Origin: an uncultured Holophagaceae bacterium | GTDB taxonomy: Bacteria; Acidobacteriota; Holophagae; Holophagales; Holophagaceae | Length of the DNA: 64,000 nt | Assembly (NCBI GenBank): GCA_903913215.1 | Contig: CAIWKE010000037.1 | Location: 1-64,000, forward strand | Reading direction: 5' to 3' | Shown here: positions 1 to 64,000 of the stretch, piece by piece | Position numbering within the stretch: position 1 is the first letter of the stretch | Layout: every line of letters starts with the position of its first letter | Program-made: the position numbers and the translations under genes | The notes under the pieces: generated by a model | What the model was told of the DNA's origin: nothing | Databases searched by the model: none | The model's input: the letters and a program-made list of their open reading frames with translations, nothing else

Positions 1-3000
1 ACGGCCCCGGTGACGATGACCTGGTACTGGTAACCGCTCATGCCCAGGGGCGCGCCGCTAATGACCAGTGTGGCGTTGGTGGCGCCCGCATAGGTGGCGT
101 TGTTCACGACGTTCACATAGCCCGAACCCGTGTTCACCTGCCACTGGTAGCTGAGGCCCGTGCCGCTGGCGACGACCGTGAAGGTCGTGCTGCTGCCTGC
201 GCTGATGGTGGCATTCGCGGGTTGGGTGCCGATGCTGGGCGGGGTATTCACCGTGAGCGTGGCGGGCGAGGAGGTGACGGAGGGTGCCACGGTTCCCGAG
301 ACCACCACCTGGTAGAGGGCCCCGCTGAGCCCTGCTCCCACACTGCTGAGCGTCAAGGTGGCCGAGGTGGTGCCTGCATAGGTGGCGTTGTTGACCACGT
401 TCACGTAGCCCGAGCCGGTGTTCACCTGCCACTGATAGCTGAGGCCCGTCCCGCTGGCCCCTACCGTGAAGCTGGTGCCGCTGCCGGCGCTGATGGTCGC
501 ATTCGCGGGCTGAGTGCCGATGCTGGGCTGGGTGTTCACTGTGAGCGTGGCGGGTGATGAGGTAACGGAGGGTGCCACGATGCCCGTGACCACCACCTGG
601 TAGAGGGCCCCGCTGAGCCCCGCGCCGACATTACTGAGCGTCAGCGTGGCCAAGGTGGCGCCTGCATAGGTGGCGTTGTTCACCACGTTGACGTAGCCCG
701 TGCCCGGATTGACCTGCCACTGGTAGCTGAGGCCCGTGCCGGTGGCGCTGACCGTGAAGCTGGTGCCGCTGCCTGCACTAATGGTGGAATTCGCGGGCTG
801 CGTGCCGATGCTGGGCGGGGTATTAACCGTGAGCGTGGCGGCCGAGGACGTGACGGATGGGGCCACGATGCCCGTGACCACCACCTGGTAGAGCGCTCCG
901 CTGAGCCCTGCGCCCACATTGCTGAGCGTCAAGGTGGCCGTGGTGGCGCCGCTGTAGGTGGCATTGTTGACGACGTTCACGTAGCCCGAGCCGGAGTTCA
1001 CCTGCCACTGGTAGCTGAGGCCGGTGCCGCTGGCGAGGACGGTGAAGCTGGTGCCGCTGCCTGCGCTGATGGTGGCATTCGCGGGCTGGGTGCCGATGCT
1101 GGGCGGGGTGTTTACCGTGAGCGTGGCGGGCAAGGAGGTGACGGCTGGCGCCACGGTGCCCGTGACCACCACCTGGTAGAGCGCTCCGCTTAGCCCTGCG
1201 CCAACGTTGCTGAGCGTCAGCGTGGCCGTGGTGGCGCCGCTGTAGGTGGCGTTGTTCACCACGTTGATGTAGCCCGAGCCTAGGTTGACCTGCCACTGGT
1301 AGCTGAGGCCGGTGCCGCTGGCGAGGACGGTGAAGCTGGTGCCGCTGCCTGCGCTGATGGTGGAATTCGCGGGCTGCGTGCCGATGCTGGGGGGGGTGTT
1401 CACCGTGAGCGTGGCGGGTGAGGAGGTGACGGAGGGTGCCACGGTTCCCGAGACCACCACCTGATAGAGCGCTCCGCTTAGCCCTGCGCCAACGTTGCTG
1501 AGCGTCAGCGTGGCCGTGGTGGCGCCGCTGTAGGTGGCGCTGTTCACCACGTTGATGTAGCCCGAGCCTAGGTTGACCTGCCACTGGTAGCTGAGGCCGG
1601 TGCCGCTGGCGAGGACGGTGAAGCTGGTGCCGCTGCCTGCACTGATGGTGGAATTCGCGGGCTGCGTGCCGATGCTGGGCGGGGTGTTCACCGTGAGCGT
1701 GGCGGGTGAGGAGGTGACGGACGGCGCCACGGTTCCCGATACCACCACCTGGTAGAGCGCCCCGCTGAGCCCTGCGCCGACATTGCTGAGCGTCAGCGTG
1801 GCCGAGGTGGCGCCTGCATAGGTGGCGTTGTTCACCACGTTCACGTAGCCCGAGCCGGGGTTCACCTGCCACTGGTAGTTGAGGCCGGCCCCGGTGGCGC
1901 TGACCGTGAAGCTGGTGCTGCCCCCCACAGTGACGGCGGTGCTGGCGGGCTGGCCTGTGATGGCGGGTGCGTTAAGCACCGTGAGGGTGGCGGGGTTGGA
2001 GGTCGCCGTGGGGGCCACGGCCCCGGTGACGATGACCTGGTACTGGTAGCCGCTCATGCCAAGGGTGGCGCCACTGAGAGCCAGCGTGGCGCTGGTGGCG
2101 CCCGCATAGGTGGCGTTGTTGACGACGTTGACAAAGCCCGAGCCTGAGTTCACCTGCCACTGATAGGCCATGGCCGCCAGGGCCGTCACGGTGAAGCTGC
2201 CGCTGGCCCCGGTGGCCAGGGTCTGGTTGGAGGGTTGGACTGAAATGCTCGGGGCCACGCCCACGGAGAGCGTGGCAGCTGTGGAGGTGGCGTTCGGCGC
2301 GGCACAGCCCACCACCGTGACCTGGTAGAGGTAGTCGTTCATGCCGGAAGTGGCGCCGGTGATGGTGAGGCTGGCGGTGCCATTCCCCGTGTAGGGGGCG
2401 GCATAGGGGACGTTCACGTAGCCACTGCCGGAGTTCACCTTCCAGAGATAGCCCAGGGCCGAACTGGCCGTTACCGTGAAGGTCGCGTTGCCGCCCACAT
2501 CGATGGCCCGATCAAGAGGTTGTACCGAGATGCTCGGGGTGCACAGCACCGTGAGGGTGGCGGCGTTGGAGGTGATGGGGGCTCCCACGCCTCCCGTCAC
2601 AACGACTCGGTACTGGTAGCCACCCATGGTGGTGCTGGCCCAGACCGACAGCGAGGCTGTGGTGAAGCCGCCGTAGTTGACCAGATCGCTGATGTTGACC
2701 CAGGTTCCGGCAAAGGCTCCGGTGGTGGCCTTTTCCTGCCACTGGTAGCTGAGGCTGTAACCTGTGGCGGTCACTGAGAAGTGCGCCTGGGCGTTGAACA
2801 GGCTGCTGGTATCGGCGGGCTGGACGCTGATGCCCGCGGGATCCTTCACGCCCAGAGTCACGGTGCTGGAGGTGGTGCTCAGGGCCAGGGAGCCCGTGGC
2901 CACCAGGCGGTAGGAGTAGCCGTCCATGCCGGACGTGGGGGCGCTGATCGTCAGGGAGGCGGTGGTCGAGCCCGAATACACGGCGCCGTCGACCAGGTCG

Positions 3001-6000
3001 GTCCAGGCACCCACACCGATCTTCACTTGCCAGCGGAGGGCAAGGGCCCCGGTCACGGTGGCGGCAAAGCCGGCGCTGGAGCCGGTCGCCACCGTGGCGC
3101 TCGCCGGTTGGGCTGTGAAGCTGGGAGGCACCACCACCGTGAGGGTGGCTGCGCTGGAGGTTTTTGTGGGGTTGCTGGCGGCGGCGGCCCCCGTCACCAC
3201 CACCCGGTACTGATAGGTGCTCATGCCGAGGGTGACCCCCGTGAGGCTCAGGCTGGAGGTTGCTACACCGCCGTAGAGGACGCCGTTCGCCAGATTCGTC
3301 CACCCGTTCCCGCTGCCATCGTTCACTTGCCACTGGTAGGTGGTGGCCCAGGTGGCCAGGACCGTGAAGCTGCCGTTGCCCCCTGCGGCCAGGGTGCTGC
3401 TGCTGGGCTGGGTCTGGACGGTTGGGTCGGGGGGCGGGATCAGCGTCAGCTGGGCCCCGTTGGAGGTGACTGTGAGTGGGCTGGCCGTGTCCGTGCCCCG
3501 CACCACCACCCGGTACTGGGTGCCGCTGAGGGCCAGGGGGGCGGCGGTGATGGCCAGGGCAGCTGAGGTGACGCTGCTGTAGGTTGCATCGTTGCTGAGG
3601 TTGACCCAGACCGATCCCGAGTACGTTTGCCACTGGTAGGAGTAGGCGCCCGTGGCCTGGACGGAGAAGCTGGTGTCCAGGCCCTGGTAAGCGGTCGTCG
3701 GCTGAGGCTGGGCCAGAATGGTGGGACCGTGGGCCTGCCCCGTGGATTCCCACACGCCCCGGCCATAGGTGGCGGCGCGAATGAAGCTGCCATCCGGCGC
3801 GATGAAGAAATCATGGACGCCCACCAGGGGCAGGCCCACGCCGTAGCGGGTCCAGGTGGCCCCCGAGTCCAGGGAGCTGTAGAGGCCGAAATCTGTTCCG
3901 GCCAGCAGGGTGGTGCTGCTGCTCGGATCGTTCTGGATGATGTGGACGGGGCCGCCGAGGTTCACCCCGTGGCCCGAGGGGAAGTCGCCCCCCTCGATGT
4001 TCTGCCAGGTGCTGCCTCCATCGGCGCTGCGCCAGAGGTGCTGGATGGTGGGGCCCCAGCCGGTGTAGGCGGAGGCGGCATAGAGGACCGAGTCGTTCAG
4101 GGAGTCGAACCACACGTAGCTGAGGGCCACCTCCACGCCGCCTGCGGGATAGACAGCCCCCTTGTCGATCCAGGTGGCGCCACCATCGGCACTGATCCAA
4201 CAGTGGGTCGCATCGACGATGACCAGCTTCAGGGGATTCGTGGAGGAGCTGTTGAAGTTCCGGATGAGGCCGGCCCCCGAGTTGGGAAAGCCGCCCATGG
4301 CGCAGGCCGTCCAGGACTGGCCGAAGTTGGTGGACTTGAAGAGCTTGTAGTTGGTGGCCGTGTAGGCGGTGTTGCCGGTGGCATCCGCCCGGCCCGGCTC
4401 CACCCGCGTGTGGAAGGGGCCGCCGCCTGTCAGGTCGATGCCCGAGTTGCCGCTGCTGAACGTGCTGCCACCATCCAGGCTGTAGCCCAGGTTGACCTGG
4501 ACACCGGAGACGATGATCTTGTTGCCATCCAGCTTGTGGATGAGGGTGCCGAAGCCATCGCCGGTGGCGTAGGCCTCGTCGAACTGGGTGCTGGAAGCCA
4601 GTGTTCCGGTCCGACGCCGGGTGCTGTTGTCCTGGAGACCAATGGTCACCCGCGACGGGGCGTCCGTCGGAGTGACGGCGTTGGTGGAGCCCAGGTGGTA
4701 GACCAGGTGGGTGCTCAGGCCCTCGTTGTGCAGGTTGTCCACGAAGGTTGGGTCCGTGAGGGGTTGGCTGCCCGTGCCCGTCGGACGCAGTGGGATGCTG
4801 GCCCTGTAGGGGTCCCAGAACACCGAGAGGCCGCCGTCGTTCCCCACATAGAGGGCGCTGCCATCCGGCGACCAGGTGGCCGTGTGCTTGTCCGCATGGG
4901 AGTAGACCGGGGTGCCCGGCCAGGTGTACCAGTTGGTCAGGCAGGTCCAGGTGGAGCCCCCATCTGTGGAGCGGTAGAAGCCCAGGTTGGAGGCCGTGAA
5001 GATTCCAGTGGTGGCTGCGTTGGTCCCGGTGGGGCTCACGGCCAGGCACTGGTTGTACCCGCCCTGCTGGCCATCGCCGCTGAGGGAGAACAGCGTGGCG
5101 GGACTGGAGGCGTCCGGCACGAAGTTGTACGTGCGCCCGGCATCGGTGCTAAGGAAGATGCCCTTGAACATGCTTGGGCCTGGCGTGACATGGGCGATGC
5201 CCCAGACATTCGTGTTGCCTGCGGCCTTGTTGCTCTTCAGGGTGATGCGGCCGATGTTGGCCGGGAGGGTGGGGCTCGTGCCGGAGATGGCGGCCTGGTT
5301 CCAGGTGAGGCCGCCATCTGACGAGTACCAGGCCGAGCCCGTGGCGGGATTGCCGGTGATCTGGAGGCTGGCCACCAGGTTCTGGGAGGAGCTTCCCACC
5401 TGCTCCACCGACCAGATGCGATCCCCGTAGCCATTGGGCCCCAGCACCCGGTTCCCGATGGCGTCGCCCCCGAAGCTGGCTCCGCCATCCGTGGAGCGGA
5501 AGAGGCCCGCATTGCCGCCGACCAGGAGGGTGGTCTCGTCTACGGGGAAGATGCAGGAGATGTAGTCAGAGGCATAGAGGCCGCAGAGGCTGGTCTTCGA
5601 GGTCTCGGTCCAGCTGGTGCCGCCGTCGCTGCTCCGGTAGAAGCCCTTACCATAGCTGGCGTTGAAGTCCCCTGCCCCGATGTAGAGGGCGGCGCCGCTC
5701 GGTGACAGGGCCACGGCCCCGATGGGGATGTTGCCCGTGGAGGAGGCCACGGGCAGCGAATCCGTCAGAGGCGTCCAGGTCCAGGTGTTGCCTGCGTGGG
5801 TCCGGTCCGCGGTGCTGGTCTTCCAGAGGCCCCCGGTGGCGGAGGCCAGGTAGAGCGTCAGGCCGTCCGCCGTGATGGCCAGGCCCTGGGGGGCTATGCG
5901 GCCGGAGTCCACGTCCGGGTTGGTGATGCCCGAATAGGTCGACACGCCTTTGGTGGGACCGATGCAGCGCCAGCTCACCGTGCTGGGTCCCTGGATCATG

Positions 6001-6323
6001 GGCAATTCTGGGCCGCCCTGAGGCCTCGGGAAGGACGCTGCGAAGCGCTCCAGGTGCTCTGTGGCCAGTTGCTTTTTGTAGTCCTGGTGGGCCGGCGAAG
6101 GCTGCCCTCCCATCCACCCGATCTCGGACTGCCGCCGTTCATCCTGGCGGTCCGGGAAGGTGAGTGCCCGATACCCCTCCGGTCGGCGCCGGGGCGGTGG
6201 CACGTCTTTCGGATCCTGGCTCACCAGACCCTGGCCGCTCAGGGCCAGCAGGCCCGCCAGCAGGGCCCGGCGCGCGCGCCACAGTGACAACATGCTCTCG
6301 GCTGGGGCTGTCATGCCAACCAT
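1..6323 (-). CDS. Giant exported protein: Asp-box beta-propeller plus Ig-like domain array (partial)
   Basis: Probably a secreted or cell-surface protein for adhesion or polymer binding; the substrate is unknown. One frame stays open from 6323 to the window edge (at least 2107 residues) with no stop. Residues about 11-35 (LWRARRALLAGLLAL) look like a signal peptide. Residues about 85-860 carry repeated Asp-box motifs such as STDGGSTW, SSDGGLTW, SADGGATW and SLDSGATW, typical of BNR/sortilin-type propellers. From about residue 860 at least 13 Ig-like domains follow, each with a YQWQ core and a YQVVV-type last strand, about 96 residues apart. Start ATGs at 6323, 6314 and 6293 are in frame; none has a good ribosome site and 6293 would give the most compact signal peptide. 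The C-terminus, where an anchor or sorting domain would lie, is outside the window. The architecture is clear; the function is not. Confidence 0.85.
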   Translation of the reverse strand, partial: MVGMTAPAESMLSLWRARRALLAGLLALSGQGLVSQDPKDVPPPRRRPEGYRALTFPDRQDERRQSEIGWMGGQPSPAHQDYKKQLATEHLERFAASFPRPQGGPELPMIQGPSTVSWRCIGPTKGVSTYSGITNPDVDSGRIAPQGLAITADGLTLYLASATGGLWKTSTADRTHAGNTWTWTPLTDSLPVASSTGNIPIGAVALSPSGAALYIGAGDFNASYGKGFYRSSDGGTSWTETSKTSLCGLYASDYISCIFPVDETTLLVGGNAGLFRSTDGGASFGGDAIGNRVLGPNGYGDRIWSVEQVGSSSQNLVASLQITGNPATGSAWYSSDGGLTWNQAAISGTSPTLPANIGRITLKSNKAAGNTNVWGIAHVTPGPSMFKGIFLSTDAGRTYNFVPDASSPATLFSLSGDGQQGGYNQCLAVSPTGTNAATTGIFTASNLGFYRSTDGGSTWTCLTNWYTWPGTPVYSHADKHTATWSPDGSALYVGNDGGLSVFWDPYRASIPLRPTGTGSQPLTDPTFVDNLHNEGLSTHLVYHLGSTNAVTPTDAPSRVTIGLQDNSTRRRTGTLASSTQFDEAYATGDGFGTLIHKLDGNKIIVSGVQVNLGYSLDGGSTFSSGNSGIDLTGGGPFHTRVEPGRADATGNTAYTATNYKLFKSTNFGQSWTACAMGGFPNSGAGLIRNFNSSSTNPLKLVIVDATHCWISADGGATWIDKGAVYPAGGVEVALSYVWFDSLNDSVLYAASAYTGWGPTIQHLWRSADGGSTWQNIEGGDFPSGHGVNLGGPVHIIQNDPSSSTTLLAGTDFGLYSSLDSGATWTRYGVGLPLVGVHDFFIAPDGSFIRAATYGRGVWESTGQAHGPTILAQPQPTTAYQGLDTSFSVQATGAYSYQWQTYSGSVWVNLSNDATYSSVTSAALAITAAPLALSGTQYRVVVRGTDTASPLTVTSNGAQLTLIPPPDPTVQTQPSSSTLAAGGNGSFTVLATWATTYQWQVNDGSGNGWTNLANGVLYGGVATSSLSLTGVTLGMSTYQYRVVVTGAAAASNPTKTSSAATLTVVVPPSFTAQPASATVATGSSAGFAATVTGALALRWQVKIGVGAWTDLVDGAVYSGSTTASLTISAPTSGMDGYSYRLVATGSLALSTTSSTVTLGVKDPAGISVQPADTSSLFNAQAHFSVTATGYSLSYQWQEKATTGAFAGTWVNISDLVNYGGFTTASLSVWASTTMGGYQYRVVVTGGVGAPITSNAATLTVLCTPSISVQPLDRAIDVGGNATFTVTASSALGYLWKVNSGSGYVNVPYAAPYTGNGTASLTITGATSGMNDYLYQVTVVGCAAPNATSTAATLSVGVAPSISVQPSNQTLATGASGSFTVTALAAMAYQWQVNSGSGFVNVVNNATYAGATSATLALSGATLGMSGYQYQVIVTGAVAPTATSNPATLTVLNAPAITGQPASTAVTVGGSTSFTVSATGAGLNYQWQVNPGSGYVNVVNNATYAGATSATLTLSNVGAGLSGALYQVVVSGTVAPSVTSSPATLTVNTPPSIGTQPANSTISAGSGTSFTVLASGTGLSYQWQVNLGSGYINVVNSATYSGATTATLTLSNVGAGLSGALYQVVVSGTVAPSVTSSPATLTVNTPPSIGTQPANSTISAGSGTSFTVLASGTGLSYQWQVNLGSGYINVVNNATYSGATTATLTLSNVGAGLSGALYQVVVTGTVAPAVTSLPATLTVNTPPSIGTQPANATISAGSGTSFTVLASGTGLSYQWQVNSGSGYVNVVNNATYSGATTATLTLSNVGAGLSGALYQVVVTGIVAPSVTSSAATLTVNTPPSIGTQPANSTISAGSGTSFTVSATGTGLSYQWQVNPGTGYVNVVNNATYAGATLATLTLSNVGAGLSGALYQVVVTGIVAPSVTSSPATLTVNTQPSIGTQPANATISAGSGTSFTVGASGTGLSYQWQVNTGSGYVNVVNNATYAGTTSATLTLSSVGAGLSGALYQVVVSGTVAPSVTSSPATLTVNTPPSIGTQPANATISAGSSTTFTVVASGTGLSYQWQVNTGSGYVNVVNNATYAGATNATLVISGAPLGMSGYQYQVIVTGA
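174..1901 (-). repeat. Six tandem near-identical 288-bp units inside the Ig-like array
   Basis: A landmark in each unit (GGTAGAG or its variant GATAGAG) recurs at 311, 599, 887, 1175, 1463 and 1751, exactly 288 bp (96 codons) apart. The units differ at only scattered positions, while the Ig domains encoded at 1950-3720 are clearly diverged. The exact period keeps the reading frame, so gain or loss of units would change protein length without breaking it. Confidence 0.9.
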
Positions 6324-6584
6324 TCCAACCCCCCGAGACCTCATCAGGTTCTACGTCATGGACACTAGGGCTCTATCGGCCGAGCCTGCCTCCGAGTAAA
6401 GGACCGACTCGGGAAATTCCCTGGCCCCAGAGGCGGGCGACAGCCGCCAGGACCCGCAGGGCAGGGGTGCGACCAGCGCAGAACCGGTGCATCATTCCCC
6501 CGGGGTCGCCTATCAGGGATCTCCAGGTTTCATTAAACTTGATCCGAATTGCCGGGCCCCATACCCTGAGACTAGGAGCGGGCC

Positions 6585-7229
6585 TTGAAACTTACCCAGG
6601 GAGAGAAATCCGAACGCAGCCAGGGGGCGATCCTGCAGGCGGCGCTGCGGCTCTTCTCCAAACAGGGCTACCGGGGCACCAGCATTCGGGAGATTGCCCT
6701 GGAAGCGGGCCTCTCCACGGGCAATGTCTACCACCACTTCCCGGACAAGGAAGCCCTCTTCACCACCCTGTTGGGCCAGTACTGGCAGGCCATTGAGCAG
6801 CCCGACTTCCCCTTCAACAAGGCCCTGGCAGCCGGCGCCTTCCCCGATGACCTGGAGGCCCTGGCCCGGGCGGCGGAAGAGAGCGTGCGCATCTACCGCC
6901 CCTACGTGGACCTCATCTACATCGATGTGGTGGAGTTTGAGGGAACCCACATCCGGAAGTTCTACACGGGCATGTCCGAGCGCTTCTCCAGCTTCCTGAA
7001 CCACCGCTTTCCCGGTGATGCCCTCAAGGACCGCATGGCCCCGGGCTTCCACCCCAACACGGCCCTCATGCTGGTCAGCCGGGTCTTCCTCCAGTACTTC
7101 GCCGTGGAGATCCTCTTCGGCGTGCCCAACCAGTTCGGCATGGATACCCCCCTGGCCATGGCCGAGATCTCCCAGATCCTCCGGGCCGGCATGTTCCGCC
7201 AGGAAGCCTTGCCCCCTGGGAAACCCTGA
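6585..7229 (+). CDS. TetR/AcrR-family transcriptional regulator
   Basis: Predicted one-component repressor of 214 residues. The N-terminal helix-turn-helix lies at about residues 12-58 and shows the family pattern ILQAALRLFSKQGY, then TSIREIALEAGLS and VYHHFPDKEALF. The C-terminal ligand domain is divergent and gives no clue to the effector. The start is TTG, preceded by AGGAG at a good distance (6574-6578); no better ATG exists upstream in frame. It precedes an alpha/beta hydrolase gene whose promoter contains a TetR-like operator (7311-7330), so it may control that gene and the similar site at 13731. The family call is firm; the target is inference. Confidence 0.9.
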   Translation: MKLTQGEKSERSQGAILQAALRLFSKQGYRGTSIREIALEAGLSTGNVYHHFPDKEALFTTLLGQYWQAIEQPDFPFNKALAAGAFPDDLEALARAAEESVRIYRPYVDLIYIDVVEFEGTHIRKFYTGMSERFSSFLNHRFPGDALKDRMAPGFHPNTALMLVSRVFLQYFAVEILFGVPNQFGMDTPLAMAEISQILRAGMFRQEALPPGKP

Positions 7230-7303
7230 TCGGCGGGGCGGCCGCCATGGCCTTGGCGACCCCCCGCCCCATTGACGCTGCGCCCATGGCAGGGCTACCG
7301 TAT

Positions 7304-7332
7304 TTGACCAACCGACCGTTCGTTTTTTAAAT
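7304..7332 (+). promoter_or_regulatory. Sigma70-like promoter with TetR-type operator in the spacer
   Basis: TTGACC (7304-7309) and a TTTAAA/TTAAAT box (7326-7332) are 16-17 bp apart, just upstream of the hydrolase start at 7345. The spacer holds ACCGACCGTTCGTTTTTT, which resembles the AAACGAACGTTCGTTT-like palindromes bound by TetR-family fatty-acid regulators. A closely similar sequence occurs at 13731-13754. The binding protein is inferred, not shown. Confidence 0.55.
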
Positions 7333-7344
7333 GTGGAGAAAACC

Positions 7345-8265
7345 ATGCACACCTGGATCTGGCTGCTGCTGCTCCTGGTCGTCCTGGTCCTGGCCGGTCT
7401 GGGCACCCTGACCTGGCTAGGGCGAAAGCGTCCCCTGGCCCTCTATGCCTGGACCTGCCGACGCGCCCTGGCCAAGGCCGGGCTGCGGCAGCACTTCGTG
7501 CCCTCGAGCCAGGGCCCCCTTTCAGTCTTTGTGGGCGGGTCGGGGCCCCTGCTGCTGTTGCTGCACGGCGCCGGCGACCAGGCGGGCACCTGGGCCAAGG
7601 TGGTGCCCGCGCTCTTGGGCCACTACCGGCTCATCCTCCCGGATCTGGCGGGGCACGGGGACAGCGCGCCTGCCACGGGCACCATCGAGGCCGCAGCCAT
7701 TGTCGCCGGGCTGGAGGCGGTCATCGGCGCGGAGGCCCAGGGCGAGCCCCTCACGGTCATTGGGAACTCCCTGGGGGGGTGGATGGCCATGGTGCTGGCC
7801 CAGCGGCATCCCGATTGGGTGGCCCGGGTGATCGCCGTGAACGGCGGCGCACTCAAGGGCTCCAGTGGCTCGGTCAACCTGCTGCCCGGAACTCGCCGCG
7901 AGGCCCAGGAGACCATGGCCCAGCTGCGGGACCCCAGCAATCCGGCTGTCCCCGACTTCGTGCTGGACGACATGGTCCGCCGGGGCAAGAGCAGTCCACT
8001 GCGACGCTTCGTCGCCACGGTCAACACCACCATGGGCGACTGGACCCTGGACGAGGCCCAGCTCCGCAGCATCGAGACCCCGGTCACCCTGCTCTGGGGT
8101 ACCGCGGACCAGTTGATGACCTTGGGCTACGCTCAGCGCATGGCCTCAGTGCTGCCCCATGCGGACCTGATCCCCATCGCCCGCTGCGGCCACATCCCCC
8201 AGCAGGAGGCCCCGGAGCGTTTCCAGGAGGCGCTGCTGAAGGTGCTGGGCGAAGCCGGAGCCTAA
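7345..8265 (+). CDS. Membrane-anchored alpha/beta hydrolase
   Basis: Predicted serine hydrolase (esterase, thioesterase or lactonase-like) of 306 residues. One hydrophobic segment at residues 4-25 acts as signal anchor. The fold follows with the LLLHGAGD oxyanion region, nucleophile Ser142 in GNSLGG, acid Asp255 in WGTADQL and His283 in CGHIP. ATG 7345 was chosen because GGAG lies 7 bp upstream (7336-7339); a GTG four codons earlier is possible but has no such site. The leader is short and contains the operator-bearing promoter at 7304-7332. It neighbours a TetR gene and acyl-CoA-type genes, so the substrate may be an ester or thioester of that pathway. The substrate cannot be named from sequence. 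Confidence 0.85.
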   Translation: MHTWIWLLLLLVVLVLAGLGTLTWLGRKRPLALYAWTCRRALAKAGLRQHFVPSSQGPLSVFVGGSGPLLLLLHGAGDQAGTWAKVVPALLGHYRLILPDLAGHGDSAPATGTIEAAAIVAGLEAVIGAEAQGEPLTVIGNSLGGWMAMVLAQRHPDWVARVIAVNGGALKGSSGSVNLLPGTRREAQETMAQLRDPSNPAVPDFVLDDMVRRGKSSPLRRFVATVNTTMGDWTLDEAQLRSIETPVTLLWGTADQLMTLGYAQRMASVLPHADLIPIARCGHIPQQEAPERFQEALLKVLGEAGA

Positions 8266-8322
8266 GAATAAAATCACGCAGAATCCACTCGCCCCCCGGC
8301 GTTTGGATCCTGCGCTTCAGAG

Positions 8323-8341
8323 CCGGGTCCCAGGGATCCGG
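8323..8341. terminator. Possible hairpin between convergent genes
   Basis: CCGGGTCC and GGATCCGG form an 8-bp stem (one G-U pair) around a 3-nt loop, in the gap between the convergent genes ending at 8265 and 8343. There is no U tract, so terminator function is tentative. Confidence 0.35.
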
Positions 8342-8342
8342 T

Positions 8343-9356
8343 TCATTCTGAGTAGGGGCCCCACTGGATGACCGTGGAGGCCCAGACGAAGCCGAGACCC
8401 GCGCCGACGAAGACGATGCGCGAGCCGTCGTAAACCTTGCCGTCCCGTAGGCCCAGCTCCAGGGAGAGGACCTGGTCGTTCTGGCCCAGGTGGCCGTACT
8501 CGTCCAGGTAGGTGCTCTGGTCCTGGCGCAGGCCCAATTCTGCCAGCACTGCATCGTGGGCGCTGCGCTTGAAGTGGAGGATGGCCAGGTAGTCCAGGTC
8601 CTTCTCGGTGAAGCCCGACAGCTGCAGGGACTCGCGGATCACAGCGTAGAAGTTGGGCATGGTGACCTCACCGAGCTTGGCTTTGAAGGCCTCTTCGTCG
8701 GGCACCATGAAGTGGGCCTTGGCCACATCCTCCGCAGCGGGGGGCCAGGCCTTGGTACCCAGGGTGGGCACGATGCACATCTCGGACAGCGACCCATCGC
8801 CCCGGAAGGCCGAAGCCAGCACGGCGTTGCGGCCCGCGTTCTTCTTCAGCACCACAGCGGAGCCACCGGAGCCGATGTCCAGCATGAAGCGGGTGGCGGG
8901 CACTGCTGAGTCGATGAGGTCGTTGTTGCGGTAGCCGGACACCAGCAGCACCGTCTCCAGCTCCGGGTGGGTGGTCATGAGGGCCTTGGCCACATCCAGG
9001 GCCGCCATCATGGAGCCGCACATGGCCTCCATGTCGAAGCTCCAGGCCCGTTTGGCGCCGATCTGGTTGGCCACATAGAGCCCCGCCAGCCAGCAGGGGT
9101 AGTCTTTGTGCTGGGCGCCGCACCAGATGACGAGATCCACGGCGCCGCCGACGACCTTCGCATCGGCCAGGGCCTTGTTGGCGGCGGCTAGGCCCATGAA
9201 GGCAGTGGTTTCGCCGGGCCCCGCCACGGGCTTGCCCTTCACGCCGAACTTGAGGGCGATGACGTCCTCGGGCACACCCGTGGCCAAGGCCAGGTCCGCT
9301 GCGCTCTGCCGCCCCGAGGGCAGCCAGGTTCCGGTGCCGATGATCCCCACATGCAT
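8343..9356 (-). CDS. KAS III / HMG-CoA synthase-like condensing enzyme, unusual triad
   Basis: Thiolase-fold protein of 337 residues, start MHVGIIGTGTWLPSG. The nucleophile region is DMEAMCGSMMAAL (Cys113) and the usual FabH histidine is at AILHFKRSAH (His261). Where FabH has Asn in a GNTSAAS motif, this protein reads YGHLGQND (His289, Asp294), a variant seen in KAS III-like acyltransferases rather than in housekeeping FabH. It may transfer or condense acyl groups on CoA. ATG 9356 is chosen because GGAGG sits 5 bp upstream; ATG 9377 is in frame with a weaker site. The gene is transcribed away from the regulator at 9789 and faces the hydrolase at 7345. Family sure; reaction unknown. Confidence 0.8.
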   Translation of the reverse strand: MHVGIIGTGTWLPSGRQSAADLALATGVPEDVIALKFGVKGKPVAGPGETTAFMGLAAANKALADAKVVGGAVDLVIWCGAQHKDYPCWLAGLYVANQIGAKRAWSFDMEAMCGSMMAALDVAKALMTTHPELETVLLVSGYRNNDLIDSAVPATRFMLDIGSGGSAVVLKKNAGRNAVLASAFRGDGSLSEMCIVPTLGTKAWPPAAEDVAKAHFMVPDEEAFKAKLGEVTMPNFYAVIRESLQLSGFTEKDLDYLAILHFKRSAHDAVLAELGLRQDQSTYLDEYGHLGQNDQVLSLELGLRDGKVYDGSRIVFVGAGLGFVWASTVIQWGPYSE

Positions 9357-9788
9357 GGAGGCCTCCACGAAAGACATGAATCGTCTCTCACTTTTGATAC
9401 TCCCCTTTGAACCCAGCCACAAGAGGAAAAGATGGCTGGGTCATGTATGAGCCCTTCTCGACCACGCTATCTCGGGTTCCTTCTTTTTGTGGCCTTTGTG
9501 CTCTTTGTGGCAAATTCCATTTTTTTGGGCCTGGGGCAGAGCCCGCTGCCGCAAAACCGCCGCGGGTTCTCTGGGGTGATTCTTCAAGTGATCCGGCTAT
9601 CTGGAGAAAAAAGGTTGGCCACAAAGAACACAAAGGGCACAAGGGAAAGCACTTTGAGGCGGTCGATAAGGAGCGCCAACTTTCTTGTTGCAAGCCAGCC
9701 TGAGGCAGGTCTAGACTCCCCATGACCACCGAATCGCCTCTCATTCCTGATCTACCGGTTTTCTTTCCTCTCATCCTGGAGTCCCCCG
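9357..9788. other. Non-coding gap containing a palindromic repeat
   Basis: About 430 bp between the divergent KAS III-like and double-TetR genes. It holds the CACAAAG-type inverted repeat at 9487-9642. No convincing reading frame or clear promoter was seen; an SD-like TGGAG lies before the start at 9789. Confidence 0.6.
9487..9642. repeat. CACAAAG-type 25-bp inverted repeat with 106-bp interior
   Basis: The arms at 9487-9511 and 9618-9642 are inverted copies matching at 23 of 25 positions, each made of three units of a 9-bp CACAAAGNN pattern. The interior shows no ORF. It shares its design, though not its exact sequence, with the CGCAGAG and CACGAAG palindromes at 37971, 57417 and 36897. Confidence 0.8.
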
Positions 9789-10970
9789 ATGTCCTCTGGT
9801 GCCCGTGGCAACCCGCAGACCGCCGAACGGCTGGTGGCGGCGGCCGTGGAGCTCTTCGCCCAGAAGTGGTACGCCACCGTGTCCGTGGCGGAGATCTGCC
9901 GTGAGGCGGGGTTGTCCAACGGGGTCTTCTACCGCTATTTCGAGGGCAAGGAGGCGCTCTTCAAGCTCATCCTCGGTCGAGTCCTGGAGCAGATCCGGGA
10001 GGCCATGGAGCAGGCCGGGGGCCAGACGCCCCGGGAGCGGATCCAGAACTACTCCGCGGCCATGCTCCGCTACACCGAGGCCCATGCGGACCTGATCTCG
10101 GTGTTCCGGGAGGGCCAGTACCGCTACTTCGACTTTGAGCGCCGCCTGGTGGCCATCTACACCCGCAGCCTCAGCACGGCCCTGGGCCGGGAAGTGGACC
10201 TCGCGGAGTATCTGTTCGCCTTCGGCGGCCTGCGCTTCTGCTCCATCCGCGGTGCCTCCGGGGCCAGCTCCATCGACCTCGACACTGTCACTGGCATTGT
10301 CACCGACGGCCTCTTCCGGGGCCTCAGTTTTGACGCCGCCAAGGTCTTTGGCGGCTCGGCCAAGCCTTTGCCGGTCGCGCTTGAAGAGGGAGTCCGTGAG
10401 CGGCTGTTGCGCTCGGGCCGGCGCCTATTCGGGGAGAAGGGCTACTTCGAGACCAACATCCACGAAGTGACGAGCGGGGCTCAGCTGTCGGTTGGGGCCT
10501 TCTACACGCACTTCGGCTCCAAGGAGGCTTTCTACGCGGAGCTCATCGGCCTGGTGGGCCACGATGTGCGCGCCTTCATCGCCACGAACATGGCCGGGAC
10601 GACGGGGCTCAATGCCCTGGAGTTTGAGCTGCGCGGCCTCTGGCTGTGGCTGGTGTACCTCTCCATGGACCGGAACTGCTACAACATCGTGCGCGAGGCG
10701 GAGTTCGTGCTGCCAGCAACAGTGCGGGAGTACTACGGCGCCTTCGCCGCGGGCTACAAGAAGCGGCTGGCCCCTCTGCGAATCACCCGCACGGCACCGC
10801 AGTTGGACGAAGCCACGGCCATTGAATTCCTCATGGGCCTGGCCCACTACTTCGGCATGGAAGCCGCCTTCGACACCTCGCCCATCAACGCACGGGCCCT
10901 GGTTGAGACCCTCGGCGGCTACCTGGCCCACGGTCTTTCTGAGTTCTTTCCCCAGCAGGAGTCGGCATGA
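9789..10970 (+). CDS. Double TetR-family regulator (two TetR units in one chain)
   Basis: Predicted transcriptional regulator of 393 residues, about twice the usual TetR length. The first unit has its HTH at residues 12-60 (LVAAAVELFAQKWY, SVAEICREAGLSNG, FYRYFEGKEALF). The second starts near residue 200 with another HTH (LLRSGRRLFGEKGY, NIHEVTSGAQLSVG, FYTHFGSKEAFY). Each is followed by a helical ligand-domain-like stretch. TetR proteins act as dimers, so this chain may be a covalent pseudo-dimer. Its last codons overlap the start of the CoA-transferase gene (10967-10970, ATGA), so the two are translationally coupled and the regulator probably controls this catabolic operon. The start has TGGAG 7 bp upstream. 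Confidence 0.85.
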   Translation: MSSGARGNPQTAERLVAAAVELFAQKWYATVSVAEICREAGLSNGVFYRYFEGKEALFKLILGRVLEQIREAMEQAGGQTPRERIQNYSAAMLRYTEAHADLISVFREGQYRYFDFERRLVAIYTRSLSTALGREVDLAEYLFAFGGLRFCSIRGASGASSIDLDTVTGIVTDGLFRGLSFDAAKVFGGSAKPLPVALEEGVRERLLRSGRRLFGEKGYFETNIHEVTSGAQLSVGAFYTHFGSKEAFYAELIGLVGHDVRAFIATNMAGTTGLNALEFELRGLWLWLVYLSMDRNCYNIVREAEFVLPATVREYYGAFAAGYKKRLAPLRITRTAPQLDEATAIEFLMGLAHYFGMEAAFDTSPINARALVETLGGYLAHGLSEFFPQQESA

Positions 10971-12274
10971 ACGCCAAGGACATCTATCTGAGCAAGTTGG
11001 TCCCCATCGATGAGGCCGTGGCACTCATCCGCAGCGACAACGACGTGATCGTGGCCCAATGCGCCTCCGAGCCCCAGGGCTGCATGTCCCGATTCCACAT
11101 CGTCGGGGATCGGGTGGAGAATGTGCGGGTCTTCTCGGTGCTCACCCTGAAGGAATACGACTTCTACATGAAGAAGGAGATGAAGGGCCACTTCGAGCTG
11201 GCCTCCTGGTTCCATGCGCCGGGCTCCCGGGCGGCCCTCAAGGCCAACACGGGTACTGTTACCTACGTGCCCAACATGCTGCACCGCGCTGCCACGGACC
11301 GTATCCACGCCCACCGCCCCGACATCTTCTTCGGCACCTGCACCCCGCCAGACAAGCACGGCTTCGTATCACTTTCGTTGGGCATCACCTACGAGAAGGA
11401 CATCATGGACCACGCCCGCCTCGTGGTCCTGGAAGTGAACCCGCGCCTGCCCCGGACCTTCGGTGACACCCAGGTCCACGTGTCCAAGGTGGACTACTTC
11501 GTGGAGCACGACCAGGAGGTTCCGGCCCTGCCGGCCCCCCAGCCCAACGCCACGGACCTGGCCATCGGCGCCCACATCGCTGGGCTGGTGGAGGATGGTT
11601 CGACGTTGCAGTTGGGCATTGGCGGCATTCCCAACGCTGCGGCCATGGCCCTCAAGGACAAGAAGGATCTGGGTGTCCACACCGAGATGCTGGTGGATTC
11701 CATGATGGAGCTCTACGAACTGGGCGTGATCACCAACGGGCGGAAGGCCCTCAAGCCCGGCAAGTTCGTCACGACCTTCGCTATGGGCTCCCGGAAGTTC
11801 TACGACTGGCTGGACGACAACCTGGCCGTGGAGTTCCAGCGGGGCAGCTGGGTGAACAACCCCGCCGTGGTGGCCCAGAACTCCCAGATGGTCTCGATCA
11901 ACACCTGCATCTCTGTGGACTTCACGGGCCAGGTGGCCAGCGAGTCCATCGGCCCCAACCAGTACTCCGGCACCGGCGGCCAGTCCGACACGGCCCAGGG
12001 CGCGGTGGCTGGCTTCGATGGCAAGGGCAAGAGCATCATCGCCTGCTACAGCACTGCCAAGGGCGGCACCGTCTCGACCATCACGCCCATGCTCTCCGAA
12101 GGCTCCGCCGTCACCCTGCACCGCTCCCACGTGGACCACGTGGTGACGGAGCATGGCGTAGCCCGGCTCCGCGGCCGCACCGTGCGGGAGCGGACCCAGG
12201 CCCTCATCAGCATCGCCCACCCGGACTTCCGTGCCGACCTCACGGCCCAGGCCCGGACCCTCGGCTACCTCTGA
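10967..12274 (+). CDS. Acetyl-CoA hydrolase / acyl-CoA:carboxylate CoA-transferase
   Basis: 435-residue protein of the acetyl-CoA hydrolase/transferase family (Cat1, Cat2, 4-hydroxybutyrate CoA-transferase type). It would move CoA from acetyl-CoA or another donor onto a carboxylic acid, a common activation step, or hydrolyse the thioester. The conserved LGIGGIPNAA loop is at about residues 216-225 and the putative catalytic glutamate is Glu240 in GVHTEMLVDS, where the family forms a glutamyl-CoA intermediate. It overlaps the double TetR gene and is followed after 31 bp by a MaoC hydratase, which fits an acyl-CoA degradation operon. Family certain; acceptor acid unknown. Confidence 0.88.
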   Translation: MNAKDIYLSKLVPIDEAVALIRSDNDVIVAQCASEPQGCMSRFHIVGDRVENVRVFSVLTLKEYDFYMKKEMKGHFELASWFHAPGSRAALKANTGTVTYVPNMLHRAATDRIHAHRPDIFFGTCTPPDKHGFVSLSLGITYEKDIMDHARLVVLEVNPRLPRTFGDTQVHVSKVDYFVEHDQEVPALPAPQPNATDLAIGAHIAGLVEDGSTLQLGIGGIPNAAAMALKDKKDLGVHTEMLVDSMMELYELGVITNGRKALKPGKFVTTFAMGSRKFYDWLDDNLAVEFQRGSWVNNPAVVAQNSQMVSINTCISVDFTGQVASESIGPNQYSGTGGQSDTAQGAVAGFDGKGKSIIACYSTAKGGTVSTITPMLSEGSAVTLHRSHVDHVVTEHGVARLRGRTVRERTQALISIAHPDFRADLTAQARTLGYL

Positions 12275-12305
12275 TCCACCCCGTGTTCCTTTCCTGGGAG
12301 CCAGC

Positions 12306-12737
12306 ATGAGTGAACTAACCACACCTCAGACCTTCACCGTCGGCCAGAGCTGCCGCGCCTCACAGTTCATCGACGACGCCCTCGTCCGCGCTTTCGCGGA
12401 GGTGAGCGGGGACCACAACCCCATCCACCTGGACGACGCCGTGGCCAAGACCAGCCGGTTCGGCCAGCGCATCGCCCACGGCGCCATCCTCTTCGCCCTC
12501 ATCTCCAAGGTCTTCGGCATGGACATGCCGGGCGTCGGCACGGTCTACCTCAGCCAGACCTGCAACTTCAAGCTGCCGGTTTTCCTGGGCGACACCGTGA
12601 CGCTGGAAGCCACCATCGTCGAGCTGCTCCCCAAGAGCATCGCCCGAATTTCCACGGTCATTACGAAGCAGACCGGGGAGGTGGTCATGGATGGCGTGGC
12701 CGAAGTGAAGCTCCCCGGCTGGCTCTTCAAGGGCTAG
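12306..12737 (+). CDS. MaoC-family (R)-specific enoyl-CoA hydratase
   Basis: 143-residue hot-dog-fold protein predicted to hydrate trans-2-enoyl-CoA to (R)-3-hydroxyacyl-CoA. The hydratase-2 motif is complete: FAEVSGDHNPIHLDD, with catalytic Asp36 and His41, followed by FGQRIAHGA. ATG 12306 has GGGAG upstream (12297-12301). It is the third gene after the double TetR and CoA-transferase genes. Its TAG stop shares the four bases CTAG (12734-12737) with the stop of the convergent hydrolase gene. Confidence 0.88.
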   Translation: MSELTTPQTFTVGQSCRASQFIDDALVRAFAEVSGDHNPIHLDDAVAKTSRFGQRIAHGAILFALISKVFGMDMPGVGTVYLSQTCNFKLPVFLGDTVTLEATIVELLPKSIARISTVITKQTGEVVMDGVAEVKLPGWLFKG

Positions 12738-13531
12738 AAGGGGTGCTTGGCGAGGAAGCCGGCCACGAGGGTGTTCACCTCCGCCGCCTTCTCCATCACC
12801 ACCACGTGGCCCGCACCTGGGACCAGGTGGAATTCAGAACCGGCGATGGCCCTATGCATGATCTCGCCGTAAGACCTGGGTTTGAGGATATCGAATTCAG
12901 CCGAGGCAATGCAGGTAGGCACGTGGATCTTTGACAAGTCGGCAGTGACATTGAATCGCTGGAAGCTTTCCAGCAGTTGGTCCGCGGCCACGAGATCCAG
13001 GCTGGCATAACGCTCCTCCGCCATGGGGATCAACTCCGGCCGCTGGATGAGGAAGGCTTCCGAATAAGTATCCGCGTAGATGAGACGGAAGAATTTGGGT
13101 CCGTCGCCCAGGCTCGCGGCGATGCGCCAGCGCTCGATCATGGCCACCAACAGCGGTTCGCTGTGGGAGACCGAGGCGATGATCACCAGGCTCTGGCAGC
13201 GCTCCGGATAGCGGATCCCCATCACCAGGTTCAGCTCGCCCCCGTACGAGGTGCCCACCATGTGTGCCTTGTCCAGGTGCAGGGCATCCATCAGGGCCAG
13301 CAGATCCTCGCCGTGCTGCTCCAGGCTGTACTCGCCTGCGGGGTGTTCGCTCTGCCCCTGGCCCCGCATGTCGTAGGTGAGCACCCGGTAGCGCGAGACC
13401 AGGGCGGGCAACTGGAAGGCCCAGGAGGTGGTGTTCATGAACACCCCGTTGTTCAGGATCACCAGCTCGCCATCCTCGCGGCCCTGGAACTCGTAGAAGA
13501 GGCTTACGCCGTTGACGCTCAGGTGGGGCAT
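12734..13531 (-). CDS. Alpha/beta hydrolase (enol-lactonase-like)
   Basis: 265-residue soluble serine hydrolase of the 3-oxoadipate enol-lactonase/epoxide hydrolase-like group. Landmarks are LTYDMRGQGQS, nucleophile Ser95 in GTSYGGEL, Asp214 in SAEFDIL and His242 in GAGHVVV. ATG 13531 has AGGAG 7 bp upstream; an upstream in-frame extension to 13660 runs through AT-rich promoter DNA and is rejected. It is divergent from the KAS III-like gene at 13842 and shares with it the gap holding the operator-like site at 13731. It may open a ring or cleave an ester in the same pathway; the substrate is unknown. Confidence 0.85.
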   Translation of the reverse strand: MPHLSVNGVSLFYEFQGREDGELVILNNGVFMNTTSWAFQLPALVSRYRVLTYDMRGQGQSEHPAGEYSLEQHGEDLLALMDALHLDKAHMVGTSYGGELNLVMGIRYPERCQSLVIIASVSHSEPLLVAMIERWRIAASLGDGPKFFRLIYADTYSEAFLIQRPELIPMAEERYASLDLVAADQLLESFQRFNVTADLSKIHVPTCIASAEFDILKPRSYGEIMHRAIAGSEFHLVPGAGHVVVMEKAAEVNTLVAGFLAKHPF

Positions 13532-13841
13532 GGTGGGTCTCCTGATACAAGATGGATGGGTTGTTTTTCCAGGCCGATTCTCTGCGCTCCGACTCGCTAC
13601 GTCCATGGACAATGCGAATCGACTCGCAGGTCGATTATTTTTAACATAGATATTTTTCAATGTTTACAGACTATTTTGTGAACCATTTTTGACCTTGACA
13701 GCGATTGAATTCAGCGCAAAATTTCAAAGCAAACCAACTGTTCGTTTTTTAAAATCTTTCCTCGGTCCTCATCCGATCACCGGTTGTGGCGTGCACTCGC
13801 GAGGAATCCTGCAGAAACCTGGCTTTTCATAGGGAGACACG
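13532..13841. promoter_or_regulatory. AT-rich divergent promoter region with TetR-type operator
   Basis: 310 bp between divergent genes, markedly richer in A+T than its surroundings (especially 13630-13760). AAACCAACTGTTCGTTTTTT begins at 13731 and closely resembles the site at 7311 (shared TGTTCG/CGTTCG core, then the same CGTTTTTTAAA end). TTGACA occurs at 13695-13700 without a convincing -10 at standard spacing. The two genes are probably controlled together. Confidence 0.5.
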
Positions 13842-14834
13842 ATGGACCGCTTTGCTTCGATCATTTCCACCGGCATGTACCTCCCGTCCATCCGGGTCCA
13901 CAACGACGATCTGCGGAAGCGCTTCGCCCACCTGCCGGATTTCATCGACAAGATGGAGGAGTCCTCCGCCATCCGCTGCCGCTGGCATGCGCCCGAAGAC
14001 TGGGCCACCTCGGACCTGGCCCTGCCAGCTGCTCAGCAGGCTCTGGAGCGGGCCGGACTCAAGCCTGAGGACGTTGACCTCATCATTCTAGGGACCGACT
14101 CGCCTGACTACATCACCCCCGCGACTTCCGTCGTCCTGCAGTACAAGCTGGGCGCCGTGAACGCAGGGACCTTCGATGTGGGCTGCGCCTGCGCCTCCTT
14201 CCCCACGGCCCTGGCCTCGGCCGCCGGTTGGATCGCCACGAACCCGGCCATCAAGACGGTGCTGGTGGTGGGGGTTTACCTCATGCACAAGCTGGCCGAC
14301 CCCAACGACCCCATGACCTTCTTCTACGGCGATGGCGCCGGAGCCGCGGTGCTGGTGGCCTCTGACAAGCCCGGGTTCCTCGGCGCCGCAGCCCAGGCGG
14401 GGGGCGCCTACCACAAGCACTGGGGCATCTACTCGGGCGGGACCTATGAACCGGCCACGGTGGCCTCGGTGGAGGCGGGCCGAACCCAGGTGAGGATTCT
14501 CGAGCGCTATCCTCCCGAGGTCAACCACGAGGGCTGGCCGCGGGTGGTCCGCAAGCTGGCCGCCGGCGCTGGATTCCAGGTTTCCGATATCGATTTCATC
14601 CTCTTCACGCAGGTTCGCAAAGGCTCCATCGAGCTGGTCATGAAGGACCTCGGCCTGCCCCTGGAGAAGACGCACACGATCATGGAGGAGTGGGGCTACA
14701 CCGGCTCCGCCTGCCTTCCCATGGTCCTGGACGATGCCCTGGCCAAGAAGATGATCTGCTCCGGCGACCGGCTTGTGCTGGTGGGCTCGGGGGTGGGCTA
14801 CAACCAGGCGGCTGCCGCCTTCGTCATGCCCTGA
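13842..14834 (+). CDS. KAS III-like protein lacking the His and Asn of the triad
   Basis: 330-residue thiolase-fold protein with FabH layout. The Cys is present (FDVGCACASF, Cys117). The histidine motif is replaced (FILFTQVRKGSI, Thr256 where FabH has His of PHQAN) and the asparagine motif reads EWGYTGSAC (Tyr286 where FabH has Asn of YGNTSAA). Classical decarboxylative condensation is therefore unlikely; an acyltransferase, a thioester hydrolase or a non-catalytic partner subunit is possible. An RBS is weakly suggested by AGGGAGA at 13830-13836. It heads a run with thiolase, unknown protein and SDR genes, 50 bp before the thiolase gene. Fold call firm; role open. Confidence 0.82.
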   Translation: MDRFASIISTGMYLPSIRVHNDDLRKRFAHLPDFIDKMEESSAIRCRWHAPEDWATSDLALPAAQQALERAGLKPEDVDLIILGTDSPDYITPATSVVLQYKLGAVNAGTFDVGCACASFPTALASAAGWIATNPAIKTVLVVGVYLMHKLADPNDPMTFFYGDGAGAAVLVASDKPGFLGAAAQAGGAYHKHWGIYSGGTYEPATVASVEAGRTQVRILERYPPEVNHEGWPRVVRKLAAGAGFQVSDIDFILFTQVRKGSIELVMKDLGLPLEKTHTIMEEWGYTGSACLPMVLDDALAKKMICSGDRLVLVGSGVGYNQAAAAFVMP

Positions 14835-14884
14835 CATTCCGCTTTCAGCAACCCAACTTTTCCCCGCACGAAAGGAGCCACTCC

Positions 14885-16126
14885 ATGAGCAAGGCAAGCA
14901 TCATCGGTGCTTACAACACACAATTCGGTGCCTTCATCAAGAAGGACAAGGCCACAGGCCTGATCACCGACACCAAGACCTACTACGACCTGCTCATTGA
15001 GGCTGGTCGTGGCGCTATCGCCGATTCGGGCCTGGAAGCCAAGGACATCGACGCCATCTACGTGGGCTCCTGCTCGCCTGGAACCTTCATCAACCAGGAG
15101 CACGTCGCCCCCCTGGCCGCGGAGATCGATCCCGCCCTGCGCTTCAAGCCCATGTCCCGCTGCGAATGTGCCTGCGCCTCCAGCTCTGTGGCCCTCTACA
15201 ACGCGGTCTATGCCGTGGAAGCTGGCCGTGCCAAGAACGTGCTGGTGATCGGCGTGGAGAAGATGAACCTCCTGCCCACGCCCCAAATGACCCACGTGCT
15301 GGCCTGCTCCTCCCATTGGCCGACCGAAGGCTCCAAGGGCATGTCCTTTCCCATGCTCTTCGCCGAGTATGCGAAGGGCTACCAGGCCTTCTACAAGATC
15401 CCCAAAGAAGAGCTGGAGCAGATGCTCTGGACCGCTGGCGCTCTCTGCTACAAGAACGGTGCTGAGAATCCCCTGGCCCATGTGCAGAATGGCCCCGCCA
15501 GCGTCGAAGCCATCATGAAGCTCAACGAGCTGGACCCCAAGGGCAAGTGCAAGAACATGATGATCGCCGCGCCCCTGCGCCTCCACGACTGCTCCTTGGT
15601 GACGGACGGCGCTGCCGCCCTGGTCATCACCGCCACTTCCGCGGTCACCAACCGGAAGCGTGCCGTGGAGATCGCCGGCATCGGCCACTCCACCGAGCGT
15701 CTGCCCGAGAACGTGCGCCCCAACATGCACGAGCTCATGGCCGGCAAGGACGCCGCCGCCAAGGCCTTCAAGGAAGCGGGCATCACCGCCGCCGATATCG
15801 ACCTGGCTGAAGTGCATGACTGCTTCACCATCAACCAGATCCTCTCCACGGAAGCCCTGGGCCTCTCGGCCGATGGCCGGGGCGGCTATGACTACCTGGA
15901 CGGCCGCTTCACCCGCGACGACAAGGTGGCCATCAACCTCTCGGGCGGTCTCAAGTCCAAGGGCCATCCCGTGGGCGCCACGGGTGCCTCCATGCATGCC
16001 CTCATCTTCAAGCAGCTCATCGGCGAGCCCATCGGGGTCGCTGCCAAGAAGGCCGACATCGGTGTGGCCTTCAACGTCGGCGGGTCCGCCGTCACCAACT
16101 GCGTCACGGTTCTGAAGAAGCTCTAG
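14885..16126 (+). CDS. SCP-x-type thiolase (acetyl-CoA acetyltransferase family)
   Basis: 413-residue thiolase-like enzyme of the lipid-transfer/SCP-x group, predicted to cleave or form 3-oxoacyl-CoA. The nucleophile lies in CECACASSS; downstream are EVHDCFTINQ and GGLKSKGHPVGATG with the catalytic His. The group typically lacks the second Cys motif of biosynthetic thiolases, as seems true here (FNVGGSAVTNC). AAGGAG lies 7-9 bp upstream of ATG 14885. It follows the triad-less KAS III-like gene, so the two might form a heteromeric enzyme, as known for some thiolase-superfamily pairs; this is inference. Confidence 0.87.
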   Translation: MSKASIIGAYNTQFGAFIKKDKATGLITDTKTYYDLLIEAGRGAIADSGLEAKDIDAIYVGSCSPGTFINQEHVAPLAAEIDPALRFKPMSRCECACASSSVALYNAVYAVEAGRAKNVLVIGVEKMNLLPTPQMTHVLACSSHWPTEGSKGMSFPMLFAEYAKGYQAFYKIPKEELEQMLWTAGALCYKNGAENPLAHVQNGPASVEAIMKLNELDPKGKCKNMMIAAPLRLHDCSLVTDGAAALVITATSAVTNRKRAVEIAGIGHSTERLPENVRPNMHELMAGKDAAAKAFKEAGITAADIDLAEVHDCFTINQILSTEALGLSADGRGGYDYLDGRFTRDDKVAINLSGGLKSKGHPVGATGASMHALIFKQLIGEPIGVAAKKADIGVAFNVGGSAVTNCVTVLKKL

Positions 16127-16152
16127 CCGCGGCCCTGCCCGAAAGGACGACC

Positions 16153-16470
16153 ATGAAAAAGATTCTCTACAACGACATGCAGTTCTCGGTGGAGCCCTCT
16201 GGCGATCGCTGGGACATCACCTACACCCTGCCCAACAACGCGACGGCGGTGGTGGCGGCGGGCCTCTTCGCGGGCCTGCCGGAAAGCGAGGCGGGAGCCC
16301 GTGCTCTGGCCCTCATCAAGACCATCTTCCCGGTGGGCATCAAGTCTGTGGGCCCCGACGTCCTCCACCCCAACACCATCGGGGATCTGAAGATCGTCGG
16401 ACCGGATGTCACCCACCCCAATTTCATCTACTGGGACAAGGACAGCGTCTCCTGTCCCAAGGCGCTCTGA
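16153..16470 (+). CDS. Unknown 105-residue protein with duplicated GPDVxHPN motif
   Basis: I do not recognise this family. It is well placed between the thiolase and SDR genes on the same strand, with GAAAGGA upstream of its ATG, so it is very likely expressed. The C-terminal half contains a clear duplication, VGPDVLHPNTI then VGPDVTHPNFI, 17 residues apart, ending in YWDKD. No signal peptide, membrane segment or Cys pair is visible. The middle (VVAAGLFAGLPESEAGARALALI) is hydrophobic-helical. Its position suggests a small subunit or activator of the neighbouring condensing enzymes, as small partners occur in other thiolase complexes; that is inference only. Confidence 0.7.
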   Translation: MKKILYNDMQFSVEPSGDRWDITYTLPNNATAVVAAGLFAGLPESEAGARALALIKTIFPVGIKSVGPDVLHPNTIGDLKIVGPDVTHPNFIYWDKDSVSCPKAL

Positions 16471-16531
16471 TCCATCGGATCAGGGCCATCCACTCCAAAT
16501 CCAAACCACAATTGCAGACAGAGGAACCCAT

Positions 16532-17326
16532 ATGGAAATCAAAGGAAGCGTTGCCCTGGTGACCGGCGGCGGCAACGGCATCGGCGAAGCCGTCGTGAAG
16601 TACCTCTCCAGTCGCGGTGCCAAGGTGGCCGTGGTGGACATGGTCCAGAAGAACATCGACCGTGTGGTCGCGGAAGTGAAGGCGGCCGGCGGCGAGGCGG
16701 TGGGCATTCAGGCCAACGTCACCAGCGAGGCCGATACGGCCCGCTACATCAAGGGCACCATTGAAGCCTTCGGCCAGCTGAACATCGCGGTGTCGTGCGC
16801 CGGGATCATCCGTGACGGGACGATGCTAAGCCTGGATAAGGAGACCGGCAAGGTCTCCAAGAAGTTGGATTTCGCCAAGTGGCAGGCGGTCATCGACACC
16901 AACCTTTCGGGCACCTTCCTCACCATGCGCGACGCAGCTGAGGCCATGGTGAACGGCGGTTGGGAGGGCCTGCTGGTGCCCATCTCCTCCGTAAACAAGG
17001 TAGGCCAGGTAGGTCAAATCAATTACTCCTCTGCCAAGGTCGCCGACGCCCTCATGCCCAAGATCATCGTGGGTGAGTTCCTCATGCGCGGAATCCGCAA
17101 GATTCGCTGCGTGGCCATTGCCCCCGGCTACACGGCGACCCCCATGCTGACCGGGATGAACCAGGACGCATTAAAAGCAATCCTTGAAGATGTACATCTC
17201 GGCCGCCTCGTGGCCCCCGAGGAGATCGCCTCGCTCATCGGCTACATCGTCGAGAACCAGGCCCTGAACGCCACCACCATCGAAATCACCGGTGGCCTTT
17301 GCTACCCCAAGGGTATTGCGAAGTGA
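16532..17326 (+). CDS. Short-chain dehydrogenase/reductase (3-hydroxyacyl-CoA dehydrogenase-like)
   Basis: 264-residue classical SDR. The NAD(P) loop is TGGGNGIG near residues 11-18, the NNAG-type motif reads SCAG, and the catalytic Ser and YxxxK are in PISSVNKVGQ and NYSSAK. Asp after the second strand (VVDMVQ) favours NAD(H). The closest general resemblance is to FabG and type-2 3-hydroxyacyl-CoA dehydrogenases. ATG 16532 has GAGGA upstream. With the thiolase and MaoC hydratase it would complete a beta-oxidation-like sequence for an acyl-CoA. Confidence 0.87.
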   Translation: MEIKGSVALVTGGGNGIGEAVVKYLSSRGAKVAVVDMVQKNIDRVVAEVKAAGGEAVGIQANVTSEADTARYIKGTIEAFGQLNIAVSCAGIIRDGTMLSLDKETGKVSKKLDFAKWQAVIDTNLSGTFLTMRDAAEAMVNGGWEGLLVPISSVNKVGQVGQINYSSAKVADALMPKIIVGEFLMRGIRKIRCVAIAPGYTATPMLTGMNQDALKAILEDVHLGRLVAPEEIASLIGYIVENQALNATTIEITGGLCYPKGIAK

Positions 17327-17478
17327 AACCTTTCTTTAGGAGTGGGTCCACAATTCTTCGCCCACTTCCCTGAACAGGTATAGCATTTCTCCAACAACCC
17401 CTTGTCCCAATAGCTTTCCCCCCAACCCCCTGGATCGTGGGTCCTTGTACCCCCTTCCGACTTCCTAAAGGACAGGCT

Positions 17479-18771
17479 ATGAACATTCGTTTCGCTGTCG
17501 TCGCCGCCGCCTCGGCCCTTGTCGCTCTGCCCAGTTATGGGCAGGGTCTTCAGGTCGGCGCTGCCACCAACATCACCATCGGTGGTCTCCTCGCCGTGGG
17601 TGTGAAGAACTCCGAAATCACTCAGGGAAATGCCGCCACCGACCGTAAGGTCGCGGCTGAGACGCGCGTCGATGACAACACCTCCCGACTGGTCATCTCC
17701 AGCACCTCCAAGATCACTGAGGGCTGGAACGTGATCTTCCGAATTGAGAGCCGCTTCAACTCCGACATTCGCCCCGTCTATCAGGCGTCCGCCTACAACG
17801 GTTGGGCAGATGGCGACACCTGGGGCGGTATCTCCTCCCCCTATGGCTCTATTGTGGTCGGAAAGTCCACCCTTTACTACACCGACACCATCAGCGCCGG
17901 CTACCTGGCTCCCAGCCTTGAGGCTCCCGGTGAGGGCTATCGCATTTGGGATGACAACGGCCTCGCCAGTTTCAATATGCTGTCTGGCTGGATGAGTGGC
18001 ACTGCCACCGCCGCAGGAGGATTCACTCCCGCAGCCAACAACAAGATCCTCGGCAACAGCCGCTCCTCGAACGTGATCCGCTACGATTCCATTACCTTCA
18101 AGCCTACTGGAGCTGACCTCCTCGACTTTTCACTGGCCTGGTCGAAGCAGCCCCAGGGCGACGAGAACCGCTACGTCTCGCTTACCAATGGATCCACCTA
18201 TGAGGGTGGCCAGACCATCTACGGCCGTGTGCGTTACAACGGTTATGGTTTCTCGGCCTCGGCTAGCTACCTAGACCAAAAGCCGATGCCCAATGCCGCC
18301 CTTGTCGCCCCCAGCAATACCTTTACCGCATTGGGGACAGAGCTGAAGGCCATGCGCCTTGGTGTTTCCTACAAGTGGCAGGGCCTGAAGGTGGGCGTGG
18401 TCTATGACGACGCGACCCAGACGAACGGCATCATCACCGGGGCCGGCGCAACTGCGGTTCTTTCGGATGCAAAGCGCTCCGTCATCGCCATTCCCGTGTC
18501 CTATGCATGGGGCGATCATGCCGTCTACGCTACCTACACCGTGGCTGACAAGACCTCCTCGTACGCCGACACTGGTGCCAAGCAGATTAACGTCGGTTAT
18601 GACTACGCCCTGACCAAGCGCGCCTTCATCGGGGTCTTCTACACCAAGATTGACAACGACAAGAACGCGAACTACGGTCCTTTCCTCGCCGGCACCGTCT
18701 TCGGTGGAACCACCACCGCCACCGGCGAGAGCTTCCGCCAGGTTGGCGTCAACCTGAACTACTGGTTCTAG
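17479..18771 (+). CDS. Outer-membrane porin (general porin family)
   Basis: 430-residue barrel protein with an N-terminal signal peptide (MNIRFAVVAAASALVALPSYG, cut after the AxxSYG region). It has alternating beta-strand patterns (SRLVISSTSKI, IRYDSITFKP, VNLNYWF) and ends in Phe, the usual outer-membrane insertion signal. It resembles the 16-stranded trimeric porins of the OmpC/PorB type. AAAGGA precedes ATG 17479. It uses more A/T-ending codons than its neighbours. Lying between the catabolic SDR and the ABC importer, it probably supplies the outer-membrane step for the same substrate. Confidence 0.85.
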   Translation: MNIRFAVVAAASALVALPSYGQGLQVGAATNITIGGLLAVGVKNSEITQGNAATDRKVAAETRVDDNTSRLVISSTSKITEGWNVIFRIESRFNSDIRPVYQASAYNGWADGDTWGGISSPYGSIVVGKSTLYYTDTISAGYLAPSLEAPGEGYRIWDDNGLASFNMLSGWMSGTATAAGGFTPAANNKILGNSRSSNVIRYDSITFKPTGADLLDFSLAWSKQPQGDENRYVSLTNGSTYEGGQTIYGRVRYNGYGFSASASYLDQKPMPNAALVAPSNTFTALGTELKAMRLGVSYKWQGLKVGVVYDDATQTNGIITGAGATAVLSDAKRSVIAIPVSYAWGDHAVYATYTVADKTSSYADTGAKQINVGYDYALTKRAFIGVFYTKIDNDKNANYGPFLAGTVFGGTTTATGESFRQVGVNLNYWF

Positions 18772-18823
18772 GCAATAGGGACCACGTAGGTTCTGCACGA
18801 TTCGTTGACTGAAGGACTCGACA

Positions 18824-18855
18824 GGGGGCGACGGCTGGAACCCGCCGCCGCCCCC
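18824..18855 (+). terminator. GC-rich hairpin after the porin gene
   Basis: GGGGGCGACGGC and GCCGCCGCCCCC pair over 12 positions with one mismatch around an 8-nt loop. It sits between the porin and the solute-binding-protein gene. No U run follows, so it may act as attenuator or RNA-stabilising stem rather than a full stop. Confidence 0.45.
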
Positions 18856-18945
18856 TCCTCGGGGACTCTTGCCGCCAGGGCAGGGCACGCCATGTCCAGG
18901 CAGCAGCCACCGATTCACATCTCAACTTTCTTCCATGGAGGCAAC

Positions 18946-20130
18946 ATGCACCTGACACGCAAGATCGCCAAGGGCCTCGCTGCGCTTTCCCTCTGCGCGG
19001 GTGTGGCCGTCCTGGCCCAAGACATCAAGATCGCCCACGTCTATGACAAGACCGGAGTCCTCGAGGCCTACGCCAAGCAGACCCAGGCCGGTCTGGTGAT
19101 GGGCCTGGAATACGCCACCGGTGGCACCATGATGGTCAACGGCCACAAGCTGGTGATCGTCGAGAAGGACACCCAGGGCAAGCCCGACGTGGCCAAGTCC
19201 ATGCTGGCCTCGGCCTACGCCGACGACAAGGCCGCCATCGCCGTGGGCCCCACCAGCTCCGGTGCCGCCCTGGCCATGCTGCCCGTGGCCGAGGAGTACA
19301 AGAAGATCCTCCTGGTGGAGCCGGCCGTGGCTGATTCCATCACCGGCGACAAGTGGAACCGCTACATCTTCCGCACGGGCCGCAACTCCTCCCAGGACGC
19401 CATCTCCAACGCCGTGGCCCTGGACAAGGCCGGCTACAACATCGCCACCCTGGCCCAGGACGTGGCCTTCGGCAAGGACTTCGTGAAGGCTTTCCGTGGC
19501 GCCATCAAGAACGCCAAGCTGGTGCATGAGGAATACCTGCCCGCCACCACCACCGACTTCACCGCCGGTGCCCAGCGGCTCTTCGACAAGCTCAAGAACC
19601 TGCCTGGTCGCAAGATCATCTTCATCAACTGGGCCGGCGGCGGCAATCCCTTCAAGATCGCCGATCTGGACCCCAAGCGCTATGGCATCGAGATCGCCAG
19701 CGGTGGCAACATCCTGCCCGCCATGGCCGCCTACAAGGCCTTCCCCGGCCTCGAAGGCGCCCTCTACTACTACTACGAGATCCCCAAGAACAAGGTCAAC
19801 GACTGGCTCGTGAAGGAGCACCAGAAGCGCTTCAACGCGCCTCCGGACTTCTTCACCGCCGGTGGCATGTCCGCAGGCATCGCCGTGGTGGAAGCCCTCA
19901 AGAAGACCAAGGGCGACGCCACCACCGAGAAGCTGATCTCCACCATGGAGGGCATGTCCTTCGAGACGCCCAAGGGCAAGATGACCTTCCGCAAGGAGGA
20001 CCACCAGGCCCTGCAGTCCATGTACCACTTCAAGATCAAGGTTGATCCCAAGGTGGCGTGGGCTGTGCCTGAGCTCATCCGTGAGATCAAGATCACCGAC
20101 ATGGATATTCCCATCCGCAACAAGCGCTGA
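18946..20130 (+). CDS. ABC transporter periplasmic substrate-binding protein (HAAT/LivJ type)
   Basis: 394-residue periplasmic protein of the branched-chain amino acid/hydrophobic carboxylate binding family (Peripla_BP_6). The signal peptide is MHLTRKIAKGLAALSLCAG with a cut near AVLAQ. The mature part starts IKIAHVYDKTGVLEAY, as in family members. ATG 18946 has GGAGG 5 bp upstream (18937-18941). It is first of five transporter genes on one strand and is separated from the ATPase genes by a perfect palindrome (20144-20171), a common way to make binding protein in excess. The genes upstream suggest an acid or aromatic/acyl substrate rather than leucine. Confidence 0.88.
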   Translation: MHLTRKIAKGLAALSLCAGVAVLAQDIKIAHVYDKTGVLEAYAKQTQAGLVMGLEYATGGTMMVNGHKLVIVEKDTQGKPDVAKSMLASAYADDKAAIAVGPTSSGAALAMLPVAEEYKKILLVEPAVADSITGDKWNRYIFRTGRNSSQDAISNAVALDKAGYNIATLAQDVAFGKDFVKAFRGAIKNAKLVHEEYLPATTTDFTAGAQRLFDKLKNLPGRKIIFINWAGGGNPFKIADLDPKRYGIEIASGGNILPAMAAYKAFPGLEGALYYYYEIPKNKVNDWLVKEHQKRFNAPPDFFTAGGMSAGIAVVEALKKTKGDATTEKLISTMEGMSFETPKGKMTFRKEDHQALQSMYHFKIKVDPKVAWAVPELIREIKITDMDIPIRNKR

Positions 20131-20143
20131 GCTCACCTGAACC

Positions 20144-20171
20144 GGCCACGCGATCCTAGGATCGCGTGGCC
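20144..20171 (+). terminator. Perfect 28-bp palindrome between binding-protein and ATPase genes
   Basis: GGCCACGCGATCC and its exact complement meet at a central TA. No U run follows. Such intercistronic stems usually lower downstream expression or protect the upstream mRNA from 3' decay, which fits excess binding protein. Confidence 0.6.
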
Positions 20172-20214
20172 GCGCTTGACCTGTCACTTCACCGCCAAAC
20201 CGATACGAGAATCA

Positions 20215-20973
20215 ATGACGTTCGCCCTGGAAACCCGAGAACTCACCATCCGCTTCGGCGGCCATGTGGCGGTCAATGCCGTGTCCTGCGGCTTCGCGCC
20301 CGGCACGCTCACCGCCATCGTCGGCCCCAACGGAGCGGGCAAGACCACCTACTTCAACCTCATCTCTGGCCAACTCAAGGCCAGCGCCGGCAGTGTGCAC
20401 CTGCAGGGCCACGACATCAGCGGCCTTTCGGCGCCCCAGCGCAGCCACAAGGGCATCGGCCGGGCCTTCCAGCTGACCAACCTGTTCCCCAACCTGAGCG
20501 TGATGGAGAACATCCGGTTGGCCGTCCAGTCCCGTGCGGGCATGGGCCTCAACATGTGGAGCATCTGGAGCAGCCACAAAGACCTGATCCGCAGAGCCGA
20601 GGAGGTCCTCGAAACCGTGGCCCTCACCGCCAAGCGCGACCTCGCCGCAGCGGCCCTGCCCCACGGGGATCAGCGAAAGCTGGAAGTGGCCATCCTCATG
20701 GCTCTGCAGCCCGACATCTTCATGTTCGATGAGCCCACAGCGGGCATGAGCGTGGACGAGGTACCCGTGATCCTGGACCTCATCCGCGGCCTCAAGACCC
20801 AGGGTGACAAGACCATCCTCCTGGTGGAGCACAAGATGGATGTGGTCCGGGAGTTGGCCGACCGCATCATCGTGCTGCACAACGGCGCCCTGGTGGCCGA
20901 TGGCGACCCCGCCGAGGTGATCGCCTCCCCCATCGTGCAGGAAGCCTACCTTGGGATCGAGGTGGCCAAATGA
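20215..20973 (+). CDS. ABC transporter ATPase (LivG type)
   Basis: 252-residue ATPase subunit of a HAAT importer. Walker A is GPNGAGKTT, the signature region is LPHGDQRKLEVA (LPHGDQR instead of the usual LSGGQ form, normal for LivG) and Walker B is IFMFDEPTAGM followed by the H-loop LLVEHKMD. The RBS before ATG 20215 is weak. The gene overlaps the next ATPase by ATGA (20970-20973), so the pair is translationally coupled. It powers uptake with the permeases at 21721 and 22743. Confidence 0.9.
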   Translation: MTFALETRELTIRFGGHVAVNAVSCGFAPGTLTAIVGPNGAGKTTYFNLISGQLKASAGSVHLQGHDISGLSAPQRSHKGIGRAFQLTNLFPNLSVMENIRLAVQSRAGMGLNMWSIWSSHKDLIRRAEEVLETVALTAKRDLAAAALPHGDQRKLEVAILMALQPDIFMFDEPTAGMSVDEVPVILDLIRGLKTQGDKTILLVEHKMDVVRELADRIIVLHNGALVADGDPAEVIASPIVQEAYLGIEVAK

Positions 20974-21707
20974 GCACACCCCTGCTGCAACTCGAAGGCG
21001 TGCATACGCACATCGGCGCCTACCACATCCTCCACGGCGTGGACCTCCAGGTCGCCCAGGGTGAGCTGACGGTGCTGCTGGGCCGCAATGGTGCTGGCAA
21101 GACCACCACCCTGCGCACCATCATGGGTCTCTGGAGCGCCTCCTCTGGCAGCATCCACTTCGACGGCCAGGACATGACCGCTCGGGCCACGCCGGACATC
21201 GCCCAGTCGGGCATTGCCTACGTGCCTGAGAACATGGGTGTCTTTGGCGACCTCACCGTGGCGGAGAACATGCTGTTGGCCGCCCGCGGTGCCCAGCGGG
21301 CCGAGGATCTGGATGCGGCGCGGCTGGAGTGGATCTTCGGCCTCTTCCCCGCCATGAAGCGCTTCTGGGAACACCCTGCAGGCCTGCTCTCCGGCGGCCA
21401 GAAGCAGATGCTGGCCGTGGCCCGCGCCATCGTGGAGCCCCGGAAGCTCCTGCTCGTGGACGAGCCCAGTAAGGGCCTGGCGCCGGCGATCATCCAGAAT
21501 ATGATCTCGGCCTTCCGCGAACTCAAGCAGACCGACACCACCATTCTGCTGGTGGAACAGAACTTCAATTTCGCCCGGCAGCTCGGCGACCAGGTCGCCG
21601 TCATGGACGGCGGGCGCGTCGTGCATGCGGGCTCCATGGCCGCCCTGGCCGAGGACGAGGACTTGCAGCAGCACCTGCTGGGTCTGTCCCTTGCCTCGCA
21701 CCAGTAG
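20970..21707 (+). CDS. ABC transporter ATPase (LivF type)
   Basis: 245-residue second ATPase of the importer. Walker A is GRNGAGKTT, the signature LLSGGQKQM, Walker B LLLVDEPSKGLAP and the H-loop ILLVEQNFNF (Gln for His, usual in LivF). It overlaps livG-type by 4 bp and is followed after 13 bp by the first permease. Confidence 0.9.
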   Translation: MSTPLLQLEGVHTHIGAYHILHGVDLQVAQGELTVLLGRNGAGKTTTLRTIMGLWSASSGSIHFDGQDMTARATPDIAQSGIAYVPENMGVFGDLTVAENMLLAARGAQRAEDLDAARLEWIFGLFPAMKRFWEHPAGLLSGGQKQMLAVARAIVEPRKLLLVDEPSKGLAPAIIQNMISAFRELKQTDTTILLVEQNFNFARQLGDQVAVMDGGRVVHAGSMAALAEDEDLQQHLLGLSLASHQ

Positions 21708-21720
21708 GATAGGAGCATTG

Positions 21721-22743
21721 ATGAATTCCACCGCTACCTCGGCTCCGGCCCTCGAGGCGATCCCCAAGGTGAAGCTCGACCTGCTGCCCATGCTTCTGCT
21801 GCCGGCCCTGGCCCTCCTGGCGATCCCCCTCACCGGCTCCTTCTCCACCTGGGTCACGCTCACCTTCGCGGGCCTGGCCATGGGCATGATCATCTTCATC
21901 ATCGCCTCGGGCCTCACCCTGGTCTTTGGCCTCATGGACGTCCTCAACTTCGGCCACGGCGTCTTCATCACCGTGGGTGCCTTCCTCGCCGTCACCATGC
22001 TGGGCCTCATGCCCGCCTGGACCGAGAGTGAGCACCTCTGGCGAAACCTCGCGGCCCTGGTGCCAGCGCTGCTGGTGGCCATGGTCGTGGCCGGGCTTGT
22101 GGGCCTGGTCTTCGAGCGGGTCATCATCCGCCCGGTTTATGGCCAACCCCTGAAGCAGATCCTCATCACTATGGGCGGCATGATCGTGGGCGAGGAACTG
22201 ATCAAGGTCATCTGGGGACCCCAGGCCGTGCCCCTGCCATTGCCGGCCGCCTTCCGGGGCTCCCTGCTCATGGGCGACGCCGCTGTGGAGAAGTACCGCA
22301 TCATCGCGGTGGTCTTGGGCCTGGCGGTTTTTGCGGTGCTCTACTGGGTGCTCAGCCGCACCAAGATCGGCCTGCTCATCCGGGCCGGAGTGCACGATCG
22401 CGAAATGGTCGAGAGCCTCGGCTACCGCATCCGCCGCCTCTTCGTGGGCGTCTTCGTGGCGGGCTCGGCCCTGGCGGGCCTGGGCGGTGTCATGTGGGGC
22501 CTCTACCAGCAGTCCGTGACGCCGCAGATCGGCGGGCAGGTCAACGTGCTGCTTTTCATCGTCATCATCATCGGCGGCATGGGCTCCATCGGGGGCTGCT
22601 TTGTGGGCGCCCTCCTGGTGGGTCTGGTGGCCAACTACGCGGGTTTCATGGCCCCCAAGGTCGCCCTCTTCTCCAACATCCTGCTGATGGTGCTCGTGCT
22701 TCTGTGGCGCCCCCAGGGCCTCTTTCCGGTAGGTAAACGCTGA
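21721..22743 (+). CDS. ABC transporter inner-membrane permease (LivH type)
   Basis: 340-residue permease with about eight hydrophobic segments, beginning with LLPMLLLPALALLAIP. The family signature GLTLVFGLMDVLNFGHG is at about residues 64-80, and VIIIGGMGSIGGCFVGALL lies near the C-terminus. AGGAG precedes ATG 21721. It has a longer N-terminus than LivH of E. coli. Its TGA and the next gene's ATG overlap at base 22743. Confidence 0.9.
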   Translation: MNSTATSAPALEAIPKVKLDLLPMLLLPALALLAIPLTGSFSTWVTLTFAGLAMGMIIFIIASGLTLVFGLMDVLNFGHGVFITVGAFLAVTMLGLMPAWTESEHLWRNLAALVPALLVAMVVAGLVGLVFERVIIRPVYGQPLKQILITMGGMIVGEELIKVIWGPQAVPLPLPAAFRGSLLMGDAAVEKYRIIAVVLGLAVFAVLYWVLSRTKIGLLIRAGVHDREMVESLGYRIRRLFVGVFVAGSALAGLGGVMWGLYQQSVTPQIGGQVNVLLFIVIIIGGMGSIGGCFVGALLVGLVANYAGFMAPKVALFSNILLMVLVLLWRPQGLFPVGKR

Positions 22744-23813
22744 TGCTCCACCGACTCCTCTCCGGCGATCTGCCGCGCAGCCGTGTGCTGGCGGTGCTGC
22801 TGATCCTCATCGTGGCGGGCCTGTTCCTGGTCCCCTTCATCTTCCCCGGGGCCAAGGCCCTCGATGTGGCCGCGAAGATCTGCATCTTCATCGTGCTGGT
22901 GGCCAGCTTCGACCTGCTGCTGGGCTACACAGGGATCGTCTCTTTCGCCCACACCATGTTCTTCGGTATCGGCGCCTATGGCGTGGCCATCGCCCTCACG
23001 CGCCTGGGGCCCACCTGGACCGCCGTGGCGGCGGGGGCGGGCCTGGCCCTTCTGGTCTCCCTGGCCCTTTCGCTGGTCATCGGGCTCTTCAGCCTGCGGG
23101 TGAAGGCCATGTTCTACGCCATGATCACCCTGGCCGTAGCCACGGCCTTCCAGACCCTGGCCTCCCAGCTCTCAGACTTCACGGGGGGTGAGGACGGCCT
23201 CAGCATCCGCGTGCCGGAGCTGCTCACCTCGGCCTTTCCCGAAGTGCCGCGCCTGTTCCTGGGCGTCGCGCTGAATGGGAAGATCATCTCCTACTACCTG
23301 CTGGCCGCCACCACCGTGGTTCTGTTCCTGGTCATGCTGCGCATCGTCAACTCCCCCTTCGGCCGCGTGCTCCAGGCAATCCGCGAGAACGAGTTCCGGG
23401 CCGAGGCGCTTGGCTACAAGACCGTGATCTACCGCACCGCCTCCAACGTGCTCTCGGCCCTCTTCGCCACCCTCGCCGGCGTCCTGCTGGCCCTCTGGCT
23501 CCACTACAACGGACCCGACACCTCCCTTTCCTTCGAGATCATGATCGACCTCCTGCTCATGGTGGTCATCGGGGGCATGGGCACCATGTATGGTTCCGTG
23601 GTGGGCGCCACCATCTTCCTGCTGGCCCAGAACTACCTGCAGGACCTCATGAAGGTGGCCAGCCGCGGCCTCTCGGGCGTGCCCGTGCTGCGGGATCTGG
23701 TCCACCCGGACCGCTGGCTCCTCTGGCTGGGCGTGCTGTTCATCCTCAGCGTCTACCGGTTCCCGGCGGGCATCGTGGGCAAGCTGCGCATGAAGGCGGT
23801 CGTTAAGCCCTGA
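22743..23813 (+). CDS. ABC transporter inner-membrane permease (LivM type)
   Basis: 356-residue second permease with multiple hydrophobic segments. Family landmarks are DLLLGYTGIVSFAHTMFFG at about residues 57-75, AIRENEFRAEALGY (cytoplasmic coupling loop) and MVVIGGMGTMYGS. It overlaps livH by one base and ends the transporter operon, with a strong hairpin 19 bp downstream. Confidence 0.9.
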   Translation: MLHRLLSGDLPRSRVLAVLLILIVAGLFLVPFIFPGAKALDVAAKICIFIVLVASFDLLLGYTGIVSFAHTMFFGIGAYGVAIALTRLGPTWTAVAAGAGLALLVSLALSLVIGLFSLRVKAMFYAMITLAVATAFQTLASQLSDFTGGEDGLSIRVPELLTSAFPEVPRLFLGVALNGKIISYYLLAATTVVLFLVMLRIVNSPFGRVLQAIRENEFRAEALGYKTVIYRTASNVLSALFATLAGVLLALWLHYNGPDTSLSFEIMIDLLLMVVIGGMGTMYGSVVGATIFLLAQNYLQDLMKVASRGLSGVPVLRDLVHPDRWLLWLGVLFILSVYRFPAGIVGKLRMKAVVKP

Positions 23814-23831
23814 CGCACTTTCGTTCTACAA

Positions 23832-23855
23832 CCCATCGCGCTTCGGCGCGATGGG
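23832..23855. terminator. Hairpin terminator between convergent genes
   Basis: A 10-bp perfect GC-rich stem, CCCATCGCGC with GCGCGATGGG, closes on a stable TTCG tetraloop. It lies 19 bp after the livM-type stop and 22 bp before the convergent MFS gene end, so it can serve both strands although U tracts are poor. Confidence 0.7.
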
Positions 23856-23876
23856 CTCAGGGAAAAACCAGGCGGG

Positions 23877-25301
23877 TCAGGCTTCGCCTTCCCGGTACCC
23901 GGTCATGGCATCGCCCGCATTAGCGGGCAGGCGCAGGCAGAGGGGCGAGGCCAGGATGGAGACGGCGGTCACGGCCAGGAAGGCCACGCTGAAGTCCGTG
24001 AGCATGGCCTGGGCGTGGCCACGAAGGGCCATGGAGAGGGCCAGGATGCCCGAGGCGAAGCAGATGCCCATGGACAGCATCAGCTGCTGGAAGGTGGCGT
24101 AGAAGCTGGTGGCGAGGCTCATGCGGCTTTGCGGGATATCGGCGTAGGCCACGGTGTTGTAGGCGGTGAATTGCAGGGACTGGAAGAAGCCCCCGGCCAG
24201 CAGCACACCGTAGACCAGGAGGTGGGGCCAGCCGGGCCGGAAGGCGGCGCAGAGCGCCAGGAAGGCCGAGGCGATGAGGCCGTTCCAGACCAGGGTGCGG
24301 CGGAAGCCGAAGCGCCGCAGAATGGGAGGGCCGGTGAACTTCATGACCAGGGCTCCGAGGGCCGTGGCGAAGGTGATGGCGCCACTGCGGGCGGCTGAGT
24401 AGCCGAAGCCCACCTGCATCATGAGGGGCATCAGGAAGGGCAGGGAGCCACCCGTGATGCGGCTGAGGGAACCCGCCGCCACGGAGAGCCCGAAGGTGGG
24501 CACCTTCAGAAGGCTGAAGTCGAGGATGGGATGGCTGGCGCGGCGGGCGTGGAAGGCATAGCCAAGCCCCACAACCAGGCCCACACCGAGCGTCAGGGGC
24601 AGCACCCCTGGGCCTGCGGCCTCGCCCCGACTGGCCAGTTCCAGGCCGAAGACCAGGCAGGAGAGGGACAGCCCTGAGAGCAGGAAGCCCCGCAGGTCGA
24701 AGGGGGCCCGTAGCGGTTCCCGGATATCGGGGATGTAGCGATGGGTCAGGGCCAGGCCCAGGACGCCGATGGGGATGTTCACGTAGAAGATCCAGCGCCA
24801 ACTCAGGTAGTCCACCAGGAAGCCGCCCAGGGGCGGCCCCACCACGGGCCCCAGCAGAGCCGGGACGGTGAAGTAGGCCATGGCCTGCACCATGTCCCGC
24901 AGGGAGACTGTGCGCAGCAGCACCAGGCGTCCCACGGGCACCATCATGGCGCCACCGATGCCTTGAAGGACGCGGGCTGCCACCAGGAAGGGCAGGCTGG
25001 AGGCTTGGCCACAGAGCATGGAGCCCACGGTGAAGACCACGATGGCCAGGCTGAAGACCCGGCGCGCACCGAAGCGGTCGGCGATGTAACCGCTGGCGGG
25101 GATGAACACCGCGAGGCCCAGCAGATAGGATGTGAGCGCCGCGCCCATGTGCAGGGGCGAAACACCAAAGGTGCGGGCCATGGTGGGCAGGGCCGTGGCC
25201 AGGATGGTGGAATCCAGCTGCTCCATGAAGAGGGCGCTGGCGATGATGAGGGCCGTGGTGCGGAAATCGGGTCCGCGCCCCGGCTCGGCGGGCAACGTCA
25301 T
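23877..25301 (-). CDS. MFS multidrug efflux transporter (DHA2/EmrB-QacA type)
   Basis: 474-residue proton-driven exporter with the expected set of hydrophobic helices. The early motif MEQLDSTILATALPTM carries the membrane Asp of the DHA2 family. Motif A-like GYIADRFGARRVF follows TM2, and LLGPVVGPPLGGFLVD matches antiporter motif C. It probably exports toxic organic compounds. It follows the broken DUF4337 gene by 32 bp on the same strand. No dedicated regulator is adjacent. Confidence 0.88.
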   Translation of the reverse strand: MTLPAEPGRGPDFRTTALIIASALFMEQLDSTILATALPTMARTFGVSPLHMGAALTSYLLGLAVFIPASGYIADRFGARRVFSLAIVVFTVGSMLCGQASSLPFLVAARVLQGIGGAMMVPVGRLVLLRTVSLRDMVQAMAYFTVPALLGPVVGPPLGGFLVDYLSWRWIFYVNIPIGVLGLALTHRYIPDIREPLRAPFDLRGFLLSGLSLSCLVFGLELASRGEAAGPGVLPLTLGVGLVVGLGYAFHARRASHPILDFSLLKVPTFGLSVAAGSLSRITGGSLPFLMPLMMQVGFGYSAARSGAITFATALGALVMKFTGPPILRRFGFRRTLVWNGLIASAFLALCAAFRPGWPHLLVYGVLLAGGFFQSLQFTAYNTVAYADIPQSRMSLATSFYATFQQLMLSMGICFASGILALSMALRGHAQAMLTDFSVAFLAVTAVSILASPLCLRLPANAGDAMTGYREGEA

Positions 25302-25333
25302 GTCAAAACAATATCAGGCGGGCCCGCCTCTCG

Positions 25334-25915
25334 TTACCCCAGGAAGGCGAAGAGGAAGAGCCCGATGCCCGCCAGGCCCAGGGCCAGGGAGCCCACCCAC
25401 ACCGGGCGGCTACGGGTGAGCGCCGCCAGGGCCCCCAGCGCGATGGAGACTTGGAAGAGAGCCACGGTGTTGGCGAAGCGGTGGTGGGCGTGCAGTAGGT
25501 GGTCCGCCTCCCGGGACTTTTCGTCGCGCTCCTTCTCCTTCTCCTTGGCTTCCTTCTGAATCTCAGCCTGCTCCTCGCCGTAGCGCTAGGCCTCCTCCGA
25601 GAAGCGGGCCGGGGGCTCCTTACTCAGGGCCTCCCAGGCGGATCGGGAGGCGGCCTGAACGGCGGCCTTCACGCCCTTCGCCTGGTAGAAGGCCCACTGG
25701 TCGGAGGCCAGGGCCTGGAGGCGCGTCGCCTCGGTCTTGAGTACCAGGGCCTCGTTCACCGTGGAGCCAGCTTCCAGGGCCGCCACGGCCGCGAAGGCCG
25801 CCAGCACCCCCGTGGTGAGGGCGATGGCGCGCAGGAAGCCGCCGCCCTCCTTTTCCATCTCCTCGTGAATGGCTTCGTGCAGCTTTTCGGTTTCGAGTTC
25901 CGGTCCTTCGGGCAT
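25334..25915 (-). pseudogene. DUF4337-like membrane protein with in-frame amber codon
   Basis: Read through, this encodes a 193-residue protein resembling DUF4337: an N-terminal TM (FLRAIALTTGVLAAFAAVAAL), a long charged helix (AEIQKEAKEKEKERDEK), HHRFANTVALFQVSIALGA and two C-terminal TMs ending in FAFLG. Codon 110 is TAG (25588-25586) between SEEA and RYGEEQ; the same frame continues cleanly to TAA at 25334. A CAG-to-TAG change is the simplest cause. The upstream fragment alone would be 109 residues with only the first TM. It could be a recent nonsense mutation, amber suppression or a sequencing error. The biological role of DUF4337 is unknown. Confidence 0.8.
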
Positions 25916-26271
25916 GAGGTCTCCGTGGGCTGGGGTGCAGGGCCACCTTAGAGCGGACGGATCGGAGATTCAGCAGGAATCGGCTGACACTTGTTGTCAG
26001 GGCCCAACGGGAGGCGCCCCTGTGGGCCTTTACGGACTGTCAATGAAAGAGCCGCATGGAACATGAATATTGCACCAATGAGTGCTTCCGGTCACCTCTT
26101 GGAGAAGGTCTTGCCCTGGATCGGATTCCTCCGGCTAGAGTCATGTCGTCCTGTTTCCGGCACCTTTAACCATCCTGCCGCTGCCTCGGGACGGGCCACG
26201 ACAGAACCGCCCTGCATTCCGACGACCGAGGCCTTCCGGCCCGCTTTCGCCACTTCCATTCAGGAGGAACC
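25916..26271 (+). other. Non-coding leader upstream of glutamate dehydrogenase
   Basis: 356 bp with no supportable gene. It should hold the gdhA promoter, but I find no convincing -35/-10 pair, sigma54 site or riboswitch. The only clear element is CAGGAGGAACC, a strong ribosome site directly before ATG 26272. Confidence 0.5.
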
Positions 26272-27621
26272 ATGAGTCAGTACGTCAACGAAGTCCTCGA
26301 AGGCCTTAAGAAGAAGGCTCCCTGGGAGAGCCTCTTCATCCAGGCCGCCACCGAGATCCTGCACTCCCTCGATCCTGTCCTCGAGAAGGAACCCAAGTAC
26401 AAGAAGCACGCCATCCTTGAGCGGCTGGTCGAGCCCGAGCGCGCCGTCTCCTTCCGTGTGCCCTGGGTCGATGACAAGGGCATCATCCGCATCCACACCG
26501 GCTACCGCGTGCAGTTCAACAGCGCCATCGGGCCCTACAAGGGCGGCATCCGCTTCCACCCCAACGTCACCCTCGACACCCTGAAGTTCCTGGGCTTCGA
26601 GCAGATCTTCAAGAACAGCCTCACGGGCCTGCCCATGGGCGGCGGCAAGGGCGGTTCGGCCTTCGATCCCAACGGCAAGTCCGATGGCGAGATCATGCGC
26701 TTCTGCCAGGCCTTCATGATGGAGCTGTTCCGGCACATCGGCCCTGACACGGACGTGCCCGCCGGTGATATCGGCGTGGGTGGCCGCGAAGTGGGCTACA
26801 TGTTCGGAATGTACAAGAAGCTGGCCAACGAGTTCACGGGCGTCCTCACGGGCAAGGGCCAGTACTGGGGCGGCAGCCTCGTGCGCCCTGAGGCCACGGG
26901 CTTCGGCGTGGTCTACTTCGCCGAAGAGATGCTGAAGACCAAGGGCGAGACCATGATGGGCAAGAAGGTCGCCGTCTCCGGCTTCGGCAACGTCGCCTGG
27001 GGCGCCGTCACCAAGGCCACCCAGCTGGGCGCCAAGGTGGTTACCATCTCCGGCCCCGACGGCTACATCCACGATGCCGATGGCATCTCCGGCGAGAAGA
27101 TCGCGTACATGGAAGAGATGCTCCGCATCGACCGCATGTCCGTGGCTCCCTATGCCCAGAAGTTCAAGACCGCCCAGTTCCACGCGGGCAAGCGCCCCTG
27201 GGAGCAGAAGGTGGACGTGGCCCTGCCCTGCGCCATCCAGAACGAACTGAACCTCGATGAAGCCAAGGGCCTCCTGGCCAATGGTTGCCAGGCCGTGGTC
27301 GAGGGCGCCAACATGCCCAGCACCCTGGACGCCGTGGAGTTCTTCCAGGCCAATGGCGACAAGATCCTCTTCTCCCCCGGCAAGGCCTCCAACGCCGGTG
27401 GTGTGGCCACCTCGGGCCTCGAGATGAGCCAGAACTCCATGCGCCTGGGCTGGACCGCCCAGGAAGTGGACGCTCGCCTGCACCAGATCATGGTGAACAT
27501 CCACAAGTCTTGCGTGGACGCCGCCGCCCGCTTCGGCACCCCCGGCAACTACGTGAACGGCGCGAACATCGCCGGCTTCCTCAAGGTGGCCGACTCCATG
27601 ATCGACCAGGGGCTCGTCTGA
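26272..27621 (+). CDS. gdhA: Glutamate dehydrogenase (NADP-type, hexameric)
   Basis: 449-residue enzyme that makes glutamate from 2-oxoglutarate and ammonium (or the reverse) in the cytoplasm. The substrate-binding stretch GPYKGGIRFHP at about residues 85-95 and the GGGKGG motif with catalytic Lys (PMGGGKGGSAFDP) are intact. DTDVPAGDIGVGGRE and the Rossmann fingerprint SGFGNVAWG follow. Length and motifs match the GdhA (hexameric 50-kDa) group, usually NADP-linked. A strong AGGAGGA site precedes ATG 26272. It is a single-gene unit closed by a 44-bp palindromic terminator. Confidence 0.95.
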   Translation: MSQYVNEVLEGLKKKAPWESLFIQAATEILHSLDPVLEKEPKYKKHAILERLVEPERAVSFRVPWVDDKGIIRIHTGYRVQFNSAIGPYKGGIRFHPNVTLDTLKFLGFEQIFKNSLTGLPMGGGKGGSAFDPNGKSDGEIMRFCQAFMMELFRHIGPDTDVPAGDIGVGGREVGYMFGMYKKLANEFTGVLTGKGQYWGGSLVRPEATGFGVVYFAEEMLKTKGETMMGKKVAVSGFGNVAWGAVTKATQLGAKVVTISGPDGYIHDADGISGEKIAYMEEMLRIDRMSVAPYAQKFKTAQFHAGKRPWEQKVDVALPCAIQNELNLDEAKGLLANGCQAVVEGANMPSTLDAVEFFQANGDKILFSPGKASNAGGVATSGLEMSQNSMRLGWTAQEVDARLHQIMVNIHKSCVDAAARFGTPGNYVNGANIAGFLKVADSMIDQGLV

Positions 27622-27637
27622 GCTCTGCCTTTCAGCC

Positions 27638-27681
27638 ATGCACAAAATGGGGGGCCGCTTGCGGCCCCCCATTTTGTGCAT
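27638..27681. terminator. Strong bidirectional intrinsic terminator after gdhA
   Basis: A 21-bp perfect inverted repeat with a TT loop: the GGGGGGCCGC/GCGGCCCCCC core is flanked by ACAAAAT and ATTTTGT. The A and T tracts give a U-rich stem base on both strands. Confidence 0.9.
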
Positions 27682-27716
27682 AGACCAGTAAACTTCTGGA
27701 GAAACGAGGCCTCTAG

Positions 27717-30700
27717 ATGATCAGCAGGGAATTCAATGAGATCTTCCGGAAGTACACCTCCGACAAGGAGATCTTCCATGACCTCATGCCACTGCGGGCC
27801 CGGGAGATCCTCCTGGTGGCACCGGCCTTCGACGCCTTCACCCTGGAACAGGACGGCCTCCTCACGGAAATCCTCTTTGATGGTTACTACCAGCTCAACA
27901 TGAGCAACCCGCCCCGGGTCATCAACGTTTCCACGGTGGAAGAGGCCCTGGAGCGCTGCTCGGCCCGGCATTTCGACCTCATCATCGTCATGAGCCGCCT
28001 GGGCCAGGGCGGCCACGTGGAGCTGTCCAAGGCCCTGCGCAAGGCAGCGCCCCGCATTCCCATCTACCTGCTGCTCAACGACAACGTGGAGGTGGGCGCC
28101 ATGGACCGGCGCCGCCAGGAGCTGCAGCGGCACTACGACCAGATCTTCGTGTGGAATGGCAATCCCGAAGTCTTCATGGCCATGGTCAAGTTCATGGAGG
28201 ATCGGGCCAACGTCGAGAACGACACCAAGGTGGGCTTCACCCGCGTGATCCTCCTGGTCGAGGACAGCATCCGGTACTACTCGCGGTACCTGCCCATCCT
28301 CTTCAGCGAGATCCTGAAGCAGACCACCCGCCTGGCCAAGGGCGAGGCTCTGGACGGCATGTCGCGCATCCTGTCCATGCGGGTCCGGCCCAAGGTGATC
28401 CTGGCGACCACCTACGAGGAGGCCATCGCCTTTGCCGAGCGCTACCAGGACTTCCTGCTCTGCGTCATCACGGACCGCAAGTATCCGAAGGACGGCGTCC
28501 TCGATCGGGAGGCGGGCATCAAGCTCATCAAGGCCGTGAAAGACCGCAACCCCTACCTGCCCACCCTGCTGCAGTCCTCGGACCCCTTCAAAGAATCCTG
28601 GGCCACGGCCATCCAGAGCGGCTTCCTCAACAAGAACTCCTTCACCCTGGGCGCGGAGCTCTCCAACTTCTTCCATGAAAGTCTGGGCTTCGGCGACTTC
28701 ATCTTCCGCAACGAGCAGGGCCAGGAGATCGAGCGGGCCGTGGACATGGAGGATCTCCAGGCCAAGCTGCGCACCATTCCCGCCGAGTCCCTGGTCTACC
28801 ACGCCTCCCGCAACCACTTCTCCGCCTGGATCATGGCCCGCGGCGAGGTGCAGGTCGCCAAGGTGCTCTCCAAGTTCCGCATCACGGACTACAAGGATCC
28901 CGAGGACCTGCGCGGTTTCCTCATCAATGTGGGCGACTACGTGCAGCGCATGAAGTCCCTGGGCAAGGTCATCCAGCTCACGGAGTCCACGCCCCGGGAG
29001 GATCCCAACATCCTCCGCTTGGCTCCGGGCTCCATGGGGGGCAAGGGCCGCGGCGTGGCCTTCATCCACTCCCTGCTCTCCCGCATGGACCTGGACAACC
29101 TCTTCCCCGAAGCCACCATCCGCATTCCGCGCTCGGCCATCATCGGCACGGAGGAGTTCACCTCCTTCATCACCCGCCACGGGCTGCGGCAGATGCTGCA
29201 GAACGATGTGAGCGATGACGCCATCAAGCGCCGTTTCCTCATGGGCAGCCTGTCGCCTGAATTGATGGCCAAGCTCCAGCTCTTCCTCACCAAGCACGCC
29301 CGGGTGCCCCTCGCGGTGCGTTCCTCTGGCCTTCTGGAGGACAGCCTTTCGCATCCCTTCGCGGGGCTCTACAACACCTTCTTCCTGCCCAACAACGACC
29401 CTGATCCGGCCGTGCGGGAGCAGCAACTGGTGGAGGCCATCAAGCTGGTCTATGCCTCGGTCTACACCAAGGACGCCCGCTCCTACTTCCAGGCCATCGA
29501 CTACAAGATCGAAGAGGAGCAGATGGCCATCCTCATCCAGGAGGTGTCGGGGCGGCGCTTCGGGGATCGTTTCTACCCCCACTTCTCCGGGGTCGCCCAG
29601 TCCTTCAACTACTACCCTGTGGCCTACACCCAGCCCCAGGACGGCATCGCCAGCCTTGGCGTGGGCCTGGGCAAGTACGTGGTGGAGGGGGACAAGGCCT
29701 ACCGCTTCTCGCCCCCCTATCCCGAGATGGACATGGTGCCCCCCAAGGAGCAGCTCCGCACCACGCAGAAGCACTTCTACGCACTGGACATGAGTCACAG
29801 CTCCGTGGACCTCTACGCCGGGGAGGATGCCACCCTCCTCAGCCTCGATATCAGCGAGGCGGAAAAGGATGGGGCCCTGCAGCATTGCGCTTCAGTCTGG
29901 GACTGGAACGATGACCGCATCCGCGACGGCCTGGACAATCCAGGTCCACGCATTGTGAACTTCCGGAACATCCTCAAATACGACCAGTTTCCCCTGCCCA
30001 GGATCCTCAAGCACTTGCTGGAGTTGATCCGCGACGCCATGGAGACGCCCGTGGAGATTGAGTTCGCCGTGGACCTGGACAAGGACCCGCACACGGGCAA
30101 GCCGACCTTCACCCTGCTGCAGATCAAGCACCAGCTCCTGGACTCCGCCGAGGTGAACCTGGATCCCGAGACCCTGGACCGCTCCGAGTTGTTCCTGTTC
30201 TCCGAGAAGTGTGTGGGCAATGGTGTGGTGGAGGGCCTCCACGATATCGTCTGGGTGGACCCGGACTGCTTCGACAAGTTCGAGACCCAGGCCCTCGCGG
30301 AGCAGTTGGAGCGCCTCAACGATCGGTTCCGGAACAACCAGGGCAAGTACGTGCTGCTGGGGCCCGGACGCTGGGGCAGCAATGACCGCCACCTGGGCAT
30401 TCCCATCAACTGGTCCATGATCTCCTGCGCCCAGGTGATCGTGGAATACGCCATGGAGAACTTCCAGGCTGACGCCTCCCTGGGCTCGCACTTCTTCCAC
30501 AACGTGACCTCCCTGAACATCGGCTACTTCACCGTGCCCTACCCCCGGGGCATCAACCTCCTGGACTGGGACTGGCTGCGCCAGCAGCCCGAGGTCTCCC
30601 GCGATGGGGCCCTGGTGCACAGTCGCGTGGAGGCCCCCCTCCACATCGTCATGGATGGACGCCGCAGTGCCTCCGCCGTCTTCAAGCGGGTGCCGCCCCC

Positions 30701-30737
30701 ACCCCCGCCGCCGGAGCCCGAGGAACTGCTGTTCTAG
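27717..30737 (+). CDS. REC-REC-PPDK_N protein (PEP synthase-like, lacking phosphotransfer domains)
   Basis: 1006-residue cytoplasmic protein. Residues about 28-150 form a receiver-like domain without a clear acidic pocket; about 178-310 form a second one (VILLVEDSIRYYSRYL, VITDRKYP) with candidate Asp residues. Residues about 430-830 resemble the ATP-binding domain of pyruvate phosphate dikinase/PEP synthase (PLAVRSSGLLEDS, HPFAGLYNTF). The conserved C-terminal part has GPGRWGSNDRHLGIPI and GSHFFHNVTSLNIGYF, then a proline run and EPEELLF. The swivelling His domain and the PEP-binding barrel are absent, so it cannot perform the full PPDK reaction. It may phosphorylate another partner or sense ATP. 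Monocistronic between two terminal signals. Confidence 0.8.
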   Translation: MISREFNEIFRKYTSDKEIFHDLMPLRAREILLVAPAFDAFTLEQDGLLTEILFDGYYQLNMSNPPRVINVSTVEEALERCSARHFDLIIVMSRLGQGGHVELSKALRKAAPRIPIYLLLNDNVEVGAMDRRRQELQRHYDQIFVWNGNPEVFMAMVKFMEDRANVENDTKVGFTRVILLVEDSIRYYSRYLPILFSEILKQTTRLAKGEALDGMSRILSMRVRPKVILATTYEEAIAFAERYQDFLLCVITDRKYPKDGVLDREAGIKLIKAVKDRNPYLPTLLQSSDPFKESWATAIQSGFLNKNSFTLGAELSNFFHESLGFGDFIFRNEQGQEIERAVDMEDLQAKLRTIPAESLVYHASRNHFSAWIMARGEVQVAKVLSKFRITDYKDPEDLRGFLINVGDYVQRMKSLGKVIQLTESTPREDPNILRLAPGSMGGKGRGVAFIHSLLSRMDLDNLFPEATIRIPRSAIIGTEEFTSFITRHGLRQMLQNDVSDDAIKRRFLMGSLSPELMAKLQLFLTKHARVPLAVRSSGLLEDSLSHPFAGLYNTFFLPNNDPDPAVREQQLVEAIKLVYASVYTKDARSYFQAIDYKIEEEQMAILIQEVSGRRFGDRFYPHFSGVAQSFNYYPVAYTQPQDGIASLGVGLGKYVVEGDKAYRFSPPYPEMDMVPPKEQLRTTQKHFYALDMSHSSVDLYAGEDATLLSLDISEAEKDGALQHCASVWDWNDDRIRDGLDNPGPRIVNFRNILKYDQFPLPRILKHLLELIRDAMETPVEIEFAVDLDKDPHTGKPTFTLLQIKHQLLDSAEVNLDPETLDRSELFLFSEKCVGNGVVEGLHDIVWVDPDCFDKFETQALAEQLERLNDRFRNNQGKYVLLGPGRWGSNDRHLGIPINWSMISCAQVIVEYAMENFQADASLGSHFFHNVTSLNIGYFTVPYPRGINLLDWDWLRQQPEVSRDGALVHSRVEAPLHIVMDGRRSASAVFKRVPPPPPPPEPEELLF

Positions 30738-30741
30738 GGTC

Positions 30742-31269
30742 CTACTTCACCCGCACGTACTCCATCTCCATCTCTTTCACGAACCCCCCTTTGGGGGCCT
30801 GGACGTAGAGGGTCAAACTGCGGTGGTCGTGGTCCACCTGCACGTGGACCTGTTTGTGGGTGACCACTTTGCGGTTGGGACCGAAGCTCTCGAAGAAGAG
30901 GGTCTGCTCGCGACAGTTCCTGGCGCAGGTACCTTTCATGGAGGCCATCCAGGTGTCGGAACCATCCACCCAGCTCCCCACATGGGCGCCCTGGTGGGTA
31001 TCAAATCCCGAGAGTCCATGGCCCTCGAAGGCCTGACCACCCATGTCCGCCCGCAGCTCTGACTGGAGCCAGAGGCCGCCTGAGACCACCTTGTTGGTCT
31101 CGGTCCCCTTGGAGACCACTGGGGGCTGACCAGGCTGCACAAAGAGCCGTGCCACCACGGTCCAGGTGCCGGCCTGCTCATGGAGGACCAGGTGGTGCAG
31201 GGTGGGTAGGGGCCCCCCCTGGGCAGCGAGGCACAGGGCACAGCCAAGGGTCAGCAGCCATGGGCGCAT
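30742..31269 (-). CDS. DUF1579-like exported protein
   Basis: 175-residue protein of unknown function. The N-terminus MRPWLLTLGCALCLAAQG is a signal peptide; the mature part contains the DUF1579 pattern (GTWTVVARL, GGLWLQSEL, FEGHGLSGFDTHQGAHVGSWVD) and ends in a beta-rich tail. ATG 31269 is chosen because GGAGG lies 6 bp upstream; the frame is open 21 bp further. It is convergent with the PPDK_N-like gene, their stops only 4 bp apart. Confidence 0.75.
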   Translation of the reverse strand: MRPWLLTLGCALCLAAQGGPLPTLHHLVLHEQAGTWTVVARLFVQPGQPPVVSKGTETNKVVSGGLWLQSELRADMGGQAFEGHGLSGFDTHQGAHVGSWVDGSDTWMASMKGTCARNCREQTLFFESFGPNRKVVTHKQVHVQVDHDHRSLTLYVQAPKGGFVKEMEMEYVRVK

Positions 31270-31353
31270 GGGTACCTCCAACCTCATCACAGTACGACAG
31301 GCCGCCCCCGATGGCGGGCCCGGCTTCCGTTAAAGTGGAAGCTGGAGGCTCCT

Positions 31354-31968
31354 TTGATCCATCACCCTGGCAATGTGTTCGTGGTCTCGGCCCCTTCGGG
31401 CGCCGGCAAGTCCACCCTCGCCCAGCGGCTGGTACGGACCGTGCCGGGCCTCATCTTCTCCATTTCCTTCACTACGCGAAAGCCCCGCCCCGGCGAGGTG
31501 GATGGCCAGGACTACTTCTTCATTGACGATGAGCGCTTCGACGCCATGGTCCGCGAGGGCGGTTTCGTGGAGTGGGTGCAGGTCTACGGCCACCGCTACG
31601 GCACGGGCCGGGATTGGCTAAACGAGATGCTGGCCACGGGCCTGGATGTTCTCCTGGACATCGAGACCACGGGCGCACTGAACCTGCGTCGGGCCATTCC
31701 CGACGCCCGCATGGTCTTCATCCTGCCCCCCTCGGCGGCCTCCCTGGAGGCCCGGCTGCGCAGCCGGGGCAAGGACTCGGAGGAGCAGATCGGCATCCGG
31801 CTCAAGCACGCCCGGCACGAGATGGAGCTCTACCACGCCTACGACTACCTCGTCATGAATGACGACCTCGAACTCGCCTACAAGCACTTCGAGAGCATCG
31901 TCTACGCCACGCGGGCCAGCCGCGAGCGGGTGGCCCCGGCGGCCCAGAAGATCCTCGAGGGGTTCTAG
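31354..31968 (+). CDS. gmk: Guanylate kinase
   Basis: 204-residue enzyme that phosphorylates GMP to GDP in the cytoplasm. The P-loop is SAPSGAGKST (residues 12-21). The GMP-binding region follows (SISFTTRKPRPGEVDGQDYFF), then GRDWLNEML and LRSRGKDSEEQI in the lid. The start is TTG with GGAGG 5 bp upstream (31344-31348); no ATG fits the conserved N-terminus. Its neighbours give no functional link, though gmk often leads a housekeeping operon. Confidence 0.93.
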   Translation: MIHHPGNVFVVSAPSGAGKSTLAQRLVRTVPGLIFSISFTTRKPRPGEVDGQDYFFIDDERFDAMVREGGFVEWVQVYGHRYGTGRDWLNEMLATGLDVLLDIETTGALNLRRAIPDARMVFILPPSAASLEARLRSRGKDSEEQIGIRLKHARHEMELYHAYDYLVMNDDLELAYKHFESIVYATRASRERVAPAAQKILEGF

Positions 31969-32124
31969 GTTCTTGTCCGGGGTTCCACGCTCCGCTTCGC
32001 TGCGCGAACACCCCCGGGCCCCCGCGCTCACCCCGGCGGAGCCGTGCCTCGCTAGGGAATAAAACCCCTCGTCGCCCTCCTTGCGGGCCGGGCGTATCCT
32101 GGTAGGACTCTCCCTGGGAGCCTC
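31969..32124 (+). other. Short gap between gmk and the S41 protease
   Basis: 156 bp. CCGGGGTTC (from 31979) and GAACACCCCCGG (about 32007-32018) could pair imperfectly across a GC-rich loop as a weak terminator. GGGAG lies just before the ATG at 32125. Confidence 0.35.
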
Positions 32125-33702
32125 ATGGCCCGTTTTCTCAAGCGCAACTGGATGTGGATGGTCATGGTCACCACGGTGCTGGTGGCCGGGCCGCTCCTGG
32201 CCCGGGCCAACGGCGAAGGCGTCCGGCAGCGCAGCCTGGACACCCTGACCGAGGTCATGGATTTGGTGCAGAAGGATACGCCGGAGCCCCCCACGCCCCG
32301 GCAGCTCACCCACGCCACCATCCAGGGCATGCTCCACACCCTGGATCCCCACTCCAACTACATGGACGAGACCGAGTTCCGCATGCTGCGCGAGGAGCAG
32401 AAAGGCTCCTTCTACGGCATCGGCGCCATCATCCAGCAGCACGAACAGGGCATCGCCATCATCAGCCCCATGAAGGGCGGCCCGGCGGATCGGCTGGGCG
32501 TGCGCTCCGGCGACATCATCAAGGAGATCGATGGCACCAGCACGGATGGCATGACCTCCAACGGGGCCCTGCAGAAGCTCCGCGGCGAGAAGGGCGTCCT
32601 GGTGGAGCTGGCCATCCAGCGCACGGGTGTGGCAGGGCTGCTTAAGTTCTCCATCCCCAGGGCCGAGGTGCCCACCAACAGCGTCTACTACAGCTTCATG
32701 CTGAACCCCACCACGGGCTTCATCCTCATCAAGGACTTCGGCGAGACCACCTCCGAGGAATTCGAGAAGGCTGTCACCACCCTCAAGAAGCTGGGCATGA
32801 AGCAACTCATCCTTGACCTGCGCGGCGATGGCGGCGGCGTTCTGGACGCGGCCATCGGCATCTGCCGCCAGTTGCTGGGCCCCGACCAGCTCATCGTGAG
32901 CCAGAAGGGCCGCGATGGCCGGGACGAGAACCAGACCCGCACCAGCAAGGGGGCCATGCTGGATCCCTTCCCCCTGGTCATCCTCATCAACCGGGGCACG
33001 GCCAGCGCCAGCGAGATCGTCACCGGCGCCGTGCAGGACCATGACCGCGGCCTGGTCGTGGGTCAGACCAGCTGGGGCAAGGGCCTCGTACAGAGCGTCC
33101 TCACCATCAGCCGTTCCCGGGGCCTGGCCCTCACCACGGCCCGCTATTACACCCCCTCAGGGCGCAGCATCCAGCGCGACTACAGCCACGGCCTCGACGA
33201 CTACTACAACCCCGAGGACGACAAGGACGTGAAGCCCCAGGGGCCCGCCTACAAGACGGATCTGGGTCGTACGGTGTACGGCGGCGGCGGGATCAACCCC
33301 GACTACACCCTGCCCACCCTGCGCCTCAACGAGTTCATGGTGGACCTGCAGTTCCGCCAGCAGGCCTTCTTCCGCTTCGCGGTCCACGAGAAGGAGCATA
33401 TGGGCATCAAGCCCGGCCAGCACGCGGACGAGGCCACCATGGCCCGCTTCCACACCTGGGCCCTGGAGCAGAAGCTGACCATTGCCGACAAGGACTGGGA
33501 GGCCAACCTCCCGGCCATGCAGGAACGGCTCTCCATCGAGATGCAGAACGTGGCCTACGGCGTGGAAGCCGGTTTCAAGATCCAGTGCGAGAAGGATCCG
33601 GGCATCCTCAAGGCCCTGGAGGTGCTGCCCGAGGCCGAGACCCTGCTCAAGAAGAAGCAGCTCCTGGGCAGCCAGAAGCCCGCCACGGTCGCCGCTCGCT
33701 GA
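32125..33702 (+). CDS. C-terminal processing peptidase (S41 family, CtpA-like)
   Basis: 525-residue envelope protease. The signal or anchor segment is [18 protein letters not shown] (residues 9-26). A helical pre-domain is followed by a PDZ domain at about residues 95-180 ([38 protein letters not shown]). The S41 catalytic core has the nucleophile in GTASASEIV and the lysine in [10 protein letters not shown]. It probably trims periplasmic proteins by recognising C-termini. GGGAG precedes ATG 32125. The next gene, an acyl-CoA dehydrogenase, starts 13 bp after its stop. Confidence 0.9.
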
Positions 33703-33715
33703 GTCGAGGCACCCC

Positions 33716-34873
33716 ATGGACGTCACGCTCCCTGACCACGTCGAAGCGCTGCGCCTGGAAGTCCGCAAGTTCGCCGAGCGGGAGATCCGCCCCCACGTCA
33801 TGGCTTGGGACGAGGCCAAGGCCTTTCCATTCGAGGTGGTGAAGCAACTGGGCGCCATGGGCATGATGGGCGTCATCTTCCCGGAGCAGTACGGCGGCGC
33901 CGGCATGGGTTACCTGGAATACGCCATTGTGGTGGAGGAGCTCTCCCGGGTGGACGGCTCCGTGGGCATCACCGTGGCCGCCCACAACAGCCTCTGCGCC
34001 AACCACATTTTCAGCATGGGTGACGAGCGGCAGAAGCAGGCCTACCTGGTGCCCCTGGCCAGCGGCCGGGCCCTGGGTGCCTGGGCCCTCACAGAGCCCG
34101 GATCAGGCAGTGACGCCGGGGCCCTCCTCACCTCGGCGAAGAAGGAGGGCTCCCACTACGTGCTGAACGGCACCAAGACGTTCATCACCCATGGCACCGT
34201 GGGGGACCTCTTTGTCGTCATGGCCCGCACCCGCCCACCCCGACCCGGCCACGCCAGCGCCGACGGCATCAGCGCCTTCGTGCTGGAGAAGGGGCTGAAC
34301 GGCTTCCGCGCCGGCAAGCAGGAGAACAAGCTGGGCCTTCGGGCCAGCGACACTTCGGAGCTGATCCTCGAGGACGTGCGGGTCCCCGAAACCAACCTCC
34401 TGGGCGAGGACGGCCTCGGCTTCAAGCAGGCCATGAAGACCCTGGATGGGGGCCGCATCAGCATTGGCGCCCTGGGGCTCGGCATGGCCCAGGGCGCCTT
34501 CGAGGAGGCTGTGCGCTACAGCAAGTTGCGTCACACCTTCGGTCACCCCATCGCGGACCACCAGGGCATCCAGTTCAAGCTGGCGGACATGGGCACGGAG
34601 ATCGAAGCCGCACGCCTGCTCATCCACCGCGCCGCGGGCCTCAAGGACCGGGGCCTGCCCTACGCCAAGGCCGCCAGCATGGCCAAGCTCTACAGCTCCG
34701 AGGTGGCCTGTCGCGTGGCCAGCGAGGCCGTTCAGATCCTCGGCGGCTATGGCTACACCAAGGACTACCCGGTGGAGAAGTACTACCGGGACGTGAAGCT
34801 CTGCACCATCGGCGAAGGCACCAGCGAGATCCAGCGCACGGTCATCGCCCGCTACCTGCTGTCTGAATACTGA
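33716..34873 (+). CDS. Acyl-CoA dehydrogenase
   Basis: 385-residue FAD enzyme that forms the 2,3 double bond in acyl-CoA, passing electrons to ETF. Signatures are [27 protein letters not shown] (FAD/acyl contacts), [20 protein letters not shown], and the catalytic Glu367 in [11 protein letters not shown]. The length and Glu position match short/branched or butyryl-CoA dehydrogenases. It may supply the first beta-oxidation step for the acyl-CoA genes at 10967-17326, although it is unlinked to them. It shares a tight spacing with the S41 protease and the S9 peptidase. Confidence 0.92.
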
Positions 34874-34894
34874 TTCCCGTTTTCCGGAGCTCCC

Positions 34895-36898
34895 ATGCGC
34901 ACCGCCCTTCTGTTCCTGGCCTCTGTGGCCCTTCTGGCCTCGCGTCCGCTCTCCGTGGACGATCTCTTCAAGGTCAAGCGGGTCGGGGATCCGCAGCTCT
35001 CTGCCAGCGGCACCCTGGCCTACCAGGTGGGTAGTGTGGACTTCGCTGCCAACAAGACCGTGAATCACCTCTGGGTGGGCGCCTCCGCCGCAGCGGCCCA
35101 TGAGCTGGACCTGGGGGTCGGCAGCCAGACCCGCCCCCGCTTCAGCCCCGACGCCAAGCACCTGGCTTACCAGGCTGGCGGTCAGGTGTGGATCCTGGAC
35201 CTGGGCACCAAGGAGAAGCGCCAGCTCACAAAGCTGAGCGGTGGCGCTTCCGGCCAGACTTGGAGCCCCGACGGCAAGTGGATCGCCTTCCTCAGCACCA
35301 CGGTGCCCAGTGGCGTCGAAGCCGAGAATGTGGCCTACCTGAAGGCCAAGGAGACGTCCAAGGTCAGCGGCCGGGTCTACACCACGCTGACCTACCGCCA
35401 CTGGAACGAGTGGAAGGATGCCCAGCAGCTGAGCCACCTCTTTGTCGTGCCCGTGGATGGCAGCGCCGCTCCCAGGGATCTCACGGCAGGCTTCACCACG
35501 GACGTGCCCAACTACGCGGATGTCTCCGCCGGGGACGGCTACGCCTGGGCGCCAGACAGCCAGGCCCTGGCCTTCGAGTCCGCCCCGGACCAGGCCAAGG
35601 CCACCAGCACCAACGGCGAGATCTACGAGGTCCGCCTCGCGGGCGGCCCCGCCAAGAAGGTCTCGGACAACCCCGCCATGGACAACTCGCCCCGCTACTC
35701 GCCGGACGGGAAGTACCTGGCCTGGCGGGCCCAGCGCCGTCCTGGCTTCGAGGCGGACAAGTGGGAGCTGTGGGTCCAGGACCGCGCCACGGGCAAGATC
35801 GTGCGCACCACCCAGGCCTTTGACCTCAGCTTCGGCGACTACCAGTGGCAGGGTTCCGACCTCGTGGGCGTCTGCGAGCAGCATGGCCACGCGGACCTCT
35901 TCCGCTGGGACGGCAAGGCCATGCGCCGCCTCAGCAGGGGCCTCCACATCGAAGGCTTCACCCTGGCCAAGGACCAGGCCCTGGTTGTCACCACCACCCT
36001 CACCACGCCCCCGGACCTCGCCACCCTGGACCTCAAGAGCGGCCAGAGCACCCGCGCCACCCACCACAACGAAGTCCTGGCTCAGGAGCTGGGCCTCAAC
36101 AAGGGCGAGGACCTCTGGCTGGACACCGTGCCCGTAAACGGCCAGCCCACCAAGACCCACGCCTTCATCGTGAAGCCCGTGGGCTATGACCCAAGCAAGA
36201 CCTACCCCGTGGCCTTCGTCATCCACGGCGGCCCCCAGGGCGCCTGGGCCGATGCCTGGCATCCCCGCTGGAATGCGCAGGCATGGGCCAGCCGCGGCTT
36301 CATCACCGTGCTGCCCAATCCCCGGGGCTCCACGGGTTTTGGCCAAGCCTATACGGACGCCATCAGCGGCGACTGGAACGGTGCGGTCATGACGGACCTC
36401 ATGGGCACCCTGGACGCAGTCCTGAAGCAGTTTCCCAATGCCGACCCCAAGCGCGTGGTGGCCTGCGGTGGCAGCTATGGCGGCTATGCCGTGAACTGGA
36501 TCGCCGGGCACTATCCTGAGCGCTTTGCCGCCTTCGTGACCCACGCCAGCATCTTCAACACTGAGTCCATGCAGTTGGGCACCGAAGAGCTCTGGTTCCC
36601 CCACTGGGAGTTCAAGGGCTGGCCCTGGGACAATGCCGAAACGAAAGCCCGCTGGCAGGCCCAGAGCCCCAGCAGCGCCATCGGCCGCATGACCAAGCCC
36701 ATGCTCGTGAGCCACGGCGAGCTGGACTACCGCGTTCCCGTCACCGAGGCCTTCCAGCTCTACAACACCCTCCAGGTGCGCGGCGTCCCCAGCCAGCTCA
36801 TGTACTTCCCCGATGAGACCCACTTCGTCGCCAAACCCCAGAACAGCAAGCTCTGGTACGAGACCGTCCTCGGCTGGTGCGAGCGCTGGACGAAGTAA
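34895..36898 (+). CDS. Prolyl oligopeptidase-family serine peptidase (S9, acylaminoacyl-peptidase-like)
   Basis: 667-residue secreted peptidase. The signal peptide is MRTALLFLASVALLASRPLS. Residues about 20-400 form a beta-propeller with TolB/WD40-like repeats (PRFSPDAKHLAYQ, WSPDGKWIAFLS, RYSPDGKYLAW). The C-terminal alpha/beta hydrolase domain has nucleophile Ser527 in CGGSYGGYAVN, Asp in SHGELDYRVP and His in PDETHFVA. It probably degrades peptides outside the cytoplasm, releasing dipeptides or acyl-amino acids. GGAG lies before ATG 34895. The gene ends at the palindrome at 36897-37005. Confidence 0.92.
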   Translation: MRTALLFLASVALLASRPLSVDDLFKVKRVGDPQLSASGTLAYQVGSVDFAANKTVNHLWVGASAAAAHELDLGVGSQTRPRFSPDAKHLAYQAGGQVWILDLGTKEKRQLTKLSGGASGQTWSPDGKWIAFLSTTVPSGVEAENVAYLKAKETSKVSGRVYTTLTYRHWNEWKDAQQLSHLFVVPVDGSAAPRDLTAGFTTDVPNYADVSAGDGYAWAPDSQALAFESAPDQAKATSTNGEIYEVRLAGGPAKKVSDNPAMDNSPRYSPDGKYLAWRAQRRPGFEADKWELWVQDRATGKIVRTTQAFDLSFGDYQWQGSDLVGVCEQHGHADLFRWDGKAMRRLSRGLHIEGFTLAKDQALVVTTTLTTPPDLATLDLKSGQSTRATHHNEVLAQELGLNKGEDLWLDTVPVNGQPTKTHAFIVKPVGYDPSKTYPVAFVIHGGPQGAWADAWHPRWNAQAWASRGFITVLPNPRGSTGFGQAYTDAISGDWNGAVMTDLMGTLDAVLKQFPNADPKRVVACGGSYGGYAVNWIAGHYPERFAAFVTHASIFNTESMQLGTEELWFPHWEFKGWPWDNAETKARWQAQSPSSAIGRMTKPMLVSHGELDYRVPVTEAFQLYNTLQVRGVPSQLMYFPDETHFVAKPQNSKLWYETVLGWCERWTK

Positions 36899-37005
36899 CT
36901 GATCAACAGATCCACCACGAAGGCACGAAGGCGCAAAGGAACACGAAGAAGTACACCATTCTTCCTGTCTTTCTTCGCGCCTTCGTGTCTTCGTGTTGAT
37001 CAGTT
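36897..37005. repeat. CACGAAG-type palindrome with 11-bp perfect ends
   Basis: The element begins AACTGATCAAC (36897-36907) and ends with its exact inverse GTTGATCAGTT (36995-37005). Inside are CACGAAGG repeats (36915-36948) and their inverse (36971-36994). It fills the whole gap between the convergent S9 peptidase and folK genes, touching both stop codons, and may act as bidirectional terminator. Confidence 0.8.
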
Positions 37006-37475
37006 CAATCTTTAGGAATCACACCACCACACGCCCCTGGATCGGACAGGGCACGCCAGGGTTCGAGGACGAAGGGGCGGCTGAAGGCGCGGGGGTGGGG
37101 CAGTTCGAGGCTCAGTTCGGGGCCCAGGGCCCGCAGGTCTTCGGGGCTGGGCCAGGTCCAGGAGCCCGGGGGGCCGTCCGTGGTGATGAGGTCCAGGTCC
37201 AGGGTGCGCGGGGCGTTTCGACCCGCGCTGCGGTCCCGCCCAGCCATCAGTTCCAGCCGCAGCAGGGCCTCCAGCAGGCGCCGGGGATCCGCCTCCTCGG
37301 CGACCAGCAGGGCCACGGTGTTGAGGTAGGCGGGCCCAAGGCCCGACTCATCCGGCGTCTCCATGACCAGTGGCGATGGCACGACGGTTCCCAGCGTGCC
37401 CAGGGCCGCCAGCCCAGCCCTCAGGTGAGCCCGCCGGTCCCCCAGGTTCGAGCCCAGCGCGACAACGGCCTTCAT
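37005..37475 (-). CDS. folK: 6-hydroxymethyl-7,8-dihydropterin pyrophosphokinase
   Basis: 156-residue folate-pathway enzyme that transfers pyrophosphate from ATP to hydroxymethyl-dihydropterin. The N-terminal ALGSNLGDR and the catalytic block RTLDLDLI are present, followed by LPHPRAFSRPFVL. It is the last gene of the minus-strand run hslO-acyltransferase-queC-(GxxExxY)-queF-folK; pteridine and queuosine routes share their GTP origin, so the linkage is sensible. Confidence 0.93.
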   Translation of the reverse strand: MKAVVALGSNLGDRRAHLRAGLAALGTLGTVVPSPLVMETPDESGLGPAYLNTVALLVAEEADPRRLLEALLRLELMAGRDRSAGRNAPRTLDLDLITTDGPPGSWTWPSPEDLRALGPELSLELPHPRAFSRPFVLEPWRALSDPGACGGVIPKD

Positions 37476-37539
37476 GGGAACCGCGAAACCACGCGAAAAG
37501 TCGCGAAACAGGAAGTGGATCTAGCGACCTTCCGCGGTT

Positions 37540-37953
37540 TCACTGCTTCTTCCCGTGCTCTGCAACCACCAGGGCCCGGATGCCGCCGCGGATGAGGAAA
37601 TCGCCTTCGACGCACATCCACTTGGGCTGGGTGGCCTTCACCAAGTCATCCAGGATCTGGTTGGTGACCGCCTCATGGAAAGCGCCCTGGTCCCGGAAGC
37701 TCCAGAGGTAGAGCTTCAGTGACTTTGACTCCACACACAGCTGGTCCGGCTGGTAGATGATGCGCAGCTTGGCAAAGTCCGGCTGGCCCGTGAGCGGGCA
37801 GAGGCAGGTGAACTCCTCCGTCTCAAAAGTGATGGTAAAGGCCCGCCCGGGGCGTGGGCTCGTGAACGTATCCAGCTCACCCGTGGGTCGCGTCACCACG
37901 AACTTCGGCAGCGGATTGGGGAGAGAGGCTTTGGGGGATTTTTTCGTGGCCAT
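37540..37953 (-). CDS. queF: NADPH-dependent 7-cyano-7-deazaguanine reductase
   Basis: 137-residue single-domain (YkvM-type) QueF that reduces preQ0 to preQ1 in queuosine synthesis. The catalytic Cys52 is in FTCLCPLTGQPDFA with Asp59; the substrate motif ESKSLKLYLWSFR follows. ATG 37953 begins 17 bp beyond the left arm of the repeat-bounded cassette. QueF normally follows QueC in the pathway (QueC makes preQ0), and both genes are here in the same orientation, now separated by the cassette. Confidence 0.94.
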   Translation of the reverse strand: MATKKSPKASLPNPLPKFVVTRPTGELDTFTSPRPGRAFTITFETEEFTCLCPLTGQPDFAKLRIIYQPDQLCVESKSLKLYLWSFRDQGAFHEAVTNQILDDLVKATQPKWMCVEGDFLIRGGIRALVVAEHGKKQ

Positions 37954-37970
37954 GGATCACCAAAAACAAA

Positions 37971-38441
37971 TTAACCGCAGAGAACGCAGAGGGCGCAGAG
38001 AGGGAATTCAGATTCCTTCGGGCAGACCATTCACCACGCGTGTGAGACCGTCGACCAGACGGACATGGTTGAAGTTGACACCAAGACCCAAGGGTAGCTT
38101 CATGAGTTTCAGGTAGGTAAGCAATTGGGCTTTGACCAGACTGGGCACACCCTTGGCGGCTTTGAGTTCAACAATCAGTCGTTCATCCACCAGTAAGTCA
38201 ATCCTGTAACCGGCATCTAGCACCTCCCCTTTATTGAACACAGGGACCGGCACCTGGCACCGACAAGGGATGCCAGCAAGGGCCAGTTCCCGGGCCAAAC
38301 ACAATTCGTAGGCAGACTCGAGCAACCCCGGCCCCAGTTCCCGATGGACCTCGATGCACGCAGCAATCACACGTTGGGACAGCTGGTTGAGTTCTGCTTG
38401 ATCCAAATTCACTCTGCGCCCTCTGCGTCCTCTGCGGTTAA
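37971..38441. mobile_element. Inverted-repeat-bounded cassette carrying a GxxExxY gene (candidate)
   Basis: Arms at 37971-38000 and 38412-38441 are 30-bp inverted copies matching at 29 positions, each beginning TTAACCGCAGAG and built on a CGCAGAGNN 9-bp period. The single gene between them fills the cassette: its GTG start codon begins on the last base of the right arm, and its stop lies 8 bp inside the left arm. The arm's GAGG can serve as its ribosome site. The right arm also supplies the stop codon of queC. No transposase is present. Mobility is inferred from structure, from a related gene-less palindrome at 57417-57490, and from interruption of the queC-queF pair. Confidence 0.6.
38008..38412 (-). 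CDS. GxxExxY protein (PD-(D/E)xK nuclease-like)
   Basis: 134-residue protein of the GxxExxY family, whose function is unknown. The name motif is GLLESAY (Gly29, Glu32, Tyr35). A nuclease-like core follows: Asp72 in YRIDLLV, then Glu82 and Lys84 in VELKA, matching the PD-(D/E)xK fold pattern of PDDEXK_3. The start is GTG at 38412, with GAGG of the flanking repeat 7 bp upstream. It lies in the queuosine run but has no known role there. The precise fit between inverted repeats suggests it belongs to a selfish or mobile cassette; nuclease activity is a prediction. Confidence 0.85.
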   Translation of the reverse strand: MNLDQAELNQLSQRVIAACIEVHRELGPGLLESAYELCLARELALAGIPCRCQVPVPVFNKGEVLDAGYRIDLLVDERLIVELKAAKGVPSLVKAQLLTYLKLMKLPLGLGVNFNHVRLVDGLTRVVNGLPEGI

Positions 38442-39136
38442 ATTTTCAGCTTTTCAGGAATGAACGCATACGGAATGGGATCCGCGAAGCCTGCCTCCTG
38501 GAAGCCGCGCAGGCGCAAGTGGCAGCTGTCGCAGTGACCGCAGGCCTCGGTCTCGCCCCGGTAGCAGGACCAGCTGAGGTGCAGGGGGGCACCCAGGTCG
38601 CGGCCGCGCCGGACGATGTCGGCCTTGCGGAGGTGGATGAGGGGGGCGTGGAAGCTCAGCTGGGTCTCGGGCTTGGTGCCCAGGTTCGCAGTCTGCTCGA
38701 AGCTCTTGAGGAAGGCCTCACGGCAGTCGGGGTAGCCGCTGCTGTCCTCTTCCACAAAGCCCACGAAGATGGCGCGGGCCCTCAGCACCTCGGCCCAGCT
38801 CACGCAGGTGGCCAGCAGGTGCGCGTTGCGGAAGGGCACGTAGCTCACGGGCACGCCGGGGCGCTCCAGCTCGCCTTCGGGCAGGGCGATGCTGGGATCC
38901 GTGAGGGCCGAGCCACCGATGGCCTTCAGGGTGTCGAAGCCGATGATGAGGCGCCGCGCCGCAGGCACCTCGTAGTAGTCCGCGATGTCATGGAAGGCCT
39001 GGCGCTCCCGGGCCTGGGTGAGCTGGCCGTAATCCGCGTGAAGCAGGGCCAGTTCGAAGCCTTCGGCCTTGGCGATGGCGGCCGTGACGCAGGAATCCAT
39101 GCCGCCCGAAAGAGAGACCACCGCCAACTCAGCCAT
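38438..39136 (-). CDS. queC: 7-cyano-7-deazaguanine synthase
   Basis: 232-residue ATP-dependent enzyme converting 7-carboxy-7-deazaguanine plus ammonia to preQ0. The PP-loop is SLSGGMDSCV (residues 8-17), and the zinc cysteines are in SCYRGETEACGHCDSC. ATG 39136 has GGAGG 9 bp upstream and overlaps the acyltransferase gene end by 8 bp. Its TAA stop (38440-38438) is provided by the TTAA end of the inverted repeat, so the last codons may have been altered by the insertion. Confidence 0.94.
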   Translation of the reverse strand: MAELAVVSLSGGMDSCVTAAIAKAEGFELALLHADYGQLTQARERQAFHDIADYYEVPAARRLIIGFDTLKAIGGSALTDPSIALPEGELERPGVPVSYVPFRNAHLLATCVSWAEVLRARAIFVGFVEEDSSGYPDCREAFLKSFEQTANLGTKPETQLSFHAPLIHLRKADIVRRGRDLGAPLHLSWSCYRGETEACGHCDSCHLRLRGFQEAGFADPIPYAFIPEKLKI

Positions 39137-39833
39137 GACTGATGCCCTCCGCCCAGCCTTCCAGCTCATTCATCACCTGCTGAAGGCGCAGGCCTTCAGC
39201 AGCATCCTCCGCCTTCGGTGGAATCCGGTACGGCTGACCGTATTTGATGGTGCAGGTCGAAAAGGGCAGGGGCATCACCATGCGGTCCCAGGTCCTCAGC
39301 TCAAAGTGCCGGTCGAAGGCCAAGCTCACGGGCACCACCCAGGCGCCGGTCTTGCGTGCCAGGGCTGTGACGCCGGGTTTCAGGCTCATGTTGGGCCCCC
39401 GGGGGCCATCGGGTGTGATTCCGAAGTCCCAGCCCTGCTTCACCGCCTGGATCATACGGACCAGGGCCTTGGCGCCATCGTCGCTGGCGGTGCCGCGCAC
39501 GGCGTGGATGCCGAACCAGCGCCAGGTGGCGGCGCTGCGTTCGCCGTCCCGGCTGTCACTGGAGAGGATGGCCACGCCCTTCACCCGGCGGTGGAAGGGG
39601 TAGGCCAGGGGCATCATGACAAGGCGGCGGTGCCAGAAGCAGAGGATGAAGCGCTCGTCCCTGGCCACCAGGTCCTCCACGGCCTCGAAGCCCTCGCGCT
39701 TCACCCGCAGGGTGTAGGACCAGAGTTTTGACAGGCCTGCCACGAGAAAGGGCACCACGCGGAAGTTCAGCCACACGGACAGGGGCGAGCCCAGGGGACG
39801 GCCCCGCTCGGCGATTGCGACCCGGGGCCCCAT
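39129..39833 (-). CDS. Lysophospholipid acyltransferase-like protein (DUF374)
   Basis: 234-residue membrane-associated acyltransferase of the DUF374/LPLAT group. Landmarks are LCFWHRRLVMMP, SSDSRDGERSA, FGIHAVRG and ITPDGPRGPNMSLKPG, the last corresponding to the substrate-binding proline/glycine motif. It probably acylates a lipid A-like or phospholipid acceptor at the inner membrane. Start and stop overlap its neighbours (hslO by one base at 39833, queC by 8 bp), so the three are translationally coupled. Confidence 0.85.
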   Translation of the reverse strand: MGPRVAIAERGRPLGSPLSVWLNFRVVPFLVAGLSKLWSYTLRVKREGFEAVEDLVARDERFILCFWHRRLVMMPLAYPFHRRVKGVAILSSDSRDGERSAATWRWFGIHAVRGTASDDGAKALVRMIQAVKQGWDFGITPDGPRGPNMSLKPGVTALARKTGAWVVPVSLAFDRHFELRTWDRMVMPLPFSTCTIKYGQPYRIPPKAEDAAEGLRLQQVMNELEGWAEGISHG

Positions 39834-40666
39834 CAGGCCGGCCCTGCCAGGTCGTCCTGGGTGATGGGGTAGAGGGTGCCGCAGTAGTCGCAGCGGACCT
39901 CCAGCGGGCCGGGCTGCACGAAGAGGTCTGCCTTCTGCTCCGGCGAGAAGCGGCGCAGGGTCTCCAGCAGGGAGTCCCGGGTGCAGCGGCAGCGGTAGCT
40001 GAGCTCCGTGGCGGCCAGCTCATCGGCGCCCTGGCCCTGGGAGACCCAGTTGGCCAGGAACTCGGGTGTGCGCTCCCAGAGGGGCACCACCTCCAGACCT
40101 TCTATGGCCTGGACCAGCAAGGCCAGGCGCTCCGGTGGGCAGTCGGGCAGGGGCTCCACCAGCAGGCCCCCGGCTTCGCCGGTGGCGGAGTCGCACCAGA
40201 GGCTGAGGCTGGCCTGGATCTGTTCCGAGTTCAGGAGGTAGTGCTCGATCTGCACCTGGATGCCGCCCTCAACCAGCGGCAGGTGGCCGATGTAGGGCTC
40301 GCCCGTGGCGTTGGAGCGCATCACCTGCAGGAGACCCGGCGCGAGAACCCAGTCGCCGGTGGCGACCTCGCTGGCGTCCAGCACGCCCCGGATGGTGCCA
40401 TCAGGCCAGCTGTCTGCCACCACGGCCTTGGCCCGTCCTGCGCCCTTGACCAGCAGCTGCAGCCGCTCGGCGAAGAGGGTGCGGCTCTGCAGCAGGGCTG
40501 TGGCGCAAAGCAGCTCTGTGAGGCAGCCGCAGGCCTCGGGCTCCAGGTGCGGGTGCCCCCGCCGCACGCCGTCCCAGAGGGGGCTGGCGTCCAGGGAGGA
40601 GAGGCGGATGAAGCGGTCCTTCGTGAGGGACTTCATCACCCGGGCCATGGGTTCGGCTGGGGTCAT
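39833..40666 (-). CDS. hslO: Hsp33 redox-regulated chaperone
   Basis: 277-residue holdase that is switched on by oxidative unfolding. The zinc centre is complete: Cys226 and Cys228 in YRCRCTR, Cys259 and Cys262 in RCDYCGTLY. The N-terminal domain reads VRRGHPHLEPEACGCLTELL and the central region PYIGHLPLVEGGIQVQIEHY. It heads the minus-strand run leading to queC. Starts 18 or 30 bp further in are also possible. Confidence 0.94.
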   Translation of the reverse strand: MTPAEPMARVMKSLTKDRFIRLSSLDASPLWDGVRRGHPHLEPEACGCLTELLCATALLQSRTLFAERLQLLVKGAGRAKAVVADSWPDGTIRGVLDASEVATGDWVLAPGLLQVMRSNATGEPYIGHLPLVEGGIQVQIEHYLLNSEQIQASLSLWCDSATGEAGGLLVEPLPDCPPERLALLVQAIEGLEVVPLWERTPEFLANWVSQGQGADELAATELSYRCRCTRDSLLETLRRFSPEQKADLFVQPGPLEVRCDYCGTLYPITQDDLAGPA

Positions 40667-42436
40667 TCAGTCCCATCCGATCTGGCGGCCCTGGTTCTGC
40701 TGCTCCAGCCAGGCCATCAGAGGCTTGAAGTAGTCCATCATGGCGCGGGTGGAGAGGTCCTCGCCGGTGGCTTCCTTCAGCACTTTGCGCCAGTCCTCCG
40801 TGGCGCCCTTGGCCAGCACGCCCTTCAGGAAATCGCCCACCTCCTTGTGCCCCGAGTAGTTGGTGGCGTGGGGATCCTGGTGCAGGATCCTGCGGGCGAT
40901 GTGATCGTGCATCTGGAACTTGAAGACCGTGGCCCAGCCATAGCTGTAGTAGTAGGCGGGATTGTCGTTGATGTGGGTCTTGGTGGCGGCATCGCAGTAG
41001 GCTTCGTTGCGCGGACTCGGCGGCTCCACACCCTGGAGGGCGCGGACCTGCTTCCACCAGCGGGCATTCAGCTCGGTGGTGGGCATGCCCTTGGCGTAGA
41101 AGTCGTGCTCCCACTCGGGCATGGTGCCGCAGGCCCAGAACATGAAGGGGATGGCCACCTCCAGGGCGTCGTTGAGGAGCACCTGCATCTCGTCGGCCTT
41201 GTACTCCGCAGGCAGCACGCCGGCAGATTTCAGGTAGGGGATCTGCCGGGTGGCCAGGGCGATGAGCTCGCCCACGCCCTCGTGGAAGCTGGGGTTCGCG
41301 CCGTCGCGGAGGAGGGGCGGCACGTTGGGGTTGGTGTAGCTCATGAAGTAGTACCCATGACCCAGCTCGTGGTGGGCGGTCTCGAACCACTCGGCGTTGG
41401 GCTCCACGCTCATGAGGCTGCGGATGTCCTTGTCCAGGTCCAGGTGGTTGCAGAAGGCATGGCTGTTCTTCTTGCGGGTCTCGCCGGGCTTGATGGGGTA
41501 GAGGTCCGACTGCGCCCAGAAGCTCGTTGGCAGGGGCTCGAAGCCCAGGCCCGTGTAGAAGGCCTCGGCGGTCTTCACGATGCGCTCCGCCTGCCAGCCC
41601 TTGAAGTAGGGATCCAGGTCCACGGCTTGCACAAAGCCAGTCCAGTTCTGGCTCCAGCGGTTGTTGATCCAGTGGGCGGGGATGGCTCTGGGCACGGGCT
41701 GGCCGTACCTCTTGGCCATCTCGTACTTCACCCAGGTGTGCAGCTGCAGGTAGAGGGGTCTCAGCTCCGCCAGGAACTTGCGGTTGTAGGCCATCATCTC
41801 GTCACTGCTCAGCTCAAACTTGGCCACCTGCAGGGCGAAGTAGTCGGGGTAGCCCAGCTCCTTGGCGCAGTCGTTGCGAAGGTCCCGCAGCTTGAGGAGG
41901 CCTTCCTTCAGGGCGGGGCCATTCTCCTTGGAGACCTCCCAGGCCATCTTGCGCTCGGCCAGGTTGCTGCTCTTGGCGAGGATCTCGTCCAGCTGGTTGG
42001 CCGAGATGGGCTTTCCCGCCAGCTTCCAGACAAAGCCATTCATGGTGCTGGCCTGGGCGGTCTCCGCCACCACGCGGGCGTCCACCAGCTTGGGGTTGGT
42101 CATGGGGCCTTCGGCGGCGTTCAGCAACACCCGCTCCAGCTGCCGGTTCGTGACGTCCTTCAGCTCCTTGCGGTGAGCCAGCAGCTCCCGGGCCTCGGTG
42201 ATGAGGGCCGGGTTGCCGTTGAAGGCCGCATAGGCCTTGCCGGCCCATTCGGCGGCCACATCGTTGGCGGGCGTCACATTGGAGGCAGCGTTCCAAATGG
42301 CCTGCTGGTTCACGTAGGTGAGGGACTGGTAGCCCGCGTTGACCACCTTGAGAAAGCGGTCTGCCCGGTCCTGCAGAGGAGCGCTCACCTGGGCCAGGAG
42401 GGGCACACCGAGAATGAGGGCTGGCAGCAGGCGCAT
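40667..42436 (-). CDS. M2-family peptidyl-dipeptidase (ACE-like)
   Basis: 589-residue exported zinc dipeptidyl carboxypeptidase related to angiotensin-converting enzyme. The signal peptide is MRLLPALILGVPLLAQ. The zinc motif HHELGH (His356, Glu357, His360) and the third ligand Glu386 in PSFHEGVGE are present, as are AFCNHLDLDKDI and NDNPAYYYSYGWATVF. It probably removes C-terminal dipeptides from periplasmic peptides, complementing the S9 enzyme. ATG 42436 has GGAG 6 bp upstream; an upstream in-frame extension is rejected. Its stop abuts the hslO start. Confidence 0.92.
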   Translation of the reverse strand: MRLLPALILGVPLLAQVSAPLQDRADRFLKVVNAGYQSLTYVNQQAIWNAASNVTPANDVAAEWAGKAYAAFNGNPALITEARELLAHRKELKDVTNRQLERVLLNAAEGPMTNPKLVDARVVAETAQASTMNGFVWKLAGKPISANQLDEILAKSSNLAERKMAWEVSKENGPALKEGLLKLRDLRNDCAKELGYPDYFALQVAKFELSSDEMMAYNRKFLAELRPLYLQLHTWVKYEMAKRYGQPVPRAIPAHWINNRWSQNWTGFVQAVDLDPYFKGWQAERIVKTAEAFYTGLGFEPLPTSFWAQSDLYPIKPGETRKKNSHAFCNHLDLDKDIRSLMSVEPNAEWFETAHHELGHGYYFMSYTNPNVPPLLRDGANPSFHEGVGELIALATRQIPYLKSAGVLPAEYKADEMQVLLNDALEVAIPFMFWACGTMPEWEHDFYAKGMPTTELNARWWKQVRALQGVEPPSPRNEAYCDAATKTHINDNPAYYYSYGWATVFKFQMHDHIARRILHQDPHATNYSGHKEVGDFLKGVLAKGATEDWRKVLKEATGEDLSTRAMMDYFKPLMAWLEQQNQGRQIGWD

Positions 42437-42591
42437 GGGAACTCCATAGAACCCTTCATTGTGACGCCTAAGCCCGCTCCCGTCAGCCAGCCTTCGCCAA
42501 CCCTGAATGACCACCACGAAGGGCACGAGTGACTGCGCGAAGGGGCATTTCGCTCAGGATTGCCAGATAATCAGAACCCCAGGGAGTACCC

Positions 42592-42954
42592 ATGACCGCC
42601 ACCCTTGAGCTCCGCCTTCGGATCCTGACCGCCACCGGTCGGGCCATGGGGCCCGGCAAGGCTGGCCTCCTGGAAGCCATCCAGGCGGCGGGTTCCATCA
42701 GCGGCGCGGCCAGGCAGCTGGGGATGAGCTACCGGAGGGCCTGGGAGCTGACCGATGCCATGAACCAGGACTTCAAGGAGCCCCTGGTGGCCACCACTCG
42801 TGGCGGCGCCGGACGCGGCGGCGCCGCTGTGACTCCCCTGGGCCTGACGGTGCTGGCCCACTTCCGTGAGATGGAAGCTGCTGCTCTCCAGGCGGCGAAG
42901 CAGCACCTCAAGAGCATGAACCAGCACTTGGCTCCTGCCAAACCAGGGTGCTGA
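42592..42954 (+). CDS. ModE-like regulator, DNA-binding domain only
   Basis: 120-residue winged-HTH protein of the ModE N-terminal type (LLEAIQAAGSISGAARQLGMSYRRAWELTDAMN). After a TRGGAGRGGAAVTPLG wing and a C-terminal helix (residues 88-115) it ends; the molybdate-binding molbindin domains of full ModE are absent. It lies just before modABC, whose leader has a ModE-type operator at 43189-43212, so it probably represses that operon. How molybdate is sensed without molbindin is unclear. Confidence 0.88.
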   Translation: MTATLELRLRILTATGRAMGPGKAGLLEAIQAAGSISGAARQLGMSYRRAWELTDAMNQDFKEPLVATTRGGAGRGGAAVTPLGLTVLAHFREMEAAALQAAKQHLKSMNQHLAPAKPGC

Positions 42955-43017
42955 TGGGTCTCCTTGAATTCCTGGGTTCGATTACCGGCGCCGACGGAAA
43001 GAAAAGAACCATACAAG

Positions 43018-43090
43018 CCGGGGATGAACAGGGATGTATGGGATGAAAAGCAGGCCTGCCCCATCCCCGTCCATCCCCGTTCATCCCCGG
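43018..43090. repeat. GGGATG-type long palindrome upstream of modABC
   Basis: CCGGGGATGAAC and further GGGATG units at 10-bp spacing (43018-43045) are mirrored by CATCCCCGTCC-type units at 43062-43090. The design parallels the CGCAGAG and CACGAAG palindromes, with a different unit sequence. It lies between the regulator gene and the mod operator. Confidence 0.75.
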
Positions 43091-43188
43091 CCAAATGTAA
43101 GATCCTTGAACCAGAAACGAACTCCGGTGAACACCGATCAAGCCGAGGCTAACCAGATGATTCGGGTGATTGCCCCTGGCTCATGGTC

Positions 43189-43212
43189 CGCTATAGTTTC
43201 AAAAGCATAGCG
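43189..43212 (+). promoter_or_regulatory. ModE-type operator at the modABC promoter
   Basis: CGCTAT and ATAGCG form 6-bp inverted ends around a 12-bp AT-rich centre, matching the layout of known ModE sites (CGNTATA ... TATANCG). It lies 24 bp before the modA start codon, where binding would block transcription. Confidence 0.7.
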
Positions 43213-43236
43213 GGATCACCCGCTCCCCGAGGCCCC

Positions 43237-44016
43237 ATGCTCCGCCTGTCCCGACTCCTGCTCTCCTTGTTCCTAGGCCTGAACCTGAGCCTGATGGCGG
43301 CGCCGCCCCGGCGGCTGGCCATCGCCGCCGCCGCGGACCTGCAGTTCGCATTGGTGGACCTGAAGGCCGCCTTCGCCAAGACGCACCCGGAAACGGAGCT
43401 TGCCCTGACCTTCGGCTCCTCGGGGAATTTCTACACCCAGCTCACGCAAAAGGCGCCCTTCGATCTCTTCCTCTCCGCAGACCTGAGCTATCCCAAGAAG
43501 CTGGTGGAAGCGGGCCTGGCCGATGGCGCATCCCTGTTCACATACAGCCGCGGCCACCTGGTGCTGTGGGTGCCCAAGACCTCGCCCATCCCCGTGGAGA
43601 CCTTGGGCATGAAGGCCCTGCTGCACCCAGCGGCCCGCAAGGTGGCCATGGCCAATCCCCGCTATGCCCCCTACGGCAAGGCCGCCGAGGCGGCCCTTTT
43701 GAAGCTGGGCCTGCTGGAGGCCGTGCAGCCGCACCTGGTGCTGGGAGACAACATCGCCCAGACCGCCCAGTTCGTGCAGTCCGGCGCCGCGGACATTGGC
43801 ATCCTCGCGCTGTCCCTGGCGATGGCGCCGGTGATGCAGGCCTCGGGCCGCTACGTGGAGGTGCCCCTGGACGCCTACCCGCCCCTGGAGCAGGGTGGCG
43901 TCATCCCAAACCATTCCCAGAATCGCGCCGATGCCCTGGCCTTCCGCGCCTTCCTGCTGTCGCCTGAGGGCCTGGCCATCCTGAGGCGTTATGGCTTCCA
44001 GGCTGGCGGCGCCTGA
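43237..44016 (+). CDS. modA: Molybdate ABC transporter substrate-binding protein
   Basis: 259-residue periplasmic protein that captures molybdate or tungstate. The signal peptide is MLRLSRLLLSLFLGLNLSLM. The mature start AIAAAADLQFALVDL, the oxyanion-loop region FGSSGNFYTQL and PFDLFLSADLSYPKKL match ModA. GAGG lies before ATG 43237. The stop overlaps the modB start by one base. It is probably repressed by the neighbouring ModE-like protein. Confidence 0.93.
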   Translation: MLRLSRLLLSLFLGLNLSLMAAPPRRLAIAAAADLQFALVDLKAAFAKTHPETELALTFGSSGNFYTQLTQKAPFDLFLSADLSYPKKLVEAGLADGASLFTYSRGHLVLWVPKTSPIPVETLGMKALLHPAARKVAMANPRYAPYGKAAEAALLKLGLLEAVQPHLVLGDNIAQTAQFVQSGAADIGILALSLAMAPVMQASGRYVEVPLDAYPPLEQGGVIPNHSQNRADALAFRAFLLSPEGLAILRRYGFQAGGA

Positions 44017-44690
44017 TGGACTGGCAGGCCGTCCGGCTGAGCGTCCAGCTCGCTTCGCTCACCACCCTGGTGCTGCTGGGCTTGGCCCTGCCCCTGGCCT
44101 ACTGGCTGGCGTTCACGCAGCGGCGCTGGAAGTTCCTGGTGGAGGCCGTGGTGGCCATGCCCCTGGTGCTGCCGCCCACGGTGCTGGGCTTCTACCTGCT
44201 CATGGCCCTGGGCCCACGCAGTCCCCTGGGCTGGCTCTGGGAGCGGGCCTTCGGTCACACGCTGCCCTTTTCCTTCGAGGGCCTCCTGCTGGCCTCGGTG
44301 CTCTACAGCCTGCCCTTCATGGTCCAGCCACTGGCGTCGGCTTTCGCGGGCGTGGAGCGCGGGCTGATTGAGGCGTCCTGGTGCCTGGGCGAATCCCGAT
44401 TCCGCACTTTCGTTCGCGTCATCGTGCCCCTCTCCTGGGGCGGCATCCTCACCGGCCTGGTGCTCAGCTTCGCCCACACCCTCGGCGAGTTCGGCGTGGT
44501 GCTCATGGTGGGCGGCAACCTGCCGGGACGGACCCGCACCGTGAGCATTGCCATCTACGACCAGGTGCAGGCCATGGACTACGGTCCCGCGGCCCGCACG
44601 GCGGCCCTGCTGCTGGGCGTCTCCTTCCTGGTGCTCACCCTGACCTACGCCTTGCGGCGCTCCCAGAGGAAGCCGTGGACGCTCATCTGA
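44016..44690 (+). CDS. modB: Molybdate ABC transporter permease
   Basis: 224-residue inner-membrane permease with about five hydrophobic segments (LTTLVLLGLALPLAYWL, VVAMPLVLPPTVLGFYLL, others). The coupling loop EASWCLGESRFRTFVRVIVP and the signature LSFAHTLGEFGVVLMVGGN match ModB. It overlaps modA by one base and modC by 16 bp, consistent with tight translational coupling. Confidence 0.94.
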   Translation: MDWQAVRLSVQLASLTTLVLLGLALPLAYWLAFTQRRWKFLVEAVVAMPLVLPPTVLGFYLLMALGPRSPLGWLWERAFGHTLPFSFEGLLLASVLYSLPFMVQPLASAFAGVERGLIEASWCLGESRFRTFVRVIVPLSWGGILTGLVLSFAHTLGEFGVVLMVGGNLPGRTRTVSIAIYDQVQAMDYGPAARTAALLLGVSFLVLTLTYALRRSQRKPWTLI

Positions 44691-45769
44691 TCTGCGACGC
44701 GGAGCGCCGCTACCCGGGCGGGGCCACCATCGAAGCCCGCTTCGAGGTGCCCCTCGACGGCTTCTCGGTGACCGTGCTCTTCGGGCCCTCGGGCTCGGGA
44801 AAAACCACAGTGCTTCGCCTGCTGGCGGGCCTGGAGCGGGTGGATCAGGGTCGCATCCGCGCGGGGGGCGAGGCTTGGTCCGATGCGGCCCAGAACATCC
44901 ACCTGGGCCCCCAAGCGCGCAACCTTGGCTTCCTCAGCCAGGACTACGACCTGTTTCCCCACCTCAGCGTCTACGCCAACCTGGGCTATGGCCTGCGGGA
45001 CCTGGAGGCCAGTGCCCGCCAGGCCCGGACCGAGGAGCTGCTGGAGCTGCTCGACCTGCGGGGCCTGGGCGAGCGTCGACCGGCGGAACTCTCCGGCGGC
45101 CAGCGGCAGCGGGTGGCCCTGGGTCGGGCCCTGGCCCGTCGCCCCCGCCTGCTGCTGCTGGACGAGCCGTTCACGGCCCTGGACCGCCCGGCCCAGCTGC
45201 GCCTGCGTCGGGAACTGCGGGAGCTGCTGCGGGGCCTGGCCCTGCCCACGGTGCTGGTGACCCACGACCGGGACGAAGCCCTCCACCTGGGGGACCGCAT
45301 CGTGGTGCTGGACCAGGGCCGGGTCTGCCAAAGCGGCGACATCCAGCGGGCCTTCGATCGCCCCACGGATCCGGCCGTGGCGCGCATCCTGGGGGTGGAG
45401 ACCGTGGTGCGGGGTCGCGTCGAGGGCGTCGCTGAGGGTCTGGCCACGGTGGCCGTGGGCCCGGCGAGAATCTTCGCCGCAGACCCCGGCGGCCTGGGGC
45501 AGCAGGCCTTCGTGTGTATTCGCGGCGAGGACGTGGCCGTGGAGCGCCAAGGCGTCGCGCCCTCAGGCTCCACCGCCCGCAACCGTCTACCCGGGACGAT
45601 CACCACCCTGCACGCTGAGGGCGCCCTCGTCCGCCTGAGCCTGGACTGCGGCTTCCCCCTGGAGTGTCTCGTGACCCGCCAGGCCTGTCAGGACTTGGGG
45701 CTGGTCGAGGGTGATGCGGTGACCGCCATCCTGAAGGCGGCGGCGGTGCACCTCATCCCGCACGACTGA
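44675..45769 (+). CDS. modC: Molybdate ABC transporter ATPase with TOBE domain
   Basis: 364-residue ATPase of the molybdate importer. Walker A is GPSGSGKTT, the signature LSGGQRQRVALGRALA, Walker B LLLLDEPFTALD and the H-loop VTHDRDEA. The C-terminal TOBE domain begins near ARNRLPGTITTL. No ATG fits; GTG 44675 with AGAGGA upstream is the best start, inside the end of modB. Confidence 0.92.
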   Translation: MDAHLICDAERRYPGGATIEARFEVPLDGFSVTVLFGPSGSGKTTVLRLLAGLERVDQGRIRAGGEAWSDAAQNIHLGPQARNLGFLSQDYDLFPHLSVYANLGYGLRDLEASARQARTEELLELLDLRGLGERRPAELSGGQRQRVALGRALARRPRLLLLDEPFTALDRPAQLRLRRELRELLRGLALPTVLVTHDRDEALHLGDRIVVLDQGRVCQSGDIQRAFDRPTDPAVARILGVETVVRGRVEGVAEGLATVAVGPARIFAADPGGLGQQAFVCIRGEDVAVERQGVAPSGSTARNRLPGTITTLHAEGALVRLSLDCGFPLECLVTRQACQDLGLVEGDAVTAILKAAAVHLIPHD

Positions 45770-45861
45770 GGCCTGGGTGCACGCGCACATCGCGCGGGAA
45801 AAGCGCCCGCACGATTTGCGGGAGTGAAAGCCTTCATCCCCGTGTCCTATATTTTTCACAC

Positions 45862-45897
45862 CTACAAATCGTGGGCCGCAGGGCCCGCGATTTGTAG
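45862..45897. terminator. Hairpin between convergent modC and gcvPB
   Basis: CTACAAATCGTGGGCC and GGCCCGCGATTTGTAG pair over 16 positions with one mismatch around GCAG. It lies in the 138-bp convergent gap; a third partial copy of CGATTTG occurs upstream near 45811-45822. U tracts are weak, so it may be a dispersed palindrome serving as terminator. Confidence 0.6.
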
Positions 45898-45907
45898 AGG
45901 AACGGCC

Positions 45908-47437
45908 CTACGACTTCACCCACCGAAGCACCGGCTTGCGGGCCGCCGTGGTCTCATCCAAACGCCGCAGCGGGGCCAGGGTCGGGGCCTGGTGCAGGGC
46001 CTCAGGGTTCTCCTCGACTTCCTTGGCGATGGCCAGCATCGTGTCGCAGAAGGCGTCCAGCTCGTCCTGGCCTTCGCTTTCCGTGGGCTCGATCATGAGG
46101 GCCCCGGGCACGATCAGCGGGAAGTAGATCGTGGGCGGGTGGTAGCCGTGGTCGATGAGGCGCTTGGCGATGTCCAGGGTGTGCACGTCGTGCTTGGCCT
46201 GGAGGGTGTCGCTGAAGACCACCTCATGGAGGCTGGGGGAGTCGATGTGCAGCGCGTAGGCGCCCTTGAGGCGGGTGCGGATGTAGTTGGCGTTCACGAT
46301 GGCGCGCAGGGTGGCGGCCTTCAGCCCATCCGAGCCGTGGCTCAGGCAGTAGGTGAGCGCCCGCACCAGGATTCCGAAGTTGCCGTAGAAGGTGTGGACC
46401 TTGCCGATGCTCTGGGGCTGGTCCCATTCCATGCGGTAACTGTGCTTGGGCACCTCGCCCTCGCCCACCTTGACGGTGTCACGGACCACCACAGGCACGG
46501 GCAGGAAGGGCATGAGCTTGTCCACGCAGCAGACGGGACCGGCGCCGGGGCCGCCACCGCCGTGGGGCGTGGACATGGTCTTGTGCAGGTTCAGGTGCAT
46601 GACGTCGACGCCGAAGTCGCCGGGGCGCGCCACGCCCACCAGGGCGTTCATGTTGGCGCCGTCCATGTAGACCAGGGCGTCCACGCTGTGGAGCAGATCG
46701 CTGATCTCCTTGAAGCGGTATTCGAAGACGCCCACGGTGTTGGGGTTCGTGATCATGGCGCCGGCAATCTCGGTGCCCAGCTCACTGACCAGGGTCTGGA
46801 GGCCCTTGCGGACCTTGCCATTCACGGGATCCGTCACGTCCTCGAAGCTGATGGTGCCATCGGGGCGGGAGGGCAGCTCGACCACTTCGTAGCCCGCCAT
46901 GGCGGCCGTGGCGGGGTTGGTGCCGTGGCCGCTGTCCGGGATCAGGATCACGCGGCGCTTGGCGCCCTTGGACACGTGGTAGGCGCGGATGAGCATGACG
47001 CCCGTGAGCTCACCGGCGGCGCCAGCGCTGGGTTGCAGGGTGACCCCGGGCAGGCCCGTGATCTCCTTCAGCCACTCCTGGAGCGTGAAGAGCAGGGCCA
47101 GGTTGCCCTGCACGAAGGCATCTGGCGCCATGGGGTGGCTGTCGGTGAAGCCCGGCAACCCGGCGACCTTTTCATTGAGGCGGGGGTTGTGCTTCATGGT
47201 GCAGGAGCCCAACGGATACATGCCGTCGTCCACGCCGTAGTTCCACTTGGACAGGCGGGTGAAGTGGCGGATGACCTCCACTTCGCTCAGCTCAGGCAGG
47301 GCGTCGAAGCCGCTGCGCTTCAGGTGGGCGGGGCGGGTGTCCTGGGCCACCGGGACGTCGAGGCGGGGCAGGTCCATGCCCCGTTTGCCGGAGACGGAAC
47401 GCTCGAAGGAGAGGGGTTCGCGCTGACGAAGAAACAT
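45908..47437 (-). CDS. gcvPB: Glycine dehydrogenase (decarboxylating) subunit 2
   Basis: 509-residue subunit of the split P-protein of the glycine cleavage system. With subunit 1 it decarboxylates glycine and loads the aminomethyl group onto lipoyl-GcvH. The PLP lysine lies in HLNLHKTMSTPHGGGGPG, and PDSGHGTNPATAAMAG, YPLGSCTMKHNPR are further signatures. It follows gcvPA by 10 bp. No gcvT, gcvH or lpd gene is within the window, so those proteins are encoded elsewhere. Confidence 0.95.
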   Translation of the reverse strand: MFLRQREPLSFERSVSGKRGMDLPRLDVPVAQDTRPAHLKRSGFDALPELSEVEVIRHFTRLSKWNYGVDDGMYPLGSCTMKHNPRLNEKVAGLPGFTDSHPMAPDAFVQGNLALLFTLQEWLKEITGLPGVTLQPSAGAAGELTGVMLIRAYHVSKGAKRRVILIPDSGHGTNPATAAMAGYEVVELPSRPDGTISFEDVTDPVNGKVRKGLQTLVSELGTEIAGAMITNPNTVGVFEYRFKEISDLLHSVDALVYMDGANMNALVGVARPGDFGVDVMHLNLHKTMSTPHGGGGPGAGPVCCVDKLMPFLPVPVVVRDTVKVGEGEVPKHSYRMEWDQPQSIGKVHTFYGNFGILVRALTYCLSHGSDGLKAATLRAIVNANYIRTRLKGAYALHIDSPSLHEVVFSDTLQAKHDVHTLDIAKRLIDHGYHPPTIYFPLIVPGALMIEPTESEGQDELDAFCDTMLAIAKEVEENPEALHQAPTLAPLRRLDETTAARKPVLRWVKS

Positions 47438-47447
47438 GGCTCTCTCC

Positions 47448-48800
47448 CTAGACCGAGGCGGGGACGCGGGCGAGGATCTCGACGAGACTCTCGATCATCT
47501 GGCGCGTGTGGAGTTCCGTGGCGCACCAGAGGATGCAGCCCGCGTATTCGGGGTAGAAGCGGCCCAGGTCCAGGCCCGGCAGCAGGCTCTCCTTCAGGCA
47601 GGCCTCCTGGAGCGCTGCGTAGTCGCCCTTGTAGCGCAGCACGAACTCATTGAAGAAGGGCTGCTCGTCCACCACCTCCATGTCCGGCAACTCCAACAGG
47701 CGTTGGCGCAGGTACTGGGCCTTGGCGGCGTTCTGCTGGGCCAGGCCGCGCATCCCCTCGGGACCGGCCAGGTGCATGAAGATATTGGCGCGCAGGGCCA
47801 CGAGGCCCTGATTTGAGCAGATGTTGCTGGTGGCCTTGTCGCGGCGGATGTGCTGCTCGCGGGCAGTGAGTGTGAGCACGTAGCCCGTGCGGCCCTCAAG
47901 GTCCTTGGTCTGGCCCACCACGCGGCCGGGAATCTCGCGCTTGTGAGCGTCTTTGACGGCCAGGAAGCCCAGGAAGGGGCCGCCGAAGTTGGGCTTGTTG
48001 CCGAGGGACATCGCTTCGCCACAGGCCATGTCGGCACCGGCCTTGCCGGGGGCCTCGAACCAGCCGAAGGCAAAGGCCTCCTGAGTGACGCTCACCAGCA
48101 GGGCGCCTGCGGCATGGATGGAAGCAGCCAGGGCCGGGAGATCCTCGACGTTACCGAGGAAGTTGGGATAGCCCACCAGCACCGCGGCGACATCGCCATT
48201 CAGCTTGGCCTGGAGATCCGCCAGGTCCGTGACCCCATCCTTCAGGTCCACTTCCACCAGGTTCAGCCCGGCGTGGGGCGCGAAGTTGGTCTTGAGCACC
48301 TCGCGGTAGAGCGGGTGGAGGCCACGGCTCACCAGCACAGTGTTGCGCTTCTTGGCGACGCGCACGGCCATGAGGGCCGCCTCGACGCAGGCGGTGCCGC
48401 CGTCATAGAGGCTGGCGTTGGTGACCTCCAGGCCGGTGAGGTCGCAGATGAGGGTCTGGTACTCGAAGATGTGCTGGAGGGTGCCCTGGCTGATCTCGGG
48501 CTGGTAGGGCGTGTAGGCCGTGAACCACTCCTGGCGGCTGATGAGCGCGTCGATGGCCGAGGGCACAAAGTGATCGTAGGCCCCGGCGCCCAGGAACTGT
48601 GCGCAGAAGCGGGTGTTCCGGTTGGCCAGGCCCATCATCTCCCAGGCCACTTCCTGCTCAGAGCCGCTGGTGGGCAGGTCCAGGTCGCGCCCCAGCCGCA
48701 GGGCCTCGGGGATGCCGACCAGCAGGGCCTCGGCGTCCGGGACACCGATGGTGTCCAGGAGGGCTCGATCCTCGACAGGGGAAGAGGGCAGATAGCGCAT
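47448..48800 (-). CDS. gcvPA: Glycine dehydrogenase (decarboxylating) subunit 1
   Basis: 450-residue first subunit of the heteromeric P-protein. Signatures are MRYLPSSPVEDRALLDTIGV, FLGAGAYDHFVPSAID, TPYQPEISQGTLQHIFEYQ and SLYDGGTACVEAA. GAGG lies 5 bp before ATG 48800. A small hairpin with a U run (48813-48834) precedes it. No glycine riboswitch is visible in the 118-bp leader. Confidence 0.95.
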   Translation of the reverse strand: MRYLPSSPVEDRALLDTIGVPDAEALLVGIPEALRLGRDLDLPTSGSEQEVAWEMMGLANRNTRFCAQFLGAGAYDHFVPSAIDALISRQEWFTAYTPYQPEISQGTLQHIFEYQTLICDLTGLEVTNASLYDGGTACVEAALMAVRVAKKRNTVLVSRGLHPLYREVLKTNFAPHAGLNLVEVDLKDGVTDLADLQAKLNGDVAAVLVGYPNFLGNVEDLPALAASIHAAGALLVSVTQEAFAFGWFEAPGKAGADMACGEAMSLGNKPNFGGPFLGFLAVKDAHKREIPGRVVGQTKDLEGRTGYVLTLTAREQHIRRDKATSNICSNQGLVALRANIFMHLAGPEGMRGLAQQNAAKAQYLRQRLLELPDMEVVDEQPFFNEFVLRYKGDYAALQEACLKESLLPGLDLGRFYPEYAGCILWCATELHTRQMIESLVEILARVPASV

Positions 48801-48812
48801 GGCGGCCTCGGC

Positions 48813-48834
48813 AAAAAACGTTGAAATGCCAACG
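48813..48834 (-). terminator. Small hairpin with U6 upstream of gcvPA
   Basis: On the minus strand CGTTG, a 6-nt loop, CAACG and then six T residues. It lies between the patatin gene stop and gcvPA and could terminate the former or attenuate the latter. Confidence 0.4.
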
Positions 48835-48918
48835 CCCCAGAGTATCAGGCGGACCCGTCGAAGCGCCCTGGGAACGGGTCACAGGCCACACCGGCACAGA
48901 CCACCGCCTTCCGCCCCC

Positions 48919-51645
48919 CTATCTCCGCTTCCACAGGTCGAAGGGCTGCGTGCCCACCAGCACATTGAAGCTGCCGGTGGCCCTGCCGCTGTCCGTGGGC
49001 GTCTGGAGCTTCAGCAGCCCATAAGAGATTTCAACGTAGTAGTTGGACAGGGTTGTGCGCAGCATGAGCCCCATGCCCTGGACCTTGAATCCATCCGTGC
49101 CGCCGCCCAGGGCCGCCCCATCCCGGGCAACCCGGGCCAGATCGAAGCGGGGGATGGCCTCCACGGTGAGCCCAAGGCCGATGTAGAGGCGCAGGGGCAG
49201 GCCCAGGCGGAGGGCCGCGAAATTGGGCGCCATGAAACCCGCAGCGCGGGAGCCGATGACGAAGGAGGGACCGCCCAGCACCCACCAGCGGTCCAGGGGC
49301 AGGTGGCGGCCCTGGCCCCACTCCAAGTCCAGGTCCGTGCCGAAGTACTCACCCAGGGCGACCAGGCCGCGTACTCGGGCGTAGCTCTGCTGGAAGGTGG
49401 CGCCTGGCAGGACCCCCGCCTCCGCCTCCCCCACGCCAAAGCGGGAGCGCAGCAGGAGCCCCTCACGCGGCAGGGTGTAGCGGTCGAAGTTGTCCCATTC
49501 CTCCGAGAGGAAGATCGCGTTCTGCTGCTGGGAGCGGCGTTGGCCCTGGTCCAGGAAGGCTGCGTCGCGATGACCCAGATCGAAGCTCAGCTTGCCCGTG
49601 CCCAGGTTGCTGAAGCGGAAATAGGTGCGCAGCAGGAGGTCCGAAACGCTGATGCGGGCGTCCTGGCCCAGGCTCACCAGCTCCGGCGTGGCCCAGGGCA
49701 GGGTCACGTCCAGGCGCTGCTGCCAGTAGGTGGCCGTCAGCTCCAGGCCGGCGCCCCTGGAGAAGCCGAAGGGGCCCCGCAGCACCAGGGCCGCCTGCTC
49801 CTGGAGGCGGTTGCGGGCACCACTCAGTTCCACTTCGGTGCCCCTGAAGCCCACGTTCAGGGCCCGGTAGTTGAGGCCCAGCTGCCCACCCAGGGTGGAC
49901 TCGTAGCCCAGGGAGATGTCCAGGCGCTCCCGCTGCTGGGGTACCGGGATGAGGGTGATGGCCGTGCCTTCGTCACCGTCGGGGCGGATCTGGTAGCGCA
50001 GTTCCGCCAGGTGCAGGCGGTGCTCAGCCAGGGCGATGCGATTCTGGAGCTCCACCGGCCGGAGGGGGCGGCCGTGCAATTCGCCCAGCAGGCGCAGGAG
50101 GTGGGACTCGTCCACAGAGCTGGGCGCCGACCGGACCTCCACCCGCGTCACCAGGGGTTCTTCGAGGACGATGCGCAGGCAACCGGTCTGGGGGTCGAAG
50201 CCGCACTTCCGGGCATCCACCAGGGGATTGCCGTCCATGAGGAAGCCATAGACCAGGCGGGCCACCAGATGACCGAAGACCTCGGGGTTGAAGGGCTGGC
50301 CCAGCTTGAAGGTGTCGGTGGCAAGGTTCCAGATGGCGTGGCGCCAGGCGGCGGGGGCCTGCACATCCAGGCTAGTGACGGCCGCATAGGGCCGCAGGTG
50401 GAACGTGAGCACGCGCTCCGGGTCCACCGTGGCCCAGGCTTCCCGGGCCAGACCGTGCACCAGGGCCTGCTGGAGGAGGATCTGCACATCCTGGACCCGG
50501 ACCGCGGGGCTTGGCTTCAGGGTGACGGAGATGAGGCCCGTGAGGGGCGTGTCCAGGTCTCCGGGGCCCTCGAAGGCCACCCGGGCGATGTCCAGCCGCT
50601 CCTGGGTGAGGCGCGTGCGGAGCAGGTCGTTCATGGCATCGCGGCGGGCGTCGAAGGCCTCCCGGCCCTGGCGCACCAGCTGGGCCGTCTGGGAGCTGTA
50701 TTCCAGGAAGGGCACATCGTGGATGTCGGGGCGGATGAGGAAGTCCGCGGCGGCGCGGCTCTCCCATTGGCGGCGTTCCACCACCAGGTCCAGGCTGCGG
50801 GCCGCCACGGAGAGGATGCTGGTGGACGGGCGCCGCTCCAGGGGGGCGCTGATGTCCACGGCGATGACCAGGTCTGGGTGGAAGGCCTCCTTGGCCGTGT
50901 GCACGGGCAGGTTCTCCACCAGGGCGCCATCCACGTACTGCTGGCCCTCGATGACCACCGGGCGGAAGCCGCCGGGGATGGACATGGAGGCCCGCACGGC
51001 CTCCACCAGGTCGCCCCGGCCGAAGACCCGGCCCTGGCCCGTCTCCAGGTTGGTGGCCAGTACCCGCAGGGGCCGCTGGAGCCGGTCGAAGTCGCCGTTG
51101 GAGAAGTAGGCCCCGCGGGCCAGCAGGCCCTGCAGCGTGTGCTGGACCTCCACGCCGCTGCGCAGGCCTTGGGCCAGAGAGAGCTGACCGTCCTGCCGCT
51201 CGATGGAGAGGAAGGTGGCGTTGTGGTCCTCCTGCTCCATGAGGGTCTCGCCGGGATTCCGCAGCAGGGGTTCCAGGAAGGCCCGGGTCAGGTCCAGGCG
51301 GGCGAAGAGGTCCTCGATCTCCTTGCCCGTGAAGCCGCTGGCGTAGAGCGCGGCCACCAGGGCCCCGGCGCTGGTGCCAGTGAGGCTGTCCAGGGGGTAG
51401 CCCACTTCCTCCAGGCGCTGAAGGACCCCGATATGGGCCAGGCCCCGGGCACCCCCTCCGCTGAGGACCAGGCCCACCCGGGGCATGCCGGGGATGACCA
51501 CCCGGGGGAGGAAGCGGAACACCATGTCCGGGGCCTGGAGTTCTACGTCGATGCGGCGGGGTTCCGCCATGCCAGCCTTGGGCGTGGCAGGGCCCTGCGC
51601 CGCCAGCAGCGCCGGCAGGCAGAGGGCCAGCCACCCAGGTTTCAT
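48919..51645 (-). CDS. Patatin-like phospholipase with C-terminal beta-barrel (PlpD-like)
   Basis: 908-residue outer-membrane protein. The signal peptide is MKPGWLALCLPALLAAQG. The patatin domain (residues about 54-340) has the oxyanion loop GGGARG (63-68), nucleophile Ser92 in GTSAG and Asp239 in VDGALVEN. A POTRA-like region follows (about 520-590, EVRSAPSSVDESHL) and then a surface-antigen beta-barrel to the C-terminus. This matches type Vd autotransporters such as PlpD, with phospholipase A activity. It overlaps rph by ATGA (51642-51645), so it is co-translated with rph and rpiB. Last residue is Arg rather than the usual aromatic. Confidence 0.9.
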   Translation of the reverse strand: MKPGWLALCLPALLAAQGPATPKAGMAEPRRIDVELQAPDMVFRFLPRVVIPGMPRVGLVLSGGGARGLAHIGVLQRLEEVGYPLDSLTGTSAGALVAALYASGFTGKEIEDLFARLDLTRAFLEPLLRNPGETLMEQEDHNATFLSIERQDGQLSLAQGLRSGVEVQHTLQGLLARGAYFSNGDFDRLQRPLRVLATNLETGQGRVFGRGDLVEAVRASMSIPGGFRPVVIEGQQYVDGALVENLPVHTAKEAFHPDLVIAVDISAPLERRPSTSILSVAARSLDLVVERRQWESRAAADFLIRPDIHDVPFLEYSSQTAQLVRQGREAFDARRDAMNDLLRTRLTQERLDIARVAFEGPGDLDTPLTGLISVTLKPSPAVRVQDVQILLQQALVHGLAREAWATVDPERVLTFHLRPYAAVTSLDVQAPAAWRHAIWNLATDTFKLGQPFNPEVFGHLVARLVYGFLMDGNPLVDARKCGFDPQTGCLRIVLEEPLVTRVEVRSAPSSVDESHLLRLLGELHGRPLRPVELQNRIALAEHRLHLAELRYQIRPDGDEGTAITLIPVPQQRERLDISLGYESTLGGQLGLNYRALNVGFRGTEVELSGARNRLQEQAALVLRGPFGFSRGAGLELTATYWQQRLDVTLPWATPELVSLGQDARISVSDLLLRTYFRFSNLGTGKLSFDLGHRDAAFLDQGQRRSQQQNAIFLSEEWDNFDRYTLPREGLLLRSRFGVGEAEAGVLPGATFQQSYARVRGLVALGEYFGTDLDLEWGQGRHLPLDRWWVLGGPSFVIGSRAAGFMAPNFAALRLGLPLRLYIGLGLTVEAIPRFDLARVARDGAALGGGTDGFKVQGMGLMLRTTLSNYYVEISYGLLKLQTPTDSGRATGSFNVLVGTQPFDLWKRR

Positions 51646-52358
51646 GCGAGCGCCGCCCGTTGCGCCTCCATGAGGGCTCCACAGCCCTGGAGCCCCAGGT
51701 CCACGAGAGCCGCCGCCTCGGCGCGACTGAAGGGACGGCCTTCGCCGGTGCCCTGCAGCTCCACCAGATCAAGCACCCCGCCGTTCCTGCCCCGGGCCGC
51801 CACCAGGTTGCAGTCCACGGCGGCCAGGTGGTCCTCCTCGTATTCCAGGTCCAGCACCAGGCCCCGGCGACCTTCCCCGGCCTCCACGATGCCCGCGCTG
51901 ACGGCGGCCACCTGGCGGACCAGGGCGGCCTCCAGGCCCCGGGCCCGCAGGGCCATGGCCACGGCCACCCAGGCTCCGGTGATGGAGGCGCAGCGGGTGC
52001 CGCCATCGGCATTCAGCACGTCGCAGTCCACCGTGAGGGTCCACTCACCCAGGAGGGCCAAGTCCACGGCCTGGCGCAGGCTGCGGCCGATGAGGCGCTG
52101 GATCTCCACGGTGCGGCCCTGCTGCTTGCCTTTGGCCGCTTCGCGGTCCGAGCGTGTGTTCGTGGCTGCGGGCAGCATGCCGTACTCCGCCGTCAGCCAG
52201 CCCGTGCCCCGGCCCTTCATCCAGCTCGGCACCTTGTTTTCCAGGTTGGCGGCGCAGAGGACATGGGTGTTTCCCTGCTTCACTAGGCAGGATCCGCCCG
52301 CGTGCAATTGGACGCCCTGAATGAGCTCCAGGTGGCGCAGGGCCTCGATCGGACGCAT
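51642..52358 (-). CDS. rph: Ribonuclease PH
   Basis: 238-residue phosphorolytic 3'-exoribonuclease that trims tRNA 3' ends. Signatures are GNTHVLCAANLENKVP, GRGTGWLTAEYGMLPAAT, QRLIGRSLRQAVD and DCDVLNADGGTRCASI. Its ATG overlaps the rpiB stop (TGATG at 52356-52360), and its end overlaps the patatin gene. Confidence 0.95.
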   Translation of the reverse strand: MRPIEALRHLELIQGVQLHAGGSCLVKQGNTHVLCAANLENKVPSWMKGRGTGWLTAEYGMLPAATNTRSDREAAKGKQQGRTVEIQRLIGRSLRQAVDLALLGEWTLTVDCDVLNADGGTRCASITGAWVAVAMALRARGLEAALVRQVAAVSAGIVEAGEGRRGLVLDLEYEEDHLAAVDCNLVAARGRNGGVLDLVELQGTGEGRPFSRAEAAALVDLGLQGCGALMEAQRAALA

Positions 52359-52792
52359 CAGCAGCTCCCCTTGTATTCGATCTTGTCCACCCGCCCCTGA
52401 TGCCGCCCACCTTCAAAAGGTGTATCCAAGAACGTTTTCAGGTAGGATTCTGCATTGAGCGGATCCGTCAGCCGCTGGCCGAAAGCGATGGCGTTCGCGT
52501 CATTGTGCTGCCGAGCCAGTGCCGCGTGTTCAGTGGAGGTCACGAGCGCGCAACGGATTCCGGCATGGCGGTTGGCCGCGATGCTGATACCGATGCCCGA
52601 TCCGCAGACCAGCACCAGGCGCTCCCACTGATCTATGCCTTCCGCTGCCCGATGCGCGAAATCCGGATAATCCACCGAGGCCATTCCATCCGTACCGAAG
52701 TCCACCACGGCATGTCCCTGCTCCACCGCCCAGGCCTTGAGCCGCTCCTTCAGGTCGTACCCCGCATGATCGCTTGCAAAGCCCAGCCGCAT
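52358..52792 (-). CDS. rpiB: Ribose-5-phosphate isomerase B
   Basis: 144-residue sugar-phosphate isomerase of the pentose phosphate pathway. The N-terminus MRLGFASDHAGYDLKE and the motif LVCGSGIGISIAANR with the catalytic Cys are typical. ATG 52792 is chosen; the upstream extension lacks family similarity. It starts the rpiB-rph-patatin unit and is divergent from the SNF2 gene, with a 92-bp shared gap. Confidence 0.94.
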   Translation of the reverse strand: MRLGFASDHAGYDLKERLKAWAVEQGHAVVDFGTDGMASVDYPDFAHRAAEGIDQWERLVLVCGSGIGISIAANRHAGIRCALVTSTEHAALARQHNDANAIAFGQRLTDPLNAESYLKTFLDTPFEGGRHQGRVDKIEYKGSC

Positions 52793-52884
52793 CGTCAAAC
52801 CCCCAGGTCTCCAGCCTACCGCCTTCGGCCCACGGGCCCCAGCTTCCAGCCCACTGTCCACAGCTCAAAGCCGATAGCTCAACC

Positions 52885-55800
52885 ATGCTGAATCTGTTCC
52901 TGCAGTATCGCCCCCAAGATCGCGGCTTTCTCCTGTGCATGCCTGAGGCTGTGGGTGCCACAGAGTGGCTCCGGGCGTTGCGGACCCTGCCTGGCGAACT
53001 CCAGGGCCGGGAGCGCCTGACCCCTGCCAAGGCACAGATCTTCCTACCCGACGGTGCCCTGGTCGAAATGCACGCCGTGCCCCTGCGCTGGCAGCGGGCC
53101 TATCCCTGGCTCTCCTCCCTGGCCCTGAACCCCGGCACGGCCGGCCCCACCCTCCGCTACTGGGCCACCGTGCTCCGCCTCCTCCAGTCCCTGGTGGTGC
53201 GTGGCGCCGTCCTGCCCCAACTGGACACCCGCGGCAATCCCTGGAAGGCCCGCTGGGGCGTCAGCCTCACCAGCCCCTCGGACCGCCTGGCCCTCCGCCA
53301 GCTCACGGAGGCCATGCCGCCAGCCTCGGTGGCCTTCCCTGAAACCGACACCTGGGGCTTCACCAAGACCGTGGCCCTGGGCGATCTGGACGCCTTCGAC
53401 ATCGAGGACGACCTGGCCATGCCGCCGGCGGCGGATGCTGTGCTGACCGCCTTCCTGGAGGATGGCGCGGACTTCATCATGCGCTTCGTGGCGGGCGGCC
53501 TGCGGGCCGGGGACGATCCCCGCCTCAGCCTCATCCACCGCCTGCGGGGCCACAAGCGGGACCGTCTGCCCTGGGACGAGCGCATCATGGTGGCCCTGTG
53601 CCACCAGCTGCCGGAATTCCCCACCATCGGCATCACCGAGCGCACCCTGGGTGAGCAGTTGACCCAGTGGAGCGAGGGCGCGCGGCCCCAGTGGCTGCGT
53701 CCCAGCCTGCGTCTGGAGGCCCCGGCGGTGCCCCTCACCACCCAGGCCGTGCAGGACGCGGACCGGCTGGCCGAAGAGGGCTGGATCCTCAAGGTGGGCC
53801 TGGAGACTGAAGCCGGTGCCGACATCGGTGTGGCCAAGCTCTGGGAACCCTCCACAGAGCCTGCCGTGTTGCAGGCCCGCCAGGCCCTGCTGCGAGGCCT
53901 GGCCCGCGCCACACCCTTCTTCCCGGCCCTGGAACGGGCCCTCTCCGGCCAAAAGCCCGAGGATCTGGTGCTGCGGCCCACGGAGGCCTGGGGCTTCCTT
54001 ACCCGGGGCGCTGCGCAGCTGAAAGAGGCTGGCTTCCTGGTCCACATCCCCGAGAGCCTGGCGGACTTCGGCGGTGCCAAGCGGCTCCGCGCCAAGGTGC
54101 GCCTGGGGGCCCGCAGCACGGTGGACTCCGGCCCCCTGGCCCAGGCGGGTCTGGAGGGCAGCGTCAGCGCCGACTGGTCGCTCATGCTCGGCGACGACGC
54201 CCTCAGCGTCGAGGACTTCGCCCAGATGGCAAGCCTCAAGCACCCCCTGGTGGCCTGGAAGGGCAAGTGGGTGGCGCTGGATCCCGAGACCCTCAAGCAG
54301 ATTAGCGCCGTCATCCAGGCCAGCGCCGGAGCGGGCTTCGAAAGCATGACCAAGGGCGATGCCCTGGCCGCCGCCCTCACGGGCACGGCCCGCATCCCAG
54401 GTGTCAGCGAGGCCATCGAGGTGGAGGTGGCCGGTGACTTTGGGGCTGCCCTGGAGGATCTCAAGGTCCTGCCGGACAAGCCCATCACCCAGCCCACCAC
54501 CTTCAAGGGCCAGTTGCGGCCCTACCAGCTGCGCGGCCTGGCCTGGCTCGAGGGCCTGTCGCGCCATGGCCTGGGCGGTATTCTCGCGGACGACATGGGT
54601 TTGGGCAAAACCATCCAGGTCCTGGCCCTGCTGCTGCACCGCCAGGAAGACAGCCCCGAGTTCGGTCCCGCCACCCTGCTGGTCTGCCCGACCTCCCTGC
54701 TGGGGAACTGGGAGCGGGAGCTGGCAAAGTTTGCGCCCTCCGTGCCGGTCTTCGTGCACCACGGCAACAACCGGGACCGTCTGCCCAAGACCTTCAAGCC
54801 CCATACCCTGGTGCTCACCACCTACGGCGTGGTGCGCCGCGAGGAGGACACCTTCGCCGCCCGTCCCTGGGGCATGGTGGTGGTGGACGAGGCCCAGGCC
54901 ATCAAGAACGCCAGCTCGGCCCAGGCCAAGGCCATCCGCAAGCTGCACGGCGCCTTCCGCCTGGCGCTCACGGGCACCCCCATCGAGAACCGCCTCACGG
55001 AGCTGTGGGCCATCATGAACGCGGGCCTGCCGGGCTACCTGGGCAGCGAGTCGCAGTTCAAGGAGCGCTTCGCCAATCCCATCGAGAAATACCGCGATCC
55101 CGACGCCGCCAACGAGCTGCGCCAGCGCATCGGGCCCTTCATCCTCCGCCGCCTCAAGAGTGACAAGAGCATCATCCAGGACCTGCCTGAGAAGAACGAG
55201 ATGAAGGTCTTCACTACCCTCAGTCGCGAGCAGGCGGAGCTCTACCAGTACCGCGTCGAAAAGATGGACGAGGAGCTGGACGCCGCCTCCTCGGGCATCG
55301 AGCGCCGTGGGCGCATCCTGGCCCTGCTCACGCACCTCAAGCAGATCTGCAACCACCCCAGCCAGTTCCTCAAGGCCCAGGGGCCCTACAAGAACCGCAG
55401 CGGCAAGCTGGACCGCCTCACGGAAATGCTGGAAGAGGTCGTCGAAGCCGGCGAGCGCGCCCTGGTCTTCACCCAGTTCAAGGAGATGGGCGACCGCCTC
55501 CAGGTCCACCTCAAGGACGAGCTGGGCTTCGAGCCCCCCTTCCTGCACGGCGGCACCACCCGCGAAGGCCGCGATGAGCTGGTGCGGGCCTTCCAGGAAG
55601 ACGCGGACTCCTCCCCCGTGCTGCTGCTGAGCCTCAAGGCCGGTGGCGTGGGCCTCAACCTCACGGCTGCCACCCATGTGTTCCACTTCGACCGCTGGTG
55701 GAACCCCGCCGTGGAAGACCAGGCCACGGACCGCACCTACCGCATCGGCCAGACCAAGAACGTGCAGGTCCACAAGCTGGTCACCATCGGCACCCTGGAG

Positions 55801-56013
55801 GAGAAGATCGACGCCCTCCTGGAGTCCAAGCGGGACCTCGCGGACCGTGTGGTGGGCAGTGGCGAAGGCTGGCTGACGGAGCTGGATGATGACGCCCTGC
55901 GTCGCCTCGTGGCACTGGATCCCGACGCCGAGCTGCTGGACGCCGATGAGGCCACACCCGAGGAGACCGCGCCCAAACCGGTGCGGCGCAAGGCCAAGGA
56001 GGTGGCGCCATGA
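52885..56013 (+). CDS. SNF2/Rad54-family DNA-dependent ATPase
   Basis: 1042-residue helicase-like translocase of the bacterial HepA/SNF2 type. Residues 1-530 form the family's N-terminal region (DRGFLLCMP to AWKGKWVALDP, SNF2-associated domain). The ATPase core has Walker A DDMGLGKTIQ (Lys575), TTYGVVRRE, Walker B VVVDEAQAIKN, LTGTPIENRL, and helicase C motifs FTQFKEMGD and DRTYRIGQTKNVQ. It probably remodels protein-DNA complexes. Its last four bases overlap the SWIM protein gene (56010-56013). Confidence 0.93.
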   Translation: MLNLFLQYRPQDRGFLLCMPEAVGATEWLRALRTLPGELQGRERLTPAKAQIFLPDGALVEMHAVPLRWQRAYPWLSSLALNPGTAGPTLRYWATVLRLLQSLVVRGAVLPQLDTRGNPWKARWGVSLTSPSDRLALRQLTEAMPPASVAFPETDTWGFTKTVALGDLDAFDIEDDLAMPPAADAVLTAFLEDGADFIMRFVAGGLRAGDDPRLSLIHRLRGHKRDRLPWDERIMVALCHQLPEFPTIGITERTLGEQLTQWSEGARPQWLRPSLRLEAPAVPLTTQAVQDADRLAEEGWILKVGLETEAGADIGVAKLWEPSTEPAVLQARQALLRGLARATPFFPALERALSGQKPEDLVLRPTEAWGFLTRGAAQLKEAGFLVHIPESLADFGGAKRLRAKVRLGARSTVDSGPLAQAGLEGSVSADWSLMLGDDALSVEDFAQMASLKHPLVAWKGKWVALDPETLKQISAVIQASAGAGFESMTKGDALAAALTGTARIPGVSEAIEVEVAGDFGAALEDLKVLPDKPITQPTTFKGQLRPYQLRGLAWLEGLSRHGLGGILADDMGLGKTIQVLALLLHRQEDSPEFGPATLLVCPTSLLGNWERELAKFAPSVPVFVHHGNNRDRLPKTFKPHTLVLTTYGVVRREEDTFAARPWGMVVVDEAQAIKNASSAQAKAIRKLHGAFRLALTGTPIENRLTELWAIMNAGLPGYLGSESQFKERFANPIEKYRDPDAANELRQRIGPFILRRLKSDKSIIQDLPEKNEMKVFTTLSREQAELYQYRVEKMDEELDAASSGIERRGRILALLTHLKQICNHPSQFLKAQGPYKNRSGKLDRLTEMLEEVVEAGERALVFTQFKEMGDRLQVHLKDELGFEPPFLHGGTTREGRDELVRAFQEDADSSPVLLLSLKAGGVGLNLTAATHVFHFDRWWNPAVEDQATDRTYRIGQTKNVQVHKLVTIGTLEEKIDALLESKRDLADRVVGSGEGWLTELDDDALRRLVALDPDAELLDADEATPEETAPKPVRRKAKEVAP

Positions 56014-56978
56014 TGAGCCACGCCGACCGCTTCGGCGCCACGTGGTGGGGCCGCCTCTGGATCCAGGGCCTCGAGAAGCTCGGGGACGACTACGAAAATC
56101 GCCTGCCTCGGGGCAAGAAGTACGCGGAGGACGGCCACGTCTCCCACTTCGGCGTGCAGCCCGGCGAGATCCAGGCCCGGGTCCATGGCCGCAAGACCTA
56201 CAACGTGACCTTGGGCCTGCCCGCCCTCACCACCGCGCAGTGGGAGAAGGCCCTGACCCGCATTGCCCAGGAGAGCCGCTTCGTGGCCTCTCTGCTGGCA
56301 GGCGAAATGCCCCAGGGCCTGGACGAGACCTTTCGCGAGGCGGGCGCCAGCCTCTACCCCCGCGTGCCCAAGGAGCTGCAGACCCACTGCGACTGCCCGG
56401 ACTGGGCCAACCCCTGCAAGCACGTGGCCGCCGTCTGCTACGTCATGGCCGAGGCCCTGGACCGGGATCCCTGGCTGCTCTTCGACCTCCGGGGCAAGAG
56501 CCGCGAGGAAGTGCTCCAGGCCCTGCAGTCGGCCCTGGATGCCGCCGCCGTGGCCGTCCCCAAGAAGCGGGGCCGTCCTCCCAAGAAGCAGCAGACCGTG
56601 GCGGACCTCCTCCGCCAGGAACAGCCCGAACCCGAGCCCTGGCGCCGCCTCCCCGAGGAGGCCTATGACGCCCTGCCCATGCCCCTGCCTGAGCTCACCA
56701 TCCCCCGGATGATCCCGCCGGATCCTTCGGTATTCACCCAGCTGGGGCCGCTGCCCCACGCCCGCATCGAGACCAGTCTCTGCCTGGCCGCCCTCATGCA
56801 CCGCACCGCCCAATGGGTGCAGCAGCAGATTGAGGACGGTCCCAAGGGCCTCGAAGATGGGGAGGAGGATGGCGATCTGGAGCAGCCCGCCTCGCCCTTC
56901 GACGCCCCCCTCCAGCCCGCCCCCAAGACCAGCCGTAACTGGCGTCACAAGAAGCGACGCTGGGGCAAGAAGGGCTGA
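56010..56978 (+). CDS. SWIM zinc-finger protein with AT-hook-like motif
   Basis: 322-residue partner of the SNF2 enzyme. The SWIM finger is Cys127, Cys129, Cys136 and His138 in HCDCPDWANPCKHVAA. An AT-hook-like PKKRGRPPKK follows at about residues 184-193 and the C-terminus is very basic (SRNWRHKKRRWGKKG), suggesting DNA binding. The first part (FGATWWGRLWIQGLE) is conserved in SNF2-linked SWIM proteins. Coupled by ATGA to the helicase gene, so they likely act together. Role in repair or restriction is unproven. Confidence 0.88.
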   Translation: MMSHADRFGATWWGRLWIQGLEKLGDDYENRLPRGKKYAEDGHVSHFGVQPGEIQARVHGRKTYNVTLGLPALTTAQWEKALTRIAQESRFVASLLAGEMPQGLDETFREAGASLYPRVPKELQTHCDCPDWANPCKHVAAVCYVMAEALDRDPWLLFDLRGKSREEVLQALQSALDAAAVAVPKKRGRPPKKQQTVADLLRQEQPEPEPWRRLPEEAYDALPMPLPELTIPRMIPPDPSVFTQLGPLPHARIETSLCLAALMHRTAQWVQQQIEDGPKGLEDGEEDGDLEQPASPFDAPLQPAPKTSRNWRHKKRRWGKKG

Positions 56979-57009
56979 TACCTTCCATCCTTGGACCTTA
57001 GGAGTTCCC

Positions 57010-57384
57010 ATGCGCACCATCAGCACCCCCGCCGCCCCCGCCGCCATCGGCCCCTACAGCCAGGCCCAGATCTCGGGCAACCACCTCTACACCTCGGGGC
57101 AGATCCCCCTGGTGCCCGAGACCATGGAGATGGTCACCGGCCCCATCGAGCCCCAGGCCGAGCAGGTGCTGAAGAACCTCAGCGCCGTCCTAGCCGCTGC
57201 TGGCACCAGCTGGGACCGCGTCGTGAAGACCACGGTCTTCCTGTCCGACATGGCCGACTTCGCCGCCTTCAACGCCATCTACGAAAAGGCCCTCGGCGGT
57301 GCCAAGCCTGCCCGCAGCACTGTCCAAGTGGCGGCCCTGCCCCGCGGCGCGAAGGTCGAGATCGAGCTCATCGCGGAAGTCTGA
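57010..57384 (+). CDS. ridA: RidA-family enamine/imine deaminase
   Basis: 124-residue protein of the YjgF/RidA family that hydrolyses reactive 2-aminoacrylate. Signatures are APAAIGPYSQAQ, LYTSGQIPL and, at the end, STVQVAALPRGAKVEIELIA with the substrate Arg (PARSTVQV) and Glu. AGGAG lies 6 bp before ATG 57010. A palindrome follows. Confidence 0.93.
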   Translation: MRTISTPAAPAAIGPYSQAQISGNHLYTSGQIPLVPETMEMVTGPIEPQAEQVLKNLSAVLAAAGTSWDRVVKTTVFLSDMADFAAFNAIYEKALGGAKPARSTVQVAALPRGAKVEIELIAEV

Positions 57385-57416
57385 ATCGAGCGGCTCGACC
57401 CATTCCAGGGTTCTGT

Positions 57417-57490
57417 TTAACCGCAGAGGACGCAGAGAGCGCAGAGGAATGACGGCCCTCCTCTGCGTCCTCTGCGTCCTCTGCGGTTAA
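57417..57490. repeat. Gene-less CGCAGAG palindrome (miniature form of the cassette arms)
   Basis: Arms at 57417-57447 and 57460-57490 are inverted copies matching at 29 of 31 positions, each beginning TTAACCGCAGAGG, around a 12-bp centre. The sequence matches the arms of the GxxExxY cassette at 37971-38441. It fills the convergent gap between ridA and the LytTR regulator gene. Confidence 0.85.
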
Positions 57491-57496
57491 TTGGTT

Positions 57497-58237
57497 TTAC
57501 CCCAGCCCCAGTCGCGCCTTGAGGCCTGGTGCGGCGCCTCGACTGACTTCGAGTTCGACGCCGCCCTGGAGGCGCACGAGCAGGCGGCCGGACTCGCCGG
57601 TCTGCACGCCGACCACGGCTTCGGGGCGCAGCAACAGGTGGCGGTGGCCGCGCACCACGCGGCCCCCCAGGGCTGCCTCAGCCTCGGCCAGGGTCTTCCA
57701 GGTGGTGCGCAGGCGCTCGCCCACGAAGGCCCAGACCGTCTCGTCCTCCAGGAGGAAGTGGGTGGTCTTGGCCAGGTCCACCAGCACCAGGCCGCTGCCT
57801 GCCTTCACGGGAAACCGGAAGGGCCCTGCGGCGCGGGGAGTCTCGGGCGTCGGCACGGTCCCCCGGGCTCGCAGGCGCCCGAGGGTGGTGGCCAGGCGTT
57901 CGGCGGTGACGGGCTTCAGGAGGTAGTCCGTGGCGGCCTGCTCAAAGGCCCGCACCGCGTGCTCCGCATAGGCCGTCACGAAGACCACGGGCAGGGGTCG
58001 GGGCAGGTCCAGGGAGACGTCCAGGCCCGTGAGCCCCGGCATCTGGATGTCCAGGAAGAGGGCGTCCGCGGGCTCCCCGCTCGCCAGCCACGCCAGCACG
58101 GAGGGACCGTCCTCCAGCTCCGCCACCACCTCGCAGCCCGCCTCACGCAGGAGGCGGCAGAGGCGCCGCAGGTTGAAGGGCTCGTCCTCGGCCACCAGGA
58201 CGCGGAGGGATGCCTGAGGCAGGGGCAAATGGGTCAT
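57497..58237 (-). CDS. LytTR-family response regulator
   Basis: 246-residue regulator. The receiver domain (residues about 11-125) has the acidic pair in VAEDE, phospho-acceptor Asp63 in LFLDIQMPG, TAYAEHA and the LKPV lysine. A LytTR DNA-binding domain occupies about 140-240 (HFLLEDETVWAFVG, LRPEAVVGVQTGESGRL). The ATG overlaps the kinase stop by ATGA (58234-58237), pairing them as one two-component system. The regulated promoter may be that of the Spy-like gene just upstream. Confidence 0.9.
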   Translation of the reverse strand: MTHLPLPQASLRVLVAEDEPFNLRRLCRLLREAGCEVVAELEDGPSVLAWLASGEPADALFLDIQMPGLTGLDVSLDLPRPLPVVFVTAYAEHAVRAFEQAATDYLLKPVTAERLATTLGRLRARGTVPTPETPRAAGPFRFPVKAGSGLVLVDLAKTTHFLLEDETVWAFVGERLRTTWKTLAEAEAALGGRVVRGHRHLLLRPEAVVGVQTGESGRLLVRLQGGVELEVSRGAAPGLKARLGLG

Positions 58238-59343
58238 GCCTGCACCTCCACCCGGAGTTCCGCCACAGTCCAGTCGCCTTCCCGGCGCAGGCTCAGGGCC
58301 TCAGGAGGCGCGCCCAGCAGGTCCAGGCGCTCCCGCAGGTTCCGCAGGCCGAGCCCCGTCGGATCCGCAGCCCCAGACCAGGGCCCGGTGTTGGCCACCC
58401 GGACGCAGAGGCTGGGGCCCACATGGGTCACGTGCACGTCCAGGTCGCCGCCCCCCACGGCCTTGGACACCCCGTGCTTGAGGGCGTTTTCCACCAGGGG
58501 TTGGATCATGAGGGGCGGGATCTCGAGGGCATCCAGGGCCGGGGGCCAGTCCCAGCGTTCCCGCAGGCGCTTCCCCAGGCGGATCCGCTCTAGGGCCAGG
58601 TGCTTTTCCACCAGCTCCCGCTCGGCCCCCAGGGGTGCCCGCAGGCGGGAGCCGTGATCCAACAGGGCCCGCAGCAGATCCGAGAGGTTCACCAGCGCCG
58701 CCTCGGCGGCCTGGGGGTCCTCCCGCACCAACTCCGTGAGGCCGCTGATGGCGTTGAACAGCACGTGGGGATTCATCTGCCCCTGGAGGGCCCGGGCCTG
58801 GGCTTCCTTGGCGGCTCGGCGGGCTGCCTGGGTCTGGAATTCCGCCTTCTCCCGATCCGCGAGCATCCAGCCCAACAGAAGACCGAAGCAGAGGTGGGCC
58901 ACGCCCAGACCCCAGAGGCGGGGGTGGATGGGCAGGGCCCAGGGAGCCGGGCCGGGCGGCCCCATGGGCCCCATGTGCAGCGTGGGGCCCTGGCCCATCC
59001 GGCCCATGCCCCGACCGGGCCCCATGTGGGCGGGCGCGGCCGCATCCAGGGCCAGGAGCAGGCCCAGGGTCAGGAGCAGCATCCAGGGCAGGGCCTGGAG
59101 GGCCCCGCGCAGCAGCCCCGCCATGGGTGCCTCATCGCCGCTCCACTGCCAGGGCAGGGGCGCCAGCACCAGGAAGAGGGCCACCCACAGGGAGGGCGCC
59201 AGCAGGTCCACGAGGCCCGGCTCGGGCAGGCCCATGAGGACGCGGCTGAGGTTCCATACCAGCCCGAACAGCAGCGCAGCGCCCCAGGTCCCGGGGCGCT
59301 GCAACCGCTGGCTTGTGCTGCTGAGAACCGCTGAGGCGCGCAT
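58234..59343 (-). CDS. LytS-type sensor histidine kinase with Met/Gly-rich loop
   Basis: 369-residue membrane kinase. Four hydrophobic segments (about 19-37, 47-63, 84-100, 143-162) leave one long loop, residues 101-142, predicted periplasmic, with the composition HMGPGRGMGRMGQG and LHMGPMGPPGP. The kinase half has His193 in MNPHVLFNAI, ERIRLGKRL, the N box LVENALKHG and G box GLGLRNLRERL, the LytS/YpdA layout. GAGG lies before ATG 59343. It is between the Spy-like gene and the regulator gene. The loop resembles the tail of the Spy-like protein, suggesting both bind the same ligand, possibly copper; this is inference. Confidence 0.88.
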   Translation of the reverse strand: MRASAVLSSTSQRLQRPGTWGAALLFGLVWNLSRVLMGLPEPGLVDLLAPSLWVALFLVLAPLPWQWSGDEAPMAGLLRGALQALPWMLLLTLGLLLALDAAAPAHMGPGRGMGRMGQGPTLHMGPMGPPGPAPWALPIHPRLWGLGVAHLCFGLLLGWMLADREKAEFQTQAARRAAKEAQARALQGQMNPHVLFNAISGLTELVREDPQAAEAALVNLSDLLRALLDHGSRLRAPLGAERELVEKHLALERIRLGKRLRERWDWPPALDALEIPPLMIQPLVENALKHGVSKAVGGGDLDVHVTHVGPSLCVRVANTGPWSGAADPTGLGLRNLRERLDLLGAPPEALSLRREGDWTVAELRVEVQA

Positions 59344-59368
59344 GGACCCTCAGTCTAGGCGTTCGGGT

Positions 59369-59962
59369 TCACTTGGTGGGCTTTTCGGCCGGGACTCCCG
59401 GACAATCCTGGGGGTGCTGGCCCTCGTGACCGGGATGCCCTTGCCCCATGTCGTGGCCCATGCCCCGACCCATACCGGGCCCCATGCCAGGACCGCCGGG
59501 GCCCATGCCCATACCGCGCCCCATGCCGGGGCCCATGGGCATCTGCTCGAACTTGGCCTTCTGCTCCGGCGTCAGCAGGGGAAGGATCTCCTGGCGGAGG
59601 GCCCGGTGCTCCAGCAGCAGGTCGAACTGGGCCGCCGAAACCTTGTCGTGGGCTGCGCGGAGGGCGTTCACATCTGCGTTCTTGGCCATGGCCTCGTGCA
59701 GCGCCTTCCCGGCGGTCTGGGCGGCCTCCTGCTTGGCCTCGAGGGTCTTCTGGTGGCGCTCGTGGATGGCCTTGAACTGGGTCTTCTGGGCTTCACTGAG
59801 GTTCATGCCTCGGAAGCCATCCATGCCGCCACGATGGAAGCCGGGGCCAGCGCCCGGTCCGGAGCAGGTGCCGCCGGGGCCGCGGTCCCGGGCCACAAGG
59901 GCGACGCCAAGGGTCACCAGGGCGAGGGTGAGGGCGGCGAGACGAAGGGGATGACTGATCAT
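59369..59962 (-). CDS. Spy/CpxP-like periplasmic protein with Met/Gly/His tail
   Basis: 197-residue exported protein. The signal region is LRLAALTLALVTLGVALVA. The helical core (residues about 54-141) has LTxxQ-type motifs NLSEAQKTQ and LLTPEQKAKFEQM typical of Spy, CpxP and related metal-stress chaperones. The last 55 residues are low-complexity MGPGMGRGMGMG followed by MGHDMGQGHPGHEGQ, rich in Met and His, as in copper- or zinc-binding tails. GGAGG lies 6 bp before ATG 59962. It is the first gene of the unit with the LytS-type kinase and LytTR regulator (25-bp spacing). Binding metal is inferred. Confidence 0.87.
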   Translation of the reverse strand: MISHPLRLAALTLALVTLGVALVARDRGPGGTCSGPGAGPGFHRGGMDGFRGMNLSEAQKTQFKAIHERHQKTLEAKQEAAQTAGKALHEAMAKNADVNALRAAHDKVSAAQFDLLLEHRALRQEILPLLTPEQKAKFEQMPMGPGMGRGMGMGPGGPGMGPGMGRGMGHDMGQGHPGHEGQHPQDCPGVPAEKPTK

Positions 59963-60099
59963 GGGATGCCTCCTGGCTGGGTGGGCGGTGCTTCCGTCCA
60001 CACCATGAGATACGCCTAGCGGGGCCAGAGTGGCAGCGCATCCGCGAATGACAGAGCCGGGGGGGCGAATGACAGTGGCAAGAGGCTGAACTGCGTCGG

Positions 60100-60573
60100 C
60101 TAGCCCTCTTCGGTCTCCCCGATGTCCTCTTCGATACCCTCCCAGCGCTGGTGGGCCTGGAAGGCGGGCTCCTGGAGGTGGGCCAGGAAATCCTTCATGC
60201 GCGCCCCCCAGTTGGAGGCGGCCACGCGGCCCTCGGGCAAGTGGGGCAGGAGATCCGTCGGGGCCTCCTCCAGGCAGAGCTGAGTAAGGATCAGACTCTG
60301 GCGGAAGCTCTCCCCCACGGGCGTGAGGTTCGCGGCGAGGGTCTCGAGGAGTTCCGCCAGGGGATCCTCCTCGGGCAGAACTTCCAGGGTGCTGCTGAGT
60401 ACCTCCACCGTCTTCATGCGGGCCGTGAGGAGCTTCAGGTGCAGGCGCTCCAGATCCCGGCGGGGAGCGCCCTTGGCCAAGGCGTGAGCCACGTCCTCCA
60501 GGTGGGGATGAAGCTTGCGGAACAGCAGGGAAAGGGCCGTTTCGGCGGGAGTCAGGATGCTAGGGTCTTCCAT
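60100..60573 (-). CDS. Unknown helical acidic protein
   Basis: 157 residues; no family recognised. The sequence is almost entirely amphipathic helix (LTPAETALSLLFRKLHPHL, DPLAELLETLAANL) with an acidic tail EEDIGETEEG. No signal peptide or membrane segment. GGAAAG lies before ATG 60573. The frame is open far upstream but that extension is antisense to the FIST gene and is rejected. It is divergent from the FIST gene with an 81-bp gap, which may mean shared regulation. Confidence 0.6.
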   Translation of the reverse strand: MEDPSILTPAETALSLLFRKLHPHLEDVAHALAKGAPRRDLERLHLKLLTARMKTVEVLSSTLEVLPEEDPLAELLETLAANLTPVGESFRQSLILTQLCLEEAPTDLLPHLPEGRVAASNWGARMKDFLAHLQEPAFQAHQRWEGIEEDIGETEEG

Positions 60574-60654
60574 CTTTCCAGCGTACCCCACAGACTCATG
60601 CAAGCGCACGCTTCCGCCGAAGGAAATGCAAAGTCCCAAACCCCCGGAGGGACC

Positions 60655-61788
60655 ATGGACCTGGTCACGATGCTGCTTTCCGCCAGTCCAGACCCCAACC
60701 AGGGCCCACTGCCCGCCTGGGACGGTCCCGACACCCTGGTACTGGCCTTCGGCAGCGGCGCTTGGCTGGAGGCGCCTGGGGCCTTCCAGCCCCTCCTGGA
60801 AGCCTATCCCTCGAGCTGCGTGCTGGGCTGTTCCACCGCCGGGGAGATCCACGGCGCCCAGGTCCATGATGATCGCCTCAGCGTAGCCGTGGCCCGGTTC
60901 GCCCATACCCGCCTGCGCCGGGCAGAAGCCCTGGTGACGGGACCGGCGGGCTCGATCCAGGCCGCCGAGACACTGGCCGACCAGTTGGCGGGGCCCGGGC
61001 TCCGGGCTGTGCTGCTGTTCTCGGACGGGCTCATGGTGAACGGCAGTGAACTGTCCCGGACCCTGGGGCGGAGGTTGGGCCCCGAGGTGGCCATCACCGG
61101 GGGGCTGGCCGGGGACGGACCCCGCTTCCAGCGTACATGGGTTCTCACGCCCCAGGGTCCGGCCGCGGGCCGGGTCACGGCCGTGGGTTTCTACGGTGAG
61201 GCCCTGCGCCACCACTACGGCAGCAAGGGCGGGTGGGACACCTTCGGCCCCCAGCGCCAGGTCACCCGCTCGGAAGGCAACGTGCTCTACGAGCTGGACG
61301 GCCAGCCCGCGCTGGCCCTCTACAAGAGCTACCTGGGTGAGCGGGCCGCGGGCCTGCCCGCCACGGCCCTCCTGTTCCCCCTCAGCCTCCTGGATCCCGC
61401 CGGGCGGGATGAGAATGTGGTGCGGACCATCCTCGGCCTGGACGAGGCGGCCCAGAGTCTCACCTTCGCCGGGGACATTCCGCAGGGTCGCCTGGTGCAG
61501 CTCATGCGGGCGAACTTCGATCGCCTGGTGGATGGTGCTGGCGATGCCGCGACGGGCCTGGGCGATGCGAACCTGCCGCCGGGCCTGGCCATCGCCATCA
61601 GCTGCGTGGGTCGCCGACTGGTGCTGGGCGAGCGGGTGGAGGAGGAGGTCGAGGCCACCCTCGAGGCCCTGCCTCCGGGCACCGTCCAGATGGGCTTCTA
61701 CGCCTATGGGGAGCTGTGCCCACAGGCCTCTGGCGCCTGCAACCTGCACAACCAGACCATGACCCTGACGGTCCTCCAGGAAGCCTGA
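60655..61788 (+). CDS. FIST domain signal-transduction protein
   Basis: 377-residue cytoplasmic sensor with FIST_N (about residues 30-210; CVLGCSTAGEIHG, VLLFSDGLMVNG, ITGGLAGDGPRF) and FIST_C (about 215-370; SEGNVLYELDGQPAL, GFYAYGELCPQASG). FIST domains are thought to bind small ligands such as amino acids. ATG 60655 has GGAGG 4 bp upstream; an ATG at 60598 is in frame but has no such site. It precedes a PAS hybrid kinase by 5 bp, so it likely feeds that kinase. Confidence 0.9.
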   Translation: MDLVTMLLSASPDPNQGPLPAWDGPDTLVLAFGSGAWLEAPGAFQPLLEAYPSSCVLGCSTAGEIHGAQVHDDRLSVAVARFAHTRLRRAEALVTGPAGSIQAAETLADQLAGPGLRAVLLFSDGLMVNGSELSRTLGRRLGPEVAITGGLAGDGPRFQRTWVLTPQGPAAGRVTAVGFYGEALRHHYGSKGGWDTFGPQRQVTRSEGNVLYELDGQPALALYKSYLGERAAGLPATALLFPLSLLDPAGRDENVVRTILGLDEAAQSLTFAGDIPQGRLVQLMRANFDRLVDGAGDAATGLGDANLPPGLAIAISCVGRRLVLGERVEEEVEATLEALPPGTVQMGFYAYGELCPQASGACNLHNQTMTLTVLQEA

Positions 61789-61793
61789 ACCCG

Positions 61794-64000
<2,207 letters not shown>

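Follow-up and report, generated by a model that had tools for sequence, protein, structure and literature searches.

A KAS III-fold protein with conserved replacements of the catalytic histidine and asparagine in uptake-plus-CoA gene islands of three bacterial phyla

By the textbook account, FabH-type condensing enzymes require a His and an Asn. In KASa, a KAS III-fold protein encoded in the window (the whole 64,000-nucleotide stretch of Holophagaceae DNA analyzed here), the catalytic Cys is kept as Cys117, and the His and Asn are replaced by Thr256 and Tyr286. Judged from its conservation and gene context, KASa has probably been re-tooled for an uncharacterized pathway of nutrient breakdown, and is not simply a broken copy. 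Its chemistry is put forward tentatively, at slightly less than an even chance, as that of a catalytically active, non-decarboxylating, Cys-based KAS III-fold acyl-CoA enzyme working by acyl transfer or retro-Claisen cleavage in organic-acid catabolism; this estimate covers the mechanism class jointly, and either branch taken singly is less probable. The island around KASa in the window was composed as follows.

6585..7229, + strand: TetR regulator
7333..8265, + strand: alpha/beta hydrolase (ABH0), a homologue of the one that adjoins KASa in other Acidobacteriota
8343..9365, - strand: KASb, a divergent KAS III (NF005308/PRK06840, 425.3 bits against a cut-off of 315)
9789..10970, + strand: regulator with two TetR_N stretches
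10967..12274, + strand: acyl-CoA/acetate-type CoA transferase
12279..12737, + strand: MaoC-type hydratase
12734..13540, - strand: alpha/beta hydrolase, PcaD-like
13842..14834, + strand: KASa, KAS III-fold protein, ATG start, 330 aa, with Cys117, Asp86, Thr256, Tyr286 and Cys291
14882..16126, + strand: SCP-x-type thiolase, 47 bp past KASa, catalytic motifs intact
16153..16470, + strand: P105, 105 aa, no family match, 26 bp past the thiolase
16523..17326, + strand: SDR oxidoreductase, FabG-like
17479..18771, + strand: Gram-negative porin (Porin_4)
18946..20130, + strand: LIV-type periplasmic binding protein
20176..20973, + strand: LIV-type ABC ATPase
20970..21707, + strand: second ABC ATPase of the same LIV-type transporter
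21721..22743, + strand: branched-chain-type permease, start set by eye
22743..23813, + strand: branched-chain-type permease

The open reading frame, the three residues and their numbering had been given correctly in the original prediction, as judged from the ORF, Pfam and phmmer alignment to solved FabH chains. Both Pfam ACP_syn_III and ACP_syn_III_C scored above cut-off. In the phmmer alignments, which were gap-free around the sites, Cys117 aligned to the catalytic Cys, Thr256 (in FTQVRKG) fell at the His position of FabH HQAN and Tyr286 (in WGYTGSA) at the Asn position of GNTS, and the His and Asn are truly replaced, as had been proposed. An AlphaFold2 model built from a 62-sequence alignment (mean pLDDT 92) had a KAS III fold, and the top fold-search rows were FabH-type (Z about 44-45); FabH and KASa are alike in whole-length fold and catalytic Cys, at about 25-32% identity. 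They differ in the His-to-Thr and Asn-to-Tyr replacements, in Thr92 at the FabH Phe87 site, and at the site of the E. coli FabH arginine that we take to serve ACP docking, which aligns with Gly261 of KASa and is mostly Pro or Asn in relatives. A residue other than Arg at this site fits CoA, rather than ACP, substrates. Among the best 50 fold rows were FabH-like ones (FabH, BioZ, PqsD and similar), and absence from these 50 does not exclude HMGCS, PhlA, PqsB or CerJ. KASa scored below the NCBIfam cut-offs for fabH (160.6 of 292.1 bits), PRK09352 (184.4 of 249 bits), NF005308 (PRK06840; 153.7 of 315 bits) and the HMG-CoA synthase models NF003274 (68.6 of 244 bits) and TIGR00748 (46.9 of 353 bits).

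Conservation was determined by a scan of the genome collection, which gave 155 relatives; 80 were retained and, together with the window protein, formed a set of 81 sequences (Cys117 81/81, Thr256 80/81, Tyr286 81/81). A further 20 loci, of which 15 had no more than 41-50% identity, brought the set to 101, and residue counts over these 101 leave out five Chloroflexota loci of the deeper subclade (L182-L186). Cys117, Asp86, Gln257, Tyr286 and Cys291 were each found in 101/101 sequences, Thr256 in 100/101 (the lone exception being Ser), His278 in 100/101 and Ser316 in 100/100. A restored His-Asn arrangement had been named as grounds against the original prediction; by alignment, no canonical pair is restored at the two sites, although conserved His278 and Asp86 do exist. 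In the phylum samples (E 1e-60), KASa was present in 39/297 Acidobacteriota and 11/251 Chloroflexota genomes, and its relatives span Acidobacteriota, Chloroflexota and Pseudomonadota. One locus (L012) carries a Bacillota title, yet is 87% identical to the window KASa; MAG labels are fallible, and three phyla rather than four are therefore claimed. The deeper subclade (sub2, 41-50% identity, 15 loci read) retained the signature TQ[VIL] plus GYTGSAC. A tree of 63 rows, which sampled 26/86 KASa sequences of the other subclade (sub1), 4 KASb and 17/19 His/Asn proteins (two of >400 aa were omitted), placed sub1 and sub2 KASa on one branch (98/96) apart from the 17 His/Asn KAS III. The phylogeny earlier suggested as a check on the Thr/Tyr pair thus found the pair conserved within one clade, which fits a single origin, as far as the sequences indicate. 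No description of the family was recognized among the papers listed in searches of the open PMC library.

As a control, other KAS III proteins were collected from 11 KASa-bearing genomes, in which the KAS III C-terminal model had 41 matches; 30 loci were taken and 29 read (L161 yielded no ORF), with the other 11 matches outside the control set. His and Asn were kept in 19/19 non-KASa proteins read, none of which (0/19) had an acid at the Asp86 site, and the KASa members of the set carried Thr, Tyr and Asp in 10/10. The catalytic triad of HMG-CoA synthase is Cys, Glu and His. In the HMG-CoA synthase of a Bellilinea genome (538 bits), the Glu of GSES aligned with KASa Asp86, a His stood opposite Thr256 and an Asn opposite Tyr286. 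HMG-CoA synthase and PhlA, as found in thiolase-DUF35 complexes, resemble KASa in the Cys, in the acid at the same aligned site and in the thiolase and OB-fold neighbours that KASa has in Chloroflexota, whereas HMG-CoA synthase keeps His and Asn at both sites and has Glu where KASa has Asp86. One new acid (Asp86) thus accompanies the two swaps. The KASa active site is accordingly read as rebuilt, not lost, a prediction that follows from the fixed Cys117, Asp86, Thr256 and Tyr286, from the 19 paralogues that keep His and Asn without the acid, and from the single clade.

The profiles used to count neighbours were themselves derived from these loci, and the frequencies refer to the 99 of 106 loci with at least 3 kb on one side; the other 7 (<3 kb on both sides) are outside the counts. 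An AMP-ligase or CoA-transferase was near KASa in 79/99, an alpha/beta hydrolase in 72/99 and a thiolase in 49/99. By group, Chloroflexota plus one further locus, L078 (n = 24), had a CoA transferase in 24, an SDR in 23, a hydrolase in 21, a thiolase in 20, an OB-fold protein in 19 and a LIV binding protein in 18; other Acidobacteriota (n = 36) had an AMP-ligase in 34, an SDR in 32, a hydrolase in 30 and a thiolase in 20; and Holophagaceae-like loci (n = 17) had a LIV binding protein in 13, an SDR in 10, a thiolase in 9 and a CoA transferase in 4. Sub2 loci (n = 15) had an AMP-ligase in 14, a hydrolase in 13 and a thiolase in 0, and Pseudomonadota loci (n = 7) a hydrolase in 4, an AMP-ligase in 3 and a thiolase in 0. 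The uptake-plus-CoA island, in which KASa is the constant member, consists of an importer, an alpha/beta hydrolase and an AMP-ligase or CoA-transferase, to which an SDR, MaoC and thiolase are often added. On a Chloroflexota plasmid these genes formed a compact run of SDR, KASa, CoA transferase, small protein, thiolase (annotated hypothetical, assigned here by profile), OB-fold protein, hydrolase and LIV-ABC transporter. In many Chloroflexota operons the CoA transferase was followed by a short conserved protein (about 104-108 aa; L063 10175-10489 and 13 related ORFs), with no Pfam match in the two scanned (L063 and L068).

By gene content, the islands are predicted to import a compound and attach CoA to it, and taken together their genes would fit the uptake and catabolism of an organic acid. 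Two points tell against the proposed role of KASa. The window SDR and thiolase were only about 26-38% identical to their counterparts in other phyla, and several loci had KASa with few or none of the usual neighbours (e.g., L055 and L086), so different lineages may have different pathways. Outer-membrane parts also varied, with a porin in the window and TonB-type beta-barrel receptors in an Acidobacteriota representative that was scanned. Use of imported 3-hydroxybutyrate, a possible but not the preferred reading, fits the SDR, CoA transferase, thiolase and PHA-depolymerase-like hydrolases (the last by weak, sub-cut-off scores), but leaves KASa without a role. Phloroglucinol breakdown, the subject of Clostridium work (PMC10470551, in excerpt), was considered for the thiolase, CoA transferase and SDR and rejected, as nothing in the island is specific to phloroglucinol. 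Downstream of one sub2 island, a repeat-like ORF resembling a CRISPR array (L127 14999-16331) adjoined a Cas2 gene (Pfam CRISPR_Cas2).

The thiolase next to KASa had been described as intact, and its motifs bear this out (CACAS at 96, HDCF at 312, GHPVGATG at 361). Its best solved match was the acetoacetyl-CoA thiolase 6esq, which we take to be the archaeal thiolase/HMGCS/DUF35 complex; the window has a thiolase beside KASa but no DUF35, and P105, which takes the place that a DUF35/ChsH2 OB-fold protein has in Chloroflexota operons, had no family match and no fold match (Foldseek, none at E 0.001). P105 was found in 10/297 genomes, of which 8 belong to the same family as the window. In its model, residues 1-58 formed a beta4-alpha unit and residues 63-105 were unconfident, although this tail was largely invariant across 12 aligned sequences; being conserved yet unconfident when modelled alone, it may be a binding tail. 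Two GPDVxHP repeats were seen in the tail. P105 is at most a tentative candidate for a degenerate DUF35: a tblastn match (E 0.077) inside the L071 DUF35 gene points that way, and the unconfident conserved tail and the empty Foldseek result point the other. The DUF35-type proteins after the thiolase in L062, L064, L066, L071 and L073 have apparently lost their zinc-binding cysteines. A mixed KAS/thiolase complex, raised in the original prediction, is possible in the window; as a general rule it did not hold, since a thiolase was near KASa in 49/99 loci and in none of the sub2 (0/15) or proteobacterial (0/7) ones. A fixed complex is not general, and KASa is too often without a nearby thiolase for that partnership to be its defining role.

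KASb, which the original prediction leaves out, is also a KAS III by Pfam domains, is 27% identical to KASa and is likewise without the canonical His and Asn. Its Cys is kept, the His site reads Leu followed by His, and the Asn site is His. The haloarchaeal relatives share [TL]H[MF]KRS and YGH; the replacements thus differ from those of KASa, the aligned His site being Thr in KASa and Leu or Thr in KASb. The two were sisters in the tree (98/91), but the KASb branch was 3.0 changes per column long and its placement is therefore unsure. Among 34 Holophagaceae entries (33 distinct genomes, as G320 and G007 appear to be one), KASb was present in 13/33, all 13 with KASa; KASa occurred without KASb in 2 (G004 and G188), and 18 had neither (a strong association, Fisher P = 1.8e-7, uncorrected for shared ancestry or linkage). 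In Geothrix fermentans (L010), KASa and KASb form a tandem with a gap of 43 bp, and a Rhodocyclaceae MAG (L060) has them next to each other; among the loci examined, L060 was the only one beyond Holophagaceae with a KASb near KASa. In the three haloarchaeal plasmids read, KASb came after the permeases in a LIV-ABC operon; upstream, 2/3 carried genes for a hydrolase, an AMP-ligase and MaoC, a 2-oxo acid dehydrogenase-type set lay nearby in 2/3, and no annotated second KAS III gene was found in the flanks. KASb overlapped the last LIV-type permease gene by a few bases (L197, L198 and L199). These surroundings are similar to the KASa islands, and KASa and KASb seem to serve similar islands.

In the mechanism proposed, Cys117 would take the acyl group from an acyl-CoA, so that KASa would keep the acylation half-reaction and have lost decarboxylation. 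Thr256 and Tyr286, from their aligned positions, are candidate hydrogen-bond donors of the pocket in place of His and Asn, and Asp86, at the HMG-CoA synthase glutamate site, is a candidate acid/base. The result would be acyl transfer or cleavage of a beta-keto thioester without malonate decarboxylation. In the window, a small organic acid entering through the porin and LIV-type ABC transporter may be processed by KASa jointly with the CoA transferase, MaoC hydratase, SDR, thiolase and alpha/beta hydrolases, with KASb perhaps acting in parallel or as a partner. In excerpts of the PqsBC study (PMC4807248), FabH decarboxylation needs both His and Asn, and PqsBC H269A acylates at 76.6 vs. 86.9 per second, i.e., the acyl-enzyme forms without His. 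In an excerpt on acyltransferases (PMC9573744), CerJ, of KAS III fold, performs acyl transfer without condensation, and ChlB3 likewise transfers acyl groups. The active site proposed for KASa would fit transfer of the acyl group of a CoA thioester or retro-Claisen cleavage of that thioester. CerJ and ChlB3 share the KAS III fold and Cys nucleophile with KASa, but use a His-Asp pair. In KASa, Cys291 follows Tyr286 at a distance of five residues, a spacing that would equal that of His296/Asp301 in ChlB3, judged by residue numbering rather than alignment.

Two alternatives give KASa a partner. A heteromeric KAS III built from KASa and KASb on the model of PqsBC or LstAB, in which the nucleophile comes from one subunit and residues or shape from the other, is unlikely: those systems also consist of two divergent linked KAS III genes, like the L010 tandem and the window island, and the 13/13 co-occurrence, the adjacency in L060 and the sister placement speak for pairing, but KASb was not near KASa outside Holophagaceae and L060, haloarchaeal KASb had no annotated second KAS III, and its place in the tree is unsure. 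Both proteins keep Cys, unlike PqsB, and neither has His at the site where, in the excerpts available, PqsC (PMC4807248) and LstA (PMC12141560) keep it. PqsB is described in the former as being without all three triad residues, whereas KASa keeps its Cys and the replacements throughout, so the purely structural, PqsB-like role offered in the original prediction is improbable. Quite unlikely, too, is a non-catalytic or CoA-shuttling KASa bound to the thiolase and P105/DUF35, as HMGCS is in the archaeal complex or PhlA in PhlACB. The thiolase (20/24) and DUF35 OB-fold (19/24) genes near KASa in Chloroflexota and the 6esq match agree with it, and PhlACB is a precedent of the same three-part make-up, in which acyl transfer is by PhlC residues only (PMC6392133, in excerpt). 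Against it stand the thiolase counts in the full set, sub2 and Pseudomonadota, the retention of Cys117, Asp86, Thr256 and Tyr286 without a nearby thiolase, which argues for a function of its own, and scores nearer FabH than HMGCS models (184 vs. 69 bits).

The protein kinds of OleB, OleC and OleD are alpha/beta hydrolase, AMP-ligase and SDR. Many Acidobacteriota loci hold these together with a KAS, recalling the oleABCD cluster (PMC7064751, in excerpt), and KASa might then condense two acyl-CoAs by an OleA-like non-decarboxylative Claisen reaction in a biosynthetic cluster, with Asp86 serving as base. This is decidedly improbable: in the same excerpt, OleA has a Glu (Glu117) before Pro that acts in the partner subunit, but KASa has Thr92-Pro93 (80/81) at the FabH Phe87-Pro88 site, its correspondence with OleA being presumed from the F87 register; the window SDR is FabG-like; and a role in uptake and catabolism suits the importers, porin, TonB-type receptor and TetR regulators. 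If KASa were a decaying paralogue, drift would account for the absence of two of three textbook residues, but this is highly improbable, given near-invariance in 101 sequences and three phyla, intact frames and a conserved island.

Against these alternatives, the non-decarboxylating acyl-CoA enzyme is preferred. A broader reading, doubtful but possible, is that KASa forms a distinct thiolase-superfamily class, with Cys-Asp-Thr-Tyr for Cys-His-Asn, whose non-decarboxylative acyl transfer or retro-Claisen reaction would be the signature step of an undescribed organic-acid pathway in three phyla, with a parallel haloarchaeal version in KASb. That both residues are swapped, and stay so in 101 sequences from uptake/CoA islands in three phyla, suggests recruitment of the KAS III fold to another reaction. 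The KASa of the Chloroflexota plasmid is annotated as ketoacyl-ACP synthase III, which points to fatty-acid synthesis, probably wrongly. Identification of the KASa substrate would put a name to a catabolic pathway of little-known groups such as Holophagaceae and Anaerolineae.

Follow-up and report, generated by a model that had tools for sequence, protein, structure and literature searches.

The locus described here bears on the question of what four-helix (4-TM) sensor kinases of the AlgZ/LytS type sense, given how short their periplasmic loops are. The window that we analysed is a stretch of 64,000 nucleotides from an uncultured Holophagaceae bacterium (contig CAIWKE010000037.1, positions 1 to 64,000). 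Its source lineage is Geothrix (Acidobacteriota), a group of soil and sediment bacteria, and its nearest named loci are those of Geothrix species and Holophagaceae MAGs.

An operon for a Spy-like protein, a 4-TM kinase and a LytTR regulator

Three minus-strand genes follow one another in the window: a gene for a Spy/CpxP/CnrX-like exported protein (59369–59962), a 4-TM PF06580 kinase gene (58234–59343) and a LytTR response regulator gene (57497–58237), the last two overlapping by ATGA at 58234–58237. The original prediction, made from the letters of the window, had these three reading frames and their ATGA coupling in the right places. It had also pointed to an unusual composition shared by the tail of the Spy-like protein and the only long loop of the kinase; the two sequences that it quoted are exact in the window and the likeness is real. 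Thirty-residue segments with at least four Met and at least six Gly are rare. Of 128 rough gene calls, covering the window, a second stretch of the same contig and five stretches around orthologous operons, only 8 have one (some short genes were merged or missed, so this is an order-of-magnitude check), and five of these eight are the window kinase, its orthologues or a Spy-like tail.

The Spy-like protein (197 aa; reading frame, Pfam, AlphaFold and Foldseek/VIA) has a signal peptide, a helical LTXXQ/Metal_resist core and a disordered tail. It scores above the cut-offs of both PF13801 Metal_resist (4.3e-9, 37.0 bits, cut-off 29.2) and PF07813 LTXXQ (7.5e-9, 36.7 bits, cut-off 24.3), and falls below those of the NCBIfam Spy equivalog (43.5 bits, cut-off 174) and CpxP models (29–32 bits, cut-offs 148–238). 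Judged by these profiles, it is a member of the family, yet not Spy or CpxP proper of E. coli. AlphaFold gives the core the antiparallel Spy/CpxP/CnrX fold with pLDDT >90; because the reference used in several analyses (59372–59959) leaves out both the initial Met and the stop codon, AlphaFold residue numbers are one below those of the full protein. CnrX, a metal sensor of solved structure, ranks first among the fold matches of the core (Foldseek probability 1.00, a modest E of ~0.01, Z 10.9), with NccX, ZraP, CpxP and Spy also in the top rows. Helical bundles reach middling Z scores against many unrelated chains, so the fold search serves to rank family members and it is the Pfam match that carries the family claim. 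The Met/Gly/Pro-rich C-terminal tail (59372–59542, minus strand), delimited by its sequence, its pLDDT (mostly <60) and its covariation with the kinase loop, reads MPMGPGMGRGMGMG...GHDMGQGHPGHEG...DCPG and holds 9–10 Met, four His and one Cys (QDCPG).

The kinase (369 aa; Pfam, AlphaFold, orthologues) matches PF06580 His_kinase at 3.1e-16, with a weak HATPase_c match besides. It had been called LytS-type, which is right as to its catalytic family; the LytS 5TM sensor domain, however, is absent from its Pfam matches, and its layout is instead AlgZ/FimS-like. The four N-terminal hydrophobic helices of the AlphaFold model lie at residues 17–37, 44–60, 77–102 and from 141. Between the third and the fourth (residues 101–139, about 103–140 in the AlphaFold model; 58927–59043, minus strand) runs the Met/Gly/Pro-rich loop, AHMGPGRGMGRMGQGPTLHMGPMG, which is predicted to be disordered (pLDDT about 48–58) and which is marked both by the AlphaFold model and by the Met enrichment of Spy-linked kinases described below. 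Since the catalytic domain is cytoplasmic, topology would place this loop in the periplasm, where it is the sole long one predicted. The regulator matches Response_reg (3e-20) and LytTR (3.8e-6) in Pfam, and its nearest curated NCBIfam model is BtsR, under that model's cut-off. The operon thus pairs a PF06580 His_kinase with a LytTR regulator.

A predicted LytTR operator

Upstream of the spy-like gene lie three LytTR/AlgR-like direct repeats with a 21-bp period, CCGTTCG / CTGTCATTCG / CTGCNATTCG, at 60087–60095, 60066–60075 and 60045–60054 of the minus strand; together they form the predicted operator (60045–60095), which was delimited by a footprint derived from 28 operons and by pattern and promoter-model scans. 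LytTR operators typically consist of ~9-bp repeats with a 12-bp spacer and are often autoregulatory (PMC6193735), and the core site of AlgR, CCGTTCGTC (PMC4064291), resembles the first repeat of the Spy-like operon. Direct repeats ~21 bp apart upstream of the operon are the arrangement by which an autoregulatory LytTR promoter is defined (PMC6193735, PMC4064291). The only match without mismatch in the window genome is the spy-like promoter, and a promoter model built from sequence alone finds one strong match (57–91 bits) in each Geothrix genome with the main operon, its scores elsewhere staying at or below 27 bits. Because each operon-bearing genome has one strong LytTR-like site, the Spy-kinase-LytTR operon appears to regulate itself, its regulator presumably binding this operator. 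The repeats also precede the Spy-like gene in several other genera. In the search for a wider regulon, by strict pattern and by promoter model, the operon alone scored high.

The best secondary matches (L232:2807-2893, L233:3055-3140 and L235, G030:C70:3481-3579) lie upstream of DUF2202 lipoprotein genes. These promoters, from three Geothrix genomes (G022, G021, G030), resemble that of the operon in their GGCATCTCTTGG leader and in repeats with a 21-bp period. The core of their repeats differs, being GCCACTAAGC-like, for which reason we reject these genes as part of the operon's regulon; their repeats probably belong to another LytTR regulon.

Downstream of the operator repeats, a leader block, TCTCxTGxxGTGGACGGA, varies little or not at all across 18 aligned promoters; in the window it is GGCGTATCTCATGGTGTGGACGG, between operator and start codon (59994–60017, minus strand). 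Its conservation is stricter than a promoter seems to require, and in many genomes it is followed by a short inverted repeat, for example CGGATGATCCG. An RNA element at this block is possible.

The Met-rich loop accompanies the Spy-like gene

Orthologues of the kinase, 55–77% identical, are present in most of the Geothrix genomes searched, and every one with enough upstream sequence has the Spy-like gene directly upstream, at 11–40 bp. The whole trio was found again in other Holophagaceae genera, and the co-occurrence in relatives that the original prediction proposed as a check therefore holds across Geothrix and beyond. The observation that it had named as fatal to itself, kinases that lose the loop while keeping the Spy-like neighbour, was not made: the loop is there in 41 of 41 Spy-linked kinases. 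Loops with at least two Met per 30 residues are found in 36 of the 41 Spy-linked kinases versus 7 of 41 unlinked ones (Fisher 9e-11; the counts lack phylogenetic independence, and for the unlinked kinases a pattern, not manual inspection, fixed the loop borders). A Met-rich loop beside a Spy-like neighbour is thus the rule but not universal, as 5 of the 41 Spy-linked loops have fewer than two Met per 30 residues. Those of L041, L050, L128 and L196 are almost Met-free, with zero Met in L128 and L196. Some 40 kinase paralogues of more distant relationship have no Spy-like gene beside them and, with few exceptions, no Met-rich loop; their loops are Pro/Arg-rich, Gly/Arg-rich or unremarkable.

The tail behaves likewise. 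In an orphan Spy paralogue that many Geothrix genomes carry, the Gly fraction of the tail is 0.12 versus 0.31 in operon-linked proteins, and tail Cys occurs in 1 of 23 orphans versus 23 of 41 operon-linked proteins (here too, the counts lack phylogenetic independence). Most orphan Spy paralogues are without a Gly/Met tail. The second Spy-like gene of the window genome (G000:C26, L143:4971-5480) has neither a kinase neighbour nor a Met/Gly tail. Two exceptions, L247 and L248 (G026:C56, G035:C155), have long Met/Gly-rich tails with no Cys; neither G026 nor G035, both incomplete genomes, yielded the main operon.

Two further observations came from the survey. A contig labelled as a Methylococcales MAG (L051, QVQF01000139.1) carries a Geothrix-type operon with 64% identity at the kinase, for which reason we regard the contig as probably mis-binned. 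The paralogous kinases L126 (G012), L127 (G021), L129 (G030), L130 (G026) and L175 (G074) have short Gly/Arg-rich loops, such as YRGGRGGGQGAG, and directly upstream of each is a barrel-like exported protein with a Gly/Arg/Ser/Thr-rich segment. Here too the kinase loop and its neighbour may match in composition.

Loop and tail covary

Covariation of loop and tail was measured over the 41 operons by independent contrasts (PIC) and PGLS, on a tree of the kinase catalytic domain. Loop Met follows tail Met (PIC r=0.54, PGLS p=2.5e-4), and no other residue fraction of the tail, taken singly, predicts loop Met as well as Met does; the control comparison of tail Met with kinase-domain Met was null. 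Loop Met also follows the presence of tail Cys (PGLS p=6e-6, with about 8 gains or losses of Cys, an association found post hoc), the median loop Met being 0.154 with tail Cys (n=23) versus 0.056 without (n=18). This second association persists when GC and the Met content of both the Spy core and the kinase domain enter as covariates (p=3.6e-6), and inside the genus alone (p=8e-6). It can be followed in close relatives, where the tail motif is MNPDCP (LNPDCP in L053) versus MNPDGP in L037 and MSPDGP in L050: loop Met goes from 5 with the Cys motif to 2 in L037 and 1 in L050. The loop-tail covariation that had been proposed as a check is therefore present after phylogenetic correction, for tail Met and tail Cys alike. 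The strongest partner variable, however, is tail Cys, which the original prediction did not mention, and this weakens its reading.

Not all measures point so clearly to the tail. Loop Met also correlates with Met of the Spy core (PIC r=0.48), so part of the signal may be lineage-wide, and sign tests on the contrasts for Met are not significant (22+/15-). Taking the evidence together, we consider it probable that loop and tail function and evolve as a pair within a two-component unit that regulates itself.

What the pair may read

The original prediction had inferred that the system senses a metal, directly or by competition with the Spy-like tail. Three things speak indirectly for a metal: the covariation concerns the soft ligands Met and Cys, the Spy-like core has a CnrX-like fold, and a heavy-metal-type two-component system (L267:9282-11271) lies divergent to the operon in a single genome, G082, which belongs to another genus. 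The kinase of that system scores 294.8 against the TIGR01386 heavy-metal-sensor model, above its cut-off of 292.55, and its regulator has TIGR01387 as its best match, below cut-off. No metal operon turned up in the other neighbourhoods that we read (G035, G026, G093 and C26 of the window genome), the operon itself includes no copper transporter or other metal gene, and our searches found no metal regulon. CnrX binds its metal in its core. The chance that loop and tail share a thiophilic metal as ligand, with Cu(I) or Ag(I) the likeliest, seems to us to fall a little short of even.

The strongest competing explanation needs no metal. The chaperone would bind the kinase loop as a built-in client and be titrated off by misfolded proteins, and the tail would owe its likeness to the loop to competition for the same chaperone surface. 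The Spy-like core is homologous to Spy and CpxP, and there is a precedent in CpxP, for which direct inhibition of CpxA and titration by misfolded proteins are proposed (PMC6737893). Any shared binding surface, moreover, predicts loop-tail covariation, and Arg too covaries between loop and tail, though weakly. Misfolding feedback by itself, however, leaves unexplained why covariation is strongest for Met and tail Cys and why CnrX is the nearest fold, and we hold it to be a rather unlikely account of the locus.

A second objection is that the likeness is functionless, GC-rich genomes such as these growing Gly/Pro/Arg/Met low-complexity linkers in unconstrained loops and tails. The loops do vary freely in length, and many of the paralogous kinases have Pro/Arg-rich ones. 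The Met codon, however, is not GC-rich, and loop Met does not follow GC (p=0.22), by which we reject GC-driven composition as the sole cause; Met-rich loops are tied to a Spy neighbour, and the tails to a kinase neighbour. Nor do loop and tail have excess similarity at the DNA level: their longest shared DNA averages 9.9 nt versus 10.0 after synonymous shuffling, which also rejects gene conversion between them. Neutral convergence is accordingly improbable.

Least probable, by a little, is that reactive chlorine or oxygen species oxidise the Met and Cys of loop and tail, the module reporting periplasmic redox damage: the Met and Cys covariation suits oxidisable residues as well as metal ligands, but we saw neither a methionine sulfoxide reductase nor another redox gene in the operon, Geothrix is known mainly as an anaerobic metal reducer, and the His-rich loop and tail that operons L035 and L047 have instead suit metal ligation better, even if His covariation overall is lost after phylogenetic correction (r=0.16).

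A proposed mechanism and its relation to known systems

Returning to a metal as the shared ligand, we put forward the following model. The 4-TM kinase would sense through its disordered periplasmic loop, and the Spy-like protein would use its tail to act on this loop, giving feedback as an accessory regulator in the manner of CpxP on CpxA or ZraP on ZraSR. Less certainly, loop and tail would compete for a thiophilic metal, for instance Cu(I) or Ag(I), or else bind it jointly, the tail Cys bridging to the Met residues of the loop. Rising metal, or misfolded protein titrating the chaperone, would alter kinase activity; the LytTR regulator would then raise its own operon, and the extra Spy-like protein would damp the response. 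That the three genes form such a self-contained, autoregulated envelope-sensing unit, with loop and tail as partners and the metal ligand included, we rate at about even. A more specific version, in which the only periplasmic loop of the kinase mimics in composition the disordered tail of its chaperone, and tail Cys and loop Met either make up one soft-metal site between them or compete for it, is rather doubtful. Partner mimicry may be a more general design, as hinted by the Gly/Arg-rich loops of kinases that adjoin barrel-like proteins with GR/GT-rich segments.

Each part of this model has relatives, and each relative differs. The Cupriavidus metal sensors CnrX and NccX are the top structural match of the Spy-like core, at fold level; CnrX controls an anti-sigma/sigma pair, not a kinase, whereas the partner of the Spy-like protein here is a kinase. 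The periplasmic sensor domain of CpxA is a folded one and its partners are of the HisKA/OmpR type, in place of the short disordered loop, PF06580 domain and LytTR regulator found here. CusRS/CopRS, to which the two-component system adjoining the operon in G082 is similar in broad type, are likewise of the OmpR/HisKA type; their periplasmic sensor domain is larger and they are not known to have a chaperone partner, whereas the present operon has a short loop, a chaperone partner and a PF06580/LytTR pair. AlgZ/AlgR, BtsS/BtsR and LytSR do combine a PF06580 kinase with a LytTR regulator; we know of no Spy-like accessory with a matching segment for any of them. A literature search for LTXXQ together with LytTR found no paper joining both. 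For AlgZ, four TM helices are predicted, and its sensor role was unknown at the time of review (PMC4064291).

The closest functional parallels are chaperones that govern kinases. CpxP (with CpxA/CpxR) and Spy (BaeSR/Cpx) share the Spy/CpxP fold and the LTXXQ motif with the protein described here, and CpxP regulates its kinase (PMC6737893). ZraP is a zinc-dependent periplasmic chaperone of the Metal_resist/Spy family that represses its two-component system ZraSR (PMC4987338), and so resembles our case in linking such a protein to a two-component system; its structure (3lay) gives a weak sequence match to residues 78–174 of the Spy-like protein, reaching into the tail (E 0.093; fold Z 9.0). Whereas zraP is divergent from sigma54-dependent zraSR, the genes here form one operon, whose kinase is a 4-TM protein of the AlgZ type and whose LytTR regulator has a predicted operator of 21-bp repeats. 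Periplasmic Cu(I) sensing by two-component systems is described for CusRS/CopRS (PMC7763554). The accessory-chaperone principle is already known from CpxP and ZraP (PMC6737893, PMC4987338); what is new here is an AlgZ-type kinase and LytTR regulator with an accessory chaperone, the composition mimicry, and the co-evolution of Met and Cys.

For the question of what short-looped 4-TM kinases sense, evolution singles out the loop and a partner protein, loop Met and tail Cys are the residues predicted to matter, and the operator is available as a reporter. If the model is true, the principle of CpxP and ZraP, an accessory chaperone regulating its kinase, would extend to a different signalling family.
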